DNA of 64,000 nucleotides from a virus, in the IMG/VR virus record IMGVR_UViG_3300049440_000156, positions 1 to 64,000 of that record. One strand, given 5' to 3'. Below, one piece after another: positions 1 through 64,000 of this stretch (position 1 is the stretch's first letter; each line of letters opens with the position of its first letter). Both the position numbers and the translations under genes were made by a program. The notes under the pieces are model-generated. The model did not search any database. It saw only the letters and a program-made list of their open reading frames with translations, and was not told the DNA's origin.

Positions 1-199
1 GGAACCACGTTGGCACCCACCCCGGCGCGCTCGGATCGAACAGACTCAGGGCTTGCTCCTGGTTCGCGCAGTTCGGGTAGTCCTCGCCCGCCGTCAGCTC
101 CGGCAGCGGCACCTTGGGATCGAGCAGGAGTTCTATCGCCCAGTGGGGCTCGTTCTGCTGTTTCTCCAGTTGCGCGAGTTGTTCCTGTAACTCTGGCAT
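1..199 (-). CDS. Possible new gene start at the left edge, partial
   Basis: An open frame begins with ATG at 199 after a good Shine-Dalgarno (GGAGG, 5 nt spacer, seen as CCTCC at 205-209) and runs off the window. Its start MPELQEQLAQLEKQQ has normal protein composition. The frame of the upstream giant gene is also open here but turns Gly/Ala/Arg-rich, as shadow frames often do. The giant protein may therefore end just outside the window while this gene starts inside it, or a frameshift may join the two. No family was recognised. Confidence 0.4.
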   Translation of the reverse strand, partial: MPELQEQLAQLEKQQNEPHWAIELLLDPKVPLPELTAGEDYPNCANQEQALSLFDPSAPGWVPTWF

Positions 200-3100
200 G
201 CGAGCCTCCATCCGCCAACGGCTTTACTGCTGCGGCATATTCGGCCCAGTCTTTCGGCTGATTAGATTCTAGCCGAAGTATGGGTTCCTCTGCACCGGCA
301 ATTTTGCCCTTATCTACAACCATCAGGACCGAATCAACGGTCGTCCCGCGATGCACGTACGCCTCCGGAGGAGATTGGATCATCGCTCTCAGGGTGTGGG
401 TTTGATCGATCCACTTACGAAATCCTCCACTGCCTGGTTGCAAGATGGTTGTCGGCACGATTGCCACCAAGCGGCCACCCTGCGGCAGATCGCGCAGGTT
501 CTTAACCATGAAGCGCTCGGAGACATCGTTGAATCGGCCCCAGGGCGCAGGAACGTCTAGCGCTTTGTAACGGCCAGAACTGATCTTTCCCCAGGGTGGG
601 TTGGTAACAATCACGTCAGGCTTGAATTGGCTCTTGAGGTAGTCCTGCTGGGTGATGTGCTGGTAGCCGTTGGCCTTCAAAACATCGGCACGCCGCGGGT
701 CTAGCTCATTGACCATAATCTCGGCATCGGTGCGGATTGGCTCTACGAGGTTGCCGGTGCCAGCCGTTGGCTCAAGAACTGTATCGTCCGGCATAACGCC
801 AGTCGCGTAGGCTGCCGCTTCAGAAATCGGATGAGGCGTTGAGAACTGCTGCAGTTTGGTAATTTCAAGGGTTCGTGTGCGCTTGCCGATCTTCTCCTCG
901 ATGCCTGCCGCGTACTTGATGCGTTCGGCCAGCCCTTCCGGACGGCGATCTCTCATATAGCGGTTGGTTGCGCCCTCGATCGCGTCGTAGATGTCGTCAA
1001 TGTACTTTGCAGGATCGCCGCCAACCTCTTCCTTGGCCATTGCGCGGATCTCGCGCGGGTCTGACGGCAAAGTGCCTGCACTTAGGGCGTCCGTAAAGCG
1101 GTCAATGAGGGCAGGTACGCGGACTGCAAGGGTGTCTTTCTTGATGTCTGGAGCGGCTTGGTCTAGCTCGTCGAGTGGCGCCGAGTGAGGAATGGCTTCA
1201 TAGCTGCCACCTTCAGTTGGGACGATGTCGGCTTTGGTTATTTTGAATTGCGGTTTGGTAGCTTCACGTCCACCAACTTGCTGCCCTTTGGCAGCTTCTT
1301 CGCCCACTCGCTCAGGGAGGTCTCTGGACCCGCTACGGAGTCCGGCTGCCTTGCGCTGTTGCTTGCTTCCGAGGTGGGTGCCGTGCTCGGCGTTGTGCTC
1401 GGCTGCGGATTCTTCGTTTCCTGTGCCATGGCTTAAGCCTACACCCTTCTTTTCTCTGATTGTACCGTCTGGCGCTTCTGCTGTGAAGACTGCTTCCGCC
1501 AATTCTTTGTTCACCCGTTCTACGACTCGCGTAACAGCAGCCTTGTCCTTGGTGCGGAAAAGAAATTCATCTCCTGAGCGGTGGTAGACTTTGATGCTCC
1601 CACCTGGCTCCTTGGCCATAGCTTGCCGGAATGCTTCCCCGATTTTCGGCAACACAAGCCGGTCCACATTCTTTTTCCCCAGAATGGTATTGAATGGCTT
1701 GAAGTCGTCAACGTCGGCGTAGCCTACATGGGGATGGAGCCCTTCATCTTCATGGAATGCCCGGTAGTTTGGAAGTCCTGTGAGCTGGCTTGTGAGCAAC
1801 TCGTGTGCGCGCTCCTCCGGCGTCATGTGCTCGACACGCTTGCGCTCTGCGAGGTTCGTGCGGCGCTCAACCTTGTCCAATTCATCCAGCGGTGCGCTCA
1901 CGCCCGCCTGCTGCCCACCCAGCGGTATTGTCTCCTGGGTGCCGTCCTTCTTTGAGACGACGATTTCTTTGACAGGAACCTTCTGCCCTTCGAGGTGATT
2001 CCCTCCTTTATATTGCTCGGCAAATTCAGGCTTGACGTAGGCCAGGGTTACGTGTGGTTTGTACTCGGGGAAAGTATCCTCGTGGAAGTTGCCAGCCTTT
2101 TCCATCGCCTCGCGCAAGGCTTTTAGCTCTGGCGTTACTTCCAATCGCGCTATCACCGGCACGGCGCCGTCAGAATGTTCGCTTGGCGGGAAGGTGTCGG
2201 TTTTGCCGATCGGCACTTCAAACGGCTGTATCTCCGCTGCTGCGTTCCTGATTTTCTGGACTGCCTCAGGACTGTCGTCTTTTAATCCATAGCGCACAGT
2301 GACGTGTGGCTTATCTTCGCGTCCTTTGGCTGTGCCGCCGAAGTCGGTCGGCATCAGATGCTCGTCAGGAATGGCCGCTACTGCTGCCGAATGGGCTTTG
2401 GCGAGGTCGCTCTGTGGATCGATGTTGATCTGTGTCGATCCTTTCTCGAAGCCTTCGGGCACCTCTTCAATCCCGTTCCGCTGGCGGAATTTATCCATCG
2501 CCGCGTCGTGAATCTTTTTTGCTTCGGCAAATTGTTTCTCTTTCTCCGTGTGGTCTCCGCGTAACTCTGCTTCCCGCCCGGCCGTATAAAACTTGTGGCT
2601 ATCGTTGATCGTCTCCTGCACTTCTCTGGGAACGATCTGAACCTCGGCTGTCAGGCCATTACTCATCTGCACCTGAACGTTGGCGCTTGGGTATCCGGCC
2701 AGCTTCTCCCGTCCATTCAGGAATGCGTCTTCTACGCCAATGACCTTGAACTGCTTCTTTAACTCTGAGATGAGCTGGTCTTTTGCTTGCGGGGTGTCCG
2801 CTGCGATTTGCGCGGCCAGATAATCCGGTACAGTCTGCGGAGGCTTGTCGGCAAGGTCCACCTTCTCGTCAATACGCTCCAGTTCTTTCTGTGGACGTAC
2901 CCGGTCAAAGGTCGCCCCTTCCACGCCGGCAGAAATGTGGGATAGCCTGGTAGTCAGTTCGGGCGCTGCTTCTGATGCCAGACGCTCGTTCTGCATTACG
3001 TCGTCGGAGGGCTGTAGAACCGTGCGCCCTGATTCCGGCTCTTCTTTCCCGATCGCCGCAACATCCTCCTGCTTCACTGGCCCCGGTGGTTTGGCCAGGG

Positions 3101-4661
3101 CCACTGTGTCTTTCGGCGGCTCTTCTTTAGCGATAATTGCGGGTTGTTGCGCTGGATGGATGTCGGCTTCTGCTGCTACCTTTTTACCTGCCGCGGTATC
3201 TGACGTGAGCCCTTTACCGGCAGGAGGAGCACCAGAGATGGGAGCAACCGTAGTGGGTTGCTGCGTGGCCGCTGGCTGCTCAGTTGTAGCCTTTGCGGCT
3301 TTAGTCTGGGCCGCCTGCGCCTTGTCCACGCGGTCTACTTCATCGTTGATGAATTGCCCGGCGAGTTTAGACGCCTGTTTCTCGTTGTCAACGGTGTAAA
3401 TCTTGTGATCTGGCCCAACGAATGTTCCACGGCCCATCATCCACTTCGCCATGTTCGCGTGGGCTTCAGTCATCAGCGCCGGCCGTTGCGCCGGATCGGC
3501 TTTCATGATCGTGTCGCTGATGCCTTTGGCTATTTCCGGTGTCAGGTGCTGCGGTCCAAGATTAGGTGGTGGGGCTGGTGGCTGGGGCGTGGGCTGGAAA
3601 TCAGGATTGCCGGTATGCTGCTCAAACTCCGTCAGCAACTTGGCGGCTTCGCTGGACTCTGGAGCCGGTTGGCCATTGCGCGGGATGTTCACTTCAAATT
3701 GCGTGCCGCCGACCTTGATGCGACCAGAGAGGACATCAGGAGTTGTCGCTACACCAGCGCGGACTTTTCCGCCGAACACAGAAGCGCCTGAGAACTTTCC
3801 TTCTGGCGTTTCAACGCTTCCTGTTTTCAAGCCGGACGCTGTGCCTAGGAGGGATGGAAGAAAGAAAGAAGCAGTTCTTATTAACTCCTCATCTTCAGGC
3901 GATACGTGACTATGCACGGCAGAGCCAATGCCTTCGCTTGCCCCGACGCCAGCTCCATAACCAGCGATCACCGGCAGCGGGTTCAACATCGCCGACGCTG
4001 CGGCAGCCGGTTCCATCAGTTGACCGGCACCCTGGAGGGTTTCGGCTGCGCCGAGCATCCGTTGCCGCCTTTGGCGTTCTTGCTCTTGCGGCGACATCGT
4101 ACGCACCGGAGGACCCATCGGGTTATTCGGATCGACGTTATACGCCGGCTGATCATTCTCCTTGAATCGCGATAGGCCAGTGGCGACTGGTTCAACACCA
4201 GTCCATGCGTCAAATACAGGTATACGGTCAGCCTCAGGAACCAAAGGCCTCTGGCGAAACTCTCCGGTACGCGCATCGGCCTCGTAGGGAACGTCTAGTT
4301 GCGGATCGTGTGGCCGCCCCGCAGGCTCCGAAGGAGTAACACCGTTAACTCTGGTAGCTGCGCGCGTAGCTGCTGCTTCATCAGCCGGGCTTGGTGGCTG
4401 ATTGAAGGCTGCTTCCGCAAATGATGGGAACTGCGCGGCTGGTTTTGGAGCGTATGAAGGCGTAGGAAGAGATGGACGTGCGAGAGGAGGTGGGGCAGGC
4501 GCTGAAGCTGATTGCTGATCTAGGTCGTCGAGAGGCGCACTGACGGCGGATGAAGAAGGAGAGGATTGCTGATCGAGATCGTCAAGAGGCGCACTGACGG
4601 CGGATGAAGAAGGAGAGGATTGCTGATCGAGATCGTCAAGAGGCACCGAATACGTGGACAT
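1..4661 (-). CDS. Giant polyvalent protein: RelA/SpoT-like, 2H phosphoesterase, GGDEF-like and N6-methyltransferase domains (C-terminus off window)
   Basis: The frame is open from ATG 4661, one base after the previous gene's stop, to the left edge (about 1550 codons). Seen in order: three 18-residue N-terminal repeats with PLDDLDQQ; an Ala/Gly-rich hydrophobic stretch (about 200-240); a RelA/SpoT-like segment (about 620-695) with GYPSANVQVQMSNG and EVQIVP; two HxT motifs, HVTV (H786) and HVTLAY (H870), as in 2H phosphoesterases; a GGDEF-like domain (about 960-1090) with LTGLPNYRAF, DVDDFKPFN and SGDEF; and a methyltransferase with LEPTAGTGN and NPPWG (about 1295-1355). SAPLDELD recurs between the 2H, GGDEF and methyltransferase modules. 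Such domain mixtures are known as phage polyvalent proteins, thought to enter the host with the DNA and counter defences. Its place at the end of the virion operon fits that. Enzyme activities are inferred. Confidence 0.85.
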   Translation of the reverse strand, partial: MSTYSVPLDDLDQQSSPSSSAVSAPLDDLDQQSSPSSSAVSAPLDDLDQQSASAPAPPPLARPSLPTPSYAPKPAAQFPSFAEAAFNQPPSPADEAAATRAATRVNGVTPSEPAGRPHDPQLDVPYEADARTGEFRQRPLVPEADRIPVFDAWTGVEPVATGLSRFKENDQPAYNVDPNNPMGPPVRTMSPQEQERQRRQRMLGAAETLQGAGQLMEPAAAASAMLNPLPVIAGYGAGVGASEGIGSAVHSHVSPEDEELIRTASFFLPSLLGTASGLKTGSVETPEGKFSGASVFGGKVRAGVATTPDVLSGRIKVGGTQFEVNIPRNGQPAPESSEAAKLLTEFEQHTGNPDFQPTPQPPAPPPNLGPQHLTPEIAKGISDTIMKADPAQRPALMTEAHANMAKWMMGRGTFVGPDHKIYTVDNEKQASKLAGQFINDEVDRVDKAQAAQTKAAKATTEQPAATQQPTTVAPISGAPPAGKGLTSDTAAGKKVAAEADIHPAQQPAIIAKEEPPKDTVALAKPPGPVKQEDVAAIGKEEPESGRTVLQPSDDVMQNERLASEAAPELTTRLSHISAGVEGATFDRVRPQKELERIDEKVDLADKPPQTVPDYLAAQIAADTPQAKDQLISELKKQFKVIGVEDAFLNGREKLAGYPSANVQVQMSNGLTAEVQIVPREVQETINDSHKFYTAGREAELRGDHTEKEKQFAEAKKIHDAAMDKFRQRNGIEEVPEGFEKGSTQINIDPQSDLAKAHSAAVAAIPDEHLMPTDFGGTAKGREDKPHVTVRYGLKDDSPEAVQKIRNAAAEIQPFEVPIGKTDTFPPSEHSDGAVPVIARLEVTPELKALREAMEKAGNFHEDTFPEYKPHVTLAYVKPEFAEQYKGGNHLEGQKVPVKEIVVSKKDGTQETIPLGGQQAGVSAPLDELDKVERRTNLAERKRVEHMTPEERAHELLTSQLTGLPNYRAFHEDEGLHPHVGYADVDDFKPFNTILGKKNVDRLVLPKIGEAFRQAMAKEPGGSIKVYHRSGDEFLFRTKDKAAVTRVVERVNKELAEAVFTAEAPDGTIREKKGVGLSHGTGNEESAAEHNAEHGTHLGSKQQRKAAGLRSGSRDLPERVGEEAAKGQQVGGREATKPQFKITKADIVPTEGGSYEAIPHSAPLDELDQAAPDIKKDTLAVRVPALIDRFTDALSAGTLPSDPREIRAMAKEEVGGDPAKYIDDIYDAIEGATNRYMRDRRPEGLAERIKYAAGIEEKIGKRTRTLEITKLQQFSTPHPISEAAAYATGVMPDDTVLEPTAGTGNLVEPIRTDAEIMVNELDPRRADVLKANGYQHITQQDYLKSQFKPDVIVTNPPWGKISSGRYKALDVPAPWGRFNDVSERFMVKNLRDLPQGGRLVAIVPTTILQPGSGGFRKWIDQTHTLRAMIQSPPEAYVHRGTTVDSVLMVVDKGKIAGAEEPILRLESNQPKDWAEYAAAVKPLADGGSHARVTGTTRATGETAERAPLGDRTPARSQGAAAGADGGRGLPELREPGASPESVRSERAGVGANVV
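4511..4644. repeat. 54-bp tandem repeat encoding PLDDLDQQ units
   Basis: Near-identical units begin at 4511, 4565 and 4619, the last one partial. Each full unit encodes 18 residues at the N-terminus of the polyvalent protein, containing PLDDLDQQSSPSSSAVSA. The near identity of the DNA points to recent duplication. Confidence 0.9.
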
Positions 4662-6377
4662 TTAGAATGCTGCACGGACTTTCCCGTCTTTGTCTTTAAC
4701 GAAACCTTTGATCGTTTGGCCGTTCACCTTGTCGCCCACGTTGTACACCCTGCCGCCCGGAGTCTTGTGTTGCTTGTCGGAGATGGGCGTGATTTGTGGT
4801 TGTGCAGATGGCTGGACTCCAATCGTCGGCCTGCCCTTTCCGTCTGTTCCTGTGACGGTAGCCGTGGCGGGAGAGCCATCGTTGTTATGGGCTTCTATTC
4901 CCTGCACTGGCTGGCCTGGACGAACTGGCGCAGCAGCATTCGGAATGGCAGCCAGCGGACGGCCTTGCGAATCAGTGCTGGCAGGTACGGCAATTCCAGT
5001 GTCGCTCTGGACGTCTGGAATACCGCCGCCCTCTGGCTCTTTTACGGAAACTGGCTTGCCGGATTTGACCTGTGAGGACCACTGCTGCTTGCGGTTCTCA
5101 AATTCCGTGGTGCGCTGGTTGTAACCATCTTCAATGGTCTTATATTCAGCGCGCAGGGCATCATCAACCTTGCCGCCACCAGCGTTTTTGAAAGCTTCGG
5201 TCTTGTCCTTCCGCACCTGGTCGCGCTGCTTCTGATACCACTGGTCGGAGTACTTGTCGATCGCTGCCTGGTCTTTGAAGGTCGCGGCTAGACCTTTGCC
5301 TGCAGCTCGGGTTTTCTCGATATCCAGCCGTTGCTGCTCCATCCCAAGACGCTTTTCTTCCATGGCCAGACGACGCGCGAGTGTCGGATCATCCGGCAAC
5401 TTCCCATTGGCCAGATAGAGCTTACGGTCATCGCCTGCGAGTTGGAGCTTATCGGCGATCTTCGTTCTAGCGTTCAGTATCGCCGTTTCCTTGGCCTCTG
5501 GGGTTGTGGCGTCCTGAAGCTTCTTCTTTAAATCCTCCGTCGCCTCGTTATGCGCAGTACGCTCGTCCACGTTCTGTTGCTTCAGATCGCTGATGTCTTG
5601 GTTCTTTGCAACGTCGAACTGGTCTTTCCACACTCCACTTTTATCCTTGAACTCATCGCGCGCACGGTTATTCTCGTCCTCGAAGGATTTGATCTGCGCT
5701 GTGTCGGCAGCAGCTCCACGCTGACGTGCGGCTTCATCCTTAAAGTACTGACCACTGACAGCTCCAGCGCCGTAGTATCCAGGCGAACTCTTATCGCCAA
5801 AAGCACCTTCGAGTGGACCAGATATAGCCCCTGGCAGCCCGCCACGAATAAAACCTCTCGCCGAATCAAGAAATGCGCGTCCAATCCGCGCGCCCATGCT
5901 GGGCTTATATTGCGGCAGCGTTTGTCCGGTTGTTGGATCAACTTTCGGCGTGACGGCGCTCTTCGCCCGCAGGTCGGATTGAGCTGCGGCATAGCCTGGT
6001 GACATTGACGGCGCTTGCGGGGGCGCGCCAAGTTTTTCGAGGTTTGTTTGCGGTGCCTGTACTGTCTGCCCGGCTGCAGCGGCGAACTCTCCGAGATCCA
6101 TCGCCGCTTTCGAGGTCGATTGCGGTGGCACTGCTGGCGGAGGCGCTGGTGTCCCCATAGGATCGCGGTAGGCATTGCCCATTGACGCAGGAGTAGAGTC
6201 GTCTACGGGTTGCGGCGCCGTTGAACCGCCAGTGTCCCCACCAGACAAACTCGGATCAAGGTAGCGAGTTGACGGAGCTAGAGTTGGGTCTTCGTCGGCG
6301 TACGCTCTGCCCATGATGGGCTGTTCGTCGTCTTCGCGCTCGTCTTGTTCGTTGTCTACATCCGGCATGATAGGCAT
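4662..6377 (-). CDS. Gln/Pro-rich coiled-coil virion-associated protein, unknown function
   Basis: 571 residues. The first 120 are acidic, then Pro/Gly/Thr-rich. A Gly-rich patch near residues 170-210 could touch membrane. Residues about 215-440 are charged and predicted coiled coil. The C-terminus (VYNVGDKVNGQTIKGFV) looks like a small beta domain. It begins directly after the upstream gene's stop and is followed at once by the polyvalent gene, so it is probably translated with the internal or ejected virion proteins. No family recognised. Confidence 0.8.
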   Translation of the reverse strand: MPIMPDVDNEQDEREDDEQPIMGRAYADEDPTLAPSTRYLDPSLSGGDTGGSTAPQPVDDSTPASMGNAYRDPMGTPAPPPAVPPQSTSKAAMDLGEFAAAAGQTVQAPQTNLEKLGAPPQAPSMSPGYAAAQSDLRAKSAVTPKVDPTTGQTLPQYKPSMGARIGRAFLDSARGFIRGGLPGAISGPLEGAFGDKSSPGYYGAGAVSGQYFKDEAARQRGAAADTAQIKSFEDENNRARDEFKDKSGVWKDQFDVAKNQDISDLKQQNVDERTAHNEATEDLKKKLQDATTPEAKETAILNARTKIADKLQLAGDDRKLYLANGKLPDDPTLARRLAMEEKRLGMEQQRLDIEKTRAAGKGLAATFKDQAAIDKYSDQWYQKQRDQVRKDKTEAFKNAGGGKVDDALRAEYKTIEDGYNQRTTEFENRKQQWSSQVKSGKPVSVKEPEGGGIPDVQSDTGIAVPASTDSQGRPLAAIPNAAAPVRPGQPVQGIEAHNNDGSPATATVTGTDGKGRPTIGVQPSAQPQITPISDKQHKTPGGRVYNVGDKVNGQTIKGFVKDKDGKVRAAF

Positions 6378-6953
6378 TTAGGCTCCTGCCGCCCCTGTGG
6401 CTGCCTGGCCCGCCACTTTTGCTCCTTGATTTGATAGCCAATCCCAGAATCCAGGAGCTTGCGCTGCCGGGTTAGCTACACTTAGGCTATTGTTCGCCCC
6501 GCCGAGCGATGTTGCGTATTGCTGATTGCTCGCCGTCACCGGAAATTCTGAAGCGGTCAGTCCGGTCTGCTGATACCCTGTCTCACCGGCAATCCTCGCT
6601 GCATCCGATTTGGCCTGCGCATCCGATGCGGCCATCACCCCTTCTTGTTGCGTCTTCGCCAGGGTTGGCGCGAAGCTTCCCGTATTTTCGCCCGAGCGCT
6701 TCGATGTCATCTGCAGTTCGCTCTGGAGAGCGTTACTGCTGGCATTGGCTCCTGAAGCGTTGATCGTCTTCTGGTCCTGATCGAACTGTCCGCCCTTGGT
6801 GTAGGGGTCGTTGGCGTAATAGCTGCTCAACCGGGAATTGAAGGTATCGAGTCCGGCATTTGCACTCCCGAGCGCCGTCTGGGCATTCGATTGGTCGGTC
6901 TTTGAATTATCGATGCCCGTTTGGGCGATCTGTTTCTGCTGGTCTCTTGACAT
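6378..6953 (-). CDS. Small Ala/Ser/Gln-rich virion protein (ejection-protein-like)
   Basis: 191 residues, rich in Ala, Ser, Gln and Asn, mostly helical with a hydrophobic Gly/Ala-rich C-terminus (FWDWLSNQGAKVAGQ). The composition resembles small internal or ejection proteins of podophages, but there is no diagnostic motif. It abuts the following gene exactly and lies between a GNAT-like gene and the coiled-coil protein. Confidence 0.75.
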   Translation of the reverse strand: MSRDQQKQIAQTGIDNSKTDQSNAQTALGSANAGLDTFNSRLSSYYANDPYTKGGQFDQDQKTINASGANASSNALQSELQMTSKRSGENTGSFAPTLAKTQQEGVMAASDAQAKSDAARIAGETGYQQTGLTASEFPVTASNQQYATSLGGANNSLSVANPAAQAPGFWDWLSNQGAKVAGQAATGAAGA

Positions 6954-6958
6954 CGGTG

Positions 6959-7411
6959 CTACCTCAGTCTCCGGTTGTAGTGGATGAAACCAGTCTTTTT
7001 GAACTGCGCTGCCTTCAAGTACAGGCCAATGCGCCTGGCCGTTCTTGACGTCAGGAACATCAGCCCGCGAAACAGCAGCCGCGAGAGCCAGCCGTCAATC
7101 GCCGGCGGAACAAAGCAATGCAGGTAGCGGCAACCCTTGGCGCTGGCTGAGGCGAATACCGTCTTCTGGAACCCCCAAACCGCTTCCGCCGATTGCCTGT
7201 CTGTGCCGATCTCAACGTGCTCGATGCACATCTCTTCGTAGAAGGCTTTGACAATTACGCCGTCGCGCTCGACTACCCAATAACCAAGAATGGCTGGGTC
7301 GTCTACACCCGGCAGGTCCATCTCCATGCCGACATGTCTCTCTGTCTGCCGATGAAGCGGAAGGATGCGCGGCATGTCCTCAGGCGCCGCAGGACGAATA
7401 ACGTTCTTCAC
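6959..7411 (-). CDS. GNAT-like N-acetyltransferase domain protein
   Basis: 150 residues resembling the GNAT fold: an N-terminal IRPAAPEDMPRILPL strand-helix, a central WVVERDGVIVKAFYEE beta pair, and a C-terminal FKKTGFIHYNRRL typical of GNAT ends. Similar genes sit among head/tail genes of other podophages; their substrate is unknown. The start overlaps the preceding stop by 4 nt (ATGA). A copy of the 16-bp palindrome lies inside it at 7042-7057. Confidence 0.6.
   Translation of the reverse strand: MKNVIRPAAPEDMPRILPLHRQTERHVGMEMDLPGVDDPAILGYWVVERDGVIVKAFYEEMCIEHVEIGTDRQSAEAVWGFQKTVFASASAKGCRYLHCFVPPAIDGWLSRLLFRGLMFLTSRTARRIGLYLKAAQFKKTGFIHYNRRLR
7042..7057. promoter_or_regulatory. 16-bp palindrome site, TTCTTGACGTCAGGAA
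   Basis: One mismatch to TTCCWGACGTCWGGAA. It lies inside the GNAT-like coding sequence, about 85 bp upstream of the next gene start at 6953. Confidence 0.65.
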
Positions 7412-7950
7412 GGCAGTTGGACCGCCTTTATAACCGGGCCGGGATCGTTGAAGTTCACCGAATCAAACGACGATTGCACCTGCCAGTGCTGATTTGTGTC
7501 CGGCAGAGTGAATAACACTTGCCCGCTGGCCGGGTAGTTCTCAACGCCCGAGGAAGCGTCAAATGCGCCGGTCGTCGATGACTTTAACTTGTGAAGCAGC
7601 GGAGCCAACTGCGCGTTCGGGCCTCTTGCTGCCAGCAGTGAGTAAAGTTGCGCCGTAGGAGGCAATTGCTGCTGTGGCTCCGTAATCTCAATAAACGTCA
7701 ATCCCGGCAGGCTTGCGCGCTGGGTGACTGTGATCTGTACTTGCGCCGGGACTGCGTTGGTGTCGGTCTGTTGTTGTAGCGGATTATCTACGAACCCCTG
7801 ATTTAGCTGCGGCAAAAGATTAATCAGTTTATCTTCCAGGTCGCCGGCATGCTTTACCATGTCGCCGATGGACACCTTGGCCGCTTCCCAGTCCGGCTTG
7901 GCCATGATGCGTTGCCGATACGCATGGAACCGGCTTGGCTGTGCCGGCAT
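7408..7950 (-). CDS. Unknown virion-region protein
   Basis: 180 residues: a helical N-terminal third (WEAAKVSIGDMVKHAGDLEDKLINLLPQL is split by charged residues) and a beta-rich remainder (QVQITVTQRASLPGLTFIEI, QVLFTLPDTNQHWQVQ). It overlaps the GNAT gene by 4 nt and abuts the large tail gene upstream, so it is likely co-translated as part of the tail module. No family recognised. Confidence 0.75.
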   Translation of the reverse strand: MPAQPSRFHAYRQRIMAKPDWEAAKVSIGDMVKHAGDLEDKLINLLPQLNQGFVDNPLQQQTDTNAVPAQVQITVTQRASLPGLTFIEITEPQQQLPPTAQLYSLLAARGPNAQLAPLLHKLKSSTTGAFDASSGVENYPASGQVLFTLPDTNQHWQVQSSFDSVNFNDPGPVIKAVQLP

Positions 7951-10689
7951 CTAGTTGGCCCTCGACTGGAAAATAGGATTAGTGAAGATCGTGGCATTCA
8001 TCACCCTGCCCCACGTTCCTGGAGTCTTGCCGATGGTCGAGAACCTGATACGGAAACGCTCATTCATTCCTGAGCCCTGGCATTTGTAGTCCGTTGTCAG
8101 GCCCGGCCGCACAATGGCATCCTTCATGTTGATCTCTGTGCGCCGGTCGTTTACTCCACCATCTTGAGTCGCCTTGACAGATCCAGCCAGAACCGTTACC
8201 CCGACGTTTCCCTGTCCCGTCATCAATGCCTGCACTCCACCAAACCGAGCCACTTTCAGCGCATCGCCTGGACACATCGTTTCATTGACCCAGGGAATCA
8301 GGCTGCCGTTGTCGGTGTAGATATCCGGCGTCACCGCGTTTACGCTGCTGTCAAACGACGACGCATACCAGAACTGGCTTTGGATGGTTGCGGAATCGAA
8401 CTGCGCCGGCGGATTGAGTACCGTACGCTCTACGCGTAATCCCTGATTGGCCGGTATGTCGTTGACGCTCCATTTTCTTGCGGCCGCCGAGCTGATGAAC
8501 TTGCCGCGGCTGTAGATGGTCGAGTGCACCGGAGCATCGAGAGTGGCGCTCTCTTCAAAGTTGCAGCACAGTTCATGGCTTGGTACCGTTGCCCGGTCGA
8601 GCGGTACTCCTACCTTGATTTCATGGGTGTCGTCGTCAATGGCCACCCATATTGTCTTAGCGGCCGCCCAGTTCACTCGCTTCCAGGTCTTCGGAATCTC
8701 CTTGGTGATTCTTTGCGGCTTGTCGCCAAAATAGGCATACACGCCTGACCTGTGAACGAATATCAAAAACAACTGTCCAACTGCCCACGCCCTAAGTCCG
8801 CACGGCCCCTTTGCATCCCATCGCTTAACCGAACTCCAGTTCGATGGGTCGCTTGCATCTGGACTCATCTCATGGCCACCCTTCTCTTTGAGCGCTATCA
8901 GGATGCCGTTGTAATCGGCTATTCCCATCAGGTTCTGGCCATCGGTCTCCGCGCACTGAAACAGGCCTGTCGAGCCAAACACTGTCTCCGGATCGCGCAC
9001 TGGACTGATGTACGCCCCTGATGGCGCGAGATAAGGCAGGTAGATCATCCGGTCGAGAGTGCGCGAGTAGTAGACGCTTCTAAGCGCCGGAATCTGTATC
9101 TTGTCGAAGAAGTTGGTAACGTTGGCCGTCGTCGCCAGCAAATCCGTTAGGAAGACGTCGATAAAATCGAACGTTCCCGAGGTTGTTACGTTGTCATTGA
9201 TGACCGTGGCTGTGACTGCTATCCCATTGATCGAGTCAGGATTAGGGATATAGGCAAACGGTCCTGCCGAGCTGCCGCCCGCCACAGTAATAAACAGGAT
9301 GCGCGCTGCCGTGTTTGCCGGCCCGATCGCTACGTTAAGCGCAAACAGTTTGAAATTGGCGATGTCTATGTTGTTCTGAACAACCGCCGCAGGCCCGTAG
9401 CCTGAAATGTAGCCGTTGCGGTTCAGGAAAAGCACTCCAGCCCAGCGCGGCCCTGCATCTACGTTTCCAGCCGGGGCGATATTGGCTGTGTTTACTGTTG
9501 GGGCAACTACTCCTGCGGCAGTGTTATCAACGTTCACCGTGGTATTAACGGCTAAAGCAAACGGCCCTCCGGCTACCTGTAGGAAGGCTCCAGCAGCGGG
9601 AGCCGCTGCACCGTGCACGACATCGGCCTCATATACCTGAAATCCTGAAGGAATAAATAGTCCACCCAAAGTCAAAAGCCATGCACGTATAGTGCTTGTG
9701 ATTTTTAGCTGTACACGATCATTGAGCACGGTAGCTATCCGAAGATTAGCCAGAGCTGCCGGACAGGGTGCAGTTTCCCCCTCGGCATTGACCAGCGTAA
9801 TCGTCAAGTAAACGTCGCGCCCAGCTGCGAATCCGCCAGCCCCGGCAACAATCGTGCACTGGCCAATAAACCCGCTGCTTGGGGCCTGCGGAAATAGCTT
9901 ACTCACTGCACCACCGCCCTGCGGGTCGCCCTGGACGGCATCTGGAGGAGGAACAACGTTTGAGAAGATCAGGGTGTTCTCGGTAAACGTCACCCCGCCA
10001 TTCACTATATTCCCGCCATCCCCCGGCCACACAGGTTCCGCATTTCCGGAAATGCCTGTGGTGATGACACTAACTCTAAAGCTGCGGCCTACACCTGTGC
10101 CGTTACCTCCTGCACTCGTCAGGATTGGGGTCACAACCTCGCCCACCTGATAGGTTGTTGCAGCCGCCCACGTTTGCCCTACCGGCCTCATGCTCAGCGG
10201 ATCAAGAATCCCGGTGAGCAGGTCATACACGCTGTTCACCGAGCCAATCGCCGATGGGGTAGCGATATTGGTGAAGGCCAGGTAAGCCCGGTTGAGTGTC
10301 TGGTCGTCCTGCATGTACATGCCGACGCCGGGAGACACCAGTCCGCTTGTAACCGGCACCAGCGTTCCAGATCCCGGAGGGCTTTCAATCTTCAGGTTGC
10401 CGTTCTGGTCGAACAGCAGCGGCACGGTCTTATCCGGTGTTATCCCGTTACCTGCATACTTGAAGCATCCCATCCCCGTTACGGGAAAGTTGGTTCCGAT
10501 GTTCAGGCCAAAAAAGCCATTGCCGACTTTCTGATTTATGCCGTACCTGGTCTGGACAGAGGTCAACTCATGGCGCGAGTTTCGGTTGACCGCAGCCACT
10601 CCGAGCGGGGAATTCGTGGGATCATCCTGCTCGAACAAGGAACTGAAGCGAGCAATTTCGTGGGCCTGGAAACCTTCGAAATTCGCGAT
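7951..10689 (-). CDS. Large beta-rich tail protein (tail tube/hub or stabilisation type)
   Basis: About 912 residues, beta-rich. A propeller-like region around FGSTGLFQCAETDGQNLMGIAD and GQLFLIFVHRSGVYAYFGDKPQ resembles podophage tubular or stabilisation proteins. Its place after the head-tail adaptor supports a tail role. The start is unusual: the frame is open back to the upstream TAA and contains no ATG or GTG. A TTG lies at 10638, but residues before it look coding (ANFEGFQAHEIARF). An AAGGA Shine-Dalgarno sits 8 nt before an ATC codon at 10689, which I take as the likely start. Alternatives are TTG at 10638 or stop readthrough. Confidence 0.7.
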   Translation of the reverse strand: MANFEGFQAHEIARFSSLFEQDDPTNSPLGVAAVNRNSRHELTSVQTRYGINQKVGNGFFGLNIGTNFPVTGMGCFKYAGNGITPDKTVPLLFDQNGNLKIESPPGSGTLVPVTSGLVSPGVGMYMQDDQTLNRAYLAFTNIATPSAIGSVNSVYDLLTGILDPLSMRPVGQTWAAATTYQVGEVVTPILTSAGGNGTGVGRSFRVSVITTGISGNAEPVWPGDGGNIVNGGVTFTENTLIFSNVVPPPDAVQGDPQGGGAVSKLFPQAPSSGFIGQCTIVAGAGGFAAGRDVYLTITLVNAEGETAPCPAALANLRIATVLNDRVQLKITSTIRAWLLTLGGLFIPSGFQVYEADVVHGAAAPAAGAFLQVAGGPFALAVNTTVNVDNTAAGVVAPTVNTANIAPAGNVDAGPRWAGVLFLNRNGYISGYGPAAVVQNNIDIANFKLFALNVAIGPANTAARILFITVAGGSSAGPFAYIPNPDSINGIAVTATVINDNVTTSGTFDFIDVFLTDLLATTANVTNFFDKIQIPALRSVYYSRTLDRMIYLPYLAPSGAYISPVRDPETVFGSTGLFQCAETDGQNLMGIADYNGILIALKEKGGHEMSPDASDPSNWSSVKRWDAKGPCGLRAWAVGQLFLIFVHRSGVYAYFGDKPQRITKEIPKTWKRVNWAAAKTIWVAIDDDTHEIKVGVPLDRATVPSHELCCNFEESATLDAPVHSTIYSRGKFISSAAARKWSVNDIPANQGLRVERTVLNPPAQFDSATIQSQFWYASSFDSSVNAVTPDIYTDNGSLIPWVNETMCPGDALKVARFGGVQALMTGQGNVGVTVLAGSVKATQDGGVNDRRTEINMKDAIVRPGLTTDYKCQGSGMNERFRIRFSTIGKTPGTWGRVMNATIFTNPIFQSRAN

Positions 10690-10719
10690 GGGATTATTCC
10701 TTGAGTGGAGATAAATGCT

Positions 10720-11229
10720 TTAGTCGAAGTTCCGGCCTTCAAACGCGACTTTAAAATCAACGTCGGCTAAGTTGAGGGCAGCATAAGCACCAGCCGCCAG
10801 TTCTGCGCCGGTCGTGGGATTGAAGAGCTTGAGCAGCCAGTGGAAGTTATCGGCTCCGGGCAGCATTTCAGCGCCCAGCCCAGCAGGACCGTTGATGATG
10901 TAGGCGCGCGTCGGCCCGGTCAGCCCCCAACCGGAGCCAGGAAGAAACGCGGGATTGCCGGTAAGACTGTTAACGCTGTTTGGGAGCAGCACTTCTCCCA
11001 CGTTGGTGCCGCGCACCGCCTGTACGTAGTTTCCAGTCAGCGTGACCTTGCAGATGATGGTCTTGAATTTTTCGACCACCTGCACGCCGTTGGTGTCAAT
11101 CACCATCGTGTTGGCCGCCCTCAAGGCCAGCATAGTGAGCCAGTTGATGAAGAAACGCGCCATTCCGCGCGGGCTGAAGACCTTCTTGTGTTCGCGTACT
11201 TCTACCTTTTCAATGTTCAGCTTGGACAT
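10720..11229 (-). CDS. Small structural protein of the head-tail region
   Basis: 169 residues from ATG 11229, chosen because AGGAGG lies 9 nt upstream; a longer frame would overlap the previous gene. Contains RFFINWLTMLALRAANTM (amphipathic) followed by a beta-rich body with KFKTIICKVTLTGNYVQAV. It sits between the putative adaptor and the large tail gene. No family recognised. Confidence 0.75.
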   Translation of the reverse strand: MSKLNIEKVEVREHKKVFSPRGMARFFINWLTMLALRAANTMVIDTNGVQVVEKFKTIICKVTLTGNYVQAVRGTNVGEVLLPNSVNSLTGNPAFLPGSGWGLTGPTRAYIINGPAGLGAEMLPGADNFHWLLKLFNPTTGAELAAGAYAALNLADVDFKVAFEGRNFD

Positions 11230-11245
11230 TGCCGCGTTCCTCCTT

Positions 11246-11941
11246 TTATGCGATTCCGTTTCCACCTGGCCCGCGCCGGCGCCTCTGGCGGTCCATCCGT
11301 CCTGCTCGTTCCGTCTTGCCCTGCCGGCCCTTGGTCATGCCGATGTTCAGGGTGTCAAAGTTTTCATCGGCCTTGACCGAATACTCCTGCACCCACGGCG
11401 GATTGCCGCGCTTCATCCCAATGACCGCGGCGATCGCGTATGAGATCGCCGGCAGCGCATTCAAGCCAATCAGCGCCGTATCGTTCCCGCTGCTCAACGG
11501 CGGCAGCATGAATTCTCCGGTCACGCGGATATCAAGATTGATATTGAAGAGGCTCAGGAAGATCGTCAGGTGCGTCCAGGTCCAGCAATCAATTACCGAT
11601 ATCCCTGGTATGGCGATGTCCCGGATTTTGCTCAACTTTTCGGCGCTCGCGTAGAACGTTGGGTCTTGCCCCGGCAGTTTCCACTCAATCCGTATCGGCT
11701 CAATCAGAAATTCAAGTGGCTGGCCCTTGGAGGAAAACCCCGAAAGGTCCGGCGTTCCCGCGGCCACGTTCGGCAGCACTACCGTGTACTCGTCAAAATC
11801 CGGGTTACACAGCCTTAGCTTGTTGGCGATCTCCGTGTAGCAGAGATTGAGCGGCGCCTGTAGGTACGCATCATCGGCGTAGTCCTGCATTGAGTCTTCA
11901 ATCAGGCTCCGGACTGTGGTGTAAATCGTGGTTACATCCAT
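11246..11941 (-). CDS. Putative head-tail adaptor
   Basis: 231 residues. The helical N-terminus (TTIYTTVRSLIEDSM, LNLCYTEIANKL) and overall plan resemble phage adaptor proteins that ring the portal, which begin with a helix pair probing sequence-end residues. The C-terminal tail is very basic (KTERAGRMDRQRRRRGPGG), perhaps contacting DNA or portal. It starts one base before the AAA ATPase stop. Family assignment rests on architecture and position. Confidence 0.55.
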   Translation of the reverse strand: MDVTTIYTTVRSLIEDSMQDYADDAYLQAPLNLCYTEIANKLRLCNPDFDEYTVVLPNVAAGTPDLSGFSSKGQPLEFLIEPIRIEWKLPGQDPTFYASAEKLSKIRDIAIPGISVIDCWTWTHLTIFLSLFNINLDIRVTGEFMLPPLSSGNDTALIGLNALPAISYAIAAVIGMKRGNPPWVQEYSVKADENFDTLNIGMTKGRQGKTERAGRMDRQRRRRGPGGNGIA

Positions 11942-13279
11942 TTACCCGTGGAGCTCCAGTTCCGTCGCCATGGAACTCTGTGGCTCATTCTTCAGGCGCA
12001 AGAGGTCCTGTTGGGCTTCAGCCATCGTGTGTCCTTCCATGGTCATGGCCCAGACTTCAGCATCGCCGTTTGAGTTGGGAAAGAAGCGCGCATAGAGTCG
12101 CCGTAGTTGACTCTCTGCCGCGGTCGAAAATTCCTCTTCGTAATCCACGCGCCCGGGACGGATAAGGGCTGGGTCGAGGCGGTCTCGATGATTGGTGGTC
12201 ATCAGAACAATTGAGCCTTCGCTTGCCATAAACCCGTCAAGCGCATTCAGTATTCCGGTCAGTGTCAACCCGGAGCCTGGAGCATCGTCTTCTTTAGTGC
12301 TGCGCTTACGTACCGCGAAAGCAGCATCCACATCTTCCAGAACCATGAAACTGTTTGGCGGAATCTCACTGAGTAGACACGCGAATCTCTCATCGTTCAT
12401 GTCTTCGCCAGCCAGGCTCAGAATGTAGAGATTCATCTTCAGTTCGCCGGCCAGTGCGCCGATGATCGAGGTTTTCCCGCTTCCCGGAGTGCCGTGGAAG
12501 AGCATGCCCAAGTGGTAAGGAATACCCATTTCCTGATACCACAAGCGATCTGCAATAAAGTCTTTAAGTCGCTGAAGGATGGCCTCAGCAACCCCATCGG
12601 GAAGAATGACGCTTTCCATCTTGCGCGGGGCAAAAGTCCGCAGCCGACGCCACGAGGAATACACGCCGACAAATGCGCTGATCTTCTTGGCCTGAAACGC
12701 CACTGCACGCCCAATTACTTCAGCCAGCAGCCCACGCAGAATGTCCTGTGACCGGCCAAAAATGCGGAGCGTGTAATTCTCTTCCTTGAAGCGAAAATGG
12801 CTGCTATTGCTGGATTTGTTCGTGTTGTTATCGACAGGCGCACCACCGTCGCCGCGATCAAGCCAAAGCAATCTTCCTTTGTACCTGAAGAAGTGTTGGC
12901 CTTTTGCCGGAGAAAGAATCAGCTTCGGCTGCTTGGCCTCGTCGTCAAAAGAGCATGAGGTAGCACAAGGAACGGCTGGGGCATCGGAGCCGATTTGATT
13001 ACTTCCAACTTCGTAATTCGCCACCGTCGTTGCCAGTAAGCGCCTAGTCTTTCGGCTGTACGGATGATCGTTCAACCAGAGGGTTATCCAGTCAAACAGC
13101 GGGTCATTGTTCATCACCGTGACCGTGACAATGAACTGATCTTTGATCTTCCCCCAGATTCTCCCGGGTAGACTTCGAGCCAACGCGATAATCGAGGCGG
13201 TAAACGTAAGCAAGAGACCGCCCGAGACGAACGGATTTGCCAGTTGGCGCCAAACCAGATCAAATAAGTGTGTCAACAT
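11942..13279 (-). CDS. BCS1-like membrane-anchored AAA+ ATPase
   Basis: 445 residues. The N-terminus has a hydrophobic segment (GGLLLTFTASIIALARSL) followed by a BCS1-N-like beta domain with FDWITLWLNDHPYSRKTRRL. The AAA+ core has Walker A GTPGSGKTS, Walker B FMVLEDVDAAF, TTNHRDRLDPALIRPGRVD with sensor 1 and arginine fingers, and a C-terminal lid. In mitochondria BCS1 moves a folded protein across a membrane; bacterial relatives are poorly known. A member inside a phage head-tail operon is unusual and may unfold, insert or translocate a virion or host protein. A strong terminator and a palindrome copy lie just before its start. Confidence 0.9.
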   Translation of the reverse strand: MLTHLFDLVWRQLANPFVSGGLLLTFTASIIALARSLPGRIWGKIKDQFIVTVTVMNNDPLFDWITLWLNDHPYSRKTRRLLATTVANYEVGSNQIGSDAPAVPCATSCSFDDEAKQPKLILSPAKGQHFFRYKGRLLWLDRGDGGAPVDNNTNKSSNSSHFRFKEENYTLRIFGRSQDILRGLLAEVIGRAVAFQAKKISAFVGVYSSWRRLRTFAPRKMESVILPDGVAEAILQRLKDFIADRLWYQEMGIPYHLGMLFHGTPGSGKTSIIGALAGELKMNLYILSLAGEDMNDERFACLLSEIPPNSFMVLEDVDAAFAVRKRSTKEDDAPGSGLTLTGILNALDGFMASEGSIVLMTTNHRDRLDPALIRPGRVDYEEEFSTAAESQLRRLYARFFPNSNGDAEVWAMTMEGHTMAEAQQDLLRLKNEPQSSMATELELHG

Positions 13280-13287
13280 TCCTCAAA

Positions 13288-13303
13288 TTCCTGACGTCAA
13301 GAA
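13288..13303. promoter_or_regulatory. 16-bp palindrome site, TTCCTGACGTCAAGAA
   Basis: One mismatch. It lies in the leader of the BCS1-like gene, 8 bp before the ATG and directly after a terminator's U-tract. Confidence 0.8.
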
Positions 13304-13331
13304 AAACAAAACGCGGCCATCGCTGACCGCG
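13301..13331 (-). terminator. Rho-independent terminator
   Basis: On the minus strand a 7-bp stem CGCGGTC/GGCCGCG (one wobble, loop AGCGAT, 13312-13331) is followed by TTTTGTTTTT. It separates the Zn-ribbon protein gene from the BCS1-like gene. Confidence 0.85.
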
Positions 13332-13390
13332 CTTTGCTGCGTTAGAAGCGCTCTTTCCAAAGCGCCATCGGCTATGTTGGGCCGACCTCG

Positions 13391-14596
13391 TTAAGAACCT
13401 GATTTATTGCGGGCTGCCTCTGCGCCTTCTTTGCGCCGCAGTTCTCCAGCTTTCTGTCTCGCCTGCTTCACCTTGTCCTTACGCTCGTAATCCGTGCGAT
13501 AGACTTCGGTCAATTTATCTTCAGGTAGATCGAGCAGCGCCAGATGTTCGACGTCGATCTTTGAATCCATGAAGGCTGTGTAGGCATCGATAGGCCAGCC
13601 GCAGTGCTGGCACATTACCGCCTTATCGAGCACGTCAGAGCGGCAATTGCCACATTTCTCTGCGGCTACGCCTGAATCGAGGCGGGTCGGCGTCAGCCAC
13701 TCCGGAGCCTTCAGTAAAAGCCCCAGATTCAGGCAAACCTGCGCCTGGTCTCGCGTCATGCCGTTGATGCCGACGTTCTTGCGGTCTTTCCCTGTGGCCT
13801 GGTGGTACTCGGAATCCATCTTCGTGACGATCTCGAAGTACGCTTTGTTCCGCCGCTCAAACATTTCCATGTACACGTCACGGTAGGAACGCATTACAGG
13901 TACACGCTTCTTGCCCGGAACGATTCCGCCCGCACGGCGGCTGGTGAAGTTACCCGCGACTTCGGTGAACAACGGCATCCCAAGGTCGGTGAACGTCTTG
14001 ATCTTCACGTCTTCCCGCCACATCTCTTCCAGCGACAACTCGCCTTCGTAGATGAAAGCTCCCGGTCCCCACAACTGCACATTGGCGTTGGCCACATTCA
14101 TGTAATTCTGTGCCAGCCACAGCGGGAAGAGCGCATCAAATGTGTGATTGCCGCTCTCCTGGGGTACTGGGTCAATGGCGGCTTCGGCGATCAAGAGCGA
14201 CGTGCATTGTTTGCCCGGTTCGCGTGTACACATGTCAGGAGTGCACGGCGGGACGCTCTGGTAGTAATTGCGTCCGCCGTTCACGCGCAGCACGAGCGGA
14301 TGGAAATTTACGACCACGGCGGACGCCGGTGGCTGCGTTTCGAGCTGCTCGTACACTTTGTCCAGGTTGCGCAAAGTCTCTTCGTTGAAGTCGGCGGCCG
14401 GCTTCCCTTGCCGCATCTTATTCACGCCGTCGAAGATCGCGTCGAACTGCCCTGGCATACGCAGCGGCGCGGAAGCTCTTGCCTCGCCTACCGGCACTCC
14501 GCTTGCGACCTGCCGGTCGATTTCCGCCAACATTCTTTGGTCGTGCGCCATATCGCTATCGAGCCCGGTGTACGGAACTACTGGTGAATCACCCAT
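13391..14596 (-). CDS. Virion-region protein with Cys4 zinc ribbon
   Basis: 401 residues. The N-terminal half has Cys-rich CTPDMCTREPGKQC; residues about 325-350 form a clear zinc ribbon, CGNC then CQHCG; the C-terminus is Lys/Arg/Glu-rich. Its position between capsid and head-tail genes suggests a structural or assembly role. It is followed by a terminator. No named family recognised. Confidence 0.75.
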   Translation of the reverse strand: MGDSPVVPYTGLDSDMAHDQRMLAEIDRQVASGVPVGEARASAPLRMPGQFDAIFDGVNKMRQGKPAADFNEETLRNLDKVYEQLETQPPASAVVVNFHPLVLRVNGGRNYYQSVPPCTPDMCTREPGKQCTSLLIAEAAIDPVPQESGNHTFDALFPLWLAQNYMNVANANVQLWGPGAFIYEGELSLEEMWREDVKIKTFTDLGMPLFTEVAGNFTSRRAGGIVPGKKRVPVMRSYRDVYMEMFERRNKAYFEIVTKMDSEYHQATGKDRKNVGINGMTRDQAQVCLNLGLLLKAPEWLTPTRLDSGVAAEKCGNCRSDVLDKAVMCQHCGWPIDAYTAFMDSKIDVEHLALLDLPEDKLTEVYRTDYERKDKVKQARQKAGELRRKEGAEAARNKSGS

Positions 14597-14622
14597 AAAA
14601 TCAATTCTTCCTTCTGCCCGTT

Positions 14623-15093
14623 TTAGCCGGGTCCAGCGTTGTCCCTCTTTCGATCTTGGTAGTACTTACGACAATAGTCTGCCCTGCAGATTCGGCAGAG
14701 TCGCTTACGCCCATTCCATGTGTATACGGAAGGATCGTCTAAGCTATGGCCGTTCTTACAAAACTTTTTTCTGGAATTAACAGTTGCTGGCGAATCACTA
14801 CGTTCTTTGTTGACTAGGGGAGTGACGGCCTCTAAGTGCTGCGGATTCACACAGCAAGGCATCTTGCACTTGTGGTCAATCTCCATTCCATCTGGAATCG
14901 GGCCACGAAACATCAGATATGACGCACGATGTGCCGACAACCTAATGATTCGTCCATCGCTGTCAGGATCAGATGCTATCAGCCCATAGCCGATACCTCT
15001 TAAGTACCCTAACCAAAGCCAGCACCCTGTGTTGGGCTCAGGAACATACAGCGCGTTGAATCTATCAATCATCGGATAGAACGGTTTGGACAT
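14623..15093 (-). CDS. HNH homing-type endonuclease
   Basis: 156 residues: TGCWLWLGYLRGIGYG N-terminal motif, then the HNH core EIDHKCKMPCCVNPQHLEAVTP, and a C-terminal Cys region (CKNGHSL, CRICRADY) that may bind zinc. HNH free-standing genes inserted between phage structural genes usually act as mobile elements. Related in pattern to the HNH gene at 31812. Confidence 0.85.
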   Translation of the reverse strand: MSKPFYPMIDRFNALYVPEPNTGCWLWLGYLRGIGYGLIASDPDSDGRIIRLSAHRASYLMFRGPIPDGMEIDHKCKMPCCVNPQHLEAVTPLVNKERSDSPATVNSRKKFCKNGHSLDDPSVYTWNGRKRLCRICRADYCRKYYQDRKRDNAGPG

Positions 15094-15111
15094 AACTAGA
15101 TTGTATCTATT

Positions 15112-15900
15112 CTAGTTACCGCAATGTTCAGTAATCCCCGCCTGTTTTGCTAACTGCTCACGGTACCGTCCTGCAGCCAACGAACAACGATTAAGCAGTC
15201 CACACTTGCCCGTCCACTCGTCGGTGATGATGTTGTCGTAGAACTGCTCCAGCTCCGCGTGTTTCTTCTTTAGCTGCTTCTCAATCACCATCGCCCGGAT
15301 CAAGAACCTCTGGTGCGGGCTCTCTGGTTGTGTCTTCTGAATCAGCCTGTAGGCCCGGATCACTTCAGTTACGTGGTCCATGCTCGGCCAACGCATGCCC
15401 TCTTCTGAGCCGATCATCTCGTAGTCACCGTACTGCGGATATGGTCCCAGGAACGGATACTGCGCGACGTGGATAGCCTCCCATTCGGTTCTTGAACCGT
15501 AGAACTCAGCTCCCTGCCAGCGCTCGATCACGATTCCCTTGAAGGAGTACTTAGGAAACCACTGCTCCCCGAGTTCATGGCCTTGCACCTTCAGGTTGCG
15601 CGCTGAGATGTATGCGCCTTCCTCCATTGCGTCCTGCTCGGACACTCCGGAAGCTACCAGGTCCGCAACCTCCTTCATGGGGATGGCGTTCAGCGGGTCC
15701 TGGTCGTCATTGAAGTAAGGCCGGTCAATCGACATCTTGCGGACGCATTTCTCCGCACGGACAACCCGGAATGTCGGCTCGTCGTACTTGTTCAGGCCGC
15801 CGATCCGTACCATGTGCGCCCGCAACCACCGTGGGCAGTCATCGTTGATGACATCGTAGCGGGTGATCTTCGGTTTTACGTGAGCGTGACCTATGAGCAT
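15112..15900 (-). CDS. Unknown protein of the capsid region
   Basis: 262 residues from ATG 15900, which overlaps the GroES-like gene's stop. Tyr/Trp-rich central part (EQWFPKYSFKGIVIERWQG) and a helical charged C-terminus with Cys pair (CGLLNRCSLAAG). It lies between the GroES-like gene and the HNH insertion. No family recognised. Confidence 0.7.
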   Translation of the reverse strand: MLIGHAHVKPKITRYDVINDDCPRWLRAHMVRIGGLNKYDEPTFRVVRAEKCVRKMSIDRPYFNDDQDPLNAIPMKEVADLVASGVSEQDAMEEGAYISARNLKVQGHELGEQWFPKYSFKGIVIERWQGAEFYGSRTEWEAIHVAQYPFLGPYPQYGDYEMIGSEEGMRWPSMDHVTEVIRAYRLIQKTQPESPHQRFLIRAMVIEKQLKKKHAELEQFYDNIITDEWTGKCGLLNRCSLAAGRYREQLAKQAGITEHCGN

Positions 15901-16352
15901 TGGTGCTTGGTCTTTTCCTCTTCCGTACGCGGAACGCCGGCCGCAAACTCGACTTCGCACTCACGGAGCTGTAGGAACTCCATCCCACCGATATTTACCG
16001 GGGTGCCGTAGTACTTGGAGAACTTGACGCCCTCGCCCACCTGGACGCCCAGCGGGATGCGCTTGCCCTCGTCAGTCAAGAGCCCAGGCCCCACAGCTAC
16101 AACGATGCCTTGCTCTGTTTTCTCCCGTGCGTTCTGCGGAATGAAGATGCAGCCGTAAAACTCTTCAGGCTCAGAGCGCTTGATAAGAATCTGGTCGTTA
16201 AGGCAGCGACCATTGACGGATTCGATCTGCGCCGCCAGTTGAATGGCTTGTTCGCGCGCAGTGAAGTAAGCAGGGCTCAAAAGCTTTGAAATCGCAGTGC
16301 CTTGGCTCTGGATGGCCAGTGCATCATTCTTGGTGGTCTGTTTCTTTTTCAT
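15891..16352 (-). CDS. GroES-like co-chaperonin (Cpn10)
   Basis: 153 residues: a helical N-terminal extension of about 48, then a Cpn10 barrel beginning GRCLNDQILIKRSEP. The loop after it, FYGCIFIPQNAREK, carries the hydrophobic IFI tripeptide where GroES mobile loops bind GroEL. GIVVAVGPG, LGVQVGEGVKFSKYYG and the last strand follow as in Cpn10. Phages such as T4 (gp31) encode co-chaperonins to fold capsid protein with host GroEL; the location next to the capsid gene fits that. The N-terminal extension is atypical. Confidence 0.85.
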   Translation of the reverse strand: MKKKQTTKNDALAIQSQGTAISKLLSPAYFTAREQAIQLAAQIESVNGRCLNDQILIKRSEPEEFYGCIFIPQNAREKTEQGIVVAVGPGLLTDEGKRIPLGVQVGEGVKFSKYYGTPVNIGGMEFLQLRECEVEFAAGVPRTEEEKTKHQCS

Positions 16353-16364
16353 GATCTCGTTTTT

Positions 16365-16565
16365 CTAGGTTCTGTTATTCGTCACCTTGGGAAACTGCTC
16401 CTCGACGGCGCCCATGTCGATATTCGGCAAAAGCTGAATCAGCGCCAATCGTGTTGCATGTGGTGGAACTGGACGGCCTAACGGTTTAAGGATTGACACG
16501 CAGTTAGTACCCATAACCCTGCATGTCGGGCATTGCACGTTCAACCAGCGGTTATCTTCAGACAT
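16365..16565 (-). CDS. Small CxxC protein
   Basis: 66 residues beginning MSEDNRWLNVQCPTCRVMGTNC; a single CPTC plus a third Cys could bind metal. It is closely spaced between two other small genes downstream of the capsid gene. No family recognised. Confidence 0.6.
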   Translation of the reverse strand: MSEDNRWLNVQCPTCRVMGTNCVSILKPLGRPVPPHATRLALIQLLPNIDMGAVEEQFPKVTNNRT

Positions 16566-16574
16566 AAAATCGGC

Positions 16575-16859
16575 CTACCACCAATCAGGCTCCAGCGCGA
16601 TATCCACACAGGGGAGGCATACATAGACCGTTCCGAAGCGGCCTTCACACTTTCCTGTTTCCCTGAAAACCCGCGTGCCGGGAGGAATCATATGCTGGGC
16701 ACCGGCCTTAAGACCGAAACAGGTATGTTCATGCCGAGTAACGACTAGAGCGGTTTTGCGACACTCAACCTCGGCAGGGAAATCGTCGCCAGCGCCCGGG
16801 TCGAAAGCCAAGTACTGTGCATCGGTATGCTTCGGAGCTGGGCCGTTTCGTTTAGGCAT
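16575..16859 (-). CDS. Small Cys/His-containing protein
   Basis: 94 residues with spaced Cys/His (EVECRKTALVVTRHEHTC, CEGRFGTVYVCLPCVDI). It directly follows the capsid terminator and precedes the other small genes. No family recognised; a metal-binding fold is possible. Confidence 0.65.
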   Translation of the reverse strand: MPKRNGPAPKHTDAQYLAFDPGAGDDFPAEVECRKTALVVTRHEHTCFGLKAGAQHMIPPGTRVFRETGKCEGRFGTVYVCLPCVDIALEPDWW

Positions 16860-16874
16860 ATTAACTTTCAGGTT

Positions 16875-16904
16875 AAAAAACAGGCCACCCTTTCGAGTGG
16901 CCTG
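16875..16904 (-). terminator. Strong Rho-independent terminator after the capsid gene
   Basis: On the minus strand CAGGCCAC pairs with GTGGCCTG around a GAAA-containing loop (16881-16904) and is followed by six T. It lies just after the major capsid stop. Confidence 0.92.
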
Positions 16905-16927
16905 CCGAGTTTAAGGAGAGGAGAAAC

Positions 16928-18229
16928 TTACGACTGTCCGACCGGAACTTTCAGGTTGGTCAAGCCGCCTTGCGCCGAGGGATTCGAGCAGCCCCAGTTG
17001 TAAACTTCCTGGGAATAAACCAGCTGATCGGTGGTCGGGGCGCCGGTGGGCTGATCGTAGCGCGAGAACACGATGTCGCCCGATCCGCGCTTCTTCAGCC
17101 AGAAGGGAGACGTTGCCGCCCACTTCAACTGCAGCCATACCTTGCGGTTCGGCAGGTCGAAGCGGGTCGAATCGCCGTGCAGGTTCTCGTACACCCTGCG
17201 TCCGTCGATCGTCATCATGCCTTCGCCCTTCTTGAACAGCAGGTCCAGGCCTTTCGCTTTGCCGCCGTCGAGCGGGATGTACTGCAACTGCCATCCAAGC
17301 TCTTCGTATGACTGGAGCGGCGCTCCGTGTCCATGCCAGAACAGACCGTCCAGCCCCTTGTTGCCGAGGCGCTGGTAAATCTGCTGGGTGGCAATGCGGA
17401 GCATCGGAACTGACATTGCCGACTGGCCGGCATTGACGCCGTTCGCCTGAACGAAGGAGAGCGACCGCGGCAAGCCCATCAGGTTGCCGGTGTTGACGGT
17501 GTTGATAAAAGTGGGCAGTCCGTTGATGAAAACCGGAGCGCCGCCTGGTAGCCCGTCAACCATTACGTTGTCGCCAGCGATGGTTCCCGGAGGAACAGCG
17601 TCAACCGTGATCGTCTGTGCGCCGCCAACAAAGTTGAAACGCTCCAGAATGGTCATCGAGCCGCGTGGGACGAATCCGCCGCCGCCCGATTGGACTTGAA
17701 CCTTCTGCTGGCGGTCCACCAGCTTCGCTCCGCGGCCATCGATCGTCGCCGTGGTTCCGGAGTTCATGGTGATGGTCGTGCCGTTGATCGAAGAGATCGT
17801 TCCGAGCGTTCCATCTCCAGGCGTCTGGAGCAGGATGTCCCTGATTTTCGCGCCCTGCTTCGATACATCGGCCATCGACTTGGCCACAGGGTTGATGATC
17901 GAGGTCTGCTGCGATTCGCCCGTCCACTCCGATTGCATGGAGAATTGCACCGGAATGACATACGGAACGGGCAAGAGGGTAAACTGCGCCCACTTTGCGC
18001 CGGTACCGAAGGGCAGCGGTCCGCCGTCCGGGTTGTTGGCTGAATAGTTCGATACCGTATCCGACTGCAAGATGATACGGAAGGCGTGGGTGGAGACTCG
18101 TACAGCTTCCCCGCGTCCGGTGCCAAGGATCTGGCTAAGTTCAGCGGTAAACTCCAGAGCTTCCTCCACCTGTTTTGTGATTCCCTCGATCTGGAGGACG
18201 AAGGAACTTTGGCTGGTCAATCCTGGCAT
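16928..18229 (-). CDS. Major capsid protein
   Basis: 433 residues. The N-terminal helix region leads to a long beta-rich body with TGAKWAQFTLLPVPYVIPVQFSMQ split by turns, an inserted Gly-rich region near 185-240, and a C-terminal domain with KVWLQLKWAATSPFWL. Length, placement right after a scaffold-like gene, and the strong downstream terminator indicate the HK97-fold capsid protein; exact family not assigned. Confidence 0.8.
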   Translation of the reverse strand: MPGLTSQSSFVLQIEGITKQVEEALEFTAELSQILGTGRGEAVRVSTHAFRIILQSDTVSNYSANNPDGGPLPFGTGAKWAQFTLLPVPYVIPVQFSMQSEWTGESQQTSIINPVAKSMADVSKQGAKIRDILLQTPGDGTLGTISSINGTTITMNSGTTATIDGRGAKLVDRQQKVQVQSGGGGFVPRGSMTILERFNFVGGAQTITVDAVPPGTIAGDNVMVDGLPGGAPVFINGLPTFINTVNTGNLMGLPRSLSFVQANGVNAGQSAMSVPMLRIATQQIYQRLGNKGLDGLFWHGHGAPLQSYEELGWQLQYIPLDGGKAKGLDLLFKKGEGMMTIDGRRVYENLHGDSTRFDLPNRKVWLQLKWAATSPFWLKKRGSGDIVFSRYDQPTGAPTTDQLVYSQEVYNWGCSNPSAQGGLTNLKVPVGQS

Positions 18230-18287
18230 CGGTTTTTACCTCTCGAAGTGGATTTACTTCTGCTGCTGGCTGCGGGGAAAAATGTTT

Positions 18288-19862
18288 CTACTTCTTGCCG
18301 CCCATGATTCGGGCGAAATGCCACTCAGTCGGCATCTCAAGACCTGCGTTTTTCGGATCGGCATCCCATGCCGCTTGACTGTCGGCAATACCTGTGCCTT
18401 TGACTGAAATTGCCGGCGCCGCCGAGCTGGCGCCGCGTGGTTCGGCCTTGCTGGCATCGGCTGCCGCTTTCTCTTTTGCTTGCCGCTCGCCCTGGCGCTT
18501 CAGCGGGCCTTCGGTTGCTTTACGCAACACGTCTTTGACAATCGGGCCGACCTTCATGTTGCGGTACTTCAGTTCGTGGGCCTTCAGCGCCTTAATGTTC
18601 GCGACAGATGGATCACGCTCGATTGCGGCCGTCAATTGTTTTTTGGTCTCTTTGTAATAAGGGTGTCCAGATTTTGGATCAGTCGGAATCCCCTCAAGAG
18701 CGAGGTCTAGCGCCTTGCCGATCTGGATTACTGCTTGCTCGAACTCGAACTCCGTCAACCCTGCCTTGTCGAGCGCCGGGACAAACTGGTCGGCAATCGC
18801 GTCGTCTACCTCGGTGTTGAGTGTCGAGAGCGAAGTAGTGACTTTCTCCGTATGGGCTGCTGCCCGCGATTTGGCGAGTTCGCCTTTCTCGCGGTCAATC
18901 CCTTCCTGTGCCTTCTTCTGTTCCGGCGTCAGCTCAGGAGGTTTGTTGTTCGGCTTGGGACTGACGCGCTGCAGGTTCTCGATAGAGAACACGATGTCTT
19001 CATTCGCTTCGACGTTCTGGCCCGCAGCAATGGCTTTCTTGGCGTCAGCCAGTTTGATATCGAGCACGTCATAGAAAGCATTTGCCAGAGGAGTGAGCAA
19101 GCGTCCACCCTTGGCCTGTTCGGTCATCCACTGCAGGTTTGTATCGACAATGGCGCGTTCAAAGTGACCGAAGGCGGGGTGTGGGACAGGATTCCCTTTG
19201 TCGTCCTTACCCATCTGCGACTGATACATTTGCTGCCACCAGCCGATTGCCCCTTTTGTGTCGGCGATGCCGTCAAACGATGAATCAAAGGCGTCGTACT
19301 CTGCTCCTGTCTGTACCAATCTCTGCGCGGTCTCAACGTCAGGAATCTCGCGCAGGATGGGGTCAGCGATGGCCGCGCGCCGCGCCATACTGGTCAGCGT
19401 CTCCTTGAGCGGGTTCGCGGGATCGTTGAACCATTCCTTCACCGCATCCGGCGCCGCGTCGATCTTTTCGAGCAGTGTTGCTGGCGCGATTGATTCGCCC
19501 AGGTCAATCTCAACCTGATTTGTCGGTGGTTTCGCGGCCTCGGCGGCTGCTGCTTCTTTGGCTGCTTTCTGCTCAGGCGTTTCTGCTACTGCCGCTGCTT
19601 CACGAGCTGCTTTAGCTTCAGGCGTCTCTTCGACAACAGGAGCGGCTTCCGCTGGCTTTGCTTCCTCCGCAGGCTTGACAGGTTCCTCGGTTGGAACTTT
19701 CTCCATCGCCTCGGTAAAGAATTCAGGGCTGCCGACTACTGGCGCTGGTTTGGCTTCGACTGCTGCGGGTGCTGCTGCAGGGGCGGCTGCTGCTGGTGCT
19801 GCCGGTGCCGGTGCGGCTGCTGCGGGTGCTGCTGCGGGGGGAGCGATTGCTGTTTCTGCCAT
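18288..19862 (-). CDS. Scaffolding-like protein
   Basis: 524 residues. The first 120 are Ala/Pro/Glu repeats of low complexity, then long charged helices and a basic C-terminal segment (LRKATEGPLKRQGERQAKEK), the usual plan of scaffolds that bind capsid protein by the C-terminus. It directly precedes the capsid gene. A terminator and a palindrome copy lie immediately before its start. Confidence 0.7.
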   Translation of the reverse strand: MAETAIAPPAAAPAAAAPAPAAPAAAAPAAAPAAVEAKPAPVVGSPEFFTEAMEKVPTEEPVKPAEEAKPAEAAPVVEETPEAKAAREAAAVAETPEQKAAKEAAAAEAAKPPTNQVEIDLGESIAPATLLEKIDAAPDAVKEWFNDPANPLKETLTSMARRAAIADPILREIPDVETAQRLVQTGAEYDAFDSSFDGIADTKGAIGWWQQMYQSQMGKDDKGNPVPHPAFGHFERAIVDTNLQWMTEQAKGGRLLTPLANAFYDVLDIKLADAKKAIAAGQNVEANEDIVFSIENLQRVSPKPNNKPPELTPEQKKAQEGIDREKGELAKSRAAAHTEKVTTSLSTLNTEVDDAIADQFVPALDKAGLTEFEFEQAVIQIGKALDLALEGIPTDPKSGHPYYKETKKQLTAAIERDPSVANIKALKAHELKYRNMKVGPIVKDVLRKATEGPLKRQGERQAKEKAAADASKAEPRGASSAAPAISVKGTGIADSQAAWDADPKNAGLEMPTEWHFARIMGGKK

Positions 19863-19876
19863 TGCGATTGTTCCTT

Positions 19877-19892
19877 TTCTTGACGTCTGGAA
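19877..19892. promoter_or_regulatory. 16-bp palindrome site, TTCTTGACGTCTGGAA
   Basis: One mismatch. It lies 15 bp before the scaffold-like gene start, directly after a terminator. Confidence 0.8.
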
Positions 19893-19926
19893 ATAGAAAG
19901 GCGCGATCTCCTAGGAAGACCGCGCC
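19891..19926 (-). terminator. Rho-independent terminator before the scaffold gene
   Basis: On the minus strand GGCGCGGTCTTCC pairs with GGAGATCGCGCC (one bulge, one wobble), then TTTCTATTT. It ends the transcript from the gene upstream. Confidence 0.85.
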
Positions 19927-20262
19927 TGTCGTCGTGCGCTTTGTTTGGGTGTATCTTGCTAAAACTTTCCGCAGGATGAGCAGCAACCCGCGTGGCTATC
20001 TGCCATTGGTGGGACGCCTGATTCCAGTTATCGCGGCCTCAAGCTATGGAATCGATGTTTGCGTCTGCTGGCTATCTCAGCCTATGCCCGCGACCGTTCT
20101 GGCCTTTCGCCTCTTCGGAGCTTCCCAGCAGCCCTCACGGGATTACTCTGCTATTCCACTCCGCATCTCTAGATCGACTTTTAGCGGACCGGACCAGATT
20201 ACGCGCTGCGTTCCGCCGGCTAGTCGTCCAACCGGTACGTCTGCTTTTTGCGGAAACTTGGG
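19927..20262. other. 336-bp stretch without a convincing gene
   Basis: No minus-strand frame is convincing here. A plus-strand frame exists but lacks a good ribosome site and overlaps the genes on both sides. In such a packed genome a gap of this size could hold a structured RNA or a decayed gene; I see no known RNA motif. Confidence 0.5.
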
Positions 20263-21255
20263 TTAAGCTACTTCGTCTGCCGGTGGCTCCGGTTCGCGTG
20301 GAGCGGGAGGGGCGTTTTCGAGTTCCGCGATCACGTCCATCTCCTCTTCCGTCTCCGTCTCCGCTTCCGGCTCAGGCGCTAACTGCTCGCCCGCGGCGAG
20401 ACGTTCTGACGCTGTCGGCTCGGGCTTCACTGGCTCCGGCTTCTTCTTGAGTGACTCGGCGTAAGCTTTCGCTGTGGCGGGATCGCAAACATGCTCCTGC
20501 CATAGATGACTGTTATCGCCGCCGAGTACTGCTCCTTCTTTTTGTGCTCCGTCAACCGGCTCCCATTGCCTGCCGCCTTGATGACTGGCAATGCGCTTTA
20601 CAAGAGCGCCGCAGCCCTGGCAGGTGAACGGGAAGCCAACCGTCTGCGGATGTGCGGGGTGGCCGATAGGCACTGCTTTGTCTCGGCATGTCCGGCAATA
20701 CGGTTGAGCGCTTACATCATCTTTCACCAGAAAATCACCGTCAATTGGGCAGGTTTTCCATCTTGGACCTACGTCACGAGGTAAATCCGCGCCTTGTACT
20801 GGAATTGGCTTGGGCGCCATAACGCCAGTCGTTGTAGGCCCGAGCGTGACGCCAGCCTTCGCGGCTTTGTGCCACTGAATGTGCTTCTCGTAGATCGGCC
20901 TGTGCTTCGGAATCACCTTGCCGTCATCGTCAAACTTCGCCGATTCAAACGGATGGTCATGTACTGGATGGTCTGGCGGCAGTTCCAGGTGCTCTTCGTC
21001 CTCAAACTTCCAGACATGTAGAGCGTAGGTCGGTAGATCGGGATTTGATTCCTGCCGCGATGGATGCCCCATGTGCGGAACATCAATCAGTTCTGTCGGC
21101 TCATCCGTCGGCGGCTTGTGGTAGGTGAGTGTTACCAGCGGCTCTTGGTCAACCAGTTCGTTGCTGGCATCCATGTGCTGACGGAAGCTTTTGACCAGCG
21201 CGTTGTGGCTGACTCCTTTGGAGTCGATGAAGATGATTACGTCGTTGGCTCTCAC
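20263..21255 (-). CDS. Portal-adjacent protein with two Cys-pair zinc ribbons
   Basis: 330 residues: beta-rich N-terminus (NDVIIFIDSKGVSHNALVKS), His/Pro-rich middle, CPIDGDFL with CRTCRDKA, and CQGCGALVKRI as ribbon halves, then an acidic Pro/Glu-rich tail (EAETETEEEMDV). It lies between portal and scaffold genes, so an assembly or portal-associated role is likely. No family recognised. Confidence 0.7.
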   Translation of the reverse strand: MRANDVIIFIDSKGVSHNALVKSFRQHMDASNELVDQEPLVTLTYHKPPTDEPTELIDVPHMGHPSRQESNPDLPTYALHVWKFEDEEHLELPPDHPVHDHPFESAKFDDDGKVIPKHRPIYEKHIQWHKAAKAGVTLGPTTTGVMAPKPIPVQGADLPRDVGPRWKTCPIDGDFLVKDDVSAQPYCRTCRDKAVPIGHPAHPQTVGFPFTCQGCGALVKRIASHQGGRQWEPVDGAQKEGAVLGGDNSHLWQEHVCDPATAKAYAESLKKKPEPVKPEPTASERLAAGEQLAPEPEAETETEEEMDVIAELENAPPAPREPEPPADEVA

Positions 21256-21267
21256 TGAATTATCTCC

Positions 21268-23688
21268 TTATCCCGCCTGTTGCGGGCCTGCTGGTAACTG
21301 TTTCTGCGCTCCCGGAGGAGGTGGCGGCTGTGTTGCGCCCTGTAATTGTCCTGAGGCTTTGGCCATCATCTGCTGCTTCTGGAACTGCATTTCCAAGCCA
21401 AGCTTAATGAACGCCACTAAGTTGCCATGGAATGAATCGTTGTCCATCCATTTGTCGGGATGTTCGCGCGCCCAATCCGGCAGAATCTTTCCAAGCGAAT
21501 CCAGATCGTCCAGCCACATATCTGGCTGTACGCTCGGCACATCTACCTGCTGCATTGCCGGGCTGCCGTCTGGGTTTATCTTGCCCGGTACCGGCACATT
21601 CTCTTGTGTTGGCTCGCCCTTCAATAGCAGATCAATCAAGATCAGTGCGCGGCCTTCAGACAGTGATCCAGGAGCAATCAATCCCTTGACACCAAAGCTC
21701 GACACGCAGGCATCAACGTTCTTCGGCTCAGAGAAGAGCATCTCTGCAATGGCTTTGTTGGTGTTGTTGAGAATCTTCTCCCAGAAAGCCTGTATCTGCT
21801 CAACCGTCATCGGGAAGCCCTGGTCTTCCTCGGGCTCGACGTGAATTGAGCCTTTCATCTGGTCCGGATGAACGTACTGGTTTCTAAATTCTCCAGTCTT
21901 GTCCGTGACGGTGTTCCACCATTTGTCCGTCATGTTCCGGGCCGCGCAGCTTACACCCTGCTCGGCGGCTTCGGCATCCTGCTCCCTGATCTGGTTCCAG
22001 TGCAGGTTCAGTTTGCCTTTAGCCTGCGCTAATTGCTGTTGCTGCCCACTGGCCGTCTGAACGTTTTCTCCCGGATCGCTGCCAACAATCTGTGGCATCA
22101 CGCCGGTAAGCAACTGCATCTGGCTTGGCAGGCTGCCCATGTATTCGAGCAGTTGTGGCTCGATCTCAAAGACAAACTGGTGAACCAGATCAGCTAAAGC
22201 CTTCTGTGGTCCTGTCTTTCTGAGCGCCACCGGATTAAATACTCCCGGCAACAATCCTTTCCGGTTTAGCTGCTTGGTGTCGATGTACTCAGCGTTAACA
22301 ATCACCAGGCCCGCAGCCATGCGCTCAAAGAAGTCATCAACCATGTACGTCAGGTTGTTGAACCTCTTTTGTACCGGGATCGCCGCTTTGCCGGCAGCAA
22401 TTCCCGTCTGGCCAACTTCGTCGCACGTTGATGCGCGTGTCCAGCAATCTGAAATCGCCTGGTTGACCGGAGGCATCAGTACCAGGTCCCCGACGTGAGC
22501 AATGAAGCAGCCCTCTGGGTATTTCGCCTTTAAGCGCTCGGCTGCTTTCCGATCATCCAGATAGCTGAATGCCCACGGCTGAACCCAATCCCGCGAATAC
22601 GTTGGATCCTGCAGGAGCGTTGCCATCGCGAACCCTGGCGACGTCTTGGTTGCTGCAATCTGCCGTGCTTGCCGCTGCTGCTGGTCTTCGGCGCCCTCGG
22701 CTCCCATGCCGTCTCTGAGCTGCTCGTACAGGTCCGGGAAGACATCACGGAGCCAACCCAAAGATACTTCCATCTGTAAGCCAATAATGGGCGACTCGTC
22801 CCGGCTCATCGCCTTGGGCTTAGAGATAATATGAAGCGGTCCGAAAATGCTTTTGACCACCATCCCATTCGGGATGTCGGTCTGCTCTTCGGCCACCGGG
22901 ACTTCATCGGTGTAGCCCGGATAAACGTTTTGCGGCTCAAGCGGCTGTCCGCACTTCGGACATACCGGCTGCTCTTGCCCCTGGACCGCCTGAATCGGCG
23001 TTGCCGTGCCGCAGTTCATACAAACAAAGCGGTCTGGCACGACCTGCTGCTTCTTGATGGTCAGGACCGTCTGTTTTCTGGTCTTGAACCTGGTCGCGTC
23101 TACGACGAAGCGGTTGTATTCCCAGTAATGTCCCGCCGTCCAGAAGTGGAACAACTTCGCCAGATGAAGCTTTCTCGCCTTGTTTTTCTTGGCGATGATC
23201 TCCATGACCGTCGTCGCGGCCTTGGCTGTCTCGCGGTCTTCCGTTTCGTCAGCGTTCTCTGGCGACGTAGTGTTACGCGGAATGTCCGCCGATAGTACCG
23301 CCTGGTAGCCGAAGAACAACATCTGGTAAAAGTTAGTCGGCAAATCGGAGAGCGTCAGGTCTTCATCTTCTTTTCCGTCCGCATCTCCACTGAGGTAGTC
23401 AGTGAAGGCCTGGAAGGAACTGAACATGTCCGTCGTGCCGGCCCAGAAATCGAAGAAGTGATTGCCTTTTAAAAACTCAATCGCTTCCAGTGTCTCGGCG
23501 ATGATGGCCCGGTACTCGGTAGCCCACTGCTCTTTCTGGACTTTAATCATGTCCAGCAGGAGCTTGATATCCGCCTGGTCCTGCTCTGAGTTATCGTCGT
23601 TCGTCGTTGTCGCCGGCGCGTCCCGAGTTGGCTCCTCACTCGGTTGCTGCTGTGGCGGGTTAACCTCCGTTATGAGTTGGTCGGCCAT
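21268..23688 (-). CDS. Portal protein with an inserted zinc ribbon
   Basis: 806 residues, long as in podophage portals. A helical N-terminus, large wing, and long helices with tunnel-type patterns (QTASGQQQQLAQAKGKL; WNQIREQDAEAAEQGV) and a Gln/Pro-rich C-terminus fit portal architecture; it directly precedes the scaffold and capsid genes. Unusually it has a four-Cys ribbon, CMNCG and CPKCG, near residues 217-245. DNA passes through the portal dodecamer; the ribbon may stabilise the wing or contact another virion protein. Confidence 0.75.
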   Translation of the reverse strand: MADQLITEVNPPQQQPSEEPTRDAPATTTNDDNSEQDQADIKLLLDMIKVQKEQWATEYRAIIAETLEAIEFLKGNHFFDFWAGTTDMFSSFQAFTDYLSGDADGKEDEDLTLSDLPTNFYQMLFFGYQAVLSADIPRNTTSPENADETEDRETAKAATTVMEIIAKKNKARKLHLAKLFHFWTAGHYWEYNRFVVDATRFKTRKQTVLTIKKQQVVPDRFVCMNCGTATPIQAVQGQEQPVCPKCGQPLEPQNVYPGYTDEVPVAEEQTDIPNGMVVKSIFGPLHIISKPKAMSRDESPIIGLQMEVSLGWLRDVFPDLYEQLRDGMGAEGAEDQQQRQARQIAATKTSPGFAMATLLQDPTYSRDWVQPWAFSYLDDRKAAERLKAKYPEGCFIAHVGDLVLMPPVNQAISDCWTRASTCDEVGQTGIAAGKAAIPVQKRFNNLTYMVDDFFERMAAGLVIVNAEYIDTKQLNRKGLLPGVFNPVALRKTGPQKALADLVHQFVFEIEPQLLEYMGSLPSQMQLLTGVMPQIVGSDPGENVQTASGQQQQLAQAKGKLNLHWNQIREQDAEAAEQGVSCAARNMTDKWWNTVTDKTGEFRNQYVHPDQMKGSIHVEPEEDQGFPMTVEQIQAFWEKILNNTNKAIAEMLFSEPKNVDACVSSFGVKGLIAPGSLSEGRALILIDLLLKGEPTQENVPVPGKINPDGSPAMQQVDVPSVQPDMWLDDLDSLGKILPDWAREHPDKWMDNDSFHGNLVAFIKLGLEMQFQKQQMMAKASGQLQGATQPPPPPGAQKQLPAGPQQAG

Positions 23689-24118
23689 TGGCTACCTTTT
23701 GCGCTATGTCGCTGAAGAGAGTGCTCGCCTGAGTTGCCGCCAAATCTGCCGTTGCCGGATCCATTGCCGGCCTGATCTTTGCGAGCGATGGCCGCCGTTG
23801 CCGTTCTACCCTGCGGAGTGCTGGCCCCAGATGCTCTGGGCGGGTTCGCGCCAACCGCTTCAATTGAAGCTTCATTTGCTGCACCGCTTCTTTGTAGCGG
23901 CTCTCTGGCGTCTCCGGCTCCTGTTCGATCAACTGATCTTCCGCTTCGCCGCCGCTTTGAAAGTCCGCGCCCATGCGCTGGTAGTAGAGGTTATGCAGCA
24001 GGACGCGCTCTTTGTCGCATTTATCGAAACGCTCGTCTGCCTTGCGCAGCTCGTTCCGGTGGTAGCGAGTGAGTAGCGCCAGTCCAAGAATGATGAGAAG
24101 CCACTGGTCGAGGGTCAC
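23660..24118 (-). CDS. Membrane-anchored coiled-coil protein
   Basis: 152 residues: one N-terminal membrane segment (LDQWLLIILGLALL) then charged helices (YKEAVQQMKLQLKRLARTR). The plan resembles an inner-membrane spanin or a small assembly protein; neither can be proven. It overlaps the portal gene start and the preceding gene by ATGA. Confidence 0.65.
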   Translation of the reverse strand: MTLDQWLLIILGLALLTRYHRNELRKADERFDKCDKERVLLHNLYYQRMGADFQSGGEAEDQLIEQEPETPESRYKEAVQQMKLQLKRLARTRPEHLGPALRRVERQRRPSLAKIRPAMDPATADLAATQASTLFSDIAQKVANGRPTHNGG

Positions 24119-24372
24119 TGTTTGTTCTTCTTTTTGCGCACCGCTTCCAACATCCTCATGCCGGGGTCGAGGCTCTTTCTGTACTCACAGGTGCCGCACT
24201 GGAATTGCGTGGTCTGCTTATTCTCTCGCTCGAATTCATTGCAGCAGCCGCGATACTTGCTTATTCCGCCGTCCACCTTGACCTTGTGGCAGTCGTCGTC
24301 TTTGACGGCTCCGACCAGCTCCATGTAGCCAGCTTTGTCGGCGGGTATCCTGGTGTCTTCGGCTCCGGACAT
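24115..24372 (-). CDS. Small Cys-rich protein
   Basis: 85 residues from ATG 24372 (ATGA overlap with the previous stop). Cys at CHKV, CCNEF and CGTCEYRKSLDPG suggest a zinc-binding fold; the C-terminus is basic (VRKKKNKQ). No family recognised. Confidence 0.7.
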   Translation of the reverse strand: MSGAEDTRIPADKAGYMELVGAVKDDDCHKVKVDGGISKYRGCCNEFERENKQTTQFQCGTCEYRKSLDPGMRMLEAVRKKKNKQ

Positions 24373-24689
24373 CAGGCTATTGCTCGCTCTCCAACGCGAT
24401 GCCACGTTTCTGGTTTAGCGCTTACTATGCGCGCCTTTTCGACCACTCGCCTCAGTTCGTCGGCTATTTCTGTTTCGCTCCATTTCAATTTCACAGGTGT
24501 GGCGTAATACATTTGGGCATCGCCATCAAAGAAGGGACACACCACAAATAGAGATTCACCGTTAAACAGAAACCGTCCGAACCTGTCCTTATAAACACTG
24601 AAGCCCTCAGGGAGAACTAGCGCCGCACGGTCCAGCCTGAGGTCAAACTCGTAAACCTTTTTCTGAAAATCACTCAATTTAAAAGTCAT
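24372..24689 (-). CDS. Unknown small protein
   Basis: 105 residues, mixed alpha/beta: FNGESLFVVCPFF strand region and a C-terminal helix (EIADELRRVVEKARIV). It starts one base before the stop of the secreted protein gene and overlaps the next gene by ATGA. No family recognised. Confidence 0.65.
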   Translation of the reverse strand: MTFKLSDFQKKVYEFDLRLDRAALVLPEGFSVYKDRFGRFLFNGESLFVVCPFFDGDAQMYYATPVKLKWSETEIADELRRVVEKARIVSAKPETWHRVGERAIA

Positions 24690-25325
24690 TTACCACGCGA
24701 TCCCGAACACCGCGAACCCAGACTGTGCGCCCATATTGTTCGTCAGTGTCACTGAAGTAACGGAGGTGATGCTGGTCGTGGCTCCGGAAACCCACGCGCC
24801 ATTACACAAGTCAAAGGCCGCCTGGGTTCCTATCGCGCCGGTCCCGGTGACCGAATGAACCATTACGGTCTTCTCGGTCTTCTCGCTTGAATTGTTGATG
24901 ACGACTTCAAAGTTCCGCGTCAGTGTGGAATCGGCCGGCGCAAGCTTTATGACGTTGGTCGTCGCTGCAGTCGCGCCCGCCGCAAATGTGACTCCGCCTG
25001 CCGCCATCGTGTTGCATTCATAGCGGTAGTTGTTGCCGGTGTCGCCGTTGAATCTGTAGCCAGCCGTGTCGCCGCCGCCACCGTAGCCAGAGACGTAGTC
25101 GTAGATAATCAGCTTGCGCCATTGCAGTCCTGACGGTGGAGGCGGGAAGTTACACGGCCCGATGGTGTTCCCGGCCACAGCAATTGACGCTTTACAGAGA
25201 AACTGGAACGCCGGCGCCTGAATCTTTCCGCCAGTACGCTGGGCATCGACCGCCAGCTCTGGACACACAGCCAATATGAACAGCGATATAAGCGCAAGCG
25301 CGCAGAGTCTCCGCAGTTGTTTCAC
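24690..25325 (-). CDS. Secreted beta-rich protein with signal peptide
   Basis: 211 residues. A clear Sec signal peptide (LCALALISLFILAVCPELAVDA) is followed by a beta-sandwich-like, Thr/Gly/Ala-rich domain with four spaced Cys that could form disulfides outside the cytoplasm. One of four signal-peptide proteins in the window; export of a phage late protein is unusual. Possible roles are surface modification or a decoration assembled after lysis; undetermined. Confidence 0.75.
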   Translation of the reverse strand: MKQLRRLCALALISLFILAVCPELAVDAQRTGGKIQAPAFQFLCKASIAVAGNTIGPCNFPPPPSGLQWRKLIIYDYVSGYGGGGDTAGYRFNGDTGNNYRYECNTMAAGGVTFAAGATAATTNVIKLAPADSTLTRNFEVVINNSSEKTEKTVMVHSVTGTGAIGTQAAFDLCNGAWVSGATTSITSVTSVTLTNNMGAQSGFAVFGIAW

Positions 25326-25670
25326 TTAGTCTGTCTCCCTGAAGCGGATGTTGGTCGCGGCAGCCGTCGCCGAAGTCGCCTTAAACAAAGTCGTTGCGGC
25401 TGGAGCGCCGGTGAATCCCTGAGCTGGTGCGCCCTGGATTGGCCCTGCACCGCGCCCCTGCGCTGTTGGGTTTTCAAGAATTAGTGGCTCAGTTGCCGGC
25501 CCGACCTGGTAGGTTCCGACAAAGGCGTCGTCTGGCACCTGGTAGATCAATCCTTGTGGCGTCGTGGCTTCGTCTTCGATGATCTCCACGCGCCGCGTCC
25601 AGCGGGTTGCCAGCACCGACACCTGCGCGCCGCCTGCAGCATTCAAAGCAATCAGCCTCAGGTTTGGCAT
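25326..25670 (-). CDS. Unknown small beta-rich protein
   Basis: 114 residues from ATG 25670, overlapping the previous stop (TAATG). Begins MPNLRLIALNAAGGAQVSVLA, with a Gly/Ala-rich C-terminal half. Compatible with a small virion accessory or fibre-linked protein. No family recognised. Confidence 0.65.
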   Translation of the reverse strand: MPNLRLIALNAAGGAQVSVLATRWTRRVEIIEDEATTPQGLIYQVPDDAFVGTYQVGPATEPLILENPTAQGRGAGPIQGAPAQGFTGAPAATTLFKATSATAAATNIRFRETD

Positions 25671-26023
25671 TAGTGGCCTCCAGCAAGAAAGGCTTCGAGA
25701 TCCACCGCAGAGATACAGTGAACTTCGGCATTTCGCTTGGTAGGTTCGGCATGGTTGGCCGGCCAGAGACGGTGTGCGCAACAAATCACAGTCTTCACCC
25801 CAGACCAGCTACCAACTCCAGTCATCAACTGATTGAAGCGGGCTACACCCAAAGCCGCCGTCAAATCGTCTGAGTCGTACAGCTCAAGCAATATCCCGCT
25901 TGCGCCCTGGCCGCCCTGTTGTACTGGTTGGATCGTCAGAGCGCCAGAACGCGGGAACTTCGATTTGAACTGCTGCAGGCGTTGCTTGCCGTGTTCCGGT
26001 GAACTGAGTGGCGTTGTGCTCAT
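25670..26023 (-). CDS. Unknown small protein
   Basis: 117 residues with a central VKTVICCAHRLWPANHAEPTK and a C-terminal FLAGGH. The Cys-Cys-His run could bind metal. Start and stop overlap both neighbours by a few bases. No family recognised. Confidence 0.65.
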   Translation of the reverse strand: MSTTPLSSPEHGKQRLQQFKSKFPRSGALTIQPVQQGGQGASGILLELYDSDDLTAALGVARFNQLMTGVGSWSGVKTVICCAHRLWPANHAEPTKRNAEVHCISAVDLEAFLAGGH

Positions 26024-26217
26024 TTCTTTTTCCTCTTCACAGCCTCAAGCAACCTGTGGCCCGGTTCCTGGTACTCGGTCTTTCCTGCTGCTGCCTTCTC
26101 GCGTTCGCTCAACATGATGGCCAGAGCTTGTGATTTTTTCTTGACCACTGGCCCGTCAGGACTGCCCGAGTGAAGCTTGCCCGCCGAGAATTTCGGCATC
26201 ACCTCGCTAGCGGGCAT
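26020..26217 (-). CDS. Short basic protein of DUF6496-like type
   Basis: 65 residues from ATG 26217. The core KFSAGKLHSGSPDGPVVKKK followed by QALAIMLSE matches the short GKLHSGS...QAIAI.LSE pattern of small phage and bacterial proteins (DUF6496 type, from memory). Basic C-terminus KRKKK. Function unknown. Confidence 0.6.
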   Translation of the reverse strand: MPASEVMPKFSAGKLHSGSPDGPVVKKKSQALAIMLSEREKAAAGKTEYQEPGHRLLEAVKRKKK

Positions 26218-26221
26218 TTGT

Positions 26222-26398
26222 TTAGCGGCGCCCCTTGTACTTCTCAATCTGCTTCGCAAATCGCGGAGGAGACGAAGTGGGAGAGCCTGGCGCTTTGGTC
26301 GGCAGAGACGGATTGCTTTCTGAAACAGGTTGCGCAACCGCTCCCCGCCGTGACGACAGTATTGCGACTGCTTTCTTTTTCTTGTCGTTGTAGTCCAT
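26222..26398 (-). CDS. Short basic protein, paralogue-like neighbour
   Basis: 58 residues from ATG 26398, preceded by GGGAGA. It begins MDYNDKKKKAVAILSSRRG, echoing the KKK...AIxLS pattern of the next gene, and ends with a Pro/Ser-rich then basic tail. Probably a diverged relative of the DUF6496-like neighbour. Confidence 0.5.
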   Translation of the reverse strand: MDYNDKKKKAVAILSSRRGAVAQPVSESNPSLPTKAPGSPTSSPPRFAKQIEKYKGRR

Positions 26399-26460
26399 AC
26401 GCTCTCCCGAGACGCCTTCTTTTTGTAGAGGGAATGAACTGGCCGAAGTGAGGCCGGTCA

Positions 26461-28185
26461 TTAGCTGCCCGGAACAGGCGTGATTGTGATCTTCCTGACC
26501 GTGAAGGTAGTGAACGATGACGCGGTTGCAGTTAAGCGCACATCCAGAAAGTTCTGCGCTGTCAGGTCAATCGCGGAAGATGGCGCGGTTGTAGTATCAA
26601 GTTGTGGGCCAAAAGCAGGCGGGACAGCGTTACCTGCAGTCACCGAGGTTGAGAACCCGGTATCTGTGTTGCACTCAATAGTGCCCGTGGCTCCAATAGC
26701 TGACGTACTGCAAATCATAGAGTACGTCCAGTTAGAAGCGCCGGCAGGATTCCAGGTGCCTGAGGCGGTGAACGGAACCGAATCGATCGTTTGCACGCCG
26801 GTAGCCTGGCGAGGGCCGAGAGTTACAACAAAGCTTCCAGCAACGGTTGCCGCTGCGGGAGTGCCTACACCTTCAAATTTAACGTGCCATGCCTTTTCAA
26901 GACCCTGATTGAAGAAGCCAGTTGGCAACGGCACTTCTGCTGCGGTCTGTACGGTCGTGACCGTGGTGATAGCTGAAAATGGACCGTAGACAGCCTGAAA
27001 TCCAGGGCTTGAAGGAATCTCGGATACCATCGACAATCCTGTCGCCGTAGCCAAGCCAAGCGACACAGCACCTTGTAGAGGAATGCCGGCCGTGCCGGTG
27101 ATGATCGAAACAATCACGGAGTTGGACGTGAGCGCGCACGATATGGCCACAATGCTGGTCGTGCTGGTCGCGCACTGATTGCCCACGGTCGGCGCCGCGG
27201 TGTTTGGAGCGTAGAGAATTTCAGTAAGGGTAGCGCCGCCGTTGGCTGAAAGGTAGGTGCGATAGCCAACTGAGTTGGGACATCCAGCCGTACCGGGAGC
27301 GGTGACTGTAATCGAGTTGGTCGAGCCCGCGCCGGTCGTAACCACCGCGTTTGCAGAGGTGTCCGTCGAGATAGCAGTCTCGCGCCCGATCGCGTCCATG
27401 CAGGTAATTGTGGCCCGGATCGCCTGCCCGGTGGCGATTGATCCTCCGGTCGTCGCGGTGTTGAGTGTTGCCGCAGCGCCACCCACCGTGGTCAATGCCG
27501 TAGGAGCCGCAGTCAGTGATAGTGAAGTGCCTTTAACTGAGTACCACTGGCTTAGTCCGTTTGAAATATCGTGGACGTAAATATTTGCCAGTACGTTCTT
27601 GGCGCCGGTAATCGTGGTATTAGGCACGCCAGGGGACGCGCCCTTACATCCCAGAGCAACAGATTCTTGTGTGTACTCGACGACGCCACCAGTTGCGCCT
27701 AGATCGTTGATTGCTTCCTGGAGTCCGCACGTGCCTGAAGATAATCTGTAAGACACGTGCGAGTTGTTGTTGGCCAGGACCAGCGTGCAGACGCTCCCGG
27801 AGATGCTGGAGCTGGTCAGGTTTACCGTCTCAGTGTTGGCCGCCGTCGCATCCGTGATGGTCACGCTAATGTTCGGCGTCGATTGCGTCGGCCCTGTCGC
27901 CACGGGAGCGGTGAACGGATTCACGTTGCCGCGGCCGCCAAAGCTCAAGGCGTTGGTGCAGACTCCAGCCGGAAACGTGAAATTAAGATTCCCGCCGGCA
28001 GTAGCGTCAATAACATAGTTGTAGGCCGAAGCGGTTCTGACGTTGTTCTGCGCCCATGGAGTAGCGCCAAACTGACCGTCAAATGCGTTGTTCTGGGCCA
28101 GCGCCGGGCTTGCCGTGCCGATGACCAGGCACGCGAGGGCCAGCAGTGTAAATGTGATCTTCGACACGGATGCGAATGCTTTCAT
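26461..28185 (-). CDS. Large secreted Thr/Ala/Gly-rich beta protein
   Basis: 574 residues. Signal peptide VSKITFTLLALACLVIGTASPALA with a clean A-x-A site, then beta-rich repeats rich in Thr, Ala, Val and paired Cys, resembling Ig-like or fibre domains. It may form an exported adhesin or fibre. The palindrome site lies just upstream, and its CAGGAG half supplies the Shine-Dalgarno 9 nt before the ATG. Confidence 0.75.
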   Translation of the reverse strand: MKAFASVSKITFTLLALACLVIGTASPALAQNNAFDGQFGATPWAQNNVRTASAYNYVIDATAGGNLNFTFPAGVCTNALSFGGRGNVNPFTAPVATGPTQSTPNISVTITDATAANTETVNLTSSSISGSVCTLVLANNNSHVSYRLSSGTCGLQEAINDLGATGGVVEYTQESVALGCKGASPGVPNTTITGAKNVLANIYVHDISNGLSQWYSVKGTSLSLTAAPTALTTVGGAAATLNTATTGGSIATGQAIRATITCMDAIGRETAISTDTSANAVVTTGAGSTNSITVTAPGTAGCPNSVGYRTYLSANGGATLTEILYAPNTAAPTVGNQCATSTTSIVAISCALTSNSVIVSIITGTAGIPLQGAVSLGLATATGLSMVSEIPSSPGFQAVYGPFSAITTVTTVQTAAEVPLPTGFFNQGLEKAWHVKFEGVGTPAAATVAGSFVVTLGPRQATGVQTIDSVPFTASGTWNPAGASNWTYSMICSTSAIGATGTIECNTDTGFSTSVTAGNAVPPAFGPQLDTTTAPSSAIDLTAQNFLDVRLTATASSFTTFTVRKITITPVPGS

Positions 28186-28194
28186 GGTTGGAAG

Positions 28195-28210
28195 CTCCTG
28201 ACGTCTGGAA
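28195..28210. promoter_or_regulatory. 16-bp palindrome site, CTCCTGACGTCTGGAA
   Basis: One mismatch. In the leader of the large secreted protein, overlapping its ribosome-binding site. Confidence 0.8.
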
Positions 28211-28235
28211 TTGAATTTGGGTGGAACTGAACTTG

Positions 28236-28493
28236 TTAGGTGTGCGCGTTATGCGCTTTGCCGTTAACCCGGCCTTTCAAATAGCCGATGTCTTCGGTGT
28301 GCTCGCCGATCTTTGACCACTGGTCTTTCTGTTCGGCCTCGATCTTCGATGTTCTCTCGGCTAGAGCGCCGATCGAGGTCTGGATGATGCCCTCTGTTTT
28401 ACCGGCACGGCGTGCGGTGATAACTGCTGTGCCTACGACGCTGATAAACCCTGTAATGACCGCTCCGCCGATACCAGCTAAGGTTGCATCCAA
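28236..28493 (-). CDS. Small membrane protein with coiled coil (XhlA/holin-associated type)
   Basis: 85 residues: N-terminal membrane segment (GGAVITGFISVVGTAVITA) followed by a heptad-rich coiled coil (RTSKIEAEQKDQWSKIGEHT). XhlA-like proteins of this plan work with holins. Its position near the secreted proteins and a plus-strand membrane cassette is suggestive only. Confidence 0.6.
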   Translation of the reverse strand: MDATLAGIGGAVITGFISVVGTAVITARRAGKTEGIIQTSIGALAERTSKIEAEQKDQWSKIGEHTEDIGYLKGRVNGKAHNAHT

Positions 28494-28526
28494 GGGGATT
28501 GACTCCTGGTGTAAAATGGCTGGCCT

Positions 28527-28967
28527 ATGAAAGCCCTGTTCTACCGCTCGCTTTTTGTTTTAACTTCCTGCCTTGTCTACCGCCTACAAGGGCGTCTCGG
28601 ACTTGGCTACTGGATACCAGGATCATGGGAGGGTGCAGTAACTTTTGTCGGTATGATCGCATTTTCAGTATCCGTAACCTGCGGGATATTCTTGACGGCT
28701 AAACCTACCATTGCTTTCGTTGGTCATCACTGGAGACTTGCGCTGAGCTCTGTCGCAATCGTTATCGTTGGGACGGCCTTGATGTATTTTTGGCCTAAGC
28801 ATGTGGTTAAGCCACAGATAGAAGTTATTCAGCCTTCGCCATCGCCGATTCCAGAAACATCAGTCTCCGTACCACTCGATGAACTGGATCAAGTTCCTCC
28901 AAAAAAGAAAGATCAAAACGCAATAAAACCACCGCCGGGATATGTGCTCGACTCGAAAACCAAATGA
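28527..28967 (+). CDS. Plus-strand membrane protein carrying the VPLDELDQ motif
   Basis: 146 residues with two or three membrane segments (VTFVGMIAFSVSVTCGIFL; LALSSVAIVIVGTALMYF) and a cytosolic Pro/Lys tail. The tail holds SVPLDELDQVPPKKK, nearly the same as the repeated S[AV]PLD[DE]LDQ motif in the polyvalent protein at 1-4661. No Shine-Dalgarno is visible; a TAAAAT box lies just upstream, so a leaderless message is possible. First gene of a plus-strand island inside minus-strand genes. Confidence 0.7.
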   Translation: MKALFYRSLFVLTSCLVYRLQGRLGLGYWIPGSWEGAVTFVGMIAFSVSVTCGIFLTAKPTIAFVGHHWRLALSSVAIVIVGTALMYFWPKHVVKPQIEVIQPSPSPIPETSVSVPLDELDQVPPKKKDQNAIKPPPGYVLDSKTK

Positions 28968-29059
28968 AACGCTCACTTCCCTACGAAAACAGCATTTACA
29001 ATTGGCACTGGAAGGCCCTTAAAGCCCTCTGGGAGTTCATGAAATCACTGAGAAAATAA
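28964..29059 (+). CDS. 31-residue peptide in the plus-strand cassette
   Basis: Starts with ATGA overlap on the membrane protein stop; encodes MKRSLPYENSIYNWHWK and a basic amphipathic end. Translational coupling supports expression; function unknown. Confidence 0.45.
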   Translation: MKRSLPYENSIYNWHWKALKALWEFMKSLRK

Positions 29060-29078
29060 CAACAAGAAAGAACGCAAG

Positions 29079-29225
29079 ATGCTCGACCTGTTAGCCGCTG
29101 GATTGCTCTTCAAGATCGCCGCTTCTGCCGCCTGCCTCGTAGTGTTTTCCCTCATCCTTGTTTCAATCCTTGGAGCAGCAGCCAAACACTCCGACAAGAA
29201 AGCATGGCCCGAGCGTAAGGACTAA
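29079..29225 (+). CDS. 48-residue single-pass membrane peptide
   Basis: One membrane helix (AASAACLVVFSLILVSILGAA) and a short charged tail (KHSDKKAWPERKD). Third gene of the plus-strand cassette; its stop overlaps the convergent fibre gene end. Size and shape would fit a holin or antiholin, unproven. Confidence 0.5.
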   Translation: MLDLLAAGLLFKIAASAACLVVFSLILVSILGAAAKHSDKKAWPERKD

Positions 29226-31819
29226 CGCGCAAAGCAGCTCACCTGGAGCACATCGTTCGCGCTGAAGTTCGCTCCAACCGCCACGTCATTAAAATTGGTG
29301 ATGGTTATGCTGCTCGCTCCGGTAGCGGTCTGCTTCTGTAAAAACACCGTAGTTGAGTTCGTCGATATGTCCGTCGCGTAGCAATTCCAGCCATTTGAAG
29401 CGGTCGGCATAGTGACGGTGCAGGCTGTTGTCGGCGCTGTCCCTACGTTGACCACAAAGGAAGCCGTTCCATTGCTCGTTCCAATACTTGCCGCCGATCC
29501 ACCGCATCCCGCGCCTGCAATCGTTGGCTGGGTGCCTGAAAGGAGTAAGGCTTGCGTCATGTTCAGTGACGGCAGTTTGACGTTGCCTAAAAAGATCGAA
29601 TTCCCGCTCACTGGGGCAATACAGAAAAGATCGGCTCCTCCTGTTGTGTCTCGCCACACCACAGATTCATTCACTGTGCAGAGCCCACTTGCAGTAGCGC
29701 GGATCGTAAAGTCGGTGCGCTGAGAAGTATTCACCAGGGAGAACCCGACGTTATTGTTCCCGGTTTGCGTGATACGTAAATCCGGGCCGCCGCTGCCGCT
29801 CTGAATCTCAAATAGAGCGTTTGGCGTAAAGCTCGCCACTCCCACTCCGGTCTTGCCGGTCCCTGCAGTTACGATATGGAGGAAGTTCGCGGACTTTGGC
29901 GCAATGGTGAAATCCATAGCGATGTTCGATTGCCAGGTGCCGTCATCATTCCCGGCAGCGAATAGATTTGTGACTGTGCCACCATAGACATAGCTGGCCG
30001 CGCCGCCATCGGTGTTGTTTCCGCTGATCTTCGTGTTATCGCCTGAGTTTGCCTGAATATCTGACCCAGCGTTTGGATTACAGCCGGTAACGGTATTGCC
30101 AGCAATGTTGACGAATTGATTTACTGGCGGATCGGCTGGTCCTGCAGTATTGTGCCAACTGAAGATGCCATCCTGGGCTGTGCCGCCGTGGCAGATGACG
30201 GTGTTCCCGGAGATGTCCACATTAGAAGCGGAGCGGGCTGAGATGCCTACCGCTCCATTAAAAGTTACCGGCACGTCAATCGTATTATGGGAGACGGTGA
30301 TTCTTTGCGAACCTACGCCTACCTCAATGGATGTGTCTTGCACTCCATTGATAGTATTGCCGGAAAAATCACATCCAACAATCCCATACCCAGTCGAGGC
30401 CACTTCACCCAACGAGAATATGCCGTCCGCCTGGCCGAGTGCCACGTTAATATGGTTGCCCTGAGCCTTACAGTTTGTCAGCGAAGAATCGACACCACCT
30501 TGTGAAGCCGGAGTATTACCAAACAAGATAGCACTGCCACCTTGAGGATTTACACCTGTGCCACCAATGTTTAAAAATGTATTGTTTCTGACGACGACAT
30601 CATCTGCACCAACACCCGAATATCGGAATCCGTGATTGGTGGTGTTCTGAATTCTGGAATTCTGCAAAAGAAAGTGCGACCCAGCATTGTCTACAACGCC
30701 AGAACCTCCGGTAGGATTACCGCTTACGTTCCCGTCGATCACCACACCATCAATCGTGACGTTGCTTCCACTGGTCGAAACAAAATTACCATTGATGGTG
30801 GAGGCTGCCGTCATCTGACAGGCCAGAGGCTCAGGACAAGCGACCGTACAGTTAGCCGGAATCGTCAAAGCTGGAACGCCTGAGGAGACTCCCAACGGTA
30901 GCCAGAAAAAGCCCGGCGTAGTTCCATTACATGCGAGATTGATGTTTGCCTGCGTTAGAACAGGTCCACTGATAGAGCCAACATTGAACAGCCCAAAGCC
31001 ATTCAAACTGAGCGGCCCGTTGATGCTCTGTAGGCCATTGAACGCCGGTGTCGTCAGGATCGCCTGCGGATAAACTACGCCTGAACCCTGGCACACATTC
31101 GATTGCGGTGTACCGAGTGAGAGATTAACAGTCCCTCCCGATCCACCAGCCAGATAGAAGTACTGTGGATATCCAGGGATTGGTACACCAGTCGAGCTGG
31201 CGAGGCCTACGTCGTAGCAGACAAAACTCGGTTGCAGTTCGTCGTTGAAGCGCAGCTTACAGGCTGTCGTGTTTGACGCCGGTAGCGCCGCGCCGGACAC
31301 CAATACTACGCTCTGGCTGAAGTTGGCCCACGATCCCGGAGTACCCGTGACTAAACCTTGCTGTGTTTCTGTTCCAGTTGAGGACGAAATATAAACTTTA
31401 TAACCACTTGCGCTGGCGGGCTGTTTGACCGGCGCAGTCACAATCAAAGTCCCTTGCGAAGCCAGTACGATCGAGCCTTCTGGGCCAGCAAAACTCTCGC
31501 CGGTTCCGTCAAAGTAGGTCAACCGCACGAAATAGGTTCCAGCAGCCAATGTCCCTGAAGCCAGATTGGTCGAGAGTACCGGCACAACCAGCGGGTTGGG
31601 CTCGCCTACTACATTTCCGTTCTGATCCGTAAAGCAGCTGACTGAAGAGGCTGCGATTGAAGCCGATCCAGAAACTAAAGCAGCCTGAGTCAATGTGAAG
31701 GTAAAAGTCCCATTGGCAACTGGCCCGAGTTGAGGGTTCTGAACCTGGCCCGTGACAGTGCCCGCATTAACGCTGGCTGCCATCAACAACATCAGGATGA
31801 GGACAAGAAGTTTACGCAT
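29222..31819 (-). CDS. Secreted parallel beta-helix (pectate-lyase-like) protein
   Basis: 865 residues. Signal peptide (LLVLILMLLMAASVNA), then N-terminal beta domains, then a right-handed beta-helix region (about 325-620) with repeated short strands such as SNVTIDGVVIDGNVSG and HNTIDVP, as in tailspike depolymerases and pectate lyases, and a C-terminal beta domain. It could be a tailspike or an exported polysaccharide-acting enzyme. A signal peptide on such a phage protein is unusual. Overlaps the HNH gene upstream. Confidence 0.75.
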   Translation of the reverse strand: MRKLLVLILMLLMAASVNAGTVTGQVQNPQLGPVANGTFTFTLTQAALVSGSASIAASSVSCFTDQNGNVVGEPNPLVVPVLSTNLASGTLAAGTYFVRLTYFDGTGESFAGPEGSIVLASQGTLIVTAPVKQPASASGYKVYISSSTGTETQQGLVTGTPGSWANFSQSVVLVSGAALPASNTTACKLRFNDELQPSFVCYDVGLASSTGVPIPGYPQYFYLAGGSGGTVNLSLGTPQSNVCQGSGVVYPQAILTTPAFNGLQSINGPLSLNGFGLFNVGSISGPVLTQANINLACNGTTPGFFWLPLGVSSGVPALTIPANCTVACPEPLACQMTAASTINGNFVSTSGSNVTIDGVVIDGNVSGNPTGGSGVVDNAGSHFLLQNSRIQNTTNHGFRYSGVGADDVVVRNNTFLNIGGTGVNPQGGSAILFGNTPASQGGVDSSLTNCKAQGNHINVALGQADGIFSLGEVASTGYGIVGCDFSGNTINGVQDTSIEVGVGSQRITVSHNTIDVPVTFNGAVGISARSASNVDISGNTVICHGGTAQDGIFSWHNTAGPADPPVNQFVNIAGNTVTGCNPNAGSDIQANSGDNTKISGNNTDGGAASYVYGGTVTNLFAAGNDDGTWQSNIAMDFTIAPKSANFLHIVTAGTGKTGVGVASFTPNALFEIQSGSGGPDLRITQTGNNNVGFSLVNTSQRTDFTIRATASGLCTVNESVVWRDTTGGADLFCIAPVSGNSIFLGNVKLPSLNMTQALLLSGTQPTIAGAGCGGSAASIGTSNGTASFVVNVGTAPTTACTVTMPTASNGWNCYATDISTNSTTVFLQKQTATGASSITITNFNDVAVGANFSANDVLQVSCFAR

Positions 31820-32315
31820 GAACTTCCGGCCTCCAGGTCTGATTCAGTAGCAATCGGCCAATTGAGGATTGTGCCAAGCCGAATCGTCGTGCGAGTTGCG
31901 GCTGAGATACACCGCCAGCGCTATAAATGCCACGGATTTCCTGGGCGGTCTCAAATGTAATCCGATTAGAGCCAAGCCGCTTCTTCCGGCACATGTCAAT
32001 CGTGTTGTCGCGAGCCGTACCAATGAATAAATGCTCAGGGTTAACGCAGGCGCGGTTGTCGCATGAATGAAGGACACGCTTCCCGGCAGGAATATCACCA
32101 CGAAACAGCAGCCATGCCAGCCGATGAGATCGTACCTTTACCTTGAACTGGGATGTGGTAATCGTCATCTGCCCATAGCCGGTAGATGGATCGATTGAGG
32201 CCGTCCAACGCCAACACCCATCAGTCTTAACAACCTTTGCAAAAAAGCGAGGCTCAAGCGTCTCTCGTTGCAGCGCGACAATTCCAGACGTCAGGAATCT
32301 CAAGAATGATTTCAT
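31812..32315 (-). CDS. HNH endonuclease with C-terminal HTH
   Basis: 167 residues. DGCWRWTASIDPSTGYGQM, then HNH core VLHSCDNRACVNPEHLFIGTARDN, then a helix-turn-helix (VSQPQLARRFGLAQSSIGRLL), the plan of free-standing homing endonucleases. The palindrome lies inside its first codons, encoding FLTSGI. No clear Shine-Dalgarno is visible for the ATG at 32315, so the true start may differ. Confidence 0.8.
   Translation of the reverse strand: MKSFLRFLTSGIVALQRETLEPRFFAKVVKTDGCWRWTASIDPSTGYGQMTITTSQFKVKVRSHRLAWLLFRGDIPAGKRVLHSCDNRACVNPEHLFIGTARDNTIDMCRKKRLGSNRITFETAQEIRGIYSAGGVSQPQLARRFGLAQSSIGRLLLNQTWRPEVHA
32282..32297. promoter_or_regulatory. 16-bp palindrome site, exact TTCCAGACGTCAGGAA
   Basis: Exact match to TTCCWGACGTCWGGAA, near the start of the HNH gene and after a terminator. 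Confidence 0.85.
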
Positions 32316-32332
32316 GGGATAGAAAGAGGAAA

Positions 32333-32361
32333 GGGCCGGAGCCTTCTACGGCTGGCGGCCC
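32333..32361 (-). terminator. Probable Rho-independent terminator
   Basis: Minus strand GGGCCG...CGGCCC outer stem with inner AGCC/GGCT, followed by TTTCCTCTTTC. It lies between the lipoprotein gene and the HNH gene. Confidence 0.7.
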
Positions 32362-32375
32362 ATTGCCTGTGCTTT

Positions 32376-33008
32376 TTAGTTAGGCACCGCAATCTGGATC
32401 TGCGGGAAGTTCTTGACGCTGGCCTTGTTGAAGTTCTGGGCAAAAGTATGGGCCGAGACGACCTTTACTTTCTTGTTTGCCGTGGCGGCATGCGCGCTGA
32501 TTGCTGAAGTCTGGGCAGCAACAGCGGCCGGCACAAACGATACCAGCTCATTCAAGAACAAAGTTACGCCATCCGCGATGAGCGCTGCCTGCGCTTGGGC
32601 CTTGGCGCTCTTCAGATGGAAAGCTGCGGTCAGGCTGGCAAGTTGCGCATCGATTGCCGCGACAAGCGTATTGGCCTGCTGTAGGGCTCCCGGAGGCGCC
32701 GACGCAAGATCGTTCTGGTACGTGGTAATCAGTTGCACCAGGCTGTTTACGTCTTTGACTGCCTCGGACGCAATGCCGTTCACCGTGGCTTTGAGGTTAG
32801 GGTCTGCCGCGGTCGGATCGATGACATTCACCAGATCGATGGCGGTATCCACGATGGCGATGACCGACGGCGCTTTGGCCAGAACGGTTTGGAGAGTCTG
32901 GAGCACCTTGGCGCATCCAACCATTGGAACGATGATGCTGAACACAACCATGAAGGCTACCAGGCTGTGAATGAGACACTTGTTCGCGAACGTGTTTTGA
33001 TTTTTCAC
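32376..33008 (-). CDS. Lipoprotein
   Basis: 210 residues from GTG 33008, preceded by AGGAG at 9 nt. N-terminal hydrophobic segment ends in a lipobox (VPMVGC). The rest is helical, Ala/Val/Leu-rich and repetitive (AKAPSVIAIVDTAIDLVNVID). Phage lipoproteins can block superinfection or act in lysis; which one applies here is unknown. Followed by a terminator. Confidence 0.75.
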   Translation of the reverse strand: MKNQNTFANKCLIHSLVAFMVVFSIIVPMVGCAKVLQTLQTVLAKAPSVIAIVDTAIDLVNVIDPTAADPNLKATVNGIASEAVKDVNSLVQLITTYQNDLASAPPGALQQANTLVAAIDAQLASLTAAFHLKSAKAQAQAALIADGVTLFLNELVSFVPAAVAAQTSAISAHAATANKKVKVVSAHTFAQNFNKASVKNFPQIQIAVPN

Positions 33009-33047
33009 GCTTTAAATCTCCTGAAACTGATTTTGATTTGACGAAGG

Positions 33048-33281
33048 TTACGCGGTCGGGGCCGTAGTAGCTTGTGATGTGGACACGGGAGGAATTGCAA
33101 TCTTCGTCACCGTCATTGCTACTTCCATTTCCCCTTCGTTGAAGGCTGCCACCATCTTGTACTGAACCATTTCCTTGTCACTCGACTTGTCGGTCGAGAT
33201 CATGGTGATTGCGTTAATGCTGCCATCCTCCGGCAAGCCAGAGAGTAAGGCGGCTGCTAGTGCCTGGAATTTCTTAATCAC
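33048..33281 (-). CDS. Unknown small protein
   Basis: 77 residues from a GTG start with AAGGAG 7 nt upstream. Mixed alpha/beta (DKEMVQYKMVAAFNEGEMEV) with a Thr/Ala/Pro-rich tail. Lies in the string of small late genes around the lipoproteins. No family recognised. Confidence 0.65.
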   Translation of the reverse strand: MIKKFQALAAALLSGLPEDGSINAITMISTDKSSDKEMVQYKMVAAFNEGEMEVAMTVTKIAIPPVSTSQATTAPTA

Positions 33282-33293
33282 AGTGTTTCTCCT

Positions 33294-33461
33294 TTACGAA
33301 CTTGTTTTTGGAACGGCAGTGTCCGCCGCGACTTGCGCGCCTACGCTCGCCACAGTCGAGTCAATCACCGCATGCACCGCAGCCTTGGCTTTCTGGATTC
33401 TGTCGAGCGCTGGGGCCAGAGCTGCTACCGCGTCCTTCAATTCTTTGACTTCTGTGTCCAT
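33294..33461 (-). CDS. 55-residue helical peptide gene
   Basis: Short frame between two larger genes: ATG 33461 to TAA 33294. Encodes MDTEVKELKDAVAALAPALD and continues as an amphipathic Ala/Lys helix, coiled-coil-like. Its close fit between neighbours (4 nt after the upstream gene's stop) supports it. Confidence 0.6.
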   Translation of the reverse strand: MDTEVKELKDAVAALAPALDRIQKAKAAVHAVIDSTVASVGAQVAADTAVPKTSS

Positions 33462-33464
33462 GAG

Positions 33465-33731
33465 CTACCTCACGTTGTACTTGCTGGCGCTCGATTGCGC
33501 AGCGGGATCAGCGACGTTCCCATTCGTGGGCGATGTGGACCAGGCCAGCAGCTTCGGCACCCAGATTTGCCCCTCACGCACGGCCACCGCAATACCAGCA
33601 GCCTTCAGGATGTTGAGCACACCGGCCCATGAGTGAAGATGAAACGTGCCTGAGAACATGGTCATCAGTGCAGCATTGGTTAGAACCGCGTTGACCGCAT
33701 TCTTGAGCGCGATGACAAGAAAAGATTTCAA
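33465..33731 (-). CDS. Small hydrophobic protein
   Basis: 88 residues from a TTG start with GGAG about 7 nt upstream. N-terminal half is hydrophobic (FLVIALKNAVNAVLTNAALMTMF), C-terminal half polar. Could insert in the membrane (holin-like) given the nearby lysis genes; unproven. Confidence 0.6.
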   Translation of the reverse strand: MKSFLVIALKNAVNAVLTNAALMTMFSGTFHLHSWAGVLNILKAAGIAVAVREGQIWVPKLLAWSTSPTNGNVADPAAQSSASKYNVR

Positions 33732-33743
33732 GTTGCCACTCCT

Positions 33744-34016
33744 TCACTTCTTCGTCGGCGTTTTCAGTTCCTTGGCTGCCGTTTCAGCTTCTTTTGCACT
33801 ATGAAAATATCTGGTTCGCCCTTTTTCGTCGAGTAAAGGGGAACCGTTATACTCAATCCAAAATGGTGACGGCCCAGCCTGTGCAATCCTGATCTCCACC
33901 GGCCTGTGCTGGATCGTTTTGTCATACCAGCACACACGCTTACCGCAATGCCAGTAGCATCCCGTGAGTAGCGCTATAAGGCACAGCGCGATAACGATTA
34001 ATGGAATCCGTTTCAC
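33744..34016 (-). CDS. Small lipoprotein
   Basis: 90 residues from GTG 34016. The start is set by AAGGAG-CTGCAGC-GTG, the same 16-nt start module used by the next gene upstream. Signal segment IVIALCLIALL ends with lipobox LTGC; the mature part is short and polar. Outer-membrane spanin is one possibility in this lysis region. Confidence 0.65.
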   Translation of the reverse strand: MKRIPLIVIALCLIALLTGCYWHCGKRVCWYDKTIQHRPVEIRIAQAGPSPFWIEYNGSPLLDEKGRTRYFHSAKEAETAAKELKTPTKK

Positions 34017-34027
34017 GCTGCAGCTCC

Positions 34028-34525
34028 TTATGGACAATTCAAACTGGAGCTCACAGCAGGAATTGAACCCGCGGCCTCTCGGTTAGATACCGAGCGCTCT
34101 TTCTCTGAGCTATGTGAGCTTGGCTCCCCGCTGGGCTTTGAACCCACCGCAGCGCTAGCTTCCGCAGGCGGGGAATAACGCCGCAGCCGATAACTGGCCA
34201 GCGGCAATGCTTGTTCTTTTGTGAGGGGGATCGTCGCAACTGCCGTAACACCCAATTCCAATTTATCCGGGTCTTTGTACTCGGCAAACAACTTCGGCGG
34301 AAGCATTCCATCGCACAGTTTGCGATACGTTCTCTGAAATGCTTTTTCACTCTGGCCGCCATCCAGCATGATGATGCGCGGCTCGCCAGGTACTTCAGTC
34401 CGAATCGAAGGCCCAGCGATGCGCGCCATGTGGAAAACGGCATGCGCGGCCTGCACCAACTGCTGCTCTTCGGGCAGGTCGCCGCGAACGAACACGTAAA
34501 TCGTCTTGTCGTCCAGGGACGTCAC
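34028..34525 (-). CDS. PTH2-like (peptidyl-tRNA hydrolase-like) protein overlapping tRNA-like genes
   Basis: 165 residues from GTG 34525 (GTGA overlap with the hydrolase stop; AAGGAGCTGCAGC upstream). IYVFVRGDLPEEQQLVQAAH, RIIMLDGGQSEKAFQ and LGVTAVATIPL follow the PTH2 pattern, including the Gln...HA motif after the first strand. PTH2 enzymes free tRNA from stalled peptidyl-tRNA. The last about 45 codons run across two tRNA-like sequences on the same strand, so the C-terminus is compositionally odd. Enzymatic activity is inferred. Confidence 0.6.
   Translation of the reverse strand: MTSLDDKTIYVFVRGDLPEEQQLVQAAHAVFHMARIAGPSIRTEVPGEPRIIMLDGGQSEKAFQRTYRKLCDGMLPPKLFAEYKDPDKLELGVTAVATIPLTKEQALPLASYRLRRYSPPAEASAAVGSKPSGEPSSHSSEKERSVSNREAAGSIPAVSSSLNCP
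34045..34119 (-). tRNA. Degenerate tRNA-Arg(TCT)-like gene with encoded CCA
   Basis: Cloverleaf: acceptor GCTCACA/TGTGAGC (7 bp), D stem GCTC/GAGC, anticodon stem CTCGG/CCGAG with loop TATCTAA, T arm GCGGG-TTCAATT-CCTGC, discriminator T and encoded CCA. Oddities: position 33 is A rather than T, and the D loop lacks GG. It overlaps the PTH2-like gene's 3' end. Confidence 0.7.
34121..34174 (-). ncRNA. D-armless mini-tRNA-like element with encoded CCA
   Basis: Perfect 7-bp acceptor TCCCCGC/GCGGGGA, a 4-bp T stem TGGG/CCCA with canonical loop TTCAAAG, discriminator G and CCA. Only 21 nt replace the D and anticodon arms. It is in tandem with the tRNA-Arg-like gene, one base apart. An acceptor-T-arm helix is the minimal form seen by CCA enzyme, EF-Tu and peptidyl-tRNA hydrolases. 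Confidence 0.55.
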
Positions 34526-35316
34526 GCTGCAGCTCCTTGGCTCTCGCTGAAGAATCTCCAAATCACATCCCAGCACTTCGGCGCTTTGAAGTAATCGCCA
34601 TGCGTCTTAACCGGATCAAGCAACTCTGCCGGCAGAATGCTGCTGCAGTCCACAGCCTGAACGTTTGGCACTCGGGCCCAAATCGGCCCAATGGCTCCCA
34701 ACCGCGCGCGCCCGTGAAGGATTCCTGAACTTTCAAGCGCTACATCTGCCGGGCAATACATCACCAGAATTTCTCCGCTTACCTGCGCAATGTTTGAGGT
34801 CTTGAGCACATCGAAATCAACATCGGCCGCCACCATGGCTAGCTTGTCCACGTAAGGCGCCGTTGCTCCATTCACCAGTTCAAAGGCTTTCTGGAGCAGG
34901 TAGTTGCCCATTGAGTGGCAAACTGCATGTGGGCAGTCTAGATCGATAAGCGCATTCATCAGGTCGCCGGCGCTCTCTTCCGCTTTCTTGCGGTCCTGCT
35001 CGTAATCGAAGATTGAGCCGTCTGAGTTCCACAGGAAGCCTACCAGTGTTACCGCGTCTCCCAGCCCGTCAACAATCGACTGCATCACGCCCCACGCGGT
35101 CTTTGCTGATTCGTTGTAGCCGTGGACAAAGAGCACAACCGGCTTGCCTTCAGCCTTGATTTGCTCAATCGCTTCCTGATTACCCAGCCGCGCCCAATAC
35201 TGAGCGTCGGCGAACGGTTTGCCCGGCGTTGACCACCACGTATTGCCATTGGGGTTGCGGTCGTTCGTGAATCCGTGTTCGTTGGCCAGCCGGTTGGTTA
35301 CGGTGAAGACGCTCAT
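34522..35316 (-). CDS. Alpha/beta hydrolase, DUF900-like
   Basis: 264 residues from ATG 35316 (ATGA overlap with the endolysin stop). Oxyanion-side PVVLFVHGYNESAKTAWGVM, nucleophile elbow AVCHSMGNYLLQKAF (Ser in CHSMG), and late Asp/His candidates (YCPADVALES; KTHGDYF). DUF900-type serine hydrolases share this layout. Directly after the endolysin, it may act as a lysis esterase on the envelope, as LysB does in mycobacteriophages; this role is inferred. Confidence 0.7.
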   Translation of the reverse strand: MSVFTVTNRLANEHGFTNDRNPNGNTWWSTPGKPFADAQYWARLGNQEAIEQIKAEGKPVVLFVHGYNESAKTAWGVMQSIVDGLGDAVTLVGFLWNSDGSIFDYEQDRKKAEESAGDLMNALIDLDCPHAVCHSMGNYLLQKAFELVNGATAPYVDKLAMVAADVDFDVLKTSNIAQVSGEILVMYCPADVALESSGILHGRARLGAIGPIWARVPNVQAVDCSSILPAELLDPVKTHGDYFKAPKCWDVIWRFFSESQGAAA

Positions 35317-35855
35317 ACGCTTGCGGCCTCTTCTGTCGGCGGAATCCACGCCGCACGTTTGTCCCAATTCTTAAACCATGCAGCCATGCTGGGCGAGGTA
35401 GCTTCGAGCGCTTTGTAGTAAAAGGCCGCTTGGGTGCAAATCTCGGGAAGCAGTTCGCCGGCTTTCAGGTTGTTGCAAGCCGTGGCCGTCTTGGTTCCGA
35501 AGACGCCGTCCACTGTGACCGGAATACCGCGCCCGTAAATCGCGTGCTGAAGGATCTTCGTTGCGTGACCCTTGTCGCCCCATTGCATATTCACGGCCAG
35601 GTCGAGCACTTTGGTCATTACCTGCTGGTCGTCGATCGCGGCGAAGTGTCCCCAGTTCTCGCGGTAGAGCTCTTCAGCCCGGTTGAGCGTCAGGCCTTCA
35701 ATGTCTTCATCTGGAAACGAGTGAGCGGAGATACCGAACTTTGTACCCTTGAGCTGGCCGTCAGCCGTCCAGTTGCCTGGATCGTCGGCACGATTCTGGA
35801 ATCCGCCTTCGTGTGTTGCGATGATGATGTCGATTGCTTTTCTGAAATTACTCAT
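35313..35855 (-). CDS. Endolysin, GH108 muramidase with PG-binding domain
   Basis: 180 residues from ATG 35855. THEGGF near residue 16 holds the catalytic Glu of glycoside hydrolase family 108; GNWTADG and GTKFGISAHSFP follow as in the family; the C-terminal part (VTVDGVFGTKTATACNN) matches the PG_binding_3 module. It cuts peptidoglycan at lysis. A longer frame upstream exists but ATG 35855 overlaps the previous gene by ATGA and has a purine-rich leader. A palindrome copy lies 17 bp upstream of the start. Confidence 0.9.
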   Translation of the reverse strand: MSNFRKAIDIIIATHEGGFQNRADDPGNWTADGQLKGTKFGISAHSFPDEDIEGLTLNRAEELYRENWGHFAAIDDQQVMTKVLDLAVNMQWGDKGHATKILQHAIYGRGIPVTVDGVFGTKTATACNNLKAGELLPEICTQAAFYYKALEATSPSMAAWFKNWDKRAAWIPPTEEAASV

Positions 35856-36067
35856 TCGTCTCTTTCGCTCATTCCAGACGTCACGAAGCCACTCTTCCAG
35901 CCATTCGTCTTGTTTGTCGAACGGCCAGTCGATGAATCCATCGGGTAACCCACTTCCGCTTCCGGCTCCGGATCGACTACCGTTGCCGCGCGCGAGTATT
36001 CCCGGCACAAGCTGGATAGCAGGTCGTCGTCTGAGTCGAGAGGTGTTCTGCATTCGAGGCATCGCAT
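35852..36067 (-). CDS. Small CxxC protein upstream of the endolysin
   Basis: 71 residues, MRCLECRTPLDSDDDLLSSL then Pro/Glu-rich. Its stop overlaps the endolysin start (ATGA), which supports this frame over the longer overlapping frame. The palindrome falls in its last codons (FVTSGM). CLEC may bind metal; function unknown. Confidence 0.6.
   Translation of the reverse strand: MRCLECRTPLDSDDDLLSSLCREYSRAATVVDPEPEAEVGYPMDSSTGRSTNKTNGWKSGFVTSGMSERDE
35872..35887. promoter_or_regulatory. 16-bp palindrome site, TTCCAGACGTCACGAA
   Basis: One mismatch; ends 17 bp before the endolysin ATG, inside the small upstream gene. Confidence 0.75.
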
Positions 36068-36084
36068 TTCGCTTCTCGGGAGAA

Positions 36085-36114
36085 AATCAAAAAGCCCAGA
36101 TTGCTCCGGGCTTT
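36085..36114 (-). terminator. Rho-independent terminator upstream of the lysis module
   Basis: Minus strand AAAGCCC pairs with GGGCTTT across a 10-nt loop (36091-36114), then TTTTTGATTTTC. It insulates the lysis genes from the region upstream. Confidence 0.9.
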
Positions 36115-36166
36115 TAGGCTCTGGCGAATTCTCCGCGACCTCGCTTTCCTCAATGAATTGACCGAC

Positions 36167-36349
36167 TCAACCTCGATTGGTTCCGCTCTGTACATTCTGA
36201 GCCGCTGCGTCCCTCGGTTTTTGTTCCTTGAACCCTGGCCGGTAACCCGGCTTCTGTCTTGCTTCCTGCCGAGCTGGGCAGACTTGGCTGTGGTTCCTTG
36301 CACGGTAATTTCCACAGTCTTCACAGAACACCGTGCGCCGGACTTTCAC
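36167..36349 (-). CDS. Small Cys-rich basic protein
   Basis: 60 residues from GTG 36349 with GGAG 5 nt upstream. TVFCEDCGNYRARNHSQVCP resembles a zinc knuckle; the rest is Arg/Lys/Gln-rich. It stands alone between a terminator and the next gene. Moderate support only. Confidence 0.45.
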   Translation of the reverse strand: MKVRRTVFCEDCGNYRARNHSQVCPARQEARQKPGYRPGFKEQKPRDAAAQNVQSGTNRG

Positions 36350-36454
36350 AAAGACTCCAGAGGGGCAGAAGCTCACTACCTTCTACCCCTCACCCGGTTT
36401 ACCGGGACATCGCCACCGGCTTTACGGCGGCTGCGTTCGTTGGGTGTTATTTCT

Positions 36455-36946
36455 TTACACGCTCATGAACTGGCGTATCTCTTCCATGTTCGGCAGTGGT
36501 CCTGTACGGACTGCTTTGCGGTCAATCTCAGCCGGGTAGAACGCCAGCTTGATTTTGGCGGTCTCGATGTGATCCTGTTCGCTCACGATCCGGTTGTGCT
36601 CATCACGGATACGCTGAACCCGCAATGCCTTCTGGTAATCAGTCATACCAATGGTTCGCGATTCTCCGTGCATTCCGGCATAAGCATCCGCTTCGCCGCG
36701 GGTGATTGGAACACAAGGCCTCAGCGACATCACGCGATTCGAGGTCAGTTGTACGCCGGTGATCTCGCGCTGATTTGTGGGGGTTCCCATCTTGTATTGA
36801 GCGTAGACCGGCCGGTAGGTGCTGTCCGTGATGCCCAAGCGAGCTTCGCGTATGCCGATGTAGGCGATGTGGAAGCCGTTCGAGTCCATCAGCGGGATCT
36901 CGTGAGCGGCGCTCGATTTGTCGCGTCTGCGATTGTTTCTTGGCAT
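36455..36946 (-). CDS. Unknown protein
   Basis: 163 residues with a basic N-terminus (PRNNRRRDKSS), beta-rich middle and helical C-terminal region (YQKALRVQRIRDEHNRIVSEQ). Preceded by a 220-bp intergenic region, followed by a perfect hairpin CCCGGT/ACCGGG without a U-tract. No family recognised. Confidence 0.6.
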   Translation of the reverse strand: MPRNNRRRDKSSAAHEIPLMDSNGFHIAYIGIREARLGITDSTYRPVYAQYKMGTPTNQREITGVQLTSNRVMSLRPCVPITRGEADAYAGMHGESRTIGMTDYQKALRVQRIRDEHNRIVSEQDHIETAKIKLAFYPAEIDRKAVRTGPLPNMEEIRQFMSV

Positions 36947-36961
36947 GTTTTTAGGGAATAG

Positions 36962-37185
36962 AAATCTTATGAGAGTTGCTGCGCTCCAAACTTCGCGGGA
37001 GTGGCCTTTTGAGGGCGCGCTGCTTGTTCAGCAGGTTTAATTTCGTCTCTCTCTTTGGTAGGCCACGACCGTTAAACCACTTCTGGGTCGATTTAACGGC
37101 CGCGTCACTTTAGGAGAAGAGAATCAATGCACTGAGAATAGTGCCAGAGGGGATACGATGTGAAGATGTTAAAAATAACAGGCCA
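36962..37185. other. Intergenic region with a 10-bp inverted repeat
   Basis: No gene is convincing. At 37067-37101 GACCGTTAAA and TTTAACGGCC form arms 15 bp apart (one wobble), without a U-run on either strand, so it looks more like a protein-binding or RNA structure site than a terminator. It lies downstream of the LexA-N-like gene and upstream of the gene at 36946. Confidence 0.5.
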
Positions 37186-37404
37186 CTAGGAATTGCGGGC
37201 GACTTGTGATTTGTCCGCAGGGCGGACGTAGATCAGGGTTAACTCTCCCGCTTCAGCCAACCGCGATATGTAGCGGTTCACCGTCATGATGTGCGTGATT
37301 TCGCAAGCGCTGGCTATTTCCTTGAGACTTGGGCGCTCGTTATGTTTGGCCTGGTAAGACAAAATGAAATCGCGGATCTCAAGATGCTTTGGGGAAAGGT
37401 TCAC
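37186..37404 (-). CDS. LexA-N-like winged-helix DNA-binding protein
   Basis: 72 residues that match the LexA DNA-binding domain: LSPKHLEIRDFILSYQ, RPSLKEIASACEITHIMTV, RYISRLAEAGELTL. LexA's S24 protease part is absent, so it would be a stand-alone DNA binder not controlled by RecA cleavage. It is a candidate to bind the 16-bp palindrome. Last gene of an overlapping operon. Confidence 0.75.
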   Translation of the reverse strand: MNLSPKHLEIRDFILSYQAKHNERPSLKEIASACEITHIMTVNRYISRLAEAGELTLIYVRPADKSQVARNS

Positions 37405-37652
37405 GGTTGCACCTCGCCATCAATCACCGGCTGGCCTTCCTGTAGCACCAGCGGTGATTCGCTTGCCGGCCCGTACTCATGACAGACCAGAGCCGTCAGG
37501 AGCGCCTCAGCTACCTGTGGGCCAGTGAACATGTTTCCCGACGTCTGGAACATCAGCGCCAGCCGAGTGATAGCGCCTTTCAAAACAAACTCAGCGCAGG
37601 CCTTCTCGCGAGCCGTTCGAGGGATGGCGAGTTTGGTCAGGGAGACCTTCAC
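37401..37652 (-). CDS. Unknown small protein
   Basis: 83 residues; AREKACAEFVLKGAITRLAL helix, then FQTSGN, which is the palindrome read in frame. Stop and start overlap the neighbours by 4 nt. No family recognised. Confidence 0.6.
   Translation of the reverse strand: MKVSLTKLAIPRTAREKACAEFVLKGAITRLALMFQTSGNMFTGPQVAEALLTALVCHEYGPASESPLVLQEGQPVIDGEVQP
37535..37550. promoter_or_regulatory. 16-bp palindrome site, TTCCCGACGTCTGGAA
   Basis: One mismatch. Inside coding sequence, about 130 bp upstream of the LexA-N-like gene start. Confidence 0.7.
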
Positions 37653-37999
37653 AGGGTTTTACCACCTGGGTCACGGTCAGGGAGTAGCGAAAGGACAGCT
37701 TCCAAATGCGGCATGACGTACTCGCGTGACCACTTCTCACCCATGCCTTCGCGCCAGAGCGGTCCCTGGGCGTCGATGCGCTGCAGCCCGTAGTGGGTCT
37801 CCATCATGTCGGCTTTGCGGCGCTCTTCGGCGCGCTCACAGCGCACATCGTTGCGAAAGCGAACATCATCCTGTAATCCGAAATCGAAAGGCCATAACGC
37901 GATACGACCATGGAGCACAAAGCTTCTCGCCAGAGAATGCCACAATTTAGACGTGCTTCTGCCTCTCGGCCAGCCGGGAATGATGTCGCGTGCCTTCAT
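37649..37999 (-). CDS. Unknown protein
   Basis: 116 residues, Arg/Glu-rich, with RCERAEERRKADMMETHYG helix and a C-terminal LEAVLSLLPDRDPGG. Four-base overlaps with both neighbours support translation. No family recognised. Confidence 0.6.
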   Translation of the reverse strand: MKARDIIPGWPRGRSTSKLWHSLARSFVLHGRIALWPFDFGLQDDVRFRNDVRCERAEERRKADMMETHYGLQRIDAQGPLWREGMGEKWSREYVMPHLEAVLSLLPDRDPGGKTL

Positions 38000-38406
38000 G
38001 GCTCCCTCGGCTCGGCGGCTGGCTCGTCACGCCCAATCCCACACCTAACTCCAATTTCAACAATGTGCGTGCTTCCCATCCTGCACCAGCCATCCCTGAA
38101 TCCATTGCGCTGATGTTCCGCGATTGTATTGCGTAGATCGTCCCATTGAATCTGAGTGAGACGAATTCTGTCCAAGTTGGCGATGCGGATTTCATACTTC
38201 GCCTGAACGGTTGGCCAAACTACAGGCGGCAATGGTGCGCACTCGCATTTCCTATGCCCGAATCCTTCAGCATCTTCGCGGGTATCCCGCTCGCATCGTT
38301 CGCACTGATAAACGCACTTGCCCAGCGAACTGCCGAAATGTAAACCGCCGCAATAAGAGCACACGGGCTGGCCGATATGCGGATTGTAACTTGCTGGATT
38401 ACTCAT
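37996..38406 (-). CDS. Zinc-binding small protein
   Basis: 136 residues with a double Cys-pair region (CSYCGGLHF, CVYQCERCERDTRED, HRKCECAP) typical of zinc ribbons, and a helical C-terminus. Overlaps the downstream gene by ATGA. No named family. Confidence 0.65.
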   Translation of the reverse strand: MSNPASYNPHIGQPVCSYCGGLHFGSSLGKCVYQCERCERDTREDAEGFGHRKCECAPLPPVVWPTVQAKYEIRIANLDRIRLTQIQWDDLRNTIAEHQRNGFRDGWCRMGSTHIVEIGVRCGIGRDEPAAEPREP

Positions 38407-38421
38407 AAATTCATCACTCCC

Positions 38422-38931
38422 TCAAGGCTTCTGGCCCTCTGCTAGCTCAACTCCGGTAGTGGCCCCGAATCGAATCAATTCTGTGCTATAGGGCAGCATT
38501 AGCGTATGGCGTGGCGTTCCATCTGGATTCTTGCCGAAGCACACGGCCTCTGGGAACTCCCGCAAGATAGCCTTGGCCTGCCAATCGAAGCGCATACCAT
38601 TCCGGCCCCAGGCCGCCGTGAATTGCGTGGCTCCAAACTGTTCAAAGTATTTGCGGATGTGCTTGGCCGTGTTCTCATCTCCAATCGGCTGGCAATGGGC
38701 TGGCTTTGGGGCTGTGCTACGGAAGGCGGAAAGGTTCACCTTGAGCAACCCGCCGAATCCCTGGCGCGCAGAGAAGCCAATATCCTTGCGAATCGTCGGA
38801 TCGTTCTCGCGCTCATCTGCGGTCGAGGGATTCACACCACAACTACAGTTGACCGGAAGCAAGTCATCCCACACGCGCAGCAGCCAATAGCGGTACTTGC
38901 GGTCATCGGATAAATAGGCGTCAGTTATCAC
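38422..38931 (-). CDS. DUF1643 protein
   Basis: 169 residues. YRYWLLRVWDD, CGVNPSTADERENDPTIRKD and GFGGLLKVNLSAFRSTAPK are the DUF1643 signature. The family is common in phages and mobile DNA and of unknown activity. Overlaps the upstream gene by ATGA. Confidence 0.85.
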   Translation of the reverse strand: MITDAYLSDDRKYRYWLLRVWDDLLPVNCSCGVNPSTADERENDPTIRKDIGFSARQGFGGLLKVNLSAFRSTAPKPAHCQPIGDENTAKHIRKYFEQFGATQFTAAWGRNGMRFDWQAKAILREFPEAVCFGKNPDGTPRHTLMLPYSTELIRFGATTGVELAEGQKP

Positions 38932-40103
38932 TTGCTGCCCTCCTGAGGCTCGGCTGGTGGGGCGGGAAGGGGTTGCCAGTGCGTGATTACTACAACTCCT
39001 CTATCATCTTCATCGTCGCGCCCACCCAGCCGCCATTCCCCGCTTTCCGGGATCAGGCCATCAACCTCGGTAAACACTCGCTGATGATCATGTTTAGGGA
39101 AGTAGCAGACGGTATCCACGAATGGCTCGCCACCCACATAGATGGGATGGGCAGGACGATCCACGATATAGCCCAGAACGGTATGCGTATGTGGTAGCTT
39201 TTCCTGGACGCTAACCCACCCCGTCCCCTCTCCCCCAGCATCGGCTTGATCACCTGTGTTTGGCGTGGCGTTAGACTGCTGCGGCCGAGGATTGGCGTGC
39301 ACTTCAGGAATCCCATGATCCAGCCCAGCATCACTCATTGGGGCGGCCACGCGGCAACACTCTTTGCATGAGGCTATGGTTTCGGCCTCAGAATCGGAGG
39401 ACAGTTCCATAGTATGCTCGGTTATGGCGCGACAGCAGCGCATTCCCATGGCATCTTGTGCTTCACAATAACCACCTGAACGCTTAAAAGCCTTACGGCG
39501 TAGATTCCGCAGCCCCGGCGCTCCCCCAGCATCTACTGCGCCCGCCGCGCATCGTGAAATGATCTTGGCAACTTCGTCTATGTCGGCTTCTCCATAGCCT
39601 TCCAGCGCTTCGCCATCGGGGAATAGAATCTCCCGCGCTGCATCTCTTGCCCATTGGCTCGACTCAACCGGAGCGGGGGCTTGGGCCTCCATACGGCGTA
39701 ATAGTTCGGCGCGTGAACCAGAACTATTCCCCGTTTCGTCATAAGAAGCACCGCAGCCATCACACGTCCAGCCATCGGGCAAGGTATCCTTTAGCTTCCG
39801 CAACAGCGGCTTGGCGCAGGCTCTGCAAAGAGGCTGTCCCACAGCGCCAGGGGGCGCGCTCTCAACCACAGGAGCTGAATAGAACCTGATGGCATATTGG
39901 GCAAGCACTTCTGACAGCCTCCAGCGCTTATTATTCTTGTCCGCCACCAGCCAGGCTCCATTCTGTTTTGAATAAGCAAAAGTAACCGAATTTCCTGCCG
40001 CACCTTGGAAAACGCCCAAAAAGTCATTCAGCCAATCCAGGGCATCTTCTGCGCTTGGACAGCGCTCCTTCTGGCTGTGTTTTGTTTCATCTGTTCCTGA
40101 CAT
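38928..40103 (-). CDS. Mosaic protein with zinc ribbon and C-terminal DUF551
   Basis: 391 residues. Residues about 90-125 hold CRACAKPL and CDGCGASY (ribbon); a middle region has more Cys (CEAQDAMGMRCC, CKECCR); the C-terminal 100 residues (GWVSVQEKLPHTHTVL ... VVITHWQPLPAPP) match DUF551, a common phage domain of unknown role. The 16-bp palindrome contains the start codon itself, with AAGGA upstream. Confidence 0.75.
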   Translation of the reverse strand: MSGTDETKHSQKERCPSAEDALDWLNDFLGVFQGAAGNSVTFAYSKQNGAWLVADKNNKRWRLSEVLAQYAIRFYSAPVVESAPPGAVGQPLCRACAKPLLRKLKDTLPDGWTCDGCGASYDETGNSSGSRAELLRRMEAQAPAPVESSQWARDAAREILFPDGEALEGYGEADIDEVAKIISRCAAGAVDAGGAPGLRNLRRKAFKRSGGYCEAQDAMGMRCCRAITEHTMELSSDSEAETIASCKECCRVAAPMSDAGLDHGIPEVHANPRPQQSNATPNTGDQADAGGEGTGWVSVQEKLPHTHTVLGYIVDRPAHPIYVGGEPFVDTVCYFPKHDHQRVFTEVDGLIPESGEWRLGGRDDEDDRGVVVITHWQPLPAPPAEPQEGSK

Positions 40104-40109
40104 CTGGAA
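40094..40109. promoter_or_regulatory. 16-bp palindrome site overlapping a start codon, TTCCTGACATCTGGAA
   Basis: One mismatch (GACATC core), which creates the ATG of the DUF551 gene. Binding here would hide the start codon. Confidence 0.75.
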
Positions 40110-40137
40110 AATTCCTTTCTTAGCGAGAAACTAGCCG

Positions 40138-40338
40138 CTAACTAGCCGGCCTTTTGCGGCTGTGCCGCCCTCTGGTCTTCGCTTTCCACCAGCCATGCCG
40201 GCCTAATTCTTCCTTGAGAATCCGGTAAAGCTTCTGCCGCCTGGTCAGCTTCTGTAGATCGTGCCGGAGAATGTGTTCTTTCCATCTCATTAGAGTCCGT
40301 TTGAGCGGCTTAGACGTCCTTTGTTCCACGTGCAACAT
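40138..40338 (-). CDS. Small basic protein
   Basis: 66 residues, strongly basic (LMRWKEHILRHDLQKLTRRQ). It overlaps the end of the HD gene by 29 nt; an inner ATG at 40290 would remove the overlap. Possible nucleic-acid binder. Confidence 0.5.
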   Translation of the reverse strand: MLHVEQRTSKPLKRTLMRWKEHILRHDLQKLTRRQKLYRILKEELGRHGWWKAKTRGRHSRKRPAS

Positions 40339-40783
40339 TGTTTATCTGTTCATATTCCGCACTCAGTGCGTCCAAAGCCTTCCAGTACTTCTCCCTCAAC
40401 CTCTGGCGTGTTTCTATCGGCAGCAGCGCCAATCGGTCTTCGTTCAGGTTGTCTTTCAGATCGGCCCGTTTCACACGAATGGCGATCAGGTTGAGTTTCA
40501 CCCTGGTTAAGTACTCTTCGTAGGGTTCATCTTTGCGTTTGGTGATGGCATCGATGGCCTCGACCACTTCATCTATGAAACCATACAGGCCTACGTATTC
40601 GACACTGAAGTCAGTGTCCTCAGCGAGATCATGCAGGACGCCTACGATCATGTACTTTTCGCCGTATGCTTGGACGGCCAGCATGACGCGGAGCAGATGC
40701 AGAATGTAGGGCTGGCCAGCTTTGTCTGTTTGGCCGATGTGCATTTCTAGTGCTAAGTCGATGGCTTCTTCTAACATGCTCAT
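40310..40783 (-). CDS. SpoT-type HD-domain phosphohydrolase
   Basis: 157 residues. EMHIGQTDKAGQPYILH, GVLHDLAEDTDFSVEY and IRVKRADLKDN match the HD hydrolase half of RelA/SpoT and small alarmone hydrolases (H, HD, ED and the DN-containing helix all present). It would remove pyrophosphate from (p)ppGpp or a related nucleotide, needing Mn. A RelA/SpoT-like segment is in the polyvalent protein of the same genome. The leader carries the GGGTAAGGGACCC repeat. Confidence 0.8.
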   Translation of the reverse strand: MSMLEEAIDLALEMHIGQTDKAGQPYILHLLRVMLAVQAYGEKYMIVGVLHDLAEDTDFSVEYVGLYGFIDEVVEAIDAITKRKDEPYEEYLTRVKLNLIAIRVKRADLKDNLNEDRLALLPIETRQRLREKYWKALDALSAEYEQINNVARGTKDV

Positions 40784-40817
40784 ATTTGCCGCATCCTCCT
40801 GGCGTGTTTACGCTCTG

Positions 40818-40855
40818 CTGGGTCCCTTACCCGCTATGAGCCGTGCTCCGTGGTT
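40818..40855. repeat. Dispersed leader repeat, copy 1 (B then A order)
   Basis: Contains CTGGGTCCCTTACCCG (40818-40833) next to a partial block B, covering the end of the PD-(D/E)XK-like gene and the start of the HD gene leader. Confidence 0.7.
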
Positions 40856-41661
40856 ACGCTTAACTGCTGCTGCGCTGGCTGCGCTTCCTTTTCCAGTTCC
40901 GCCAATTGCCGTTCAACCGCTTCCGCGATGTCACGCGCTCTGCCGGCGACGTGCTTCAAGTCCTCTTTGTAGCGCTCCATCACGTTCGCTTCGTTCATCA
41001 GCCGGTGTACCGCTGCGCCCACCTTTGCCGGGTGCATCCATCCGCTTCTGATGTTGAGGCCGCTGGCCGTCTCGTATTCCCGTATGATTTGTTCCAGACG
41101 TTTGGATTTTTCTTCCGCCTGTTCAAGGTCGTATTTGAGACCGCCGTGTTCGGACTTAACCCGCTCCTTTACCGCTTCCTGGATCTGCTTCTCGATGTCC
41201 GCAATGCTTTGCGCCCGGACGGAATAGAGCAGAGAGCACAGCATGTGCCGGTCTGGAGGTAGCGCCTTCATCCGCTCGGGCTTCTTTAAGACCTTCAGCT
41301 TCTCGCCCTTGAGCACCATCCAACCCCATGGCGTTGGTATCTCGTCGATCCGCGCGATTGAACCGTCACTGGTCACCAGATAGAACCATTCACAGAACTT
41401 GCCTATCTCTTCCGCTTTCTCCGGTTGCTTCAGTTCGCGCAGCCAGTCTGAACGTGACACCTTGATCTCAAAGCCTGTCATTTCCCGCCCGCGACTGCGA
41501 TACATCCCAATCGAAATAGCATCGGCAGAGCGAGTTGAATCAAAGCCGGTCGAGTCCCTGACTTCAAACAGGGTGATGTAGTGCGGGTGGGAGAATTTGT
41601 CCGCAAGAGCTTCTCGAATCGTCGTTGGAGGCTTGAGGGCTAGAGTTGCGGCTTCGTTCAC
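40834..41661 (-). CDS. PD-(D/E)XK nuclease-like (MmcB-like) protein with coiled coil
   Basis: 275 residues from GTG 41661 (GTGA overlap). SADAISIGMYRSRGREMTGF then EIKVSRSDWLRELK places an acidic residue and an ExK as in PD-(D/E)XK folds. After residue 170 it is a long charged coiled coil. It ends in TTEHGS just before the GGGTAAGGGACCC repeat. A two-mismatch palindrome copy lies inside at 41092-41107. Confidence 0.6.
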   Translation of the reverse strand: MNEAATLALKPPTTIREALADKFSHPHYITLFEVRDSTGFDSTRSADAISIGMYRSRGREMTGFEIKVSRSDWLRELKQPEKAEEIGKFCEWFYLVTSDGSIARIDEIPTPWGWMVLKGEKLKVLKKPERMKALPPDRHMLCSLLYSVRAQSIADIEKQIQEAVKERVKSEHGGLKYDLEQAEEKSKRLEQIIREYETASGLNIRSGWMHPAKVGAAVHRLMNEANVMERYKEDLKHVAGRARDIAEAVERQLAELEKEAQPAQQQLSVTTEHGS

Positions 41662-42086
41662 CTGAGCACCTCCGCGCAAATCTGCTTGCCCTCCGGCCAG
41701 TAGAAGAATCCCTGGTGTCCAGTCAATGGGATCGGCTTGGGCAATGGCCGCACGTTCTCCAGCCGCCACGCAAAGCGCCCTTCTGACCAGTCGCCGTACA
41801 ACCGCTCACGCTCTGAAATCACGCCTATTCCGCTCTCGGTTTCAACGCAAGCCGTTATCGTTGCCACGCAGATCACTGAGCCGTAGGCCAGAGTGAACGG
41901 GTCTACTTCGTCCATCAGCATCTGTGTCCGGGCTTCGCGGCTCATGTCCGAGTCGCGGAACTTGCGCTTTGCGGCATGAATAGCTACCTCGCCCAATTGA
42001 TGACAGGGCTTGGAGCGTGTTTCGTATTGTTTGAGCCCGCGGCGAATCAGTTCCGCCCAGGGCTGCCAGAGGGAGATGACTCGCAT
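41658..42086 (-). CDS. ASCH-domain protein
   Basis: 142 residues from ATG 42086 (TAATG overlap). [26 protein letters not shown] and GEVAIHAAKRKF are the ASCH signature, a PUA-like fold that binds RNA or modified nucleosides. Small ASCH proteins are common in phage early regions; the ligand here is unknown. Confidence 0.85.
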   Translation of the reverse strand: MRVISLWQPWAELIRRGLKQYETRSKPCHQLGEVAIHAAKRKFRDSDMSREARTQMLMDEVDPFTLAYGSVICVATITACVETESGIGVISERERLYGDWSEGRFAWRLENVRPLPKPIPLTGHQGFFYWPEGKQICAEVLR

Positions 42087-43006
42087 TACTTCGGCACCGT
42101 CACCACGATTTCTGGTGTCCCTAAACTCTCGCTCTGACAGGCCACTTCCTTGACCACGTAGAAGTACGTTTCCCCTGCTTGTACGTCGCTGTCTGTCCAT
42201 GGAGAGTTCGGTACTTGAGCTTGAATCAGAGCGTATGGTCCGCCGCTTACCTGAGAGCGGTACACGTTGAAATAGACCACAGTCTGAGCGCAGGGAAACC
42301 ATCCGATATCAACTGAGTGAGCCGCCGGTGTTGGCGTTGGTGTGGGCGTTGGGCTCGGTGTGGGGCTTGGCGTAGGAGTCGGTGTAGGAGTCGGGCTAGG
42401 ACTGGGGGTCGGTGAAGGCGTTGGGCTCGGAGTAGGGCTGGGAGTTGGCGTAGGCGTTGGTGTCGGGGTAGGCGCCGGCGTCCCGGTCGTCAGTACAACG
42501 TCCACATAGTAGTTCACGCTCGAATTGAATTGCGGGAATGCCGGCGTCGAGCTGTGCCTGGTCATCCCGCCGCCCGTCGCGATCGTGAACGGTCCATTCT
42601 TGTACGGACTGATGAAGAAATTGATGTCGCCCGCGGTCGTCGTGCTCGTGGAATGGTTTGAGACCACGTACTTCGTGCCGGCTGTGATCGCCAGGGGTGT
42701 ATCGAGCGCCTGCTGCTGCCAGCCGCTTGCCGTTTCGTTCTGGAAGGTAACCCGGGCCAGGAGTATTCCGCCGGTCGTCCAGAGGCTTCCGACGTGAACC
42801 CCTGTATTGGCTGACTCTTTATAGAAGCGGATCGCCGTGATCTGGCCGGCCTGGGAGCTCGAGAATACTTCACCCACCTCAACCGGCAGATTGTCTGGAT
42901 CAACTAATGCAGCACCTTTCGGCGGGTTGGGGAACATTGAACACGGACAGTTCTGCGCCGCGGCTGGCACAGCAAAAAGCATGAACCACAAAAACGCCTT
43001 CTTCAT
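42086..43006 (-). CDS. Secreted DUF4082 protein with Thr/Ser-Pro linker and FN3-like C-terminus
   Basis: 306 residues from ATG 43006, chosen for GGAAGG 7 nt upstream and the signal peptide [17 protein letters not shown]4082-like beta domain ([20 protein letters not shown] ... [16 protein letters not shown]), then about 50 residues of TPTPSP repeats, then an FN3-like domain. Such proteins are typical of bacterial surfaces, so this looks like a host-derived passenger gene placed in the early region. The palindrome lies about 90 bp upstream of the start. Confidence 0.8.
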
Positions 43007-43084
43007 CGTGTAACCTTCCAACTTTAGAATTTGAAAATCTCCCTGGGTCTCTTTGATCGGAGTCCCGCCGCGTGTCATTTCCGG

Positions 43085-43486
43085 TTAAACCTCTTTTCCT
43101 GACGTCTGGAATAGTGGCAACCCGATCACATCCACCGGCATGCTGCCTACTTTTCTGAACTTCGTCCCATGCGAAAGCTTGTAATCGACCGTCACCGGCG
43201 GCCGGTCGTCCACGTATCTCCGGTTTCCCTGGTAGCCCTTGACGTACTCCGCGACTCGGGCCTCAAATTCGATCTTGTCCCCTGGTTTGAGGTTTAGTTC
43301 TTTCAACTGCTTCCGCACCACAAACCAGAGATGGTCGGTTACTTCGTTCCCGGCTTCATCCCGTATATCCACCATCAGGACCGTTACGATGGGTGGGCCT
43401 TTGTAGGCTGGCTTTGAGCCAAAGCGCTTGACTGTGGCTGAGAATCTGCCGCGCTTGCCGTTCCGGGATTGAAGCTCTTCACGCAT
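43085..43486 (-). CDS. OB-fold-like small protein
   Basis: 133 residues. RGRFSATVKRFGSKPAYKG, TVLMVDIRDEAGNEVTDHLW and LKPGDKIEFEARVAEY read like a nucleic-acid-binding OB barrel. The palindrome forms its last codons (LFQTSGKEV). Assignment is by pattern only. Confidence 0.55.
   Translation of the reverse strand: MREELQSRNGKRGRFSATVKRFGSKPAYKGPPIVTVLMVDIRDEAGNEVTDHLWFVVRKQLKELNLKPGDKIEFEARVAEYVKGYQGNRRYVDDRPPVTVDYKLSHGTKFRKVGSMPVDVIGLPLFQTSGKEV
43096..43111. promoter_or_regulatory. 16-bp palindrome site, exact TTCCTGACGTCTGGAA
   Basis: Exact match; at the end of the OB-like gene, in the leader of the secreted DUF4082 gene. Confidence 0.85.
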
Positions 43487-43501
43487 GTTTTTATTTGGGG
43501 C

Positions 43502-44134
43502 TTATATACTTAAGTCCCTAACCCTCATTGCATCTAAATCAAGAACAAACGATGCTGGCACTGGACGGCAGGCCCTATCTCCTGGCTGCATCCCGTATTT
43601 TTCTCGCCATTCACGGCGTTCCATAATCTGAAAATCGAACCATTCGTCAAACTGCATCGTCCAGATTTCCAGTGATTCCCCATAGACGCCGTGCTGGTAA
43701 CTGTTTGCAATCAACACAGCATCCGTAGCCTTATCGGGTTCGCCGTGACGTTCCAGTACGATGCCCCGGCAGTCCATGAACGCACCGTATGACTCGACAC
43801 GGAAATTGGAGTCGAGCTTTGACAGACCCATGCGCTCTTGATTTTCCCGAAGAGCTTCGGCGACAGCGCACAGATTGCAACTATGCCCTTCGCTGCGCTT
43901 GATGCAGTCCTTTGTGATTGGAACAGCAAATAGGCGGTGCGATTTCAGCAACGTGATTCTGGCTTTAGCCCCGCTCCACATAGCACCAAGCGATGCACTT
44001 AGCCGTCGCGGGCTTTCTTCGACTCCAGCCAAAACACCGTCACGATACATAGCGAGTTTGTATTCCCAAAACTTACGATGGTCACCGTATTCAACTTTGT
44101 GCGGGAATACCCTGAAAGTCATTGAGTCACTCAT
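43502..44134 (-). CDS. Unknown early protein
   Basis: 210 residues from ATG 44134 with GGAGGG upstream. Mixed alpha/beta, with HSCNLCAVAEALRENQERMG and IWTMQFDEWFDFQIMERREW. The repeat block with CACGGAGCACGACTG lies just before its leader. No family recognised. Confidence 0.65.
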   Translation of the reverse strand: MSDSMTFRVFPHKVEYGDHRKFWEYKLAMYRDGVLAGVEESPRRLSASLGAMWSGAKARITLLKSHRLFAVPITKDCIKRSEGHSCNLCAVAEALRENQERMGLSKLDSNFRVESYGAFMDCRGIVLERHGEPDKATDAVLIANSYQHGVYGESLEIWTMQFDEWFDFQIMERREWREKYGMQPGDRACRPVPASFVLDLDAMRVRDLSI

Positions 44135-44170
44135 CTTGCGTCCCTCCAAGGGAGTCACCTATATAATTCC

Positions 44171-44206
44171 CTTTTATTTGCTACAGTCGTGCTCCGTGGC
44201 TGCTTT
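44171..44206. repeat. Dispersed leader repeat, block B copy
   Basis: 36 bp identical to 50222-50257, containing TGCTACAGTCGTGCTCCGTG. It forms the last codons of the gene ending at 44174. Confidence 0.85.
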
Positions 44207-44953
44207 GGCCATCTCTGCTGCGATCCTTTTCCGGATTGCCTCCAGGATGTCGTAAGCCTCCAGCGCTGCCGGCCCTTGGTTGATGCCGGTTTCCATGTAT
44301 TCCTTCAAGACGTCACATACCAGGACAACATCGCCCGCTCCCATCTCGCGGAGATCAAACAACTGAAGCGCTTCTGTTATTACGCGCGAATACCGCGCCA
44401 AAAGAACTTTTTCGATAGAAACTGACATAAGGTCTTGAAGCCCAGGCAAAGATTTGTCGTTAAGCGTCGTCATGCTTGTCTCGCTCCTGCGGCCGCTGCC
44501 ATCGCTGCCGGCTGGGCCGGCTTCCGGACTGGCACCCGCCCACTTGTTCTCATCTGCCGTACATCCAGCTTCAATTCCACGACCGTGCGACTGAGCGTGT
44601 TCCGGTGCATCCCCATCTCCCTGGCTGCTTTGCAGCGGTGACTTCTTGTCTGCCAAAAAATACTTGTGCGCATACTCGGCAGACTGAAAAATTACGCTAA
44701 CCACTCGCTGCCACTTTTCTTTTTCCTCGCCCGAAACAGAATCAAATTTGGGGAGCAACGGCTTAATGGCCTGAGCGAGTTCAGCGGCGAGATCGAGCGC
44801 TCCATCCGTGATGCGGAGTTGGGCATGGGCCTCCACCAAGCGCGTATAAAGCCAGTCGCGCTCTGGTGTCGGTTTGCCGGCCGCGATGAACGCCTCGCAA
44901 ATTGAAGCTCTGATTTCGCCGTAAATCGGATCATTTGCAATCTTTGTCGTCAT
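44174..44953 (-). CDS. Early protein, possibly two genes in one frame
   Basis: The open frame encodes 259 residues, but the middle (about 108-160) is low-complexity while another frame there encodes an HTH. The N-terminal third (ANDPIYGEIRASICEAFI...) and C-terminal 100 residues (from ATG 44476, with AGGAG upstream) are both protein-like. ATG 44476 overlaps the HTH gene stop by ATGA. The C-terminal part is therefore probably a separate gene, and the N-terminal gene ends or shifts frame earlier. The C-terminus ATEHDCSK is encoded by the block-B repeat. Confidence 0.5.
   Translation of the reverse strand: MTTKIANDPIYGEIRASICEAFIAAGKPTPERDWLYTRLVEAHAQLRITDGALDLAAELAQAIKPLLPKFDSVSGEEKEKWQRVVSVIFQSAEYAHKYFLADKKSPLQSSQGDGDAPEHAQSHGRGIEAGCTADENKWAGASPEAGPAGSDGSGRRSETSMTTLNDKSLPGLQDLMSVSIEKVLLARYSRVITEALQLFDLREMGAGDVVLVCDVLKEYMETGINQGPAALEAYDILEAIRKRIAAEMAKAATEHDCSK
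44470..44673 (-). CDS. Fis-type HTH protein in an overlapping frame
   Basis: 67 residues with KAAREMGMHRNTLSRTVVEL followed by KLDVRQM, close to the Fis-family helix-turn-helix. It lies in another frame of the longer ORF, and its stop overlaps ATG 44476 by ATGA, a coupling used throughout this genome. Either an independent small regulator or the product of a frameshift. Confidence 0.5.
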   Translation of the reverse strand: MRTSIFWQTRSHRCKAAREMGMHRNTLSRTVVELKLDVRQMRTSGRVPVRKPAQPAAMAAAAGARQA

Positions 44954-45219
44954 TGCTCTCCTCCCATGGCTTTCTTTAAGTCGTAGATTGAGTTGGGCAT
45001 GGGAGTCGTAAACTTCAGAGCCTCAAAAATCTTTGTAGTGGCTTCGTAGTACGGCAGCGCCCGCCGTGTGAAGCCCTGACCTATCTGCTTCAGCTCAACA
45101 GGCCCGCGTCTGCAGGTTGGACACATTCCTGAAATCTCCAACTCCCGCGCTACTCTGCGGAAGAAGCCATGCTGTGGACAGGTGCCTTCAAGAACTACAC
45201 AGGGGATGAGTGGGTTCAT
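44950..45219 (-). CDS. Small zinc-ribbon protein
   Basis: 89 residues: CPQHGFFRRVARELEISGMC then CPTCRRGPVELK form a ribbon-like set; the C-terminus is helical. Four-base overlaps with both neighbours. Function unknown. Confidence 0.65.
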   Translation of the reverse strand: MNPLIPCVVLEGTCPQHGFFRRVARELEISGMCPTCRRGPVELKQIGQGFTRRALPYYEATTKIFEALKFTTPMPNSIYDLKKAMGGEQ

Positions 45220-45392
45220 GCGGTCTGCTCCAATGCGCGATTTATCAGTTCCTTGTCTCGCCGTCTCAACCCTGAGATGGTCGTCTCCGAACGGCGTTTT
45301 CTTTCTTCGTCATTCCAGCGCTCCAGATGCTCCGCCCGAGCCTTTGCCCGTTGGCGCTCTCTCATTGCAGCCTGTTCTCGCTGTAAGTTCAT
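45216..45392 (-). CDS. Small charged helical protein
   Basis: 58 residues from ATG 45392 (ATGA overlap with the initiator stop; AAGGAG upstream). Highly charged helix (REQAAMRERQRAKARAEH). Function unknown. Confidence 0.6.
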   Translation of the reverse strand: MNLQREQAAMRERQRAKARAEHLERWNDEERKRRSETTISGLRRRDKELINRALEQTA

Positions 45393-46210
45393 GCGGTCTC
45401 CTTCGCTGGGAAAAGTTTCTTCTGGGATTTCGGAGTCATGTCGATCCCAAAGCGCTCTTTGAGTTCTTCTCGTTGCCAATCGTCCGGGTAGACTGTTTGC
45501 ACTGTGTCGTAGCCGTACTTGTCAGCCACTTCCCAGAGAAGCTTCTTTCGTTCGACTGCAGCGCGCATAATATTGCCGCTGGGGGGGAAAGCGATCATCA
45601 TCACGTTGCCGCTCATCACTCGCAGAAGTCTGGCTGGACGGACCCACAATTCCCACTCCGCACTATGCATCTTTGTCTTGAGTTCTTCCTTGATCTTCAG
45701 CCAAACCTCTACCTCATCGCGGCGCAAGCCGTGTTGGTTTTGGTTAGCTTTAGGTTCTTCTAACGGTTCTTCCTTATTGCATTGCTCGTCACTGCACCCT
45801 TTTTCGTCGTCTACTGCACCCTTTGGCGCACCAACTGCACCCTTCGGCGGTGCCAAGGATGCAGTAGCGACATCCTTTCTGCGCTTACGAAAGAATGCAG
45901 TTCTTGCACCCTTCCTTTCCCATTCTGTTTTCCTTGGGAATACATCCAAATTCAGGAGGTAGCGGACAAAATTGCCAGCGCCACCCTTCTCGTTTTCAAT
46001 CGGGAGCAGAGCCCCACTCTCTTTCCATCTCGCTTTATAGAGTTGGACGGTACGTAGGGGTATGCCGGTCAGCCACACGAGGTAATCGTTCGAGGGGTGT
46101 ATGTTGTCGCCTTCATGATTGGAAATATCCGCGATCGCCAGCAACAGAAGTTTCTCTGGCCCTGACACGTCCAGTTCTTGCCACACAATGTCGGTGCAGC
46201 GTGTGCTCAT
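45389..46210 (-). CDS. Replication initiator-like protein (HTH plus DnaA-N-like domain)
   Basis: 273 residues from ATG 46210 (ATGA overlap). Residues 1-90 are an HTH_36-like domain (GPEKLLLLAIADISNHEG, IHPSNDYLVWLTGIPLRTVQ). The linker near 120-145 contains PKGAV repeats whose DNA forms iteron-like repeats. Residues about 168-240 resemble DnaA domain I (VWLKIKEELKTKMHSAEWEL then VMMIAFPPSGNIMRAAV). It likely opens the origin and recruits host DnaB, as lambda O does. Inference from domain plan. Confidence 0.7.
   Translation of the reverse strand: MSTRCTDIVWQELDVSGPEKLLLLAIADISNHEGDNIHPSNDYLVWLTGIPLRTVQLYKARWKESGALLPIENEKGGAGNFVRYLLNLDVFPRKTEWERKGARTAFFRKRRKDVATASLAPPKGAVGAPKGAVDDEKGCSDEQCNKEEPLEEPKANQNQHGLRRDEVEVWLKIKEELKTKMHSAEWELWVRPARLLRVMSGNVMMIAFPPSGNIMRAAVERKKLLWEVADKYGYDTVQTVYPDDWQREELKERFGIDMTPKSQKKLFPAKETA
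45735..45914. other. Candidate replication origin: iterons inside the initiator gene
   Basis: ACTGCACCCTT starts at 45792, 45814 and 45835 (22 and 21 bp apart, two helical turns) and a diverged copy CTTGCACCCTT is at 45904. The stretch 45735-45790 beside them is T/A-rich for this genome. Lambda carries its origin the same way, in the linker of O. Confidence 0.6.
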
Positions 46211-46602
46211 CCCGTTGCTCTCTCCTGCTTCAAGATCGCCATCGCCTGCAGCCACTGAGTGATAGGCGGTCTCTTCCAGTGCCAGTACGCCAGAGGGTTC
46301 CGTAATTGACTCGGAAGCTTTCTCCAGCATCCGACACAGAACCAGTCCTTCCGGTCCCGTTTCGGCATCTCGCATACCGGGCAGGCCGTGGCGTTCCATG
46401 CGTCCTGCATTCTGTCGATAGGTTTCTTCTCCAGCCCCTTGCGCAACAGCGATGCACCGCACGGCTTTTCTCTGTCTGTTCCGCGAAAGTGCACATATTC
46501 CCCGGCATCGTTCTTTGCCGCAATACATCCGTTCGCACACCAGGCGCAGAGAACGGCAAAGCGTTCTTCCTGCGCCGGCGTGAATGTATCCTGCGATGCC
46601 AT
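46207..46602 (-). CDS. Zinc-binding early protein
   Basis: 131 residues. Cys/His pairs CAWCANGC, CPVCEMPKRDRKDWFCVGCW suggest two zinc sites. It directly precedes the initiator and overlaps it by ATGA. Function unknown. Confidence 0.65.
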   Translation of the reverse strand: MASQDTFTPAQEERFAVLCAWCANGCIAAKNDAGEYVHFRGTDREKPCGASLLRKGLEKKPIDRMQDAWNATACPVCEMPKRDRKDWFCVGCWRKLPSQLRNPLAYWHWKRPPITQWLQAMAILKQERATG

Positions 46603-46929
46603 CTATTTCCCCGCGTTTTTGTCCCGAATCACGCGGCTCTTTAGTGTGTCGAGCACCGCCATTCCGGCCTGAGTTATAAAATTCATGCCGTTCCATGACG
46701 ACGCCAACCCCAGAGAACAGAGCGTTTGTCGAGCAGCTTTCGAAATCAGATAGCCATCCCACACGGCGGCCTTTCCCAATTGCTCAAGCTGCTCAAGTTC
46801 AGCAGAACCCAGGATCGGCAGCATTGCCAGCCTGTCGTTAGGATCCGCATCGTAGAGGCGTGCCGCCAGGTCAGAAGACTTGCACGCCCACTCTCGGAAC
46901 ACTTCTTGCGTTGTACGTTGCGCCATCAC
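46603..46929 (-). CDS. Unknown early protein
   Basis: 108 residues, helical; AARLYDADPNDRLAMLPILG and a C-terminal AGMAVLDTLKSRVIRDKN that may be a winged-helix end. Overlaps the ParB-like gene stop by ATGA. No family recognised. Confidence 0.6.
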   Translation of the reverse strand: MMAQRTTQEVFREWACKSSDLAARLYDADPNDRLAMLPILGSAELEQLEQLGKAAVWDGYLISKAARQTLCSLGLASSWNGMNFITQAGMAVLDTLKSRVIRDKNAGK

Positions 46930-48824
46930 TTCTTCCCTTTGGCCTTCTTCTTGGCTGGCTTTGATTTCTGTTTTGCTTTGTTCGCGCGCTCGACTACGGC
47001 CTTGTTGTCTGGCTGCTTGCTTGCCTTGGCCGCTTTCTCCTTCTCGGTCTTAGGTCGTTTCGACTCCAATTGAGCCTTGGCTGCATCCAAGAGCTTCTGG
47101 TCGTCGATCTTGTAAGCTTTGGCCGCGATCTTAAGGGCCGACTCTTTATCTAATTCGCCACCCCATGCCACTTCGCCAGTTCCCAGGTCTTCGACGAGAG
47201 CACACACGACAATGAAGCGCATCAGGGCATCACCCTTAAGCTTTCGCATATGCAGTTCAAGTGATTCCGGGTCGGCCTCTTTAAGGCCAAACACACGGCC
47301 TACTTTCTCGTGGCCGTGATGCGGCAGGGTCTTCATGATGTGCTCTGCCACAAGCGCTGCTTCCTGATCGCCGATCTTCCCCGGCAGCTTTGTCGCAATC
47401 AGCTTCAGTAGTTCATCGCGGTAGACGTACTGGACTTTCTGTTCCCAGATTTCCTTCTTCCGCTCAAAGGTGATCGGGTCACGCGATCCGCCACCACCGC
47501 CTGATGAATAACCGTGGTTCTTGCAGCCTTCGGTGATGCAGATGGCCGTGATCTTCCCAATGTGAATGCCGTCCACCCAGATCGCCTTCGTTTCCTGCTT
47601 GCAGCCCGGCTTCACCACGTTGTAGTCGTCGGCGTAGAGAACGTCTTTCTTCTCTGCGCCCTTCGGCATCTGGTCCTCGCGTAGTGTGCTGATCTTCTGG
47701 ATTTGGACTGGCGGCTCGGATTTCTTTGGCGTTGCCGTAACGCCTGCGCCGGCAGCGGCCAGTGCAGCCGATGAACTGTAACCGGCTCCCAATGGCTTTA
47801 CGCCTGGCGGTAACGTTGCCGGCTTTGCTGCCGCTGCAGGAGGAGGAGGCGCCACTTGTCGTTGCGCTTCGGCAATCTTGAGCTGCACCAAAGCCTCTTT
47901 CTTGGCTTCATAGCAGCCTGGGTCGGTACAGGTGTCGCCCTTCTTTACTTCCTGTGCATCGGAAAACAATCCGGGATCCGCGCCAGTCCGCTTTGGGCAG
48001 TTGATGCAGGCAGGAACGCCTTTAACCAGGAACTCATCCTTGGTGTCGAATGGCGCTTTCGTTAGATCGATGTGGATGTTGTTCCCGATCCACTCCCGCA
48101 GCCGGCGAACGCTCATGGAAGACTCGGCGGCCTTGTCCTTGGCAACCTCTTTTACCGACTCGTACTCTTCTTCGTCGTACTGGTTGATGAAGCAGGCCAG
48201 GAAGATTTGCTCCTGCTGCTTCGGTTGATACTTCGCGATCTCCATGGCCACGCTGCTGTTGATCTTCCCGTCCTGGCAGGCCTTCTGGATATCCGGGATA
48301 AGCTGGTTGGTCTGGAGGATGGCGCACACTGCTGAATAGGACTTCTTTACCCGGTCGGCGATCATCTCGCGCGTATAGGGCTTGCCCTCGTCGTTCTTTT
48401 CCCCCAGGAGCGCCCGGTAGGTCCGGTTCAGCTCCAGAACATGCACGTCCTCGCGCTGGCCGTTCTCCATCAGCGTCCATTCGATTGCCTGGGCGTCTGA
48501 CAGCTCTTTGACAATGGACTTGATGGTTGTGCGCGGGAACTTCAGCCGCTTGACCGCATCTTTCGATGCCAGCCAGCGCCGCTCCCCGGCTACGAGCTGG
48601 TACTTGGCGGATCCGTTCTTTACCGGCCGCAGGATCACCGGCTCCATGACTCCATCCGTCAGGACGATGGTGCCGGCCAACTCCTCCAGAGCTTGTTGGT
48701 TGAATTGTTTACGGTTCCAGGGAGATGGTTCGATCTGATCGAGCGGAATCTCCACCATGGCGGTCGCCGCGATCGCCGGAAATACCGGCGTCTCTGGCTT
48801 TGAAGGTGTAACAGTAGTGCTCAT
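46926..48824 (-). CDS. ParB-like protein with Cys-rich middle
   Basis: 632 residues from ATG 48824 (AGAGGA upstream). The ParB N-domain has VEIPLDQIEPSPWN and the nucleotide motif YQLVAGERRW (80-84), then an HTH (EMIADRVKKSYSAVCAILQ). A Cys set (CINCPKR, CTDPGCYEAKK) and a long linker precede a C-terminal helical domain with a basic KKKAKGKK end. ParB proteins load on DNA as CTP clamps. No ParA was recognised, so a role in regulation or DNA organisation is as likely as partition. Confidence 0.8.
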   Translation of the reverse strand: MSTTVTPSKPETPVFPAIAATAMVEIPLDQIEPSPWNRKQFNQQALEELAGTIVLTDGVMEPVILRPVKNGSAKYQLVAGERRWLASKDAVKRLKFPRTTIKSIVKELSDAQAIEWTLMENGQREDVHVLELNRTYRALLGEKNDEGKPYTREMIADRVKKSYSAVCAILQTNQLIPDIQKACQDGKINSSVAMEIAKYQPKQQEQIFLACFINQYDEEEYESVKEVAKDKAAESSMSVRRLREWIGNNIHIDLTKAPFDTKDEFLVKGVPACINCPKRTGADPGLFSDAQEVKKGDTCTDPGCYEAKKEALVQLKIAEAQRQVAPPPPAAAAKPATLPPGVKPLGAGYSSSAALAAAGAGVTATPKKSEPPVQIQKISTLREDQMPKGAEKKDVLYADDYNVVKPGCKQETKAIWVDGIHIGKITAICITEGCKNHGYSSGGGGGSRDPITFERKKEIWEQKVQYVYRDELLKLIATKLPGKIGDQEAALVAEHIMKTLPHHGHEKVGRVFGLKEADPESLELHMRKLKGDALMRFIVVCALVEDLGTGEVAWGGELDKESALKIAAKAYKIDDQKLLDAAKAQLESKRPKTEKEKAAKASKQPDNKAVVERANKAKQKSKPAKKKAKGKK

Positions 48825-48843
48825 GAAGTTGTTATCCTCTTTT

Positions 48844-48894
48844 CTTTGCCGCAGTCGTGCTGCGTTGAAACTTGAATCTGGGTCCCTTACCCGG
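48844..48894. repeat. Dispersed leader repeat, blocks B and A
   Basis: Diverged block B (GCAGTCGTGCTGCG) followed by CTGGGTCCCTTACCCGG at 48878-48894, in the ParB-like gene leader. The stop codon of the upstream gene is inside block A. Confidence 0.7.
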
Positions 48895-49441
48895 TAGTCA
48901 CTTCGCTGGCGTGGTCGGGTGGTTGAATCCCTGGCCGCATTACGGTTTGTCCGCTCCTGATGTGCGCATGCCAATTGCGCAGAGCGGCTGCGCTGCTGAT
49001 GCAGTGATGTTTTGCTTTGTCGAGGTCTCCAGCCTTCAGTGAGGCAAGAGCTTTACCGGCGAGGTAGCCAAGCAACCAGAACCAGTCCTCCGGGGATTTT
49101 CCGGAATCGTGTTCCGTACCCCAGCGTTGCACCTGGTGGACTGCTTCGAATGGAACCGCCTTGTCGAAGTCTTCTATCTCTGGCGTGTTGAGCAGCGCTG
49201 TCAGTTCTGACAGGCGGTCGCTGATCGTGGCCGCCTGTTCCTTCCAGCTCACATGAACCATCATCGTGCCGTCGTTTGGGCAGAGGTCGCTCTCGCGATC
49301 CTGTTCAGTTGTCCCCATGTTCCCTGTGGCAACATTCATGGTTGTTTTGCTCAGGACAAACTCGCACGTAGGGCAGCGAAACAACCCAGGGATAAAAGCC
49401 AATCGGTAAAGGTCCGGGACTTCAGTCTCATTTGCCATCAC
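48887..49441 (-). CDS. Protein with N-terminal zinc finger and MazG-like helical domain
   Basis: 184 residues. CPTCEF and a later Cys near the start; the second half (HQVQRWGTEHDSGKSPEDWF then LAGKALASLKAGDL) resembles the all-helical phage domain related to MazG-type pyrophosphatases. Its stop lies inside the GGGTAAGGGACCC repeat. Catalytic EExxE residues are not obvious, so activity is uncertain. Confidence 0.55.
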   Translation of the reverse strand: MMANETEVPDLYRLAFIPGLFRCPTCEFVLSKTTMNVATGNMGTTEQDRESDLCPNDGTMMVHVSWKEQAATISDRLSELTALLNTPEIEDFDKAVPFEAVHQVQRWGTEHDSGKSPEDWFWLLGYLAGKALASLKAGDLDKAKHHCISSAAALRNWHAHIRSGQTVMRPGIQPPDHASEVTTG

Positions 49442-49675
49442 TCATCCCTCCAACTCCGCCTTGATTTCCTTCTGCTTCACTCTTCTGCGCTTTCCTGACG
49501 TCTGGACTACCTTCATTTGGTTCCAGTCGTAATCGAACTCTTTACCGCACTCCAGGCAGACAACGTAGATACCTGTGAGCCAGCGCCAGCCGAAGCGTTC
49601 GTACTTGCGCCGGCGGATTGGGAAACTCAAGTTCCTATGTCGGCAGCCGAAGAGCCAATTGAGCACGTAGTCCAT
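49442..49675 (-). CDS. Small zinc-binding protein, conserved CxxC type
   Basis: 77 residues: FGCRHRNLSFPI, YVVCLECGKEFDYDWNQM, then a basic tail. The C-x-H and CxxC pattern with FxYDW is a recurrent small-protein motif. The palindrome is encoded near its end (VQTSGK). Function unknown. Confidence 0.65.
   Translation of the reverse strand: MDYVLNWLFGCRHRNLSFPIRRRKYERFGWRWLTGIYVVCLECGKEFDYDWNQMKVVQTSGKRRRVKQKEIKAELEG
49492..49507. promoter_or_regulatory. 16-bp palindrome site, TTCCTGACGTCTGGAC
   Basis: One mismatch; about 50 bp before the start at 49441. Confidence 0.75.
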
Positions 49676-49945
49676 TCAGCCCTTGGCCACCATGGCCTTC
49701 GGCTTCTTCCCTTCCACCAGTTTCACCATGTCGCCTACGGTCTTGACTCGCTCGAATTCGTCTTCGCTGATCTCGGGAATGCCAAACTCGTCTTCAAGCG
49801 CCATGGACAGCTCAGCTATGTCTATGGAATCGAGGCCTAAGTCTTCCCTCAGGTCCGCGCTGGGGGTGATTTCATTTGAGTCCAGCAGGAAGATGGGATT
49901 CGAGAGAACTTCTTTTACGCGTTCGTAGCTTGATTCGGCTTTCAC
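49676..49945 (-). CDS. Acyl carrier protein
   Basis: 89 residues from GTG 49945 (GGAGGG upstream, GTGA overlap). DLREDLGLDSIDIAELSMAL contains the DS(I/L) motif whose Ser takes 4'-phosphopantetheine; the acidic helices and length fit an ACP. ACPs carry acyl chains for lipid synthesis and modification. A phage ACP without nearby synthases may capture host acyl groups, for example to modify a toxin, envelope or lipoprotein; inferred. Confidence 0.88.
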   Translation of the reverse strand: MKAESSYERVKEVLSNPIFLLDSNEITPSADLREDLGLDSIDIAELSMALEDEFGIPEISEDEFERVKTVGDMVKLVEGKKPKAMVAKG

Positions 49946-50208
49946 TGGTATCCCTCCACGATCTTCAAAACAACAAGTACGACAAAAAACGCTATTGCCA
50001 GCAGCGCAAACAATCCGGGCCAGCCAAATGTTTTTCTTTCGGGCATCCCTGGTTCTGACCAAACCGCCATACACTCCCCTTGGCAGCCGCGCTCAAAGCA
50101 GTTAAGGCATATCTTTCTTTGCTGCGCGCGATAGTCTTCCATCTGGTTATCCAGGTTGATGAGCGAGGGAGGTATGCGTGTCTGGTCGAGTTTTGAGTTG
50201 CTTGACAT
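49942..50208 (-). CDS. Small Cys-rich membrane protein
   Basis: 88 residues from ATG 50208. CLNCFERGCQGEC near the middle, then one C-terminal membrane helix (LFALLAIAFFVVLVVLKIV). Overlaps the ACP start by GTGA. Its leader contains blocks A and B of the dispersed repeat. Confidence 0.65.
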   Translation of the reverse strand: MSSNSKLDQTRIPPSLINLDNQMEDYRAQQRKICLNCFERGCQGECMAVWSEPGMPERKTFGWPGLFALLAIAFFVVLVVLKIVEGYQ

Positions 50209-50221
50209 CGTAAAGTTCTTT

Positions 50222-50277
50222 CTTTTATTTGCTACAGTCGTGCTCCGTGGCTGCTTTCTTCTGGGTCCCTTACCCGG
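50222..50277. repeat. Dispersed leader repeat, complete copy
   Basis: Block B (50222-50257, identical to 44171-44206) plus block A CTGGGTCCCTTACCCGG (50261-50277). Leader of the Cys-rich membrane protein; contains the upstream gene's stop. Confidence 0.85.
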
Positions 50278-50653
50278 CAACCTGATCTTCTGTTGGCTGC
50301 TTTTTCAGCTGGCCTTGCTTATCGCCTTTCCGTATTCGATGGCCCGCTTTAAACTTCCACGGAAATTCCGCGAATCCTTCACAGCCACATGCGCAAGGTC
50401 TCGGTTCTGCTTTTGGGAGCGTATTTGTCGCCTCTATATACGCTTCTACAAAAGTCCTGCGAAGCATCAGGTAGAGACGATTGCGCATATCTACAGACAG
50501 AGTATTCATGCAGGCATTGCAAAACGGATTACCACGGCCCTTGGTCTTCCCGCACTGGCACAAGCTGCCCATCACGAGATAAAAAGTATTTTTAATTTGA
50601 TCTATCGAAACGCGATTCCCGGTTTCAATGCTTATAGATTTTTCGGTTGACAT
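50270..50653 (-). CDS. Zinc-ribbon early protein
   Basis: 127 residues. CQCGKTKGRGNPFCNACMNT and CACGCEGFAEFPWKFKAGH give two Cys clusters, the second like a common phage AP2/HNH-linked ribbon. C-terminus is Lys/Gln-rich. Function unknown. Confidence 0.65.
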   Translation of the reverse strand: MSTEKSISIETGNRVSIDQIKNTFYLVMGSLCQCGKTKGRGNPFCNACMNTLSVDMRNRLYLMLRRTFVEAYIEATNTLPKAEPRPCACGCEGFAEFPWKFKAGHRIRKGDKQGQLKKQPTEDQVAG

Positions 50654-50666
50654 TCCAACTCTCCTT

Positions 50667-50792
50667 CTAAAACTTGTCGTTTACCTCGTGGTCACACCAG
50701 CCGAAGGCCTTGGCAAAAGGCCACATGCACACAGCTATCGCGATCCAGAACCAGTCTGGGAAGCGGTTGAGGATGCGGGAGAGCCGATTCAC
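50667..50792 (-). CDS. 41-residue membrane peptide
   Basis: GTG 50792 overlaps the previous stop (GTGA); ends TAG 50667. Encodes VNRLSRILNRFPDWFWIAIA and a short second half with one Trp-rich membrane helix. Coupling supports it as a real small gene. Confidence 0.55.
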   Translation of the reverse strand: MNRLSRILNRFPDWFWIAIAVCMWPFAKAFGWCDHEVNDKF

Positions 50793-51175
50793 CGGCCAAC
50801 CTCCAACAGTTCGCAGACATCTTGAACCTGAGCGGGAGTAGGCTCTTCCGGTTCAACGGAGCGCACATAGGCCGCTACGTCTTCGATGGTCTTTACGCCT
50901 TGGTTCACATTGATGTATAGAGCAGTGATCTCCATCAAGTGCCGCGGAGTGAGCCACGGCCACACCTGCACAACCGTTTGTGATTCATCTGGAGAGAAAG
51001 CCTCAGGCGAGGACCCGGCGGCCCTGGCATCAGCTATGAATCCTTCTGCGAGCCCAGCAGCCAACAATGCGCCACCAAAAGCGCATCCGCATGATCCATC
51101 TGCGGAGAGCCACATCCACGGACTATGTTTCTTCAGTGAGTCACCTAAGATGATTGCCTGACTAAGCTGCAACAT
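50789..51175 (-). CDS. Unknown early protein
   Basis: 128 residues; Gly/Ala-rich first half (CGCAFGGALLAAGLAEGFI) and a helical, Glu-rich second half. Starts inside the end of the HNH-like gene. No family recognised. Confidence 0.6.
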   Translation of the reverse strand: MLQLSQAIILGDSLKKHSPWMWLSADGSCGCAFGGALLAAGLAEGFIADARAAGSSPEAFSPDESQTVVQVWPWLTPRHLMEITALYINVNQGVKTIEDVAAYVRSVEPEEPTPAQVQDVCELLEVGR

Positions 51176-51704
51176 TTGCCGTCTCCTTCTTGGGGCATGG
51201 TTTTCCGCCTGCGTTGTGTGATTTCATGTGGCATTCGTGGCGCATCCACTTCACGCGATGGAGTTCGTCTGATTTACGAGGACCGTGTTCGTTGTGGGCG
51301 AGTTCACCTTTGGCTTTTAATCCAAGCGCCCTGATGCCGAACGGTGCTGGCCTGCCGCAGCCACACTCGCACTTTGCAGTCCTGCTGTAGTCGTCAAGGC
51401 CGCCAGCGCGTCGATATGCCGCCCATTGCAACTCAAGGTAATCATGACCGTACAACCTATGTCTTCCGCCCTTCGTGATGTAGCTCTTTGGATCTATCCA
51501 TTCGGGCAGACGGTTTACGCGGCGACCAGATGGCTGTCCGGCCACCGCTGAGTTTCTCTGGTATTTCGTTTTAACTCTCGGTTTATTTGCGCATTTAGGC
51601 AGGGCCTCCTTTCGTAAGGAACCACGCCGGAAGCGCGGCTTCGCTGGTGCGAATTTCGTGCGGCGAGTGATTAACCGCGGTCGATATGGGTGGATAGGGT
51701 TCAC
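51162..51704 (-). CDS. HNH-type endonuclease-like protein
   Basis: 180 residues from GTG 51704 (GTGA overlap). Basic N-terminus; CECGCGRPAPFG ribbon; HNEHGPRKSDELHRVKWM and RHECHMKSHN give the His/Asn pattern of HNH nucleases. Could resolve DNA or act as a mobile nuclease. Confidence 0.6.
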   Translation of the reverse strand: MNPIHPYRPRLITRRTKFAPAKPRFRRGSLRKEALPKCANKPRVKTKYQRNSAVAGQPSGRRVNRLPEWIDPKSYITKGGRHRLYGHDYLELQWAAYRRAGGLDDYSRTAKCECGCGRPAPFGIRALGLKAKGELAHNEHGPRKSDELHRVKWMRHECHMKSHNAGGKPCPKKETANVAA

Positions 51705-52060
51705 GCTGCCGCTTTCCAATCCAGAAACGGCACTTCTTCTTCCCTCTTCCACCAGCGCAATCGCAATCCGCGAAAGCCTGGTATTGGTTCAGGAACCGTG
51801 CAAGCTACAGCGCCACCACGCCGACAGATAATCCATTGCTCACCGTCTGCCGTTTTATCGACTCGCGTGACGGGAGCCCAGCCGCGCAGCTTTCCGTGAG
51901 CCACGACATAGAAGCGATCACCGGGCTTAATGCTTGCCGCAAGATGGTGCCCCGTATACCAGCCCCACTCTTCTCCCGTTTCAGGATCTCCAGCAGCATC
52001 GCCTTCGGCGATCCACTCTTCCCAGAAACTCTTCGGACATGTTCCAACCAGATCGGCCAT
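51701..52060 (-). CDS. PUA/ASCH-like small protein
   Basis: 119 residues from ATG 52060 (TAATG overlap). Starts MADLVGTCPKSFWEEWIAEG; then KPGDRFYVVAH, GKLRGWAPVTRV and IPGFRGLRLRWW resemble a compact ASCH/PUA barrel. Ligand unknown. Confidence 0.5.
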   Translation of the reverse strand: MADLVGTCPKSFWEEWIAEGDAAGDPETGEEWGWYTGHHLAASIKPGDRFYVVAHGKLRGWAPVTRVDKTADGEQWIICRRGGAVACTVPEPIPGFRGLRLRWWKREEEVPFLDWKAAA

Positions 52061-52299
52061 TACACTTTTGCCTCGTACCACTTCCCTGTTCCTGGCGGGA
52101 CTGTCATGATGTCGCCGCTCTTTAACTTCTTTAGCAGCGGGCTTTGAAAGCTTGAGTTCGGCTGCAATTCAACCGTCCAGCCGTTAAGTCCGTCTTCTGA
52201 AGTAAGCACAAAGCCCTGGCCGAATTTAGTGCGTAGGTAGTAGGTGGCTCCTGGCTTTAAAAGGCTTTCGTGGATCGGCTGGTATCCGACGAGATTCAT
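52060..52299 (-). CDS. Unknown small beta-rich protein
   Basis: 79 residues from ATG 52299 (ATGA overlap). KPGATYYLRTKFGQGFVLTS and DGLNGWTVEL suggest a small beta barrel. No family recognised. Confidence 0.6.
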   Translation of the reverse strand: MNLVGYQPIHESLLKPGATYYLRTKFGQGFVLTSEDGLNGWTVELQPNSSFQSPLLKKLKSGDIMTVPPGTGKWYEAKV

Positions 52300-52934
52300 A
52301 GCCACCTCAGCGCGGCGTAGTTGATGGCTAGGTGCAACGTGTTGTCAGCGATGATCAGCAACCAAGTAGAAAGCCAGACTGGAGTTGTTGGCGGGTGTCC
52401 AGTTGGACAAGCCCAAAGCGGAGGCGTTGGAGCCAAAAAGCATTCATATTCTGAATACTTTGCGTACTGACTACCTGGGTGATCCTGTATCCACATGTCA
52501 CAGTTCCAGTGGTAATACCATTTTTGCTTCGGCCCCATCCAGTTCTTAGCCCAGACCACATACCTTGCCAACCTGAAGCGGTTTATCAGGAAGTGGGTGG
52601 AGAAGATCACCAGCCAGGGAAGCCAGCGGAAATAGCCTTTGTGGACGATATCTACAGCCGGTCGTGTCGCGTAAACGTTGTACCCGTGGGCGTTTTCTGG
52701 AATTCGCAATCCTTCAGACACACACGGTGTTTCTCCCCCTCTGCCGTCGAGGTAGGTGATGCACGGCGGGTTGTGAACCATCACATATCCTGGAATCCAG
52801 CAGAGCCACACAAAGCAGAGCGAGTACAGCAGCGCATGCACCAGCGCCGGCCAGCTCCGCTTGGTCTTGTTCTGCGCCATCCAGTCCGATTGCAGGATGT
52901 AATCGCCGAAGAGGTGCGCTAAGAGTTGGGTCAT
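52296..52934 (-). CDS. DUF3307 membrane protein
   Basis: 212 residues. LLAHLFGDYILQSDWMAQNK is the DUF3307 signature, followed by several membrane segments (VHALLYSLCFVWLCWIPGYV, LPWLVIFSTHFLINRF, WLLIIADNTLHLAINYA). Found in phages and bacteria; function unknown, perhaps envelope modification. Confidence 0.85.
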   Translation of the reverse strand: MTQLLAHLFGDYILQSDWMAQNKTKRSWPALVHALLYSLCFVWLCWIPGYVMVHNPPCITYLDGRGGETPCVSEGLRIPENAHGYNVYATRPAVDIVHKGYFRWLPWLVIFSTHFLINRFRLARYVVWAKNWMGPKQKWYYHWNCDMWIQDHPGSQYAKYSEYECFLAPTPPLWACPTGHPPTTPVWLSTWLLIIADNTLHLAINYAALRWL

Positions 52935-53158
52935 GGCTTCATTAACCTCTCAACCTGGCGCAATTTGAACTGATAGTCACGCCTGCTTTGTTTGAGAGCG
53001 CCCATGTAGCGCTTGTACTCGTCGTCATGGGTTGCGCGGTTAGGCCTCATGTTGCCGTCGATCTCCATGTTGATGTTCTCTACGGCCAACTCCAGCGCAG
53101 CAGCGAAGACACGCATTTCTCCGCGAGAAACGAGTACGCCATTTGGGCATTTCCTCAT
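52931..53158 (-). CDS. Small helical protein
   Basis: 75 residues; FAAALELAVENINMEIDGN and a C-terminal coiled-coil-like YKRYMGALKQSRRDYQFKL. Overlaps both neighbours by 4 nt. Function unknown. Confidence 0.6.
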   Translation of the reverse strand: MRKCPNGVLVSRGEMRVFAAALELAVENINMEIDGNMRPNRATHDDEYKRYMGALKQSRRDYQFKLRQVERLMKP

Positions 53159-53346
53159 GCTGCTATCGCATCCCCTTCTCTGGTTCCGTACGGCATCCAG
53201 CGAGATACTGAGCCCTCAAAATCAAGCTCCTCGTTCAACCGTGCTGCAACGCCTGCGCACATCACTTCGTCTTCGTAGAGGATGCCAGTCAACACGTTCA
53301 TGCGCACGTAGAGACGGTGGGCATCTCTTCTGTCGAGGTCTGCCAT
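53155..53346 (-). CDS. Small unknown protein
   Basis: 63 residues with RLYVRMNVLTGILYEDEVMC; short spacing to neighbours and 4-nt overlap downstream support translation. No family recognised. Confidence 0.55.
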   Translation of the reverse strand: MADLDRRDAHRLYVRMNVLTGILYEDEVMCAGVAARLNEELDFEGSVSRWMPYGTREGDAIAA

Positions 53347-53349
53347 ATA

Positions 53350-53586
53350 TCACCCTGCTTTCTCGGCCAGGTGCTCCTGCCGGTGTCTCCTCTGAATTCT
53401 CTTGTCCTGACTGGCTGCCGCTTCATAGATCATTTTTAGAATCGCTTCAGTGGTCGATAGCCAGTGTTCATGTACCATCGGGTTCAAAGCGGCAAACCGG
53501 CGCGTGGGGTCGTGATGCTCAAAGGCCCTGCTGGCCAACATCCACCGCTCCAGGCCGGCTTCCGATTTGTCGTTGAGGTACTTCAT
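53350..53586 (-). CDS. Small helical protein
   Basis: 78 residues, Ala/Arg/Glu/His-rich helices (ERWMLASRAFEHHDPTRRF, QRRHRQEHLAEKAG). It begins one base after the Gp157 stop. Function unknown. Confidence 0.6.
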   Translation of the reverse strand: MKYLNDKSEAGLERWMLASRAFEHHDPTRRFAALNPMVHEHWLSTTEAILKMIYEAAASQDKRIQRRHRQEHLAEKAG

Positions 53587-54228
53587 CTACGCGATCCGCA
53601 GGTACTCGGTCCCAGATTTGTGTCGAACAATGAAGCAGTCCGGCAGTTTGGCATCTTTGAACAACTGCTTCCGCCGCTCCATGATTCGGTGATTGATGGC
53701 TGATTCGACTTCAGGTGTGAGGTCGCCGGCTTTCAGAAGCTCGGCTTCGTGTTCGGAATCAAGCTGCGCTTCGATCGCTCCGTATGCGCCCTTGATCGCT
53801 TCGAGGTTTGGTTCGTACTTCACCCGTACCAGTTCCGGTTGGGTCTTCTGGATCTCGGCCAGGTCCGTGCCTTCCTTGACCTCGACCGTAATCTGCTTCC
53901 CGCTTCTGCCCACCCACAGGCTGACTAAGGCGGTCTTCAGCTTCCCGCCCATCGCCTGCAGCGCGAATAGCGTCAGATCGCTAAGACGTTTGGTGTTGTT
54001 CTCGGTTGACTGCGCCCGCTTCTGCAGACGCTGGCATTCTGTGCGGCAGGTTTCGGAGTCACCCTTCAGCCGGTTGATTACGAAGGCAGCTGCTTCCAGG
54101 CGTTCCTTGCTGCCTGCGATGAACTCAGCCCAGCGCTGCTCCATTTCAGGCGTTAACTCACCTTCATTTCTGATGAGTTCAAGTTCAAAGGCTTCGATCT
54201 CTTTGGGAATGTCGTAGAGGCGGGTCAT
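53587..54228 (-). CDS. Gp157-family protein
   Basis: 213 residues. LYDIPKEIEAFELELIRNEG, then GSKERLEAAAFVINRLKGD and a coiled coil with Cys (ETCRTECQRLQKRAQSTE), a basic loop and C-terminal helices, matching phage Gp157 proteins found next to recombination genes. Placed directly after the Rad52-like gene. Exact role unknown. Confidence 0.8.
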   Translation of the reverse strand: MTRLYDIPKEIEAFELELIRNEGELTPEMEQRWAEFIAGSKERLEAAAFVINRLKGDSETCRTECQRLQKRAQSTENNTKRLSDLTLFALQAMGGKLKTALVSLWVGRSGKQITVEVKEGTDLAEIQKTQPELVRVKYEPNLEAIKGAYGAIEAQLDSEHEAELLKAGDLTPEVESAINHRIMERRKQLFKDAKLPDCFIVRHKSGTEYLRIA

Positions 54229-55163
54229 TGTGTACCTCCCGCCTTCACGTTGATAACTTTGTGGATCTGGTAGATAGTTTCGGTCTTGCCAGTCAGCTCC
54301 GATACCAGCAGTTCAACTTCAGCCCCGCGCCATGCGGTCTTCAGTTTGAGCTTGATGTCTTCCTGCATCGTCACGCAGCGGCGATCTCCAACCTTCAGCC
54401 AGAGCTTGCCATTATCAGTAATGCGGTCCATTACCTTGCCGTGGATGGTGATCTTGGCGACATCGCTGGCTAGAGGAGCGGCTTGCGCCTGTCGGGGAGA
54501 CTGCGCCGACTGCGGAGGCTTCGCGGAGCCGTTCTTGCTGGCCTGAGCGGCTTTCAGCCCTTCTTCGGTGAACTTAGCTCCGCACCCCTGCTTCTTAGTC
54601 CAGCAGTAGTAGCCAGGATCATCTTCTTTTTTGCTCACAAAGAGATGTTTGCCGCACACCGGACATTCTGGCGTGTTGCTCTCTTTGGGTTTGTCGTATG
54701 TACCCTTGTAGACATCAAGGCCAATGCCCAGGTGGGAGCACATCTTAGTGAAGGCGTCCGTGCAGGCGCCCTTTAGTTCGTCGCCGGCGTTTTCGTTTTC
54801 CGATCCGCCGTAGTTTTCAAGATGAATGCCGTACTTTGGAATGTCGAGCGTACCGTGAACCGTGGCTACAAACAGTGTTACCTTGCGCTCCTGGGGGGTG
54901 CCTTGTTTGTAGACCACTTCCTTGGTGGTCATGCTGATTTCACGGTAGCGCTCGACGTAGCCGCCGACGCCAAACACTTGATTCATGCGCTCGATCACGA
55001 ACGCCGGTTTGATCGAACTCAAATGAGAGTGCTTGTCGTTCGAGGTAATCGCCTCAGGCGGCAAAGCCTCTGTAAGTTTTGCCTGTAGATCAGGGGGTAA
55101 AGGCTCGGGCTGGAAGTCCATCGGCCTCTCCGGTGGCTTATGTAGAACTGCAATGCTTGCCAT
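54225..55163 (-). CDS. Rad52-like single-strand annealing protein
   Basis: 312 residues. HSHLSSIKPAFVIERMNQVF, GGYVERYREI and ENYGGSENENAGDELKGACT then DAFTKMCSHLGIG follow the Rad52/22 core. A zinc ribbon (CPVCGKHL ... CGAKFT) and an OB-like C-terminus (ITIHGKVMDRITDNGKLWLK) follow. It would anneal ssDNA in phage recombination. Preceded by a structured leader. Confidence 0.8.
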   Translation of the reverse strand: MASIAVLHKPPERPMDFQPEPLPPDLQAKLTEALPPEAITSNDKHSHLSSIKPAFVIERMNQVFGVGGYVERYREISMTTKEVVYKQGTPQERKVTLFVATVHGTLDIPKYGIHLENYGGSENENAGDELKGACTDAFTKMCSHLGIGLDVYKGTYDKPKESNTPECPVCGKHLFVSKKEDDPGYYCWTKKQGCGAKFTEEGLKAAQASKNGSAKPPQSAQSPRQAQAAPLASDVAKITIHGKVMDRITDNGKLWLKVGDRRCVTMQEDIKLKLKTAWRGAEVELLVSELTGKTETIYQIHKVINVKAGGTQ

Positions 55164-55194
55164 AACATCTCCTCTTTGTTTCTGACTTTGAATT

Positions 55195-55307
55195 TTGCGG
55201 TTCCACGCCGGGCCAGTAGAACCGCGCCCTTTGAGTCAAGGGAGTTGGCATCTCCCTCGCCCGGCAAGGGTTTGTCCGCTCATCAGCAAACAAACCCGTA
55301 AAACTCT
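55195..55307 (-). ncRNA. Structured leader with three hairpins
   Basis: Read on the minus strand: GGGTTTGT/ACAAACCC (55268-55297), AGGGAG/CTCCCT (55238-55257) and GCGGTTC/GAACCGC (55198-55225), then a ribosome site and the Rad52-like ATG. No known riboswitch motif recognised. Confidence 0.45.
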
Positions 55308-55427
55308 CTACCGCAGGTGTACTGGTGTTGGAGCTTGGGGAATCGGCACCCCGCCGGCGTTCCCTGTTGCATGTGTGCTCAACCACAACACCGCGAAAGT
55401 TACAAAACCTAAAATGATCTTGTTCAT
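55308..55427 (-). CDS. 39-residue secreted peptide
   Basis: ATG 55427 with AAAGGA upstream to TAG 55308. MNKIILGFVTFAVLWLSTHA is a signal peptide; the rest is short and Pro-rich. Real gene supported by its ribosome site and placement. Confidence 0.55.
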   Translation of the reverse strand: MNKIILGFVTFAVLWLSTHATGNAGGVPIPQAPTPVHLR

Positions 55428-55450
55428 TTGCTTTTTCCTTTCTCTTTTTT

Positions 55451-55500
55451 CTTTCAACTGCATTGCTGCGTTGAAGCCTTTGTAGTGGGTCCCTACCCGG
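55451..55500. repeat. Dispersed leader repeat, diverged copy
   Basis: GTGGGTCCCTACCCGG (55485-55500) with a diverged block B (CATTGCTGCGTTGAAG), in the leader of the 39-residue secreted peptide; the upstream stop codon is inside. Confidence 0.65.
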
Positions 55501-55687
55501 CCACCGGAGCCGCTAGCGTGGTTGCAGGCTCAAGCGTCTTGACCTCGCCACATTTGCGACAAATGAAGCGTGGCGGCGCTGGCTGTCGCATCGTTCCAGT
55601 GGCGACTTCCGCCATGTAATCACGCTCTTCGTCCACCTGAAAAAAATCATGTCCTACGTTCAAACAGCTCGTTGATACATCCTGCAT
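55493..55687 (-). CDS. Small zinc-ribbon protein
   Basis: 64 residues: CLNVGHDFFQVDEERDY and ICRKCGEVKTLEP form a Cys/His plus CxxC ribbon. AAGGAGA lies before ATG. Its stop is in the dispersed repeat. Function unknown. Confidence 0.6.
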   Translation of the reverse strand: MQDVSTSCLNVGHDFFQVDEERDYMAEVATGTMRQPAPPRFICRKCGEVKTLEPATTLAAPVAG

Positions 55688-55704
55688 TTGCTTCTCTCCT
55701 TTAC

Positions 55705-56520
55705 TTACGTCAATACCTCTTCAACACCCTGGACCATGGCATCAAACGAGTTGTAGCCACCAGCGGCGATGCGCTGCATCTTCTCGGCGATCCGGTTACG
55801 CCGTTCAGCGTTCCAGCCGGTTTCGCCTTCGTCGGAAAACTCGGCTAACGACTCAAGGGATAGAAGTGGTGGCCGTGCTTTCTGAGGCACCGCACTCTTA
55901 CCTGCTTCGCCCGCTCTTTCTGAGGAGCCGCAACGAACGACCACATCAAGTGAAATTTCAGGGGCCGTCTGGTTTGCGAGCAGAACGGCCCCGTTACTGG
56001 CGGTGGACCCGGATGAACGGTCGCCAGCAATGTGCTCTGCCGGAGAGGTCGTCGCAGTTGGTATGTGTGTTGGGAGTACTGCTTCCGATCCGCTTGGAAG
56101 AGGATTTGAAGAGTCACATACCTCAGCTCTCTCTCCGGCAAACTTAGAATCTTCGCCCGGCGCTCCTGTGTCAGATAAGGAGGCCCCACCCCGCCCGAGG
56201 GGTGCTACAGACAGCGCCGGGTTGTCGCCAGCTTGCGCGGGTGCGGGACTGGCAACTTCTTTGATTTTTGGGACCGCCCACGCGACAAACGAATCCCGCC
56301 TGTCGTAGCCGCCAAGCTTCTGCCCGCCGATCTTCAGGTAATACAGAAATTTCCAAGAACGGTGGCGGCCCGTGCTGCGGATATATGTAGCCCCAATAAT
56401 GACGATGGCTTCACCGAGAGAGAAATGCGACCCAGTGCCGTCGCGATTCTCGCGCTGCTTGATGAGCCGATTCAGCATCGCTTGGGTAATGTTCTTGACG
56501 TCAGGAATGGATGGGTTCAT
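55705..56520 (-). CDS. Early protein with ordered N- and C-terminal parts
   Basis: 271 residues from ATG 56520 (ATGA overlap). N-terminal 75 residues look structured (SHFSLGEAIVIIGATYIRS), a Ser/Ala/Pro-rich linker of about 130 follows, then a helical end (RRNRIAEKMQRIAAGGYNSF). The palindrome is inside the first codons (IPDVKN). No family recognised. Confidence 0.65.
   Translation of the reverse strand: MNPSIPDVKNITQAMLNRLIKQRENRDGTGSHFSLGEAIVIIGATYIRSTGRHRSWKFLYYLKIGGQKLGGYDRRDSFVAWAVPKIKEVASPAPAQAGDNPALSVAPLGRGGASLSDTGAPGEDSKFAGERAEVCDSSNPLPSGSEAVLPTHIPTATTSPAEHIAGDRSSGSTASNGAVLLANQTAPEISLDVVVRCGSSERAGEAGKSAVPQKARPPLLSLESLAEFSDEGETGWNAERRNRIAEKMQRIAAGGYNSFDAMVQGVEEVLT
56492..56507. promoter_or_regulatory. 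16-bp palindrome site, TTCTTGACGTCAGGAA
   Basis: One mismatch; 13 bp inside the gene starting at 56520. Confidence 0.75.
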
Positions 56521-56768
56521 GCGTGAGCTCCAAACTGCCGCAAAGACTTCAGCAGCCGCAGGTTTGCTTCTTTCTCGCGGTCCATCTCTGCGAGACAGAC
56601 ATCGCATGTCACCAGCGCCGACACATCTTTAGTCGTGCTTTTGAGAACACGTTTACCGCATTTTGTCTTGATTGTTTTCTGCGGAGGGACGACACCAAAG
56701 ACTTCTAAAAATGCAGAGTCGCAAGCCCCATCGTCCCAGGGATAGTGAATAAGAATGGAGGGGTTCAC
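56517..56768 (-). CDS. Small Cys-containing protein
   Basis: 83 residues; KTKCGKRVLKSTTKDVSALV followed by TCDVCLAEM, a likely metal site, and a charged helix. Overlaps both neighbours by ATGA. Function unknown. Confidence 0.6.
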   Translation of the reverse strand: MNPSILIHYPWDDGACDSAFLEVFGVVPPQKTIKTKCGKRVLKSTTKDVSALVTCDVCLAEMDREKEANLRLLKSLRQFGAHA

Positions 56769-57127
56769 ATTGCCCCCTGTTCCGCCAGAACAAGCTGCAG
56801 CCCAGCCAACTTCGTTTTGGTTGCCTGCGATGTTCCGTACGCAGTCTCAATTTCATGGACGCAGGCATCCACCATAGCCACGGCGATGCGCAGAGCCTCG
56901 AACAACTCCTGACGGCTTTGAGTTAGCGCAACCACATGTGCCCTGGTGCCGGTCATCATGGTTTGTCCGCGGCCTACGCGCAGAGCTTCTTGAAGGATGG
57001 CTGTTTGGGAGTCGGCTACGACTGCATCGGGAATCTCGTCCGGTTGACGGCGGCGGAACTGCTGATCGGCTTTTATGTGTCCGTCGGACCAGCGGGTGTC
57101 GACTGCTAAAACTGGAGCTTCTGACAT
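56765..57127 (-). CDS. First gene of the early operon, unknown
   Basis: 120 residues, mainly helical (AHVVALTQSRQELFEALRIA). Its ribosome site lies inside a hairpin (CAGCCCTT/AAGGGCTG, 57129-57149), which could limit translation. No family recognised. Confidence 0.6.
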   Translation of the reverse strand: MSEAPVLAVDTRWSDGHIKADQQFRRRQPDEIPDAVVADSQTAILQEALRVGRGQTMMTGTRAHVVALTQSRQELFEALRIAVAMVDACVHEIETAYGTSQATKTKLAGLQLVLAEQGAM

Positions 57128-57142
57128 ACAGCCCTTTCGTTA

Positions 57143-57325
57143 AGGGCTGCTAAGCCGGTATAATTGAGACCTTCCGGTACTCTCTCAATTTGGTGCCACG
57201 TATTATTCTTTGGCGGTGTAGCTCAGGTGGTTAGAGCGACGGTCTCATAAAACGGGGACCATCAAAACATCTAAACGAGCCACGTATACCAAAGAGCGCT
57301 TACGTAACACCCCGGCTTAGCAGCC
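57143..57325. other. attP-like region with tRNA-Met 5' half and arm repeats
   Basis: On the plus strand 57212-57250 reads as acceptor 5' strand GGCGGTG, D arm GCTCAGGTGGTTAGAGC, then up to the anticodon loop CTCATAA of an elongator tRNA-Met(CAT). The rest of the tRNA is absent: no matching CACCGCC or T arm follows. Around it are GGCTGCTAAGCCGG (57145-57158) and its inverse (57312-57325), and two GCCACGTAT copies (57195 and 57279). Integrases often use tRNA genes; the integrase gene is 290 bp away. Confidence 0.65.
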
Positions 57326-57331
57326 AGGTTT

Positions 57332-57619
57332 CTAACTTGCCTTCAACTTCAGGTCTTCGGCTTCTGCAAAACGTCGCAGAGCCATGCGTACTACATCTAC
57401 AGCTTTCTTGAGGCCGTGTTTCTTCATCCCGGCTTTAATAATTGCGTCTTCCTCGGCAGTCGGAACGAGCCGAACATTCACAAGCTGCTTTTCGTCTTTG
57501 TTGGCCTTTTGTGGCACACGCAGAATGTAGTCCATTTTGGCCTTTTGTGTCAAGCGAAAAAGTTGAACTTTATTTGGTGCGTTTTCAGCTACTTGTAATT
57601 TAGAGATATTTTTCCTCAT
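57332..57619 (-). CDS. Ribbon-helix-helix-like regulator
   Basis: 95 residues. QLVNVRLVPTAEEDAIIKAG and HGLKKAVDVVRMALRRFAEA fit a CopG/Arc-like RHH. It overlaps the integrase stop by ATGA and lies next to the attP-like region, so it could act as a recombination directionality factor or regulator. Confidence 0.6.
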   Translation of the reverse strand: MRKNISKLQVAENAPNKVQLFRLTQKAKMDYILRVPQKANKDEKQLVNVRLVPTAEEDAIIKAGMKKHGLKKAVDVVRMALRRFAEAEDLKLKAS

Positions 57620-58794
57620 GCCTGCTTGTCCTCCTTGTCCTTGGGCTCATGCGCTACCGCCATGGCCTTTCGCAGGAGTTCATGGTCAGGTTTGTAGTAC
57701 CGCCGCTGCATGGATTCGCTCACGTGGCCAAACAGTTTTTTGGCTGTATGAATTGAGACCTTGCCGCTGGCCAGGGTGCGCGTGATCTTGGTCACCCTGC
57801 AGTCATAGATGCGGAAATCCTTGATCCGCCTATATAGTTCAGGATTGGCCAAAGCGACTTCCTTCTTGAAGATGTTCCATGACCGCTTGATGCTTGACAT
57901 GGGACGGTTGAGATTTGTGTGGGCATTCTTGGCCCGTGGCTGCAGAGGAAGGACGTATTCTTCCGGCTGGTTGCCGCCCATTTCCTTCCATCGTTCAAGC
58001 AGCCACTTCATTGACTCCAGCGCCTCGGCGATGAGCGGAACCTGGCGCTCGCGTTCCGAATTCTTTGCGCCTTCAACGACTTCAAATATCGCCTCTGCCA
58101 GGTTCACGTCCTGGCGCTTTATGTGTCTGATTTCCCCGAATCCGCAGCCGGTCTGAAACATGAGCCGCAGCAGATGAGCCAGCAATTTGCGCCGGCGCGT
58201 AAAGGCCAGCACCAATAGCGCTTCTTCATCCTCCTTGGTGATCGACCGCCCGGACCCGCGCTTATCGATTGGCAGTGGCTCGTAACGCTCCGCGATCGGC
58301 TCCCACACCCCGGCTTCATGCATTACCTGGTGGAGTGTAGAGAGTTCGATGTTGATCCGCTGATTGCCGGCCGTTTCCGTCCGCCAGTCCTGATAGGCCC
58401 GAACGTTGCCAATATGAATAGTGGCGAGTGTTATGCCATGGAAGAAGAGATTAAGAGTCCTGATGCATTGCTCGTAGTCTTTGACTGTACGAGGTTTGAG
58501 TGAGCGAGAATGCTCCTTTAACCATCGTGGTGCAGCGTCTTCAAACGGCAATTGGGCGAGTGGCGTCACGTCCATGGCCTGCCTCCGCGCATCTTCACAT
58601 GCCGGGCAGGGGAACCCAGGCCGATGAATATGTATGTTTGCCTGATGGTTTGTGTCTGATATCAGGCATCTCCTAGAACGGTAATTTACCGTAGATTTGC
58701 AGGTTTTTTTATTAATAACTTTATTATCTTCAGGCTGGTAGATTACTTTAGTAACCCCTGAAGACAGGCTTCGAGTAGCCGCTGATGATGACAT
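57616..58794 (-). CDS. Tyrosine integrase with altered catalytic motifs
   Basis: 392 residues from ATG 58794 (AAGGA upstream; longer frame rejected as non-coding). Core-binding region (WLKEHSRSLKPRTVKDYEQ) and catalytic domain. The box I motif reads FQTGCGFGEIRHIKRQDV where active integrases usually have TGxR, and box II reads YDCR in place of HxLR; LFGH and RRYYKPD (His and Tyr) are kept. It may be weakened or use nearby arginines. It lies divergent from the plus-strand regulator. Confidence 0.85.
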   Translation of the reverse strand: MSSSAATRSLSSGVTKVIYQPEDNKVINKKTCKSTVNYRSRRCLISDTNHQANIHIHRPGFPCPACEDARRQAMDVTPLAQLPFEDAAPRWLKEHSRSLKPRTVKDYEQCIRTLNLFFHGITLATIHIGNVRAYQDWRTETAGNQRINIELSTLHQVMHEAGVWEPIAERYEPLPIDKRGSGRSITKEDEEALLVLAFTRRRKLLAHLLRLMFQTGCGFGEIRHIKRQDVNLAEAIFEVVEGAKNSERERQVPLIAEALESMKWLLERWKEMGGNQPEEYVLPLQPRAKNAHTNLNRPMSSIKRSWNIFKKEVALANPELYRRIKDFRIYDCRVTKITRTLASGKVSIHTAKKLFGHVSESMQRRYYKPDHELLRKAMAVAHEPKDKEDKQA

Positions 58795-58864
58795 TTTGAT
58801 TTTCCTTGAAGTATGAATTTGAATTGCGGGGCCGGTATGAATTGGAGCAAGCTTATGAACTCGC

Positions 58865-58900
58865 TTGACAATGTATATACGAAGTATTACTTTGTCAAAC
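58865..58900 (+). promoter_or_regulatory. Promoter/operator between integrase and plus-strand regulator
   Basis: TTGACA (58865-58870), 17 bp, TACTTT (58888-58893), then the ATG at 58901 only 7 bp later, so the message would be nearly leaderless. Inverted arms TTGACAA (58865) and TTGTCAA (58892), and a GTATATAC palindrome (58873-58880) between, suggest an operator. Confidence 0.55.
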
Positions 58901-59089
58901 ATGGTAAGACAAAAAGAGACACGCAAAAAAAAGACGGCCCGCGGCCTGGCGCTGCGGTTCATTGGCAACGAGGAATCAATGCTGGCCGACCTGAAGCATA
59001 AATACCCGGAGATGGACGACAGTAAGCTGCTGCGCCAAGCGCTCCGGGAAAAATGGGAGCGCGAGATGGGCAAGAGAGAGAGCAAATAA
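58901..59089 (+). CDS. Plus-strand RHH-type DNA-binding protein (candidate lysogeny regulator)
   Basis: 62 residues, basic start MVRQKETRKKKTARG then ALRFIGNEESMLADLKHKYP and SKLLRQALREKWEREM, an Arc/CopG-like RHH. It is divergent from the integrase and sits on an operator-like promoter, the usual place for a lysogeny switch protein. Confidence 0.6.
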   Translation: MVRQKETRKKKTARGLALRFIGNEESMLADLKHKYPEMDDSKLLRQALREKWEREMGKRESK

Positions 59090-59128
59090 TGCTGGCAATT
59101 AAAAAGCGAAGTGGGATACGATTATCCC

Positions 59129-59254
59129 ATGACAAAAACACAACGCGTTCTTTTGTTTGCCCTGGCCGTGGCGTTCACGATTGGAGCATGTCACGAGCTG
59201 AGAGCGGACGGTCCTCACCCACAATGCCTGCCAGGAATCCCCTGTTCAAAATAA
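59129..59254 (+). CDS. 41-residue secreted or lipoprotein peptide
   Basis: MTKTQRVLLFALAVAFTIGA is a signal peptide ending near a lipobox-like TIGAC, followed by a short Cys/Pro tail (CLPGIPCSK). Follows the RHH gene on the plus strand. Confidence 0.55.
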   Translation: MTKTQRVLLFALAVAFTIGACHELRADGPHPQCLPGIPCSK

Positions 59255-59270
59255 CTACAGAGAGGGCCAC

Positions 59271-59954
59271 ATGAACGCCCTCTCGTACTTGTTCTGGCTG
59301 GTTGAGGTTCTTCTTGAAGTAGCTGGCGCGCGCCAGGCCCGCAAGCGATCCGCTCCGCTTTCCATATTTCTCAGTTTCCGCGCCTTCGCCGATATCGCAT
59401 GCCTGGGGATATCCGCCTTCGCTGGGCCGTTCTTTTATTCGTGGTCCTGGTATGCGCAGGCGCTGATTCAGTACATCCTCTTTACCGTTCTTTCTATGTA
59501 CGTATGCGCTAAACTGCTCCGTTCTGATCGCTACACCTTGCGCTTCTATTCAGCCGCAGCCGGAACACTTTCATTCCTGGCCATAGCCTTCTTCCATGCC
59601 AGGCCATTCACGATGACCAACGTGCTTCACTTTGCCGCCTGCACTTATATGCTGCTGGCTGTGTGCCTATGTCTGGCGCTGGCGATGCAGAAAAACGTTG
59701 ATTGGAGCTGGATAGGAATCGCAGCGCTGCTCTTGGCTACATCGAATGGCTTACTGTCGGCCATGCAGGCTGCTCACTGGCAGGTGATGTCTTATTATCC
59801 AATCGGAGAAATTGCGGCGCTAGGGCTTTGGGTATGGGCTACACGGAAGGAGCCGTCCATGAACATCGAAGGCGAGGTACGGCTTTCCCTGCCGGTATGT
59901 TTTGGCGCGGAGAGCGCTACAATGGCAGCAGAGCAGGATAAGTGGATAATGTAA
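59271..59954 (+). CDS. Plus-strand polytopic membrane protein
   Basis: 227 residues with about six membrane segments (ALIQYILFTVLSMYV, GTLSFLAIAFF, CTYMLLAVCLCLALAM, WIGIAALLLATSNGLLSAM). GAGAGG lies before the ATG. Last gene of the plus-strand island beside the integrase; lysogenic-conversion or exclusion genes often occupy this place. No family recognised. Confidence 0.7.
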   Translation: MNALSYLFWLVEVLLEVAGARQARKRSAPLSIFLSFRAFADIACLGISAFAGPFFYSWSWYAQALIQYILFTVLSMYVCAKLLRSDRYTLRFYSAAAGTLSFLAIAFFHARPFTMTNVLHFAACTYMLLAVCLCLALAMQKNVDWSWIGIAALLLATSNGLLSAMQAAHWQVMSYYPIGEIAALGLWVWATRKEPSMNIEGEVRLSLPVCFGAESATMAAEQDKWIM

Positions 59955-59996
59955 TCGGACTGGCCGCGTAGAGTGGCCGGAAGAGATGTTCACGAG

Positions 59997-60012
59997 TTCC
60001 TGACGTCTGGAA
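59997..60012. promoter_or_regulatory. 16-bp palindrome site, exact TTCCTGACGTCTGGAA
   Basis: Exact match, in the gap between the convergent membrane protein and terminase genes, one base after the terminase stop. Confidence 0.85.
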
Positions 60013-60013
60013 T

Positions 60014-61156
60014 CTACCGTCTCCGCATCCTGCGCATCGCCGTCTTGCTCATCGGCACCGGTTGGTCCTGTCTCTGCTGGTCATATATGGCTTCTTCGTA
60101 TCTGGCTGCGCGTGAGGTGATGTCGTCCATTGGGATATGGGCGATGGCTTCAAGGGCTAGTTCATGTGCGGTCTTCTGGGAGGGCTCAGGAAGAGACATC
60201 ACTAGATACTTCGTTGCGTCCGTGGCGTGATTGTTTTTGTCGATGATCTCTTCGGCCGGGTTCTGGCTCATCAATTGCGTGGCGCTTAGTTTCTTCTTGC
60301 GCGTTTGTAGCAGCTCCCAAAGAAGGTTTGGGCAGTCCCAATTGTGCAACCCAGGCTGCGGCTTATCTTCATAGTTTCTGCATACGATGCGGAGGCTTGG
60401 TTTGCGGAACCGGCTTTCAACTTCTTCCCTCTGCTCTGCGCTCATGTCTTCCAGTTCGCGGTCAGACGGTCCTAAATTAGCCCAATGCCCGGAAAGCATC
60501 CGCTGCGCGAATGAAATATCGGAGCGATCGCCAAAGAACTGAGTGAAGAGAGCGATGCCGTTTTCTACATAAAGGTCATTGTAGGACTTCGGCGCTTTCC
60601 GGTCGGACTGCTGATTGGTATCCGGAAAGATGCTTGGATCGGCGTAGCAGTTGCGGATGCGACGAACATCCTCCATTTGTTTGATGGTTTCCGAGTGCTG
60701 CCAGATTTGCTTGCCTGGCATGTAGTACTCGCCGCACATATAGATGCAGCCCACGAAGTCATGGTAGGAGCGCTCTAGCGATGTGGGATTGACTGCCCCA
60801 TGATCGAATCCAGCTTCAATTCTCCAGCGCGCGTCGGGCCGCCACATCGGATCTGTAATTACGATTTTCTTCCAATGCGAAAGCAGGGTATCTGCAAACA
60901 CCAACTCACCTCCGCCGGCGCGGTCCTGGATTTCCTGTTCCCGGTCCCATGCGCCCTGTGAGCTATACTTTGGCCGTCTCGCCAGCTTCCACGCAGGGTT
61001 AACGCTCGGATCGCGGTCGGGATGGGCCGAATAGTGCAACGTCACTACGGGCAGGTTTCCATCTTTGATGCGCACATGGAGCCCGCGCATAACTTCTACC
61101 TTGGTGCGCGGTGCCAGCGTTCTGGCCAATTTAAGGGCATCAGCAATTTGCCCCAT
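60014..61156 (-). CDS. terL: Terminase large subunit, nuclease half
   Basis: 380 residues. RNase-H-like nuclease acids: AGFDHGAVNPTS, NCYADPSIFPDT and NHATDATKYLVM. N-terminal part VVTLHYSAHPDRDP normally lies between ATPase and nuclease in one protein. The ATG follows the ATPase gene's TGA by one base in another frame, with GGAAGG upstream, so the enzyme is split. It cuts concatemeric DNA during packaging. Confidence 0.9.
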   Translation of the reverse strand: MGQIADALKLARTLAPRTKVEVMRGLHVRIKDGNLPVVTLHYSAHPDRDPSVNPAWKLARRPKYSSQGAWDREQEIQDRAGGGELVFADTLLSHWKKIVITDPMWRPDARWRIEAGFDHGAVNPTSLERSYHDFVGCIYMCGEYYMPGKQIWQHSETIKQMEDVRRIRNCYADPSIFPDTNQQSDRKAPKSYNDLYVENGIALFTQFFGDRSDISFAQRMLSGHWANLGPSDRELEDMSAEQREEVESRFRKPSLRIVCRNYEDKPQPGLHNWDCPNLLWELLQTRKKKLSATQLMSQNPAEEIIDKNNHATDATKYLVMSLPEPSQKTAHELALEAIAHIPMDDITSRAARYEEAIYDQQRQDQPVPMSKTAMRRMRRR

Positions 61157-61157
61157 A

Positions 61158-61943
61158 TCAACCTTCCACGTTCAAAATTGCATCATTTTTAAAATCGCTG
61201 TACCAGCCCGGGCCGGCACTCGAATTAAAGATGATCTTCTGTGTGCCGGCCGCAAGAACTGCGTCGTAGCACTCACCGGCATCCGCCTGGAAAGCCGATT
61301 CATCGTTCAGATATCCCCATGGGTGGTACAACCGGATCTTGTTGCCAGCATCTCCCTTGCCTCCGGGAATGCCGAGTATCTTCGATCCGTTGGCAAACTC
61401 CAGCACCAAGTCTGTCTGTCTATCGATCGCCTTGACCAGCGGGTAAGCCTCTTGCAGAAAGAGGGGCTGGCTGCGGTAAAGCTGCTTGGCGTACCCGACC
61501 AACTCAATGACCTTCAACTCCGTCAAAGTCTGGAATATTTGCAGGCGGTATGGTTCGCGCATCGCTTCCCATGTCAGGTAGGCTACGCATGCCCATGAAG
61601 CCAGCAAGTCGCGGCTCTTCTCGATGAGTACGATAGGTTCCTGCTGGAAGATATCAAAGAGATGGGGAAGGTAGGGCAGGTCTGGAAAGGGTTCGTTCGG
61701 TTGACGCCCCTGCTCTTTCCAGTAGGGGTTGAACGTCTTTGTGCAATTGCGCGCCCAGTGATAAGGTTCGCGCATAGCCTCTTCCACCTTTGAGGCATTC
61801 GCCTGCAGGTGCAGTTTGAGGCGCTTCCGCTCACATAATTGTAGAAGGGCCTCCCGGCGCAATTCCGAATCGGGATGCGAATCGCTCGGGGACGGTTCCG
61901 TCTTTTGCAAATTGTTCCAGTTCACTGTCGGTAAATCCTTCAA
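61158..61943 (-). CDS. terL: Terminase large subunit, ATPase half
   Basis: 261 residues. Walker A-like EKSRDLLASW, Walker B GYLNDESA with catalytic Glu, and coupling motif FNSSAGPGWYSDF, all of TerL. It ends exactly between ATPase and nuclease domains. The TTG at 61943 lacks a clear ribosome site; GTG 61925 with AAGGA upstream is an alternative. It overlaps the small subunit gene by about 110 nt. Confidence 0.88.
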   Translation of the reverse strand: MKDLPTVNWNNLQKTEPSPSDSHPDSELRREALLQLCERKRLKLHLQANASKVEEAMREPYHWARNCTKTFNPYWKEQGRQPNEPFPDLPYLPHLFDIFQQEPIVLIEKSRDLLASWACVAYLTWEAMREPYRLQIFQTLTELKVIELVGYAKQLYRSQPLFLQEAYPLVKAIDRQTDLVLEFANGSKILGIPGGKGDAGNKIRLYHPWGYLNDESAFQADAGECYDAVLAAGTQKIIFNSSAGPGWYSDFKNDAILNVEG

Positions 61944-62448
61944 ATTTGTCTGGGTTCTGCGCGCCGATCTTCATGCCAAGAATTTCTGACAGTCCGAGCG
62001 CCGCCCGCACCTGCGCGTTCATGTTCCCGTTGGTCAGGACGTTCGGCATATTGGCCTGTGTCCAGAGCAAGTGCATCACATCGGCCTTAGTGACAGCACG
62101 CCGCTTGCCCAGCTCCTTGGCTTCTGCTTCGGCCGCTTTTAGCGCGGCGTTGGCCAACAGGCTCTGATACTCAGCCATTTCCTTCTTTACTAATGGCCGT
62201 TTCATCAACATGCAGCCCTTGACGTCAGGATTCTTGTCGTTTGGATAGGCTATCTGTGCGGCCTGGGTCTGCGTCTTTCCTGCCTTCAGTTCCTCGATGA
62301 ACTTCCGCAACGCCGGCGTCCACTTCGGTCCTGGCTTGGGGCCGCCCTTCTTCGCTAATTTGTGATCTCCATCATGCTCGAACTTAAGGGTGCAATTCGG
62401 ATACGGGCAATCATCTCTTGTTTTCTTTTTCTTCTTCTTGAACGCCAC
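61831..62448 (-). CDS. terS: Terminase small subunit with zinc finger
   Basis: 205 residues. A C2H2-like CPYPNCTLKFEHDGDH near the N-terminus, HTH region (AGKTQTQAAQIAYPND), long coiled helices (EYQSLLANAALKAAEAEAK) and an acidic C-terminal end. Position directly before the terminase ATPase identifies it; it would recognise packaging-site DNA. Confidence 0.8.
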   Translation of the reverse strand: MAFKKKKKKTRDDCPYPNCTLKFEHDGDHKLAKKGGPKPGPKWTPALRKFIEELKAGKTQTQAAQIAYPNDKNPDVKGCMLMKRPLVKKEMAEYQSLLANAALKAAEAEAKELGKRRAVTKADVMHLLWTQANMPNVLTNGNMNAQVRAALGLSEILGMKIGAQNPDKFEGFTDSELEQFAKDGTVPERFASRFGIAPGGPSTIM

Positions 62449-62458
62449 AACATCACCT

Positions 62459-64000
62459 TCAGTGTTTCTTCTGTTCCTTTTTCTCGTTGATGCCGATCAT
62501 CTTCAACAAACTGTCCATCGCCTTTTCGGCATTCGAGTCTTTGCTTTGCCTCATCCAGGGTTGCAGCGGGATGGGTACGGCGCCCTCGCCATGGCTCTTC
62601 AGTTTGTCGGCCAGGGATTCATGTTTCTTGTGGAAGTGCGGATCTTCGTTTTTGAAGACTGCTGACACTGGCGGACTCACACGGTTCTGCAGGAACGTCT
62701 TCGGGTCGGTGGCCGCGTCCATGACGTCGCCCTGGACGGTGCGTAGATGGTATTCCTTGCCGTCATGGACGACGCTGAAGGGCTTGTCCCAATGCGGGTC
62801 TTTGTCCGACATCTCGTTAATGATGCGTGCTGCTGTGTAGAGCACTGCCGCTCCGAGCATGAGAGCTACGAGTTGCTCCCGGCCGTATTTGGTGCCGGCT
62901 TGCGCCACAAACCGCGCGCGGGCTTCCGTGAAGTCTGGAGCCATCAGGAACAGCCGCAACGTGTCCTGTAGCGTCTTGTTGCGCCCCAGCAGGCGGTAAT
63001 TGAGGCCTCCGAATGCCGCGTTGGCCTGGCTGGCCGTCAGGAATTGTAGTTGGTCTTCGCTTAGTTCGGGATAGCGCTTCCGGTTGCGTTCTAGTGCCAC
63101 TTTGGCCATCTGCATCTTCAACCGCGGCATGTAATCGCGGAAGAGATAATCGACGTAAGTCCTGTAAAGCGGCCCGATGCCTGGTGTTTTCGTTACCAGT
63201 CCACCAGAAGATAGTCCCTCACCGAAAGCTTCCATTGCGTCGTAGTGCGCCACCATCAGGCCATGATCGACCAATCCTGATTGCACAGGATCGTTCAGAT
63301 CCAGCTTCGGCATGTGTCTGGGCCAGACTTTGTGTTCCAGTGCGTGGATACCCAACGTCGTTTGATGAAAGACCGAGAACGATAGGACAAAGCTCTTGAT
63401 CTCTGCTGCTGTGTCGAGTGCAAACGCTCCAGGCCTGACGGTCTTGTCGCCGATGGTGATCTGGTAGCGACGCAGAGCCGACGTGCTCAGGTTGTTCTTG
63501 AGCTTCTGGTGAATCTCTGGATGCACCAGGGCATCACCCTGCACAAAAACATTCTTGCCGTCCACGTTGCCGGCCCACTTCCAGCCACGCAGAGCAGGAT
63601 GGTCAATCGATTTGTAGTCGGCAAATTCCTCTCCGGCTTTGATGTTCGGCTTAATCACATACGCTGGCTGCTCTTCGCCTATCTCTTTGGCGCTGGCCCA
63701 GCTCGTCGCAACCAGCGGTCGCCCGTCAGAGGCTTCTCCGCCCATAAGGCTCTCGATGTACGCTCGCGCTGCCAGAGCTTCTCGTAGGGACCGCTCGTGT
63801 ACAGACGTCAGGAACCCAACGTCCTTGTCCTTCGGCGTGAAGCCCAACTGCTCCGCGTCGAAGTAGGTCGGCAAGCTACGTTTCTTGCTGAAGCTGGGCT
63901 TGGTCACTAGCGTGTTGAAATTCATCTCCGCGCGGATTCGGGCTGCAAACTTTGGTTTGTCGGCATAGACGTGCTGGATATAGTTCTCTACGCCCGCCTC
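62459..64000 (-). CDS. C-terminal part of a polyvalent-type large protein (5' end off window)
   Basis: The frame is open to the right edge; the ATG at 63925 is internal because coding-like sequence (EAGVENYIQHVYADKPKFAA) precedes it. More than 510 residues. Features: SFVLSFSVFHQTTLGIHAL, YVDYLFRDYMPRLKMQ, LEFT-type helices and a hydrophobic EQLVALMLGAAVLYTAARII near the end, a basic C-terminus. It resembles the membrane-associated C-terminal domains (LPD38-like, from memory) at the end of phage polyvalent proteins. It precedes the terminase genes. Confidence 0.7.
   Translation of the reverse strand, partial: EAGVENYIQHVYADKPKFAARIRAEMNFNTLVTKPSFSKKRSLPTYFDAEQLGFTPKDKDVGFLTSVHERSLREALAARAYIESLMGGEASDGRPLVATSWASAKEIGEEQPAYVIKPNIKAGEEFADYKSIDHPALRGWKWAGNVDGKNVFVQGDALVHPEIHQKLKNNLSTSALRRYQITIGDKTVRPGAFALDTAAEIKSFVLSFSVFHQTTLGIHALEHKVWPRHMPKLDLNDPVQSGLVDHGLMVAHYDAMEAFGEGLSSGGLVTKTPGIGPLYRTYVDYLFRDYMPRLKMQMAKVALERNRKRYPELSEDQLQFLTASQANAAFGGLNYRLLGRNKTLQDTLRLFLMAPDFTEARARFVAQAGTKYGREQLVALMLGAAVLYTAARIINEMSDKDPHWDKPFSVVHDGKEYHLRTVQGDVMDAATDPKTFLQNRVSPPVSAVFKNEDPHFHKKHESLADKLKSHGEGAVPIPLQPWMRQSKDSNAEKAMDSLLKMIGINEKKEQKKH

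Follow-up and report, generated by a model that had tools for sequence, protein, structure and literature searches.

The giant gene and its neighbourhood

The window, by which we mean the whole stretch of 64,000 nucleotides analysed here, begins with a minus-strand frame (3..4661) that stays open for 1,553 amino acids and is only the N-terminal part of a larger open reading frame (ORF). The virus record containing the window is 67,704 bp long, and its terminal 127 bp repeat its first 127 bp, which was read as circularity. When translation was continued across the circular junction (window 4661→1, then record 67577→62459), a single ORF of 3,259 aa was obtained, with no stop. Its C-terminal 513 codons occupy 62459..64000 of the window, also on the minus strand, and its middle, including a Strawberry-notch helicase, is placed by this read-through at record 64001–67577, beyond the window. 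Seven further distinct giant proteins from viral contigs and one from an Acidobacteriaceae MAG served as relatives, making nine with the window protein.

An end repeat of 127 bp has the size typical of assembly k-mer overlaps, and the 3,259-aa ORF could in principle be a chimera created at the contig ends. This is highly improbable. No stop was met in frame through the junction, and the order methyltransferase (MTase) to helicase was also present within one ORF, away from contig ends, in the relatives L005 and L015, by which a chimeric assembly of the giant ORF was ruled out. L015 moreover has RelA, GGDEF, MTase and helicase together in a single junction-free frame, and the join is therefore no artefact.

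The gene directly upstream of the giant gene (4662..6377, minus strand) encodes a 571-aa presumed virion protein that gave no family match. Directly downstream is a presumed small terminase (61831..62448, minus strand), assigned by position only, followed by a large terminase in two adjacent minus-strand ORFs (60014..61943), with the ATPase part at 61158–61943 and the second part at 60014–61156. The same split ORF sizes were seen, by position and size, in L006 (13907–15840, plus strand) and L063 (11026–12895, plus strand), which suggests that the terminase is genuinely split and not the product of a sequencing error. The large terminase close downstream puts the giant gene in the virion-gene neighbourhood typical of polyvalent proteins. 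An integrase gene (57616..59085, minus strand; phrog_1, 1.5e-33) makes the phage probably temperate, and the nearest match in a bacterial genome lay in an Acidobacteriaceae MAG, at a locus resembling a prophage. The source is probably a temperate soil phage with a host among the Acidobacteria, family Acidobacteriaceae. The window also encodes, on the minus strand, a BCS1-like AAA+ ATPase (11942–13279; Pfam BCS1_N 1e-28, AAA 3e-16; phrog_7485 2.5e-79) and, among the structural genes, two HNH endonuclease ORFs (14623–15093 and 31812–32315), possibly homing endonucleases.

Enzyme modules and their shuffling among relatives

The preliminary description of this DNA had placed RelA/SpoT-like, 2H phosphoesterase, GGDEF-like and methyltransferase signatures in one uninterrupted frame of a polyvalent protein. 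The open frame, Pfam, AF2/Foldseek and sequence motifs all bear this out, and the co-occurrence of the four modules is not a chance result. Polyvalent proteins hold 2–15 domains of disparate activity in one polypeptide, as does the 3,259-aa protein, and the designation is further supported by the virion-gene neighbourhood. The four modules listed earlier were correct, but the list overlooked the Strawberry-notch helicase and the peptide tags described below.

The three nucleotide modules, all encoded on the minus strand, were examined with Pfam and with a template-free AF2 model of aa 555–1160, built from 12 sequences, with a pLDDT of about 90 within domains, which was compared with solved structures by Foldseek. 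The model gave the RelA/SpoT, 2H and GGDEF folds, the outcome that the preliminary description had proposed to check by structure prediction. For the N-terminal backbone, residues 110–455, the structure model was of low confidence (pLDDT 50).

The 2H phosphoesterase (aa 735–918; 1908..2459) was recognised by Pfam (2_5_RNA_ligase2, 1.4e-13 at aa 782–879) and retains both HxT motifs (HVTV...HVTL), so that fold and motifs agree with the 2H class. Its segment of the model matched Usb1 and the penguinpox cGAMP PDE (E ~5e-6), and also a plant CPDase. By sequence, the nearest PDB match was again the penguinpox cGAMP PDE (0.0024), and NCBIfam returned RNA 2′,3′-cyclic phosphodiesterase weakly (8.9e-5). 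The link to the anti-CBASS protein Acb1 drawn in the preliminary description proved weak. The Pfam Acb1 model scored 21.0 bits against a cut-off of 27, and membership of that family was rejected; the relatives L005 and L012 scored 15.6 and 24.1 bits.

The GGDEF-like cyclase (aa 935–1120; 1302..1859) gave a Pfam value of 0.01, under the Pfam cut-off, and three close homologues passed it with 30, 38 and 31.6 bits (cut-off 23.8). Foldseek matched the segment to the solved diguanylate cyclases PleD and DgcB (E ~1e-6), DgcB being also the nearest solved GGDEF by sequence. The first-strand Asp lies in ADVDDFK, and SGDEF replaces GGDEF, a variant that fits the [GS]G[DE]EF loop of GGDEF cyclases; the motifs are conserved in A10. 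The paralogues in L008, L009 and L012 are more divergent and carry KGDEF.

The RelA/SpoT-like synthetase core (aa 591–683; 2613..2891) likewise fell under its Pfam cut-off (0.011), and the homologue L015 passed it narrowly (27.2 bits against 27). Foldseek matched Rel (Bsu), SpoT and SAS2 structures with E 5e-5 to 8e-5. The catalytic Asp, Glu and G-loop Tyr are present as D613, E673 and Y657 (D59, E119 and Y103 of the segment) and are invariant in three homologues; from an alignment by hand, we take D613, Y657 and E673 to occupy the places of RelSeq D264, Y308 and E323. The canonical His of the G-loop is replaced by Asn, and the Arg of EIQIRT by Val. Catalytic residues, whose absence had been named as grounds for dismissing the modules, are therefore retained at the core of the active sites, but two of the canonical RelA/SpoT positions are lost.

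A DarB-like N6-adenine methyltransferase (aa 1246–1467; 261..926, minus strand) was recognised from its motifs (STP, EPTAGTG, NPPW) and by Pfam (N6_Mtase 8.9e-5, Eco57I 2.3e-5), and a Strawberry-notch SF2 helicase follows in the second half of the giant protein (Helicase_C_4, 4e-25). A gamma-class N6-MTase with a TP motif and NPP[YFW], followed by an SF2 helicase, is the arrangement of the DarB-type dyad. Pfam models found no match in the stretch N-terminal of the MTase, the place of LPD36 in such dyads. No Pfam match to a metallopeptidase domain was found in the window protein; L006 has an HEIAH motif.

The relatives have the N-terminal backbone or single modules in common, and the remainder is shuffled. 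L005 combines RelA, 2H, MTase and helicase, with an intein-like insertion; L015 combines RelA, GGDEF, MTase and helicase; L006, L009 and L012 each have 2H and GGDEF; L008 has GGDEF as its only nucleotide module; and L013 has GGDEF, a lytic transglycosylase and an MTase-helicase, the last called by eye. At the MAG locus the RelA-like domain is a separate protein of 459 aa, encoded between the giant gene and the terminase. All pairwise combinations of the three nucleotide domains thus occur among homologues in other phages, and all three together, among the nine giant proteins, in the window protein only.

Two observations concern other domains of these proteins. In the giant ORF of L005 (IMGVR 3300047090_000102) the intein-like insertion (CVPAGTKIETPSGPVPIEQLHIGDSVWGF...LLVHNC) lies at the DExH site of the Strawberry-notch helicase. 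Segments that by eye look of ADP-ribosyltransferase type (FYHGT / WFGxSKVV...VYHGT) are present in L012 (about aa 780–950) and L009 (about aa 1560–1890), and one also in L062 (Tunturiibacter phage Tunturi_5 gp321).

Peptide tags on giant and separate proteins

A short peptide recurs along the window protein, each copy encoded on the minus strand. Three copies, found as sequence repeats, stand in tandem at the N-terminus (SVPLDDLDQ, aa 5–13, 4623..4649; SAPLDDLDQ, aa 23–31, 4569..4595; SAPLDDLDQ, aa 41–49, 4515..4541). A fourth (SAPLDELDK, aa 922–930, 1872..1898) lies in a low-confidence linker right before the GGDEF module, and a fifth (SAPLDELDQ, aa 1160–1168, 1158..1184) precedes the MTase module. 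Synonymous codons differ between the copies, indicating that the peptide is what selection acts on; a mobile DNA repeat as the origin of the tags was ruled out by the same differences.

The phenomenon was noticed and scored in the same nine proteins, which are partly related (L006, L008 and L009 have an internal cassette in common). The N-terminal tandem repeat was significant in seven of them (p ≤ 0.007; p = 0.050 and 0.086 in the other two). Recurrence of a protein's own motif past residue 90 was also significant in seven (p ≤ 0.011), by shuffles that do not keep linker composition, and involved six different motifs. It failed this test in the remaining two, L005 and L009, the internal linker copy of L009 being of the motif type of another phage. 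The N-terminal tags of L015 are VVSVDDL/VVSADDL, recurring as VVDVDQL and VVHVDEL; those of L012 are PVVFSDQDI/PITFGEDEI, recurring as PKVFTENDI and PQTFHESEI. L013 has PVELDPSEI, L006 and L008 have APDLVSEFE with PDLVAEHE, and L063 has SYALSEVEE/SYSADQVEE with EFRADEVEE and EFAAHEVEE.

A better control than the shuffles is the cross-phage matrix, in which each protein was scored with the motifs of other phages. Scores were at or near background outside two exceptions, namely within the L006/L008/L009 group and for the L015 motif in L013, which scored slightly above L015's own best internal copy. The matrix shows different motif types, and one universal tag sequence was ruled out. Motif recurrence was not found in the giant proteins of ZX1 and NVP1211.

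The tag of the window phage is also carried by a separate protein. A plus-strand ORF of 146 aa with two predicted TM segments (28527..28967) has SVPLDELDQ (28866–28892) in its C-terminal tail. This match scores 40, and the best unrelated one after it in the record reaches 23. A 138-aa membrane protein of the L012 phage (plus strand) ends in PVVFEERDI, that phage's own tag. Both membrane proteins are encoded in the same position, between the same two kinds of tail-fibre-like gene, and their sequences do not align. A membrane-protein tag was thus seen in only two of eight virus records, no tagged carrier being found in the other six, and no homologue of the 146-aa protein was found in the eight records or in viral contigs.

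The 571-aa neighbour has a different N-terminal repeat (IMGRAYADEDP / SMGNAYRDPMG), which makes one capsid address in common too simple a picture. A second tag, [ST][MLI]GQRL, was seen in three phages, G002, G003 and G004. The protein encoded upstream of the giant one has it in repeated form close to the N-terminus, and further copies occur in small, separately encoded proteins of each phage. Small lysine-rich proteins with KKKTMGQR[LM][MI]G near or at the C-terminus are encoded on the plus strand at 6778–7147 in G002, 15359–15571 in G003 and about 19904–20137 in G004.

A limited search of open-access papers found no account of such tags, and a phage-specific tag that recurs between modules and is also borne by a separately encoded membrane protein seems not to have been described.

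Possible function and known systems

The explanation we favour is that the giant protein is a virion-packaged, ejected polyvalent protein with docking tags and enzyme modules, accompanied by a tagged membrane protein that acts as competitor or recruiter. We regard the case for it as evenly balanced. The single ORF, the folds, the retained catalytic residues, the domain shuffling and the tags are observed; that the protein is packaged and ejected, that its domains are active and on which substrates, and what the tags do, we infer. The tandem SAPLDDLDQ tags at the N-terminus would dock the giant protein into the procapsid, and the copies between modules would be the same address, brought in with or retained by each captured effector cassette. 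Once the protein is ejected, its MTase–Strawberry-notch helicase part would move along the entering DNA, marking it against restriction. The 2H domain may remove a cyclic or 2′-5′/2′-3′ linked nucleotide, which could be an alarm signal of the host or RNA ends. Purine-nucleotide messengers made by the RelA/SpoT and GGDEF domains may shift the physiology of the host or vie with its own signals. The tagged membrane protein could compete for or recruit the binding partner of the tag, as decoy or recruiter, and in a prophage-bearing cell could exclude superinfecting relatives. By analogy, the H66 virion homologue, the P1 DarB capsid signal and the precedent of P22 SieA, all described below, may be counted as support. 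Against this explanation are the RelA/SpoT and GGDEF scores under the Pfam cut-offs, a RelA/SpoT domain without the canonical His and Arg, the absence of recurrence in L005, L009 and H66, and a membrane tag in two of eight records only.

The tag is most likely a docking or packaging address, with a cleavage site or a self-association motif as the alternatives. A phage or host protease that cuts the inter-domain tags would release each enzyme inside the cell. The inter-domain copies do sit in linkers where domains meet, with very low pLDDT for the copy before GGDEF, and the tag varies by phage as would a site co-evolving with its protease. In the available part of Iyer et al. 2017 (PMC5512222), processing that frees the enzymes in the cell is an established proposal for zincin-bearing polyvalent proteins. 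The giant protein has no Pfam peptidase match, so another protease would be needed, and the genes scanned included no recognisable prohead protease. Further, the three tandem copies in the first 50 residues separate no domain, and the tag of the membrane protein sits near its C-terminus. We therefore consider cleavage doubtful. We think it unlikely that the tag, as a homotypic or scaffold-binding element, serves only to put together the ejection apparatus and is unconnected with packaging and superinfection exclusion. In favour of this reading, one peptide occurs on two different proteins of one phage, and [ST][MLI]GQRL is common to the upstream protein and small proteins in G002, G003 and G004.

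A further question is whether the nucleotide modules form a counter-defence set at all. The 2H domain might instead be an RNase or RNA-end enzyme (Usb1/ThpR-like), with RelA/SpoT and GGDEF tuning host growth or lifestyle, or some modules might be inactive passengers. Matches to the 2H fold include Usb1 alongside the viral cGAMP PDE, the NCBIfam match is to an RNA enzyme, Acb1 is under its cut-off, and the GGDEF paralogues with KGDEF are divergent. On the other side, the nearest PDB sequence match of the 2H domain is the poxvirus enzyme, and the catalytic motifs of 2H and GGDEF are retained in close homologues, which speaks against passengers. This alternative is a real contender, falling a little short of an even chance.

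Returning to the docking address, we tentatively propose a wider form of it, which we think less likely than not. Each phage would have a private peptide address, repeated at the N-terminus of the giant protein, placed before captured effectors and, in some phages, present on a membrane protein. It would govern the loading or docking of cargo and enable the membrane protein to recognise incoming cargo of its own kind or to stop it, and [ST][MLI]GQRL would be a second address, by which in three phages small proteins are tied to another presumed virion protein. If the modules are active, one ejected protein would unite anti-restriction with the making and destroying of nucleotide signals. The tags matter more than the modules, for they open to sequence analysis the questions of how multi-enzyme cargo is loaded in phages, of how effector cassettes are swapped without loss of the address, and perhaps of how prophages exclude close relatives. 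With an address readable from sequence, ejected effectors could be identified in phages generally.

Several known systems share parts of this arrangement. P1 DarB, which typifies the MTase-helicase module, is like the window protein a polyvalent protein with an N-terminal element, a capsid signal in DarB and the tags here; its first 30 residues were shown by experiment to target the capsid (PMC9024508). The available part of that paper does not report the signal as repeated or inter-domain and describes no RelA/SpoT, 2H or GGDEF domain. In capsid-targeted cargo of the T4 IP and P1 DarB type an N-terminal peptide is both necessary and sufficient for packaging; the likeness of the window protein to such cargo lies in where its tag stands and in its repetition. 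Pseudomonas phage H66 gp60 (3,787 aa) is a homologue of the MTase part (30% identity), and its GenBank note gives its presence in the virion as verified by mass spectrometry. H66 gp60, grouped here with the PLxRFG-domain proteins (NF032893), resembles the window protein in coming from a temperate phage and in an N-terminal tandem KPWEEF...KPWEEF; the KPWEEF tag showed no internal recurrence and was not found in other H66 proteins, and the PLxRFG domain was not found in the window protein. P22 SieA is a prophage membrane protein that acts on the ejection proteins of related phages in superinfection exclusion (PMC10883804). No shared tag peptide is reported for it in the available part of that paper, and an exclusion role for the 146-aa protein is by inference only. 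Acb1 and the poxvirus cGAMP PDE are, like the window 2H domain, viral proteins of 2H fold with two HxT motifs; the window domain differs from Acb1 in its Pfam score under the cut-off and in sitting within a giant protein of the ejected kind. Our search of the open-access literature found no paper linking Acb1 with polyvalent proteins, and none linking RelA/SpoT, GGDEF and 2H in phage.

The closest comparison is with the polyvalent proteins of Iyer et al. 2017. According to the available part of PMC5512222, these are also giant, encoded beside virion genes, and equipped with an MTase and a SWI2/SNF2-type helicase, for which a Strawberry-notch variant is noted. 2H, RelA/SpoT, GGDEF and MTase-helicase modules are all described there, RelA/SpoT mainly from Spirochaete and epsilonproteobacterial (pro)phages, and it is proposed that in conflict with the host 2H may destroy signalling nucleotides and RelA and GGDEF make them. 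As all four module types and their signalling roles were already in that paper, the earlier claim of a new kind of counter-defence effector was too strong. The same part of the text makes no mention of a recurring inter-domain tag such as that of the window protein. The module types and the ideas on counter-signalling are thus known, and what is new here is the combination of three nucleotide modules in one chain, in which the window protein differs from the polyvalent proteins described there.
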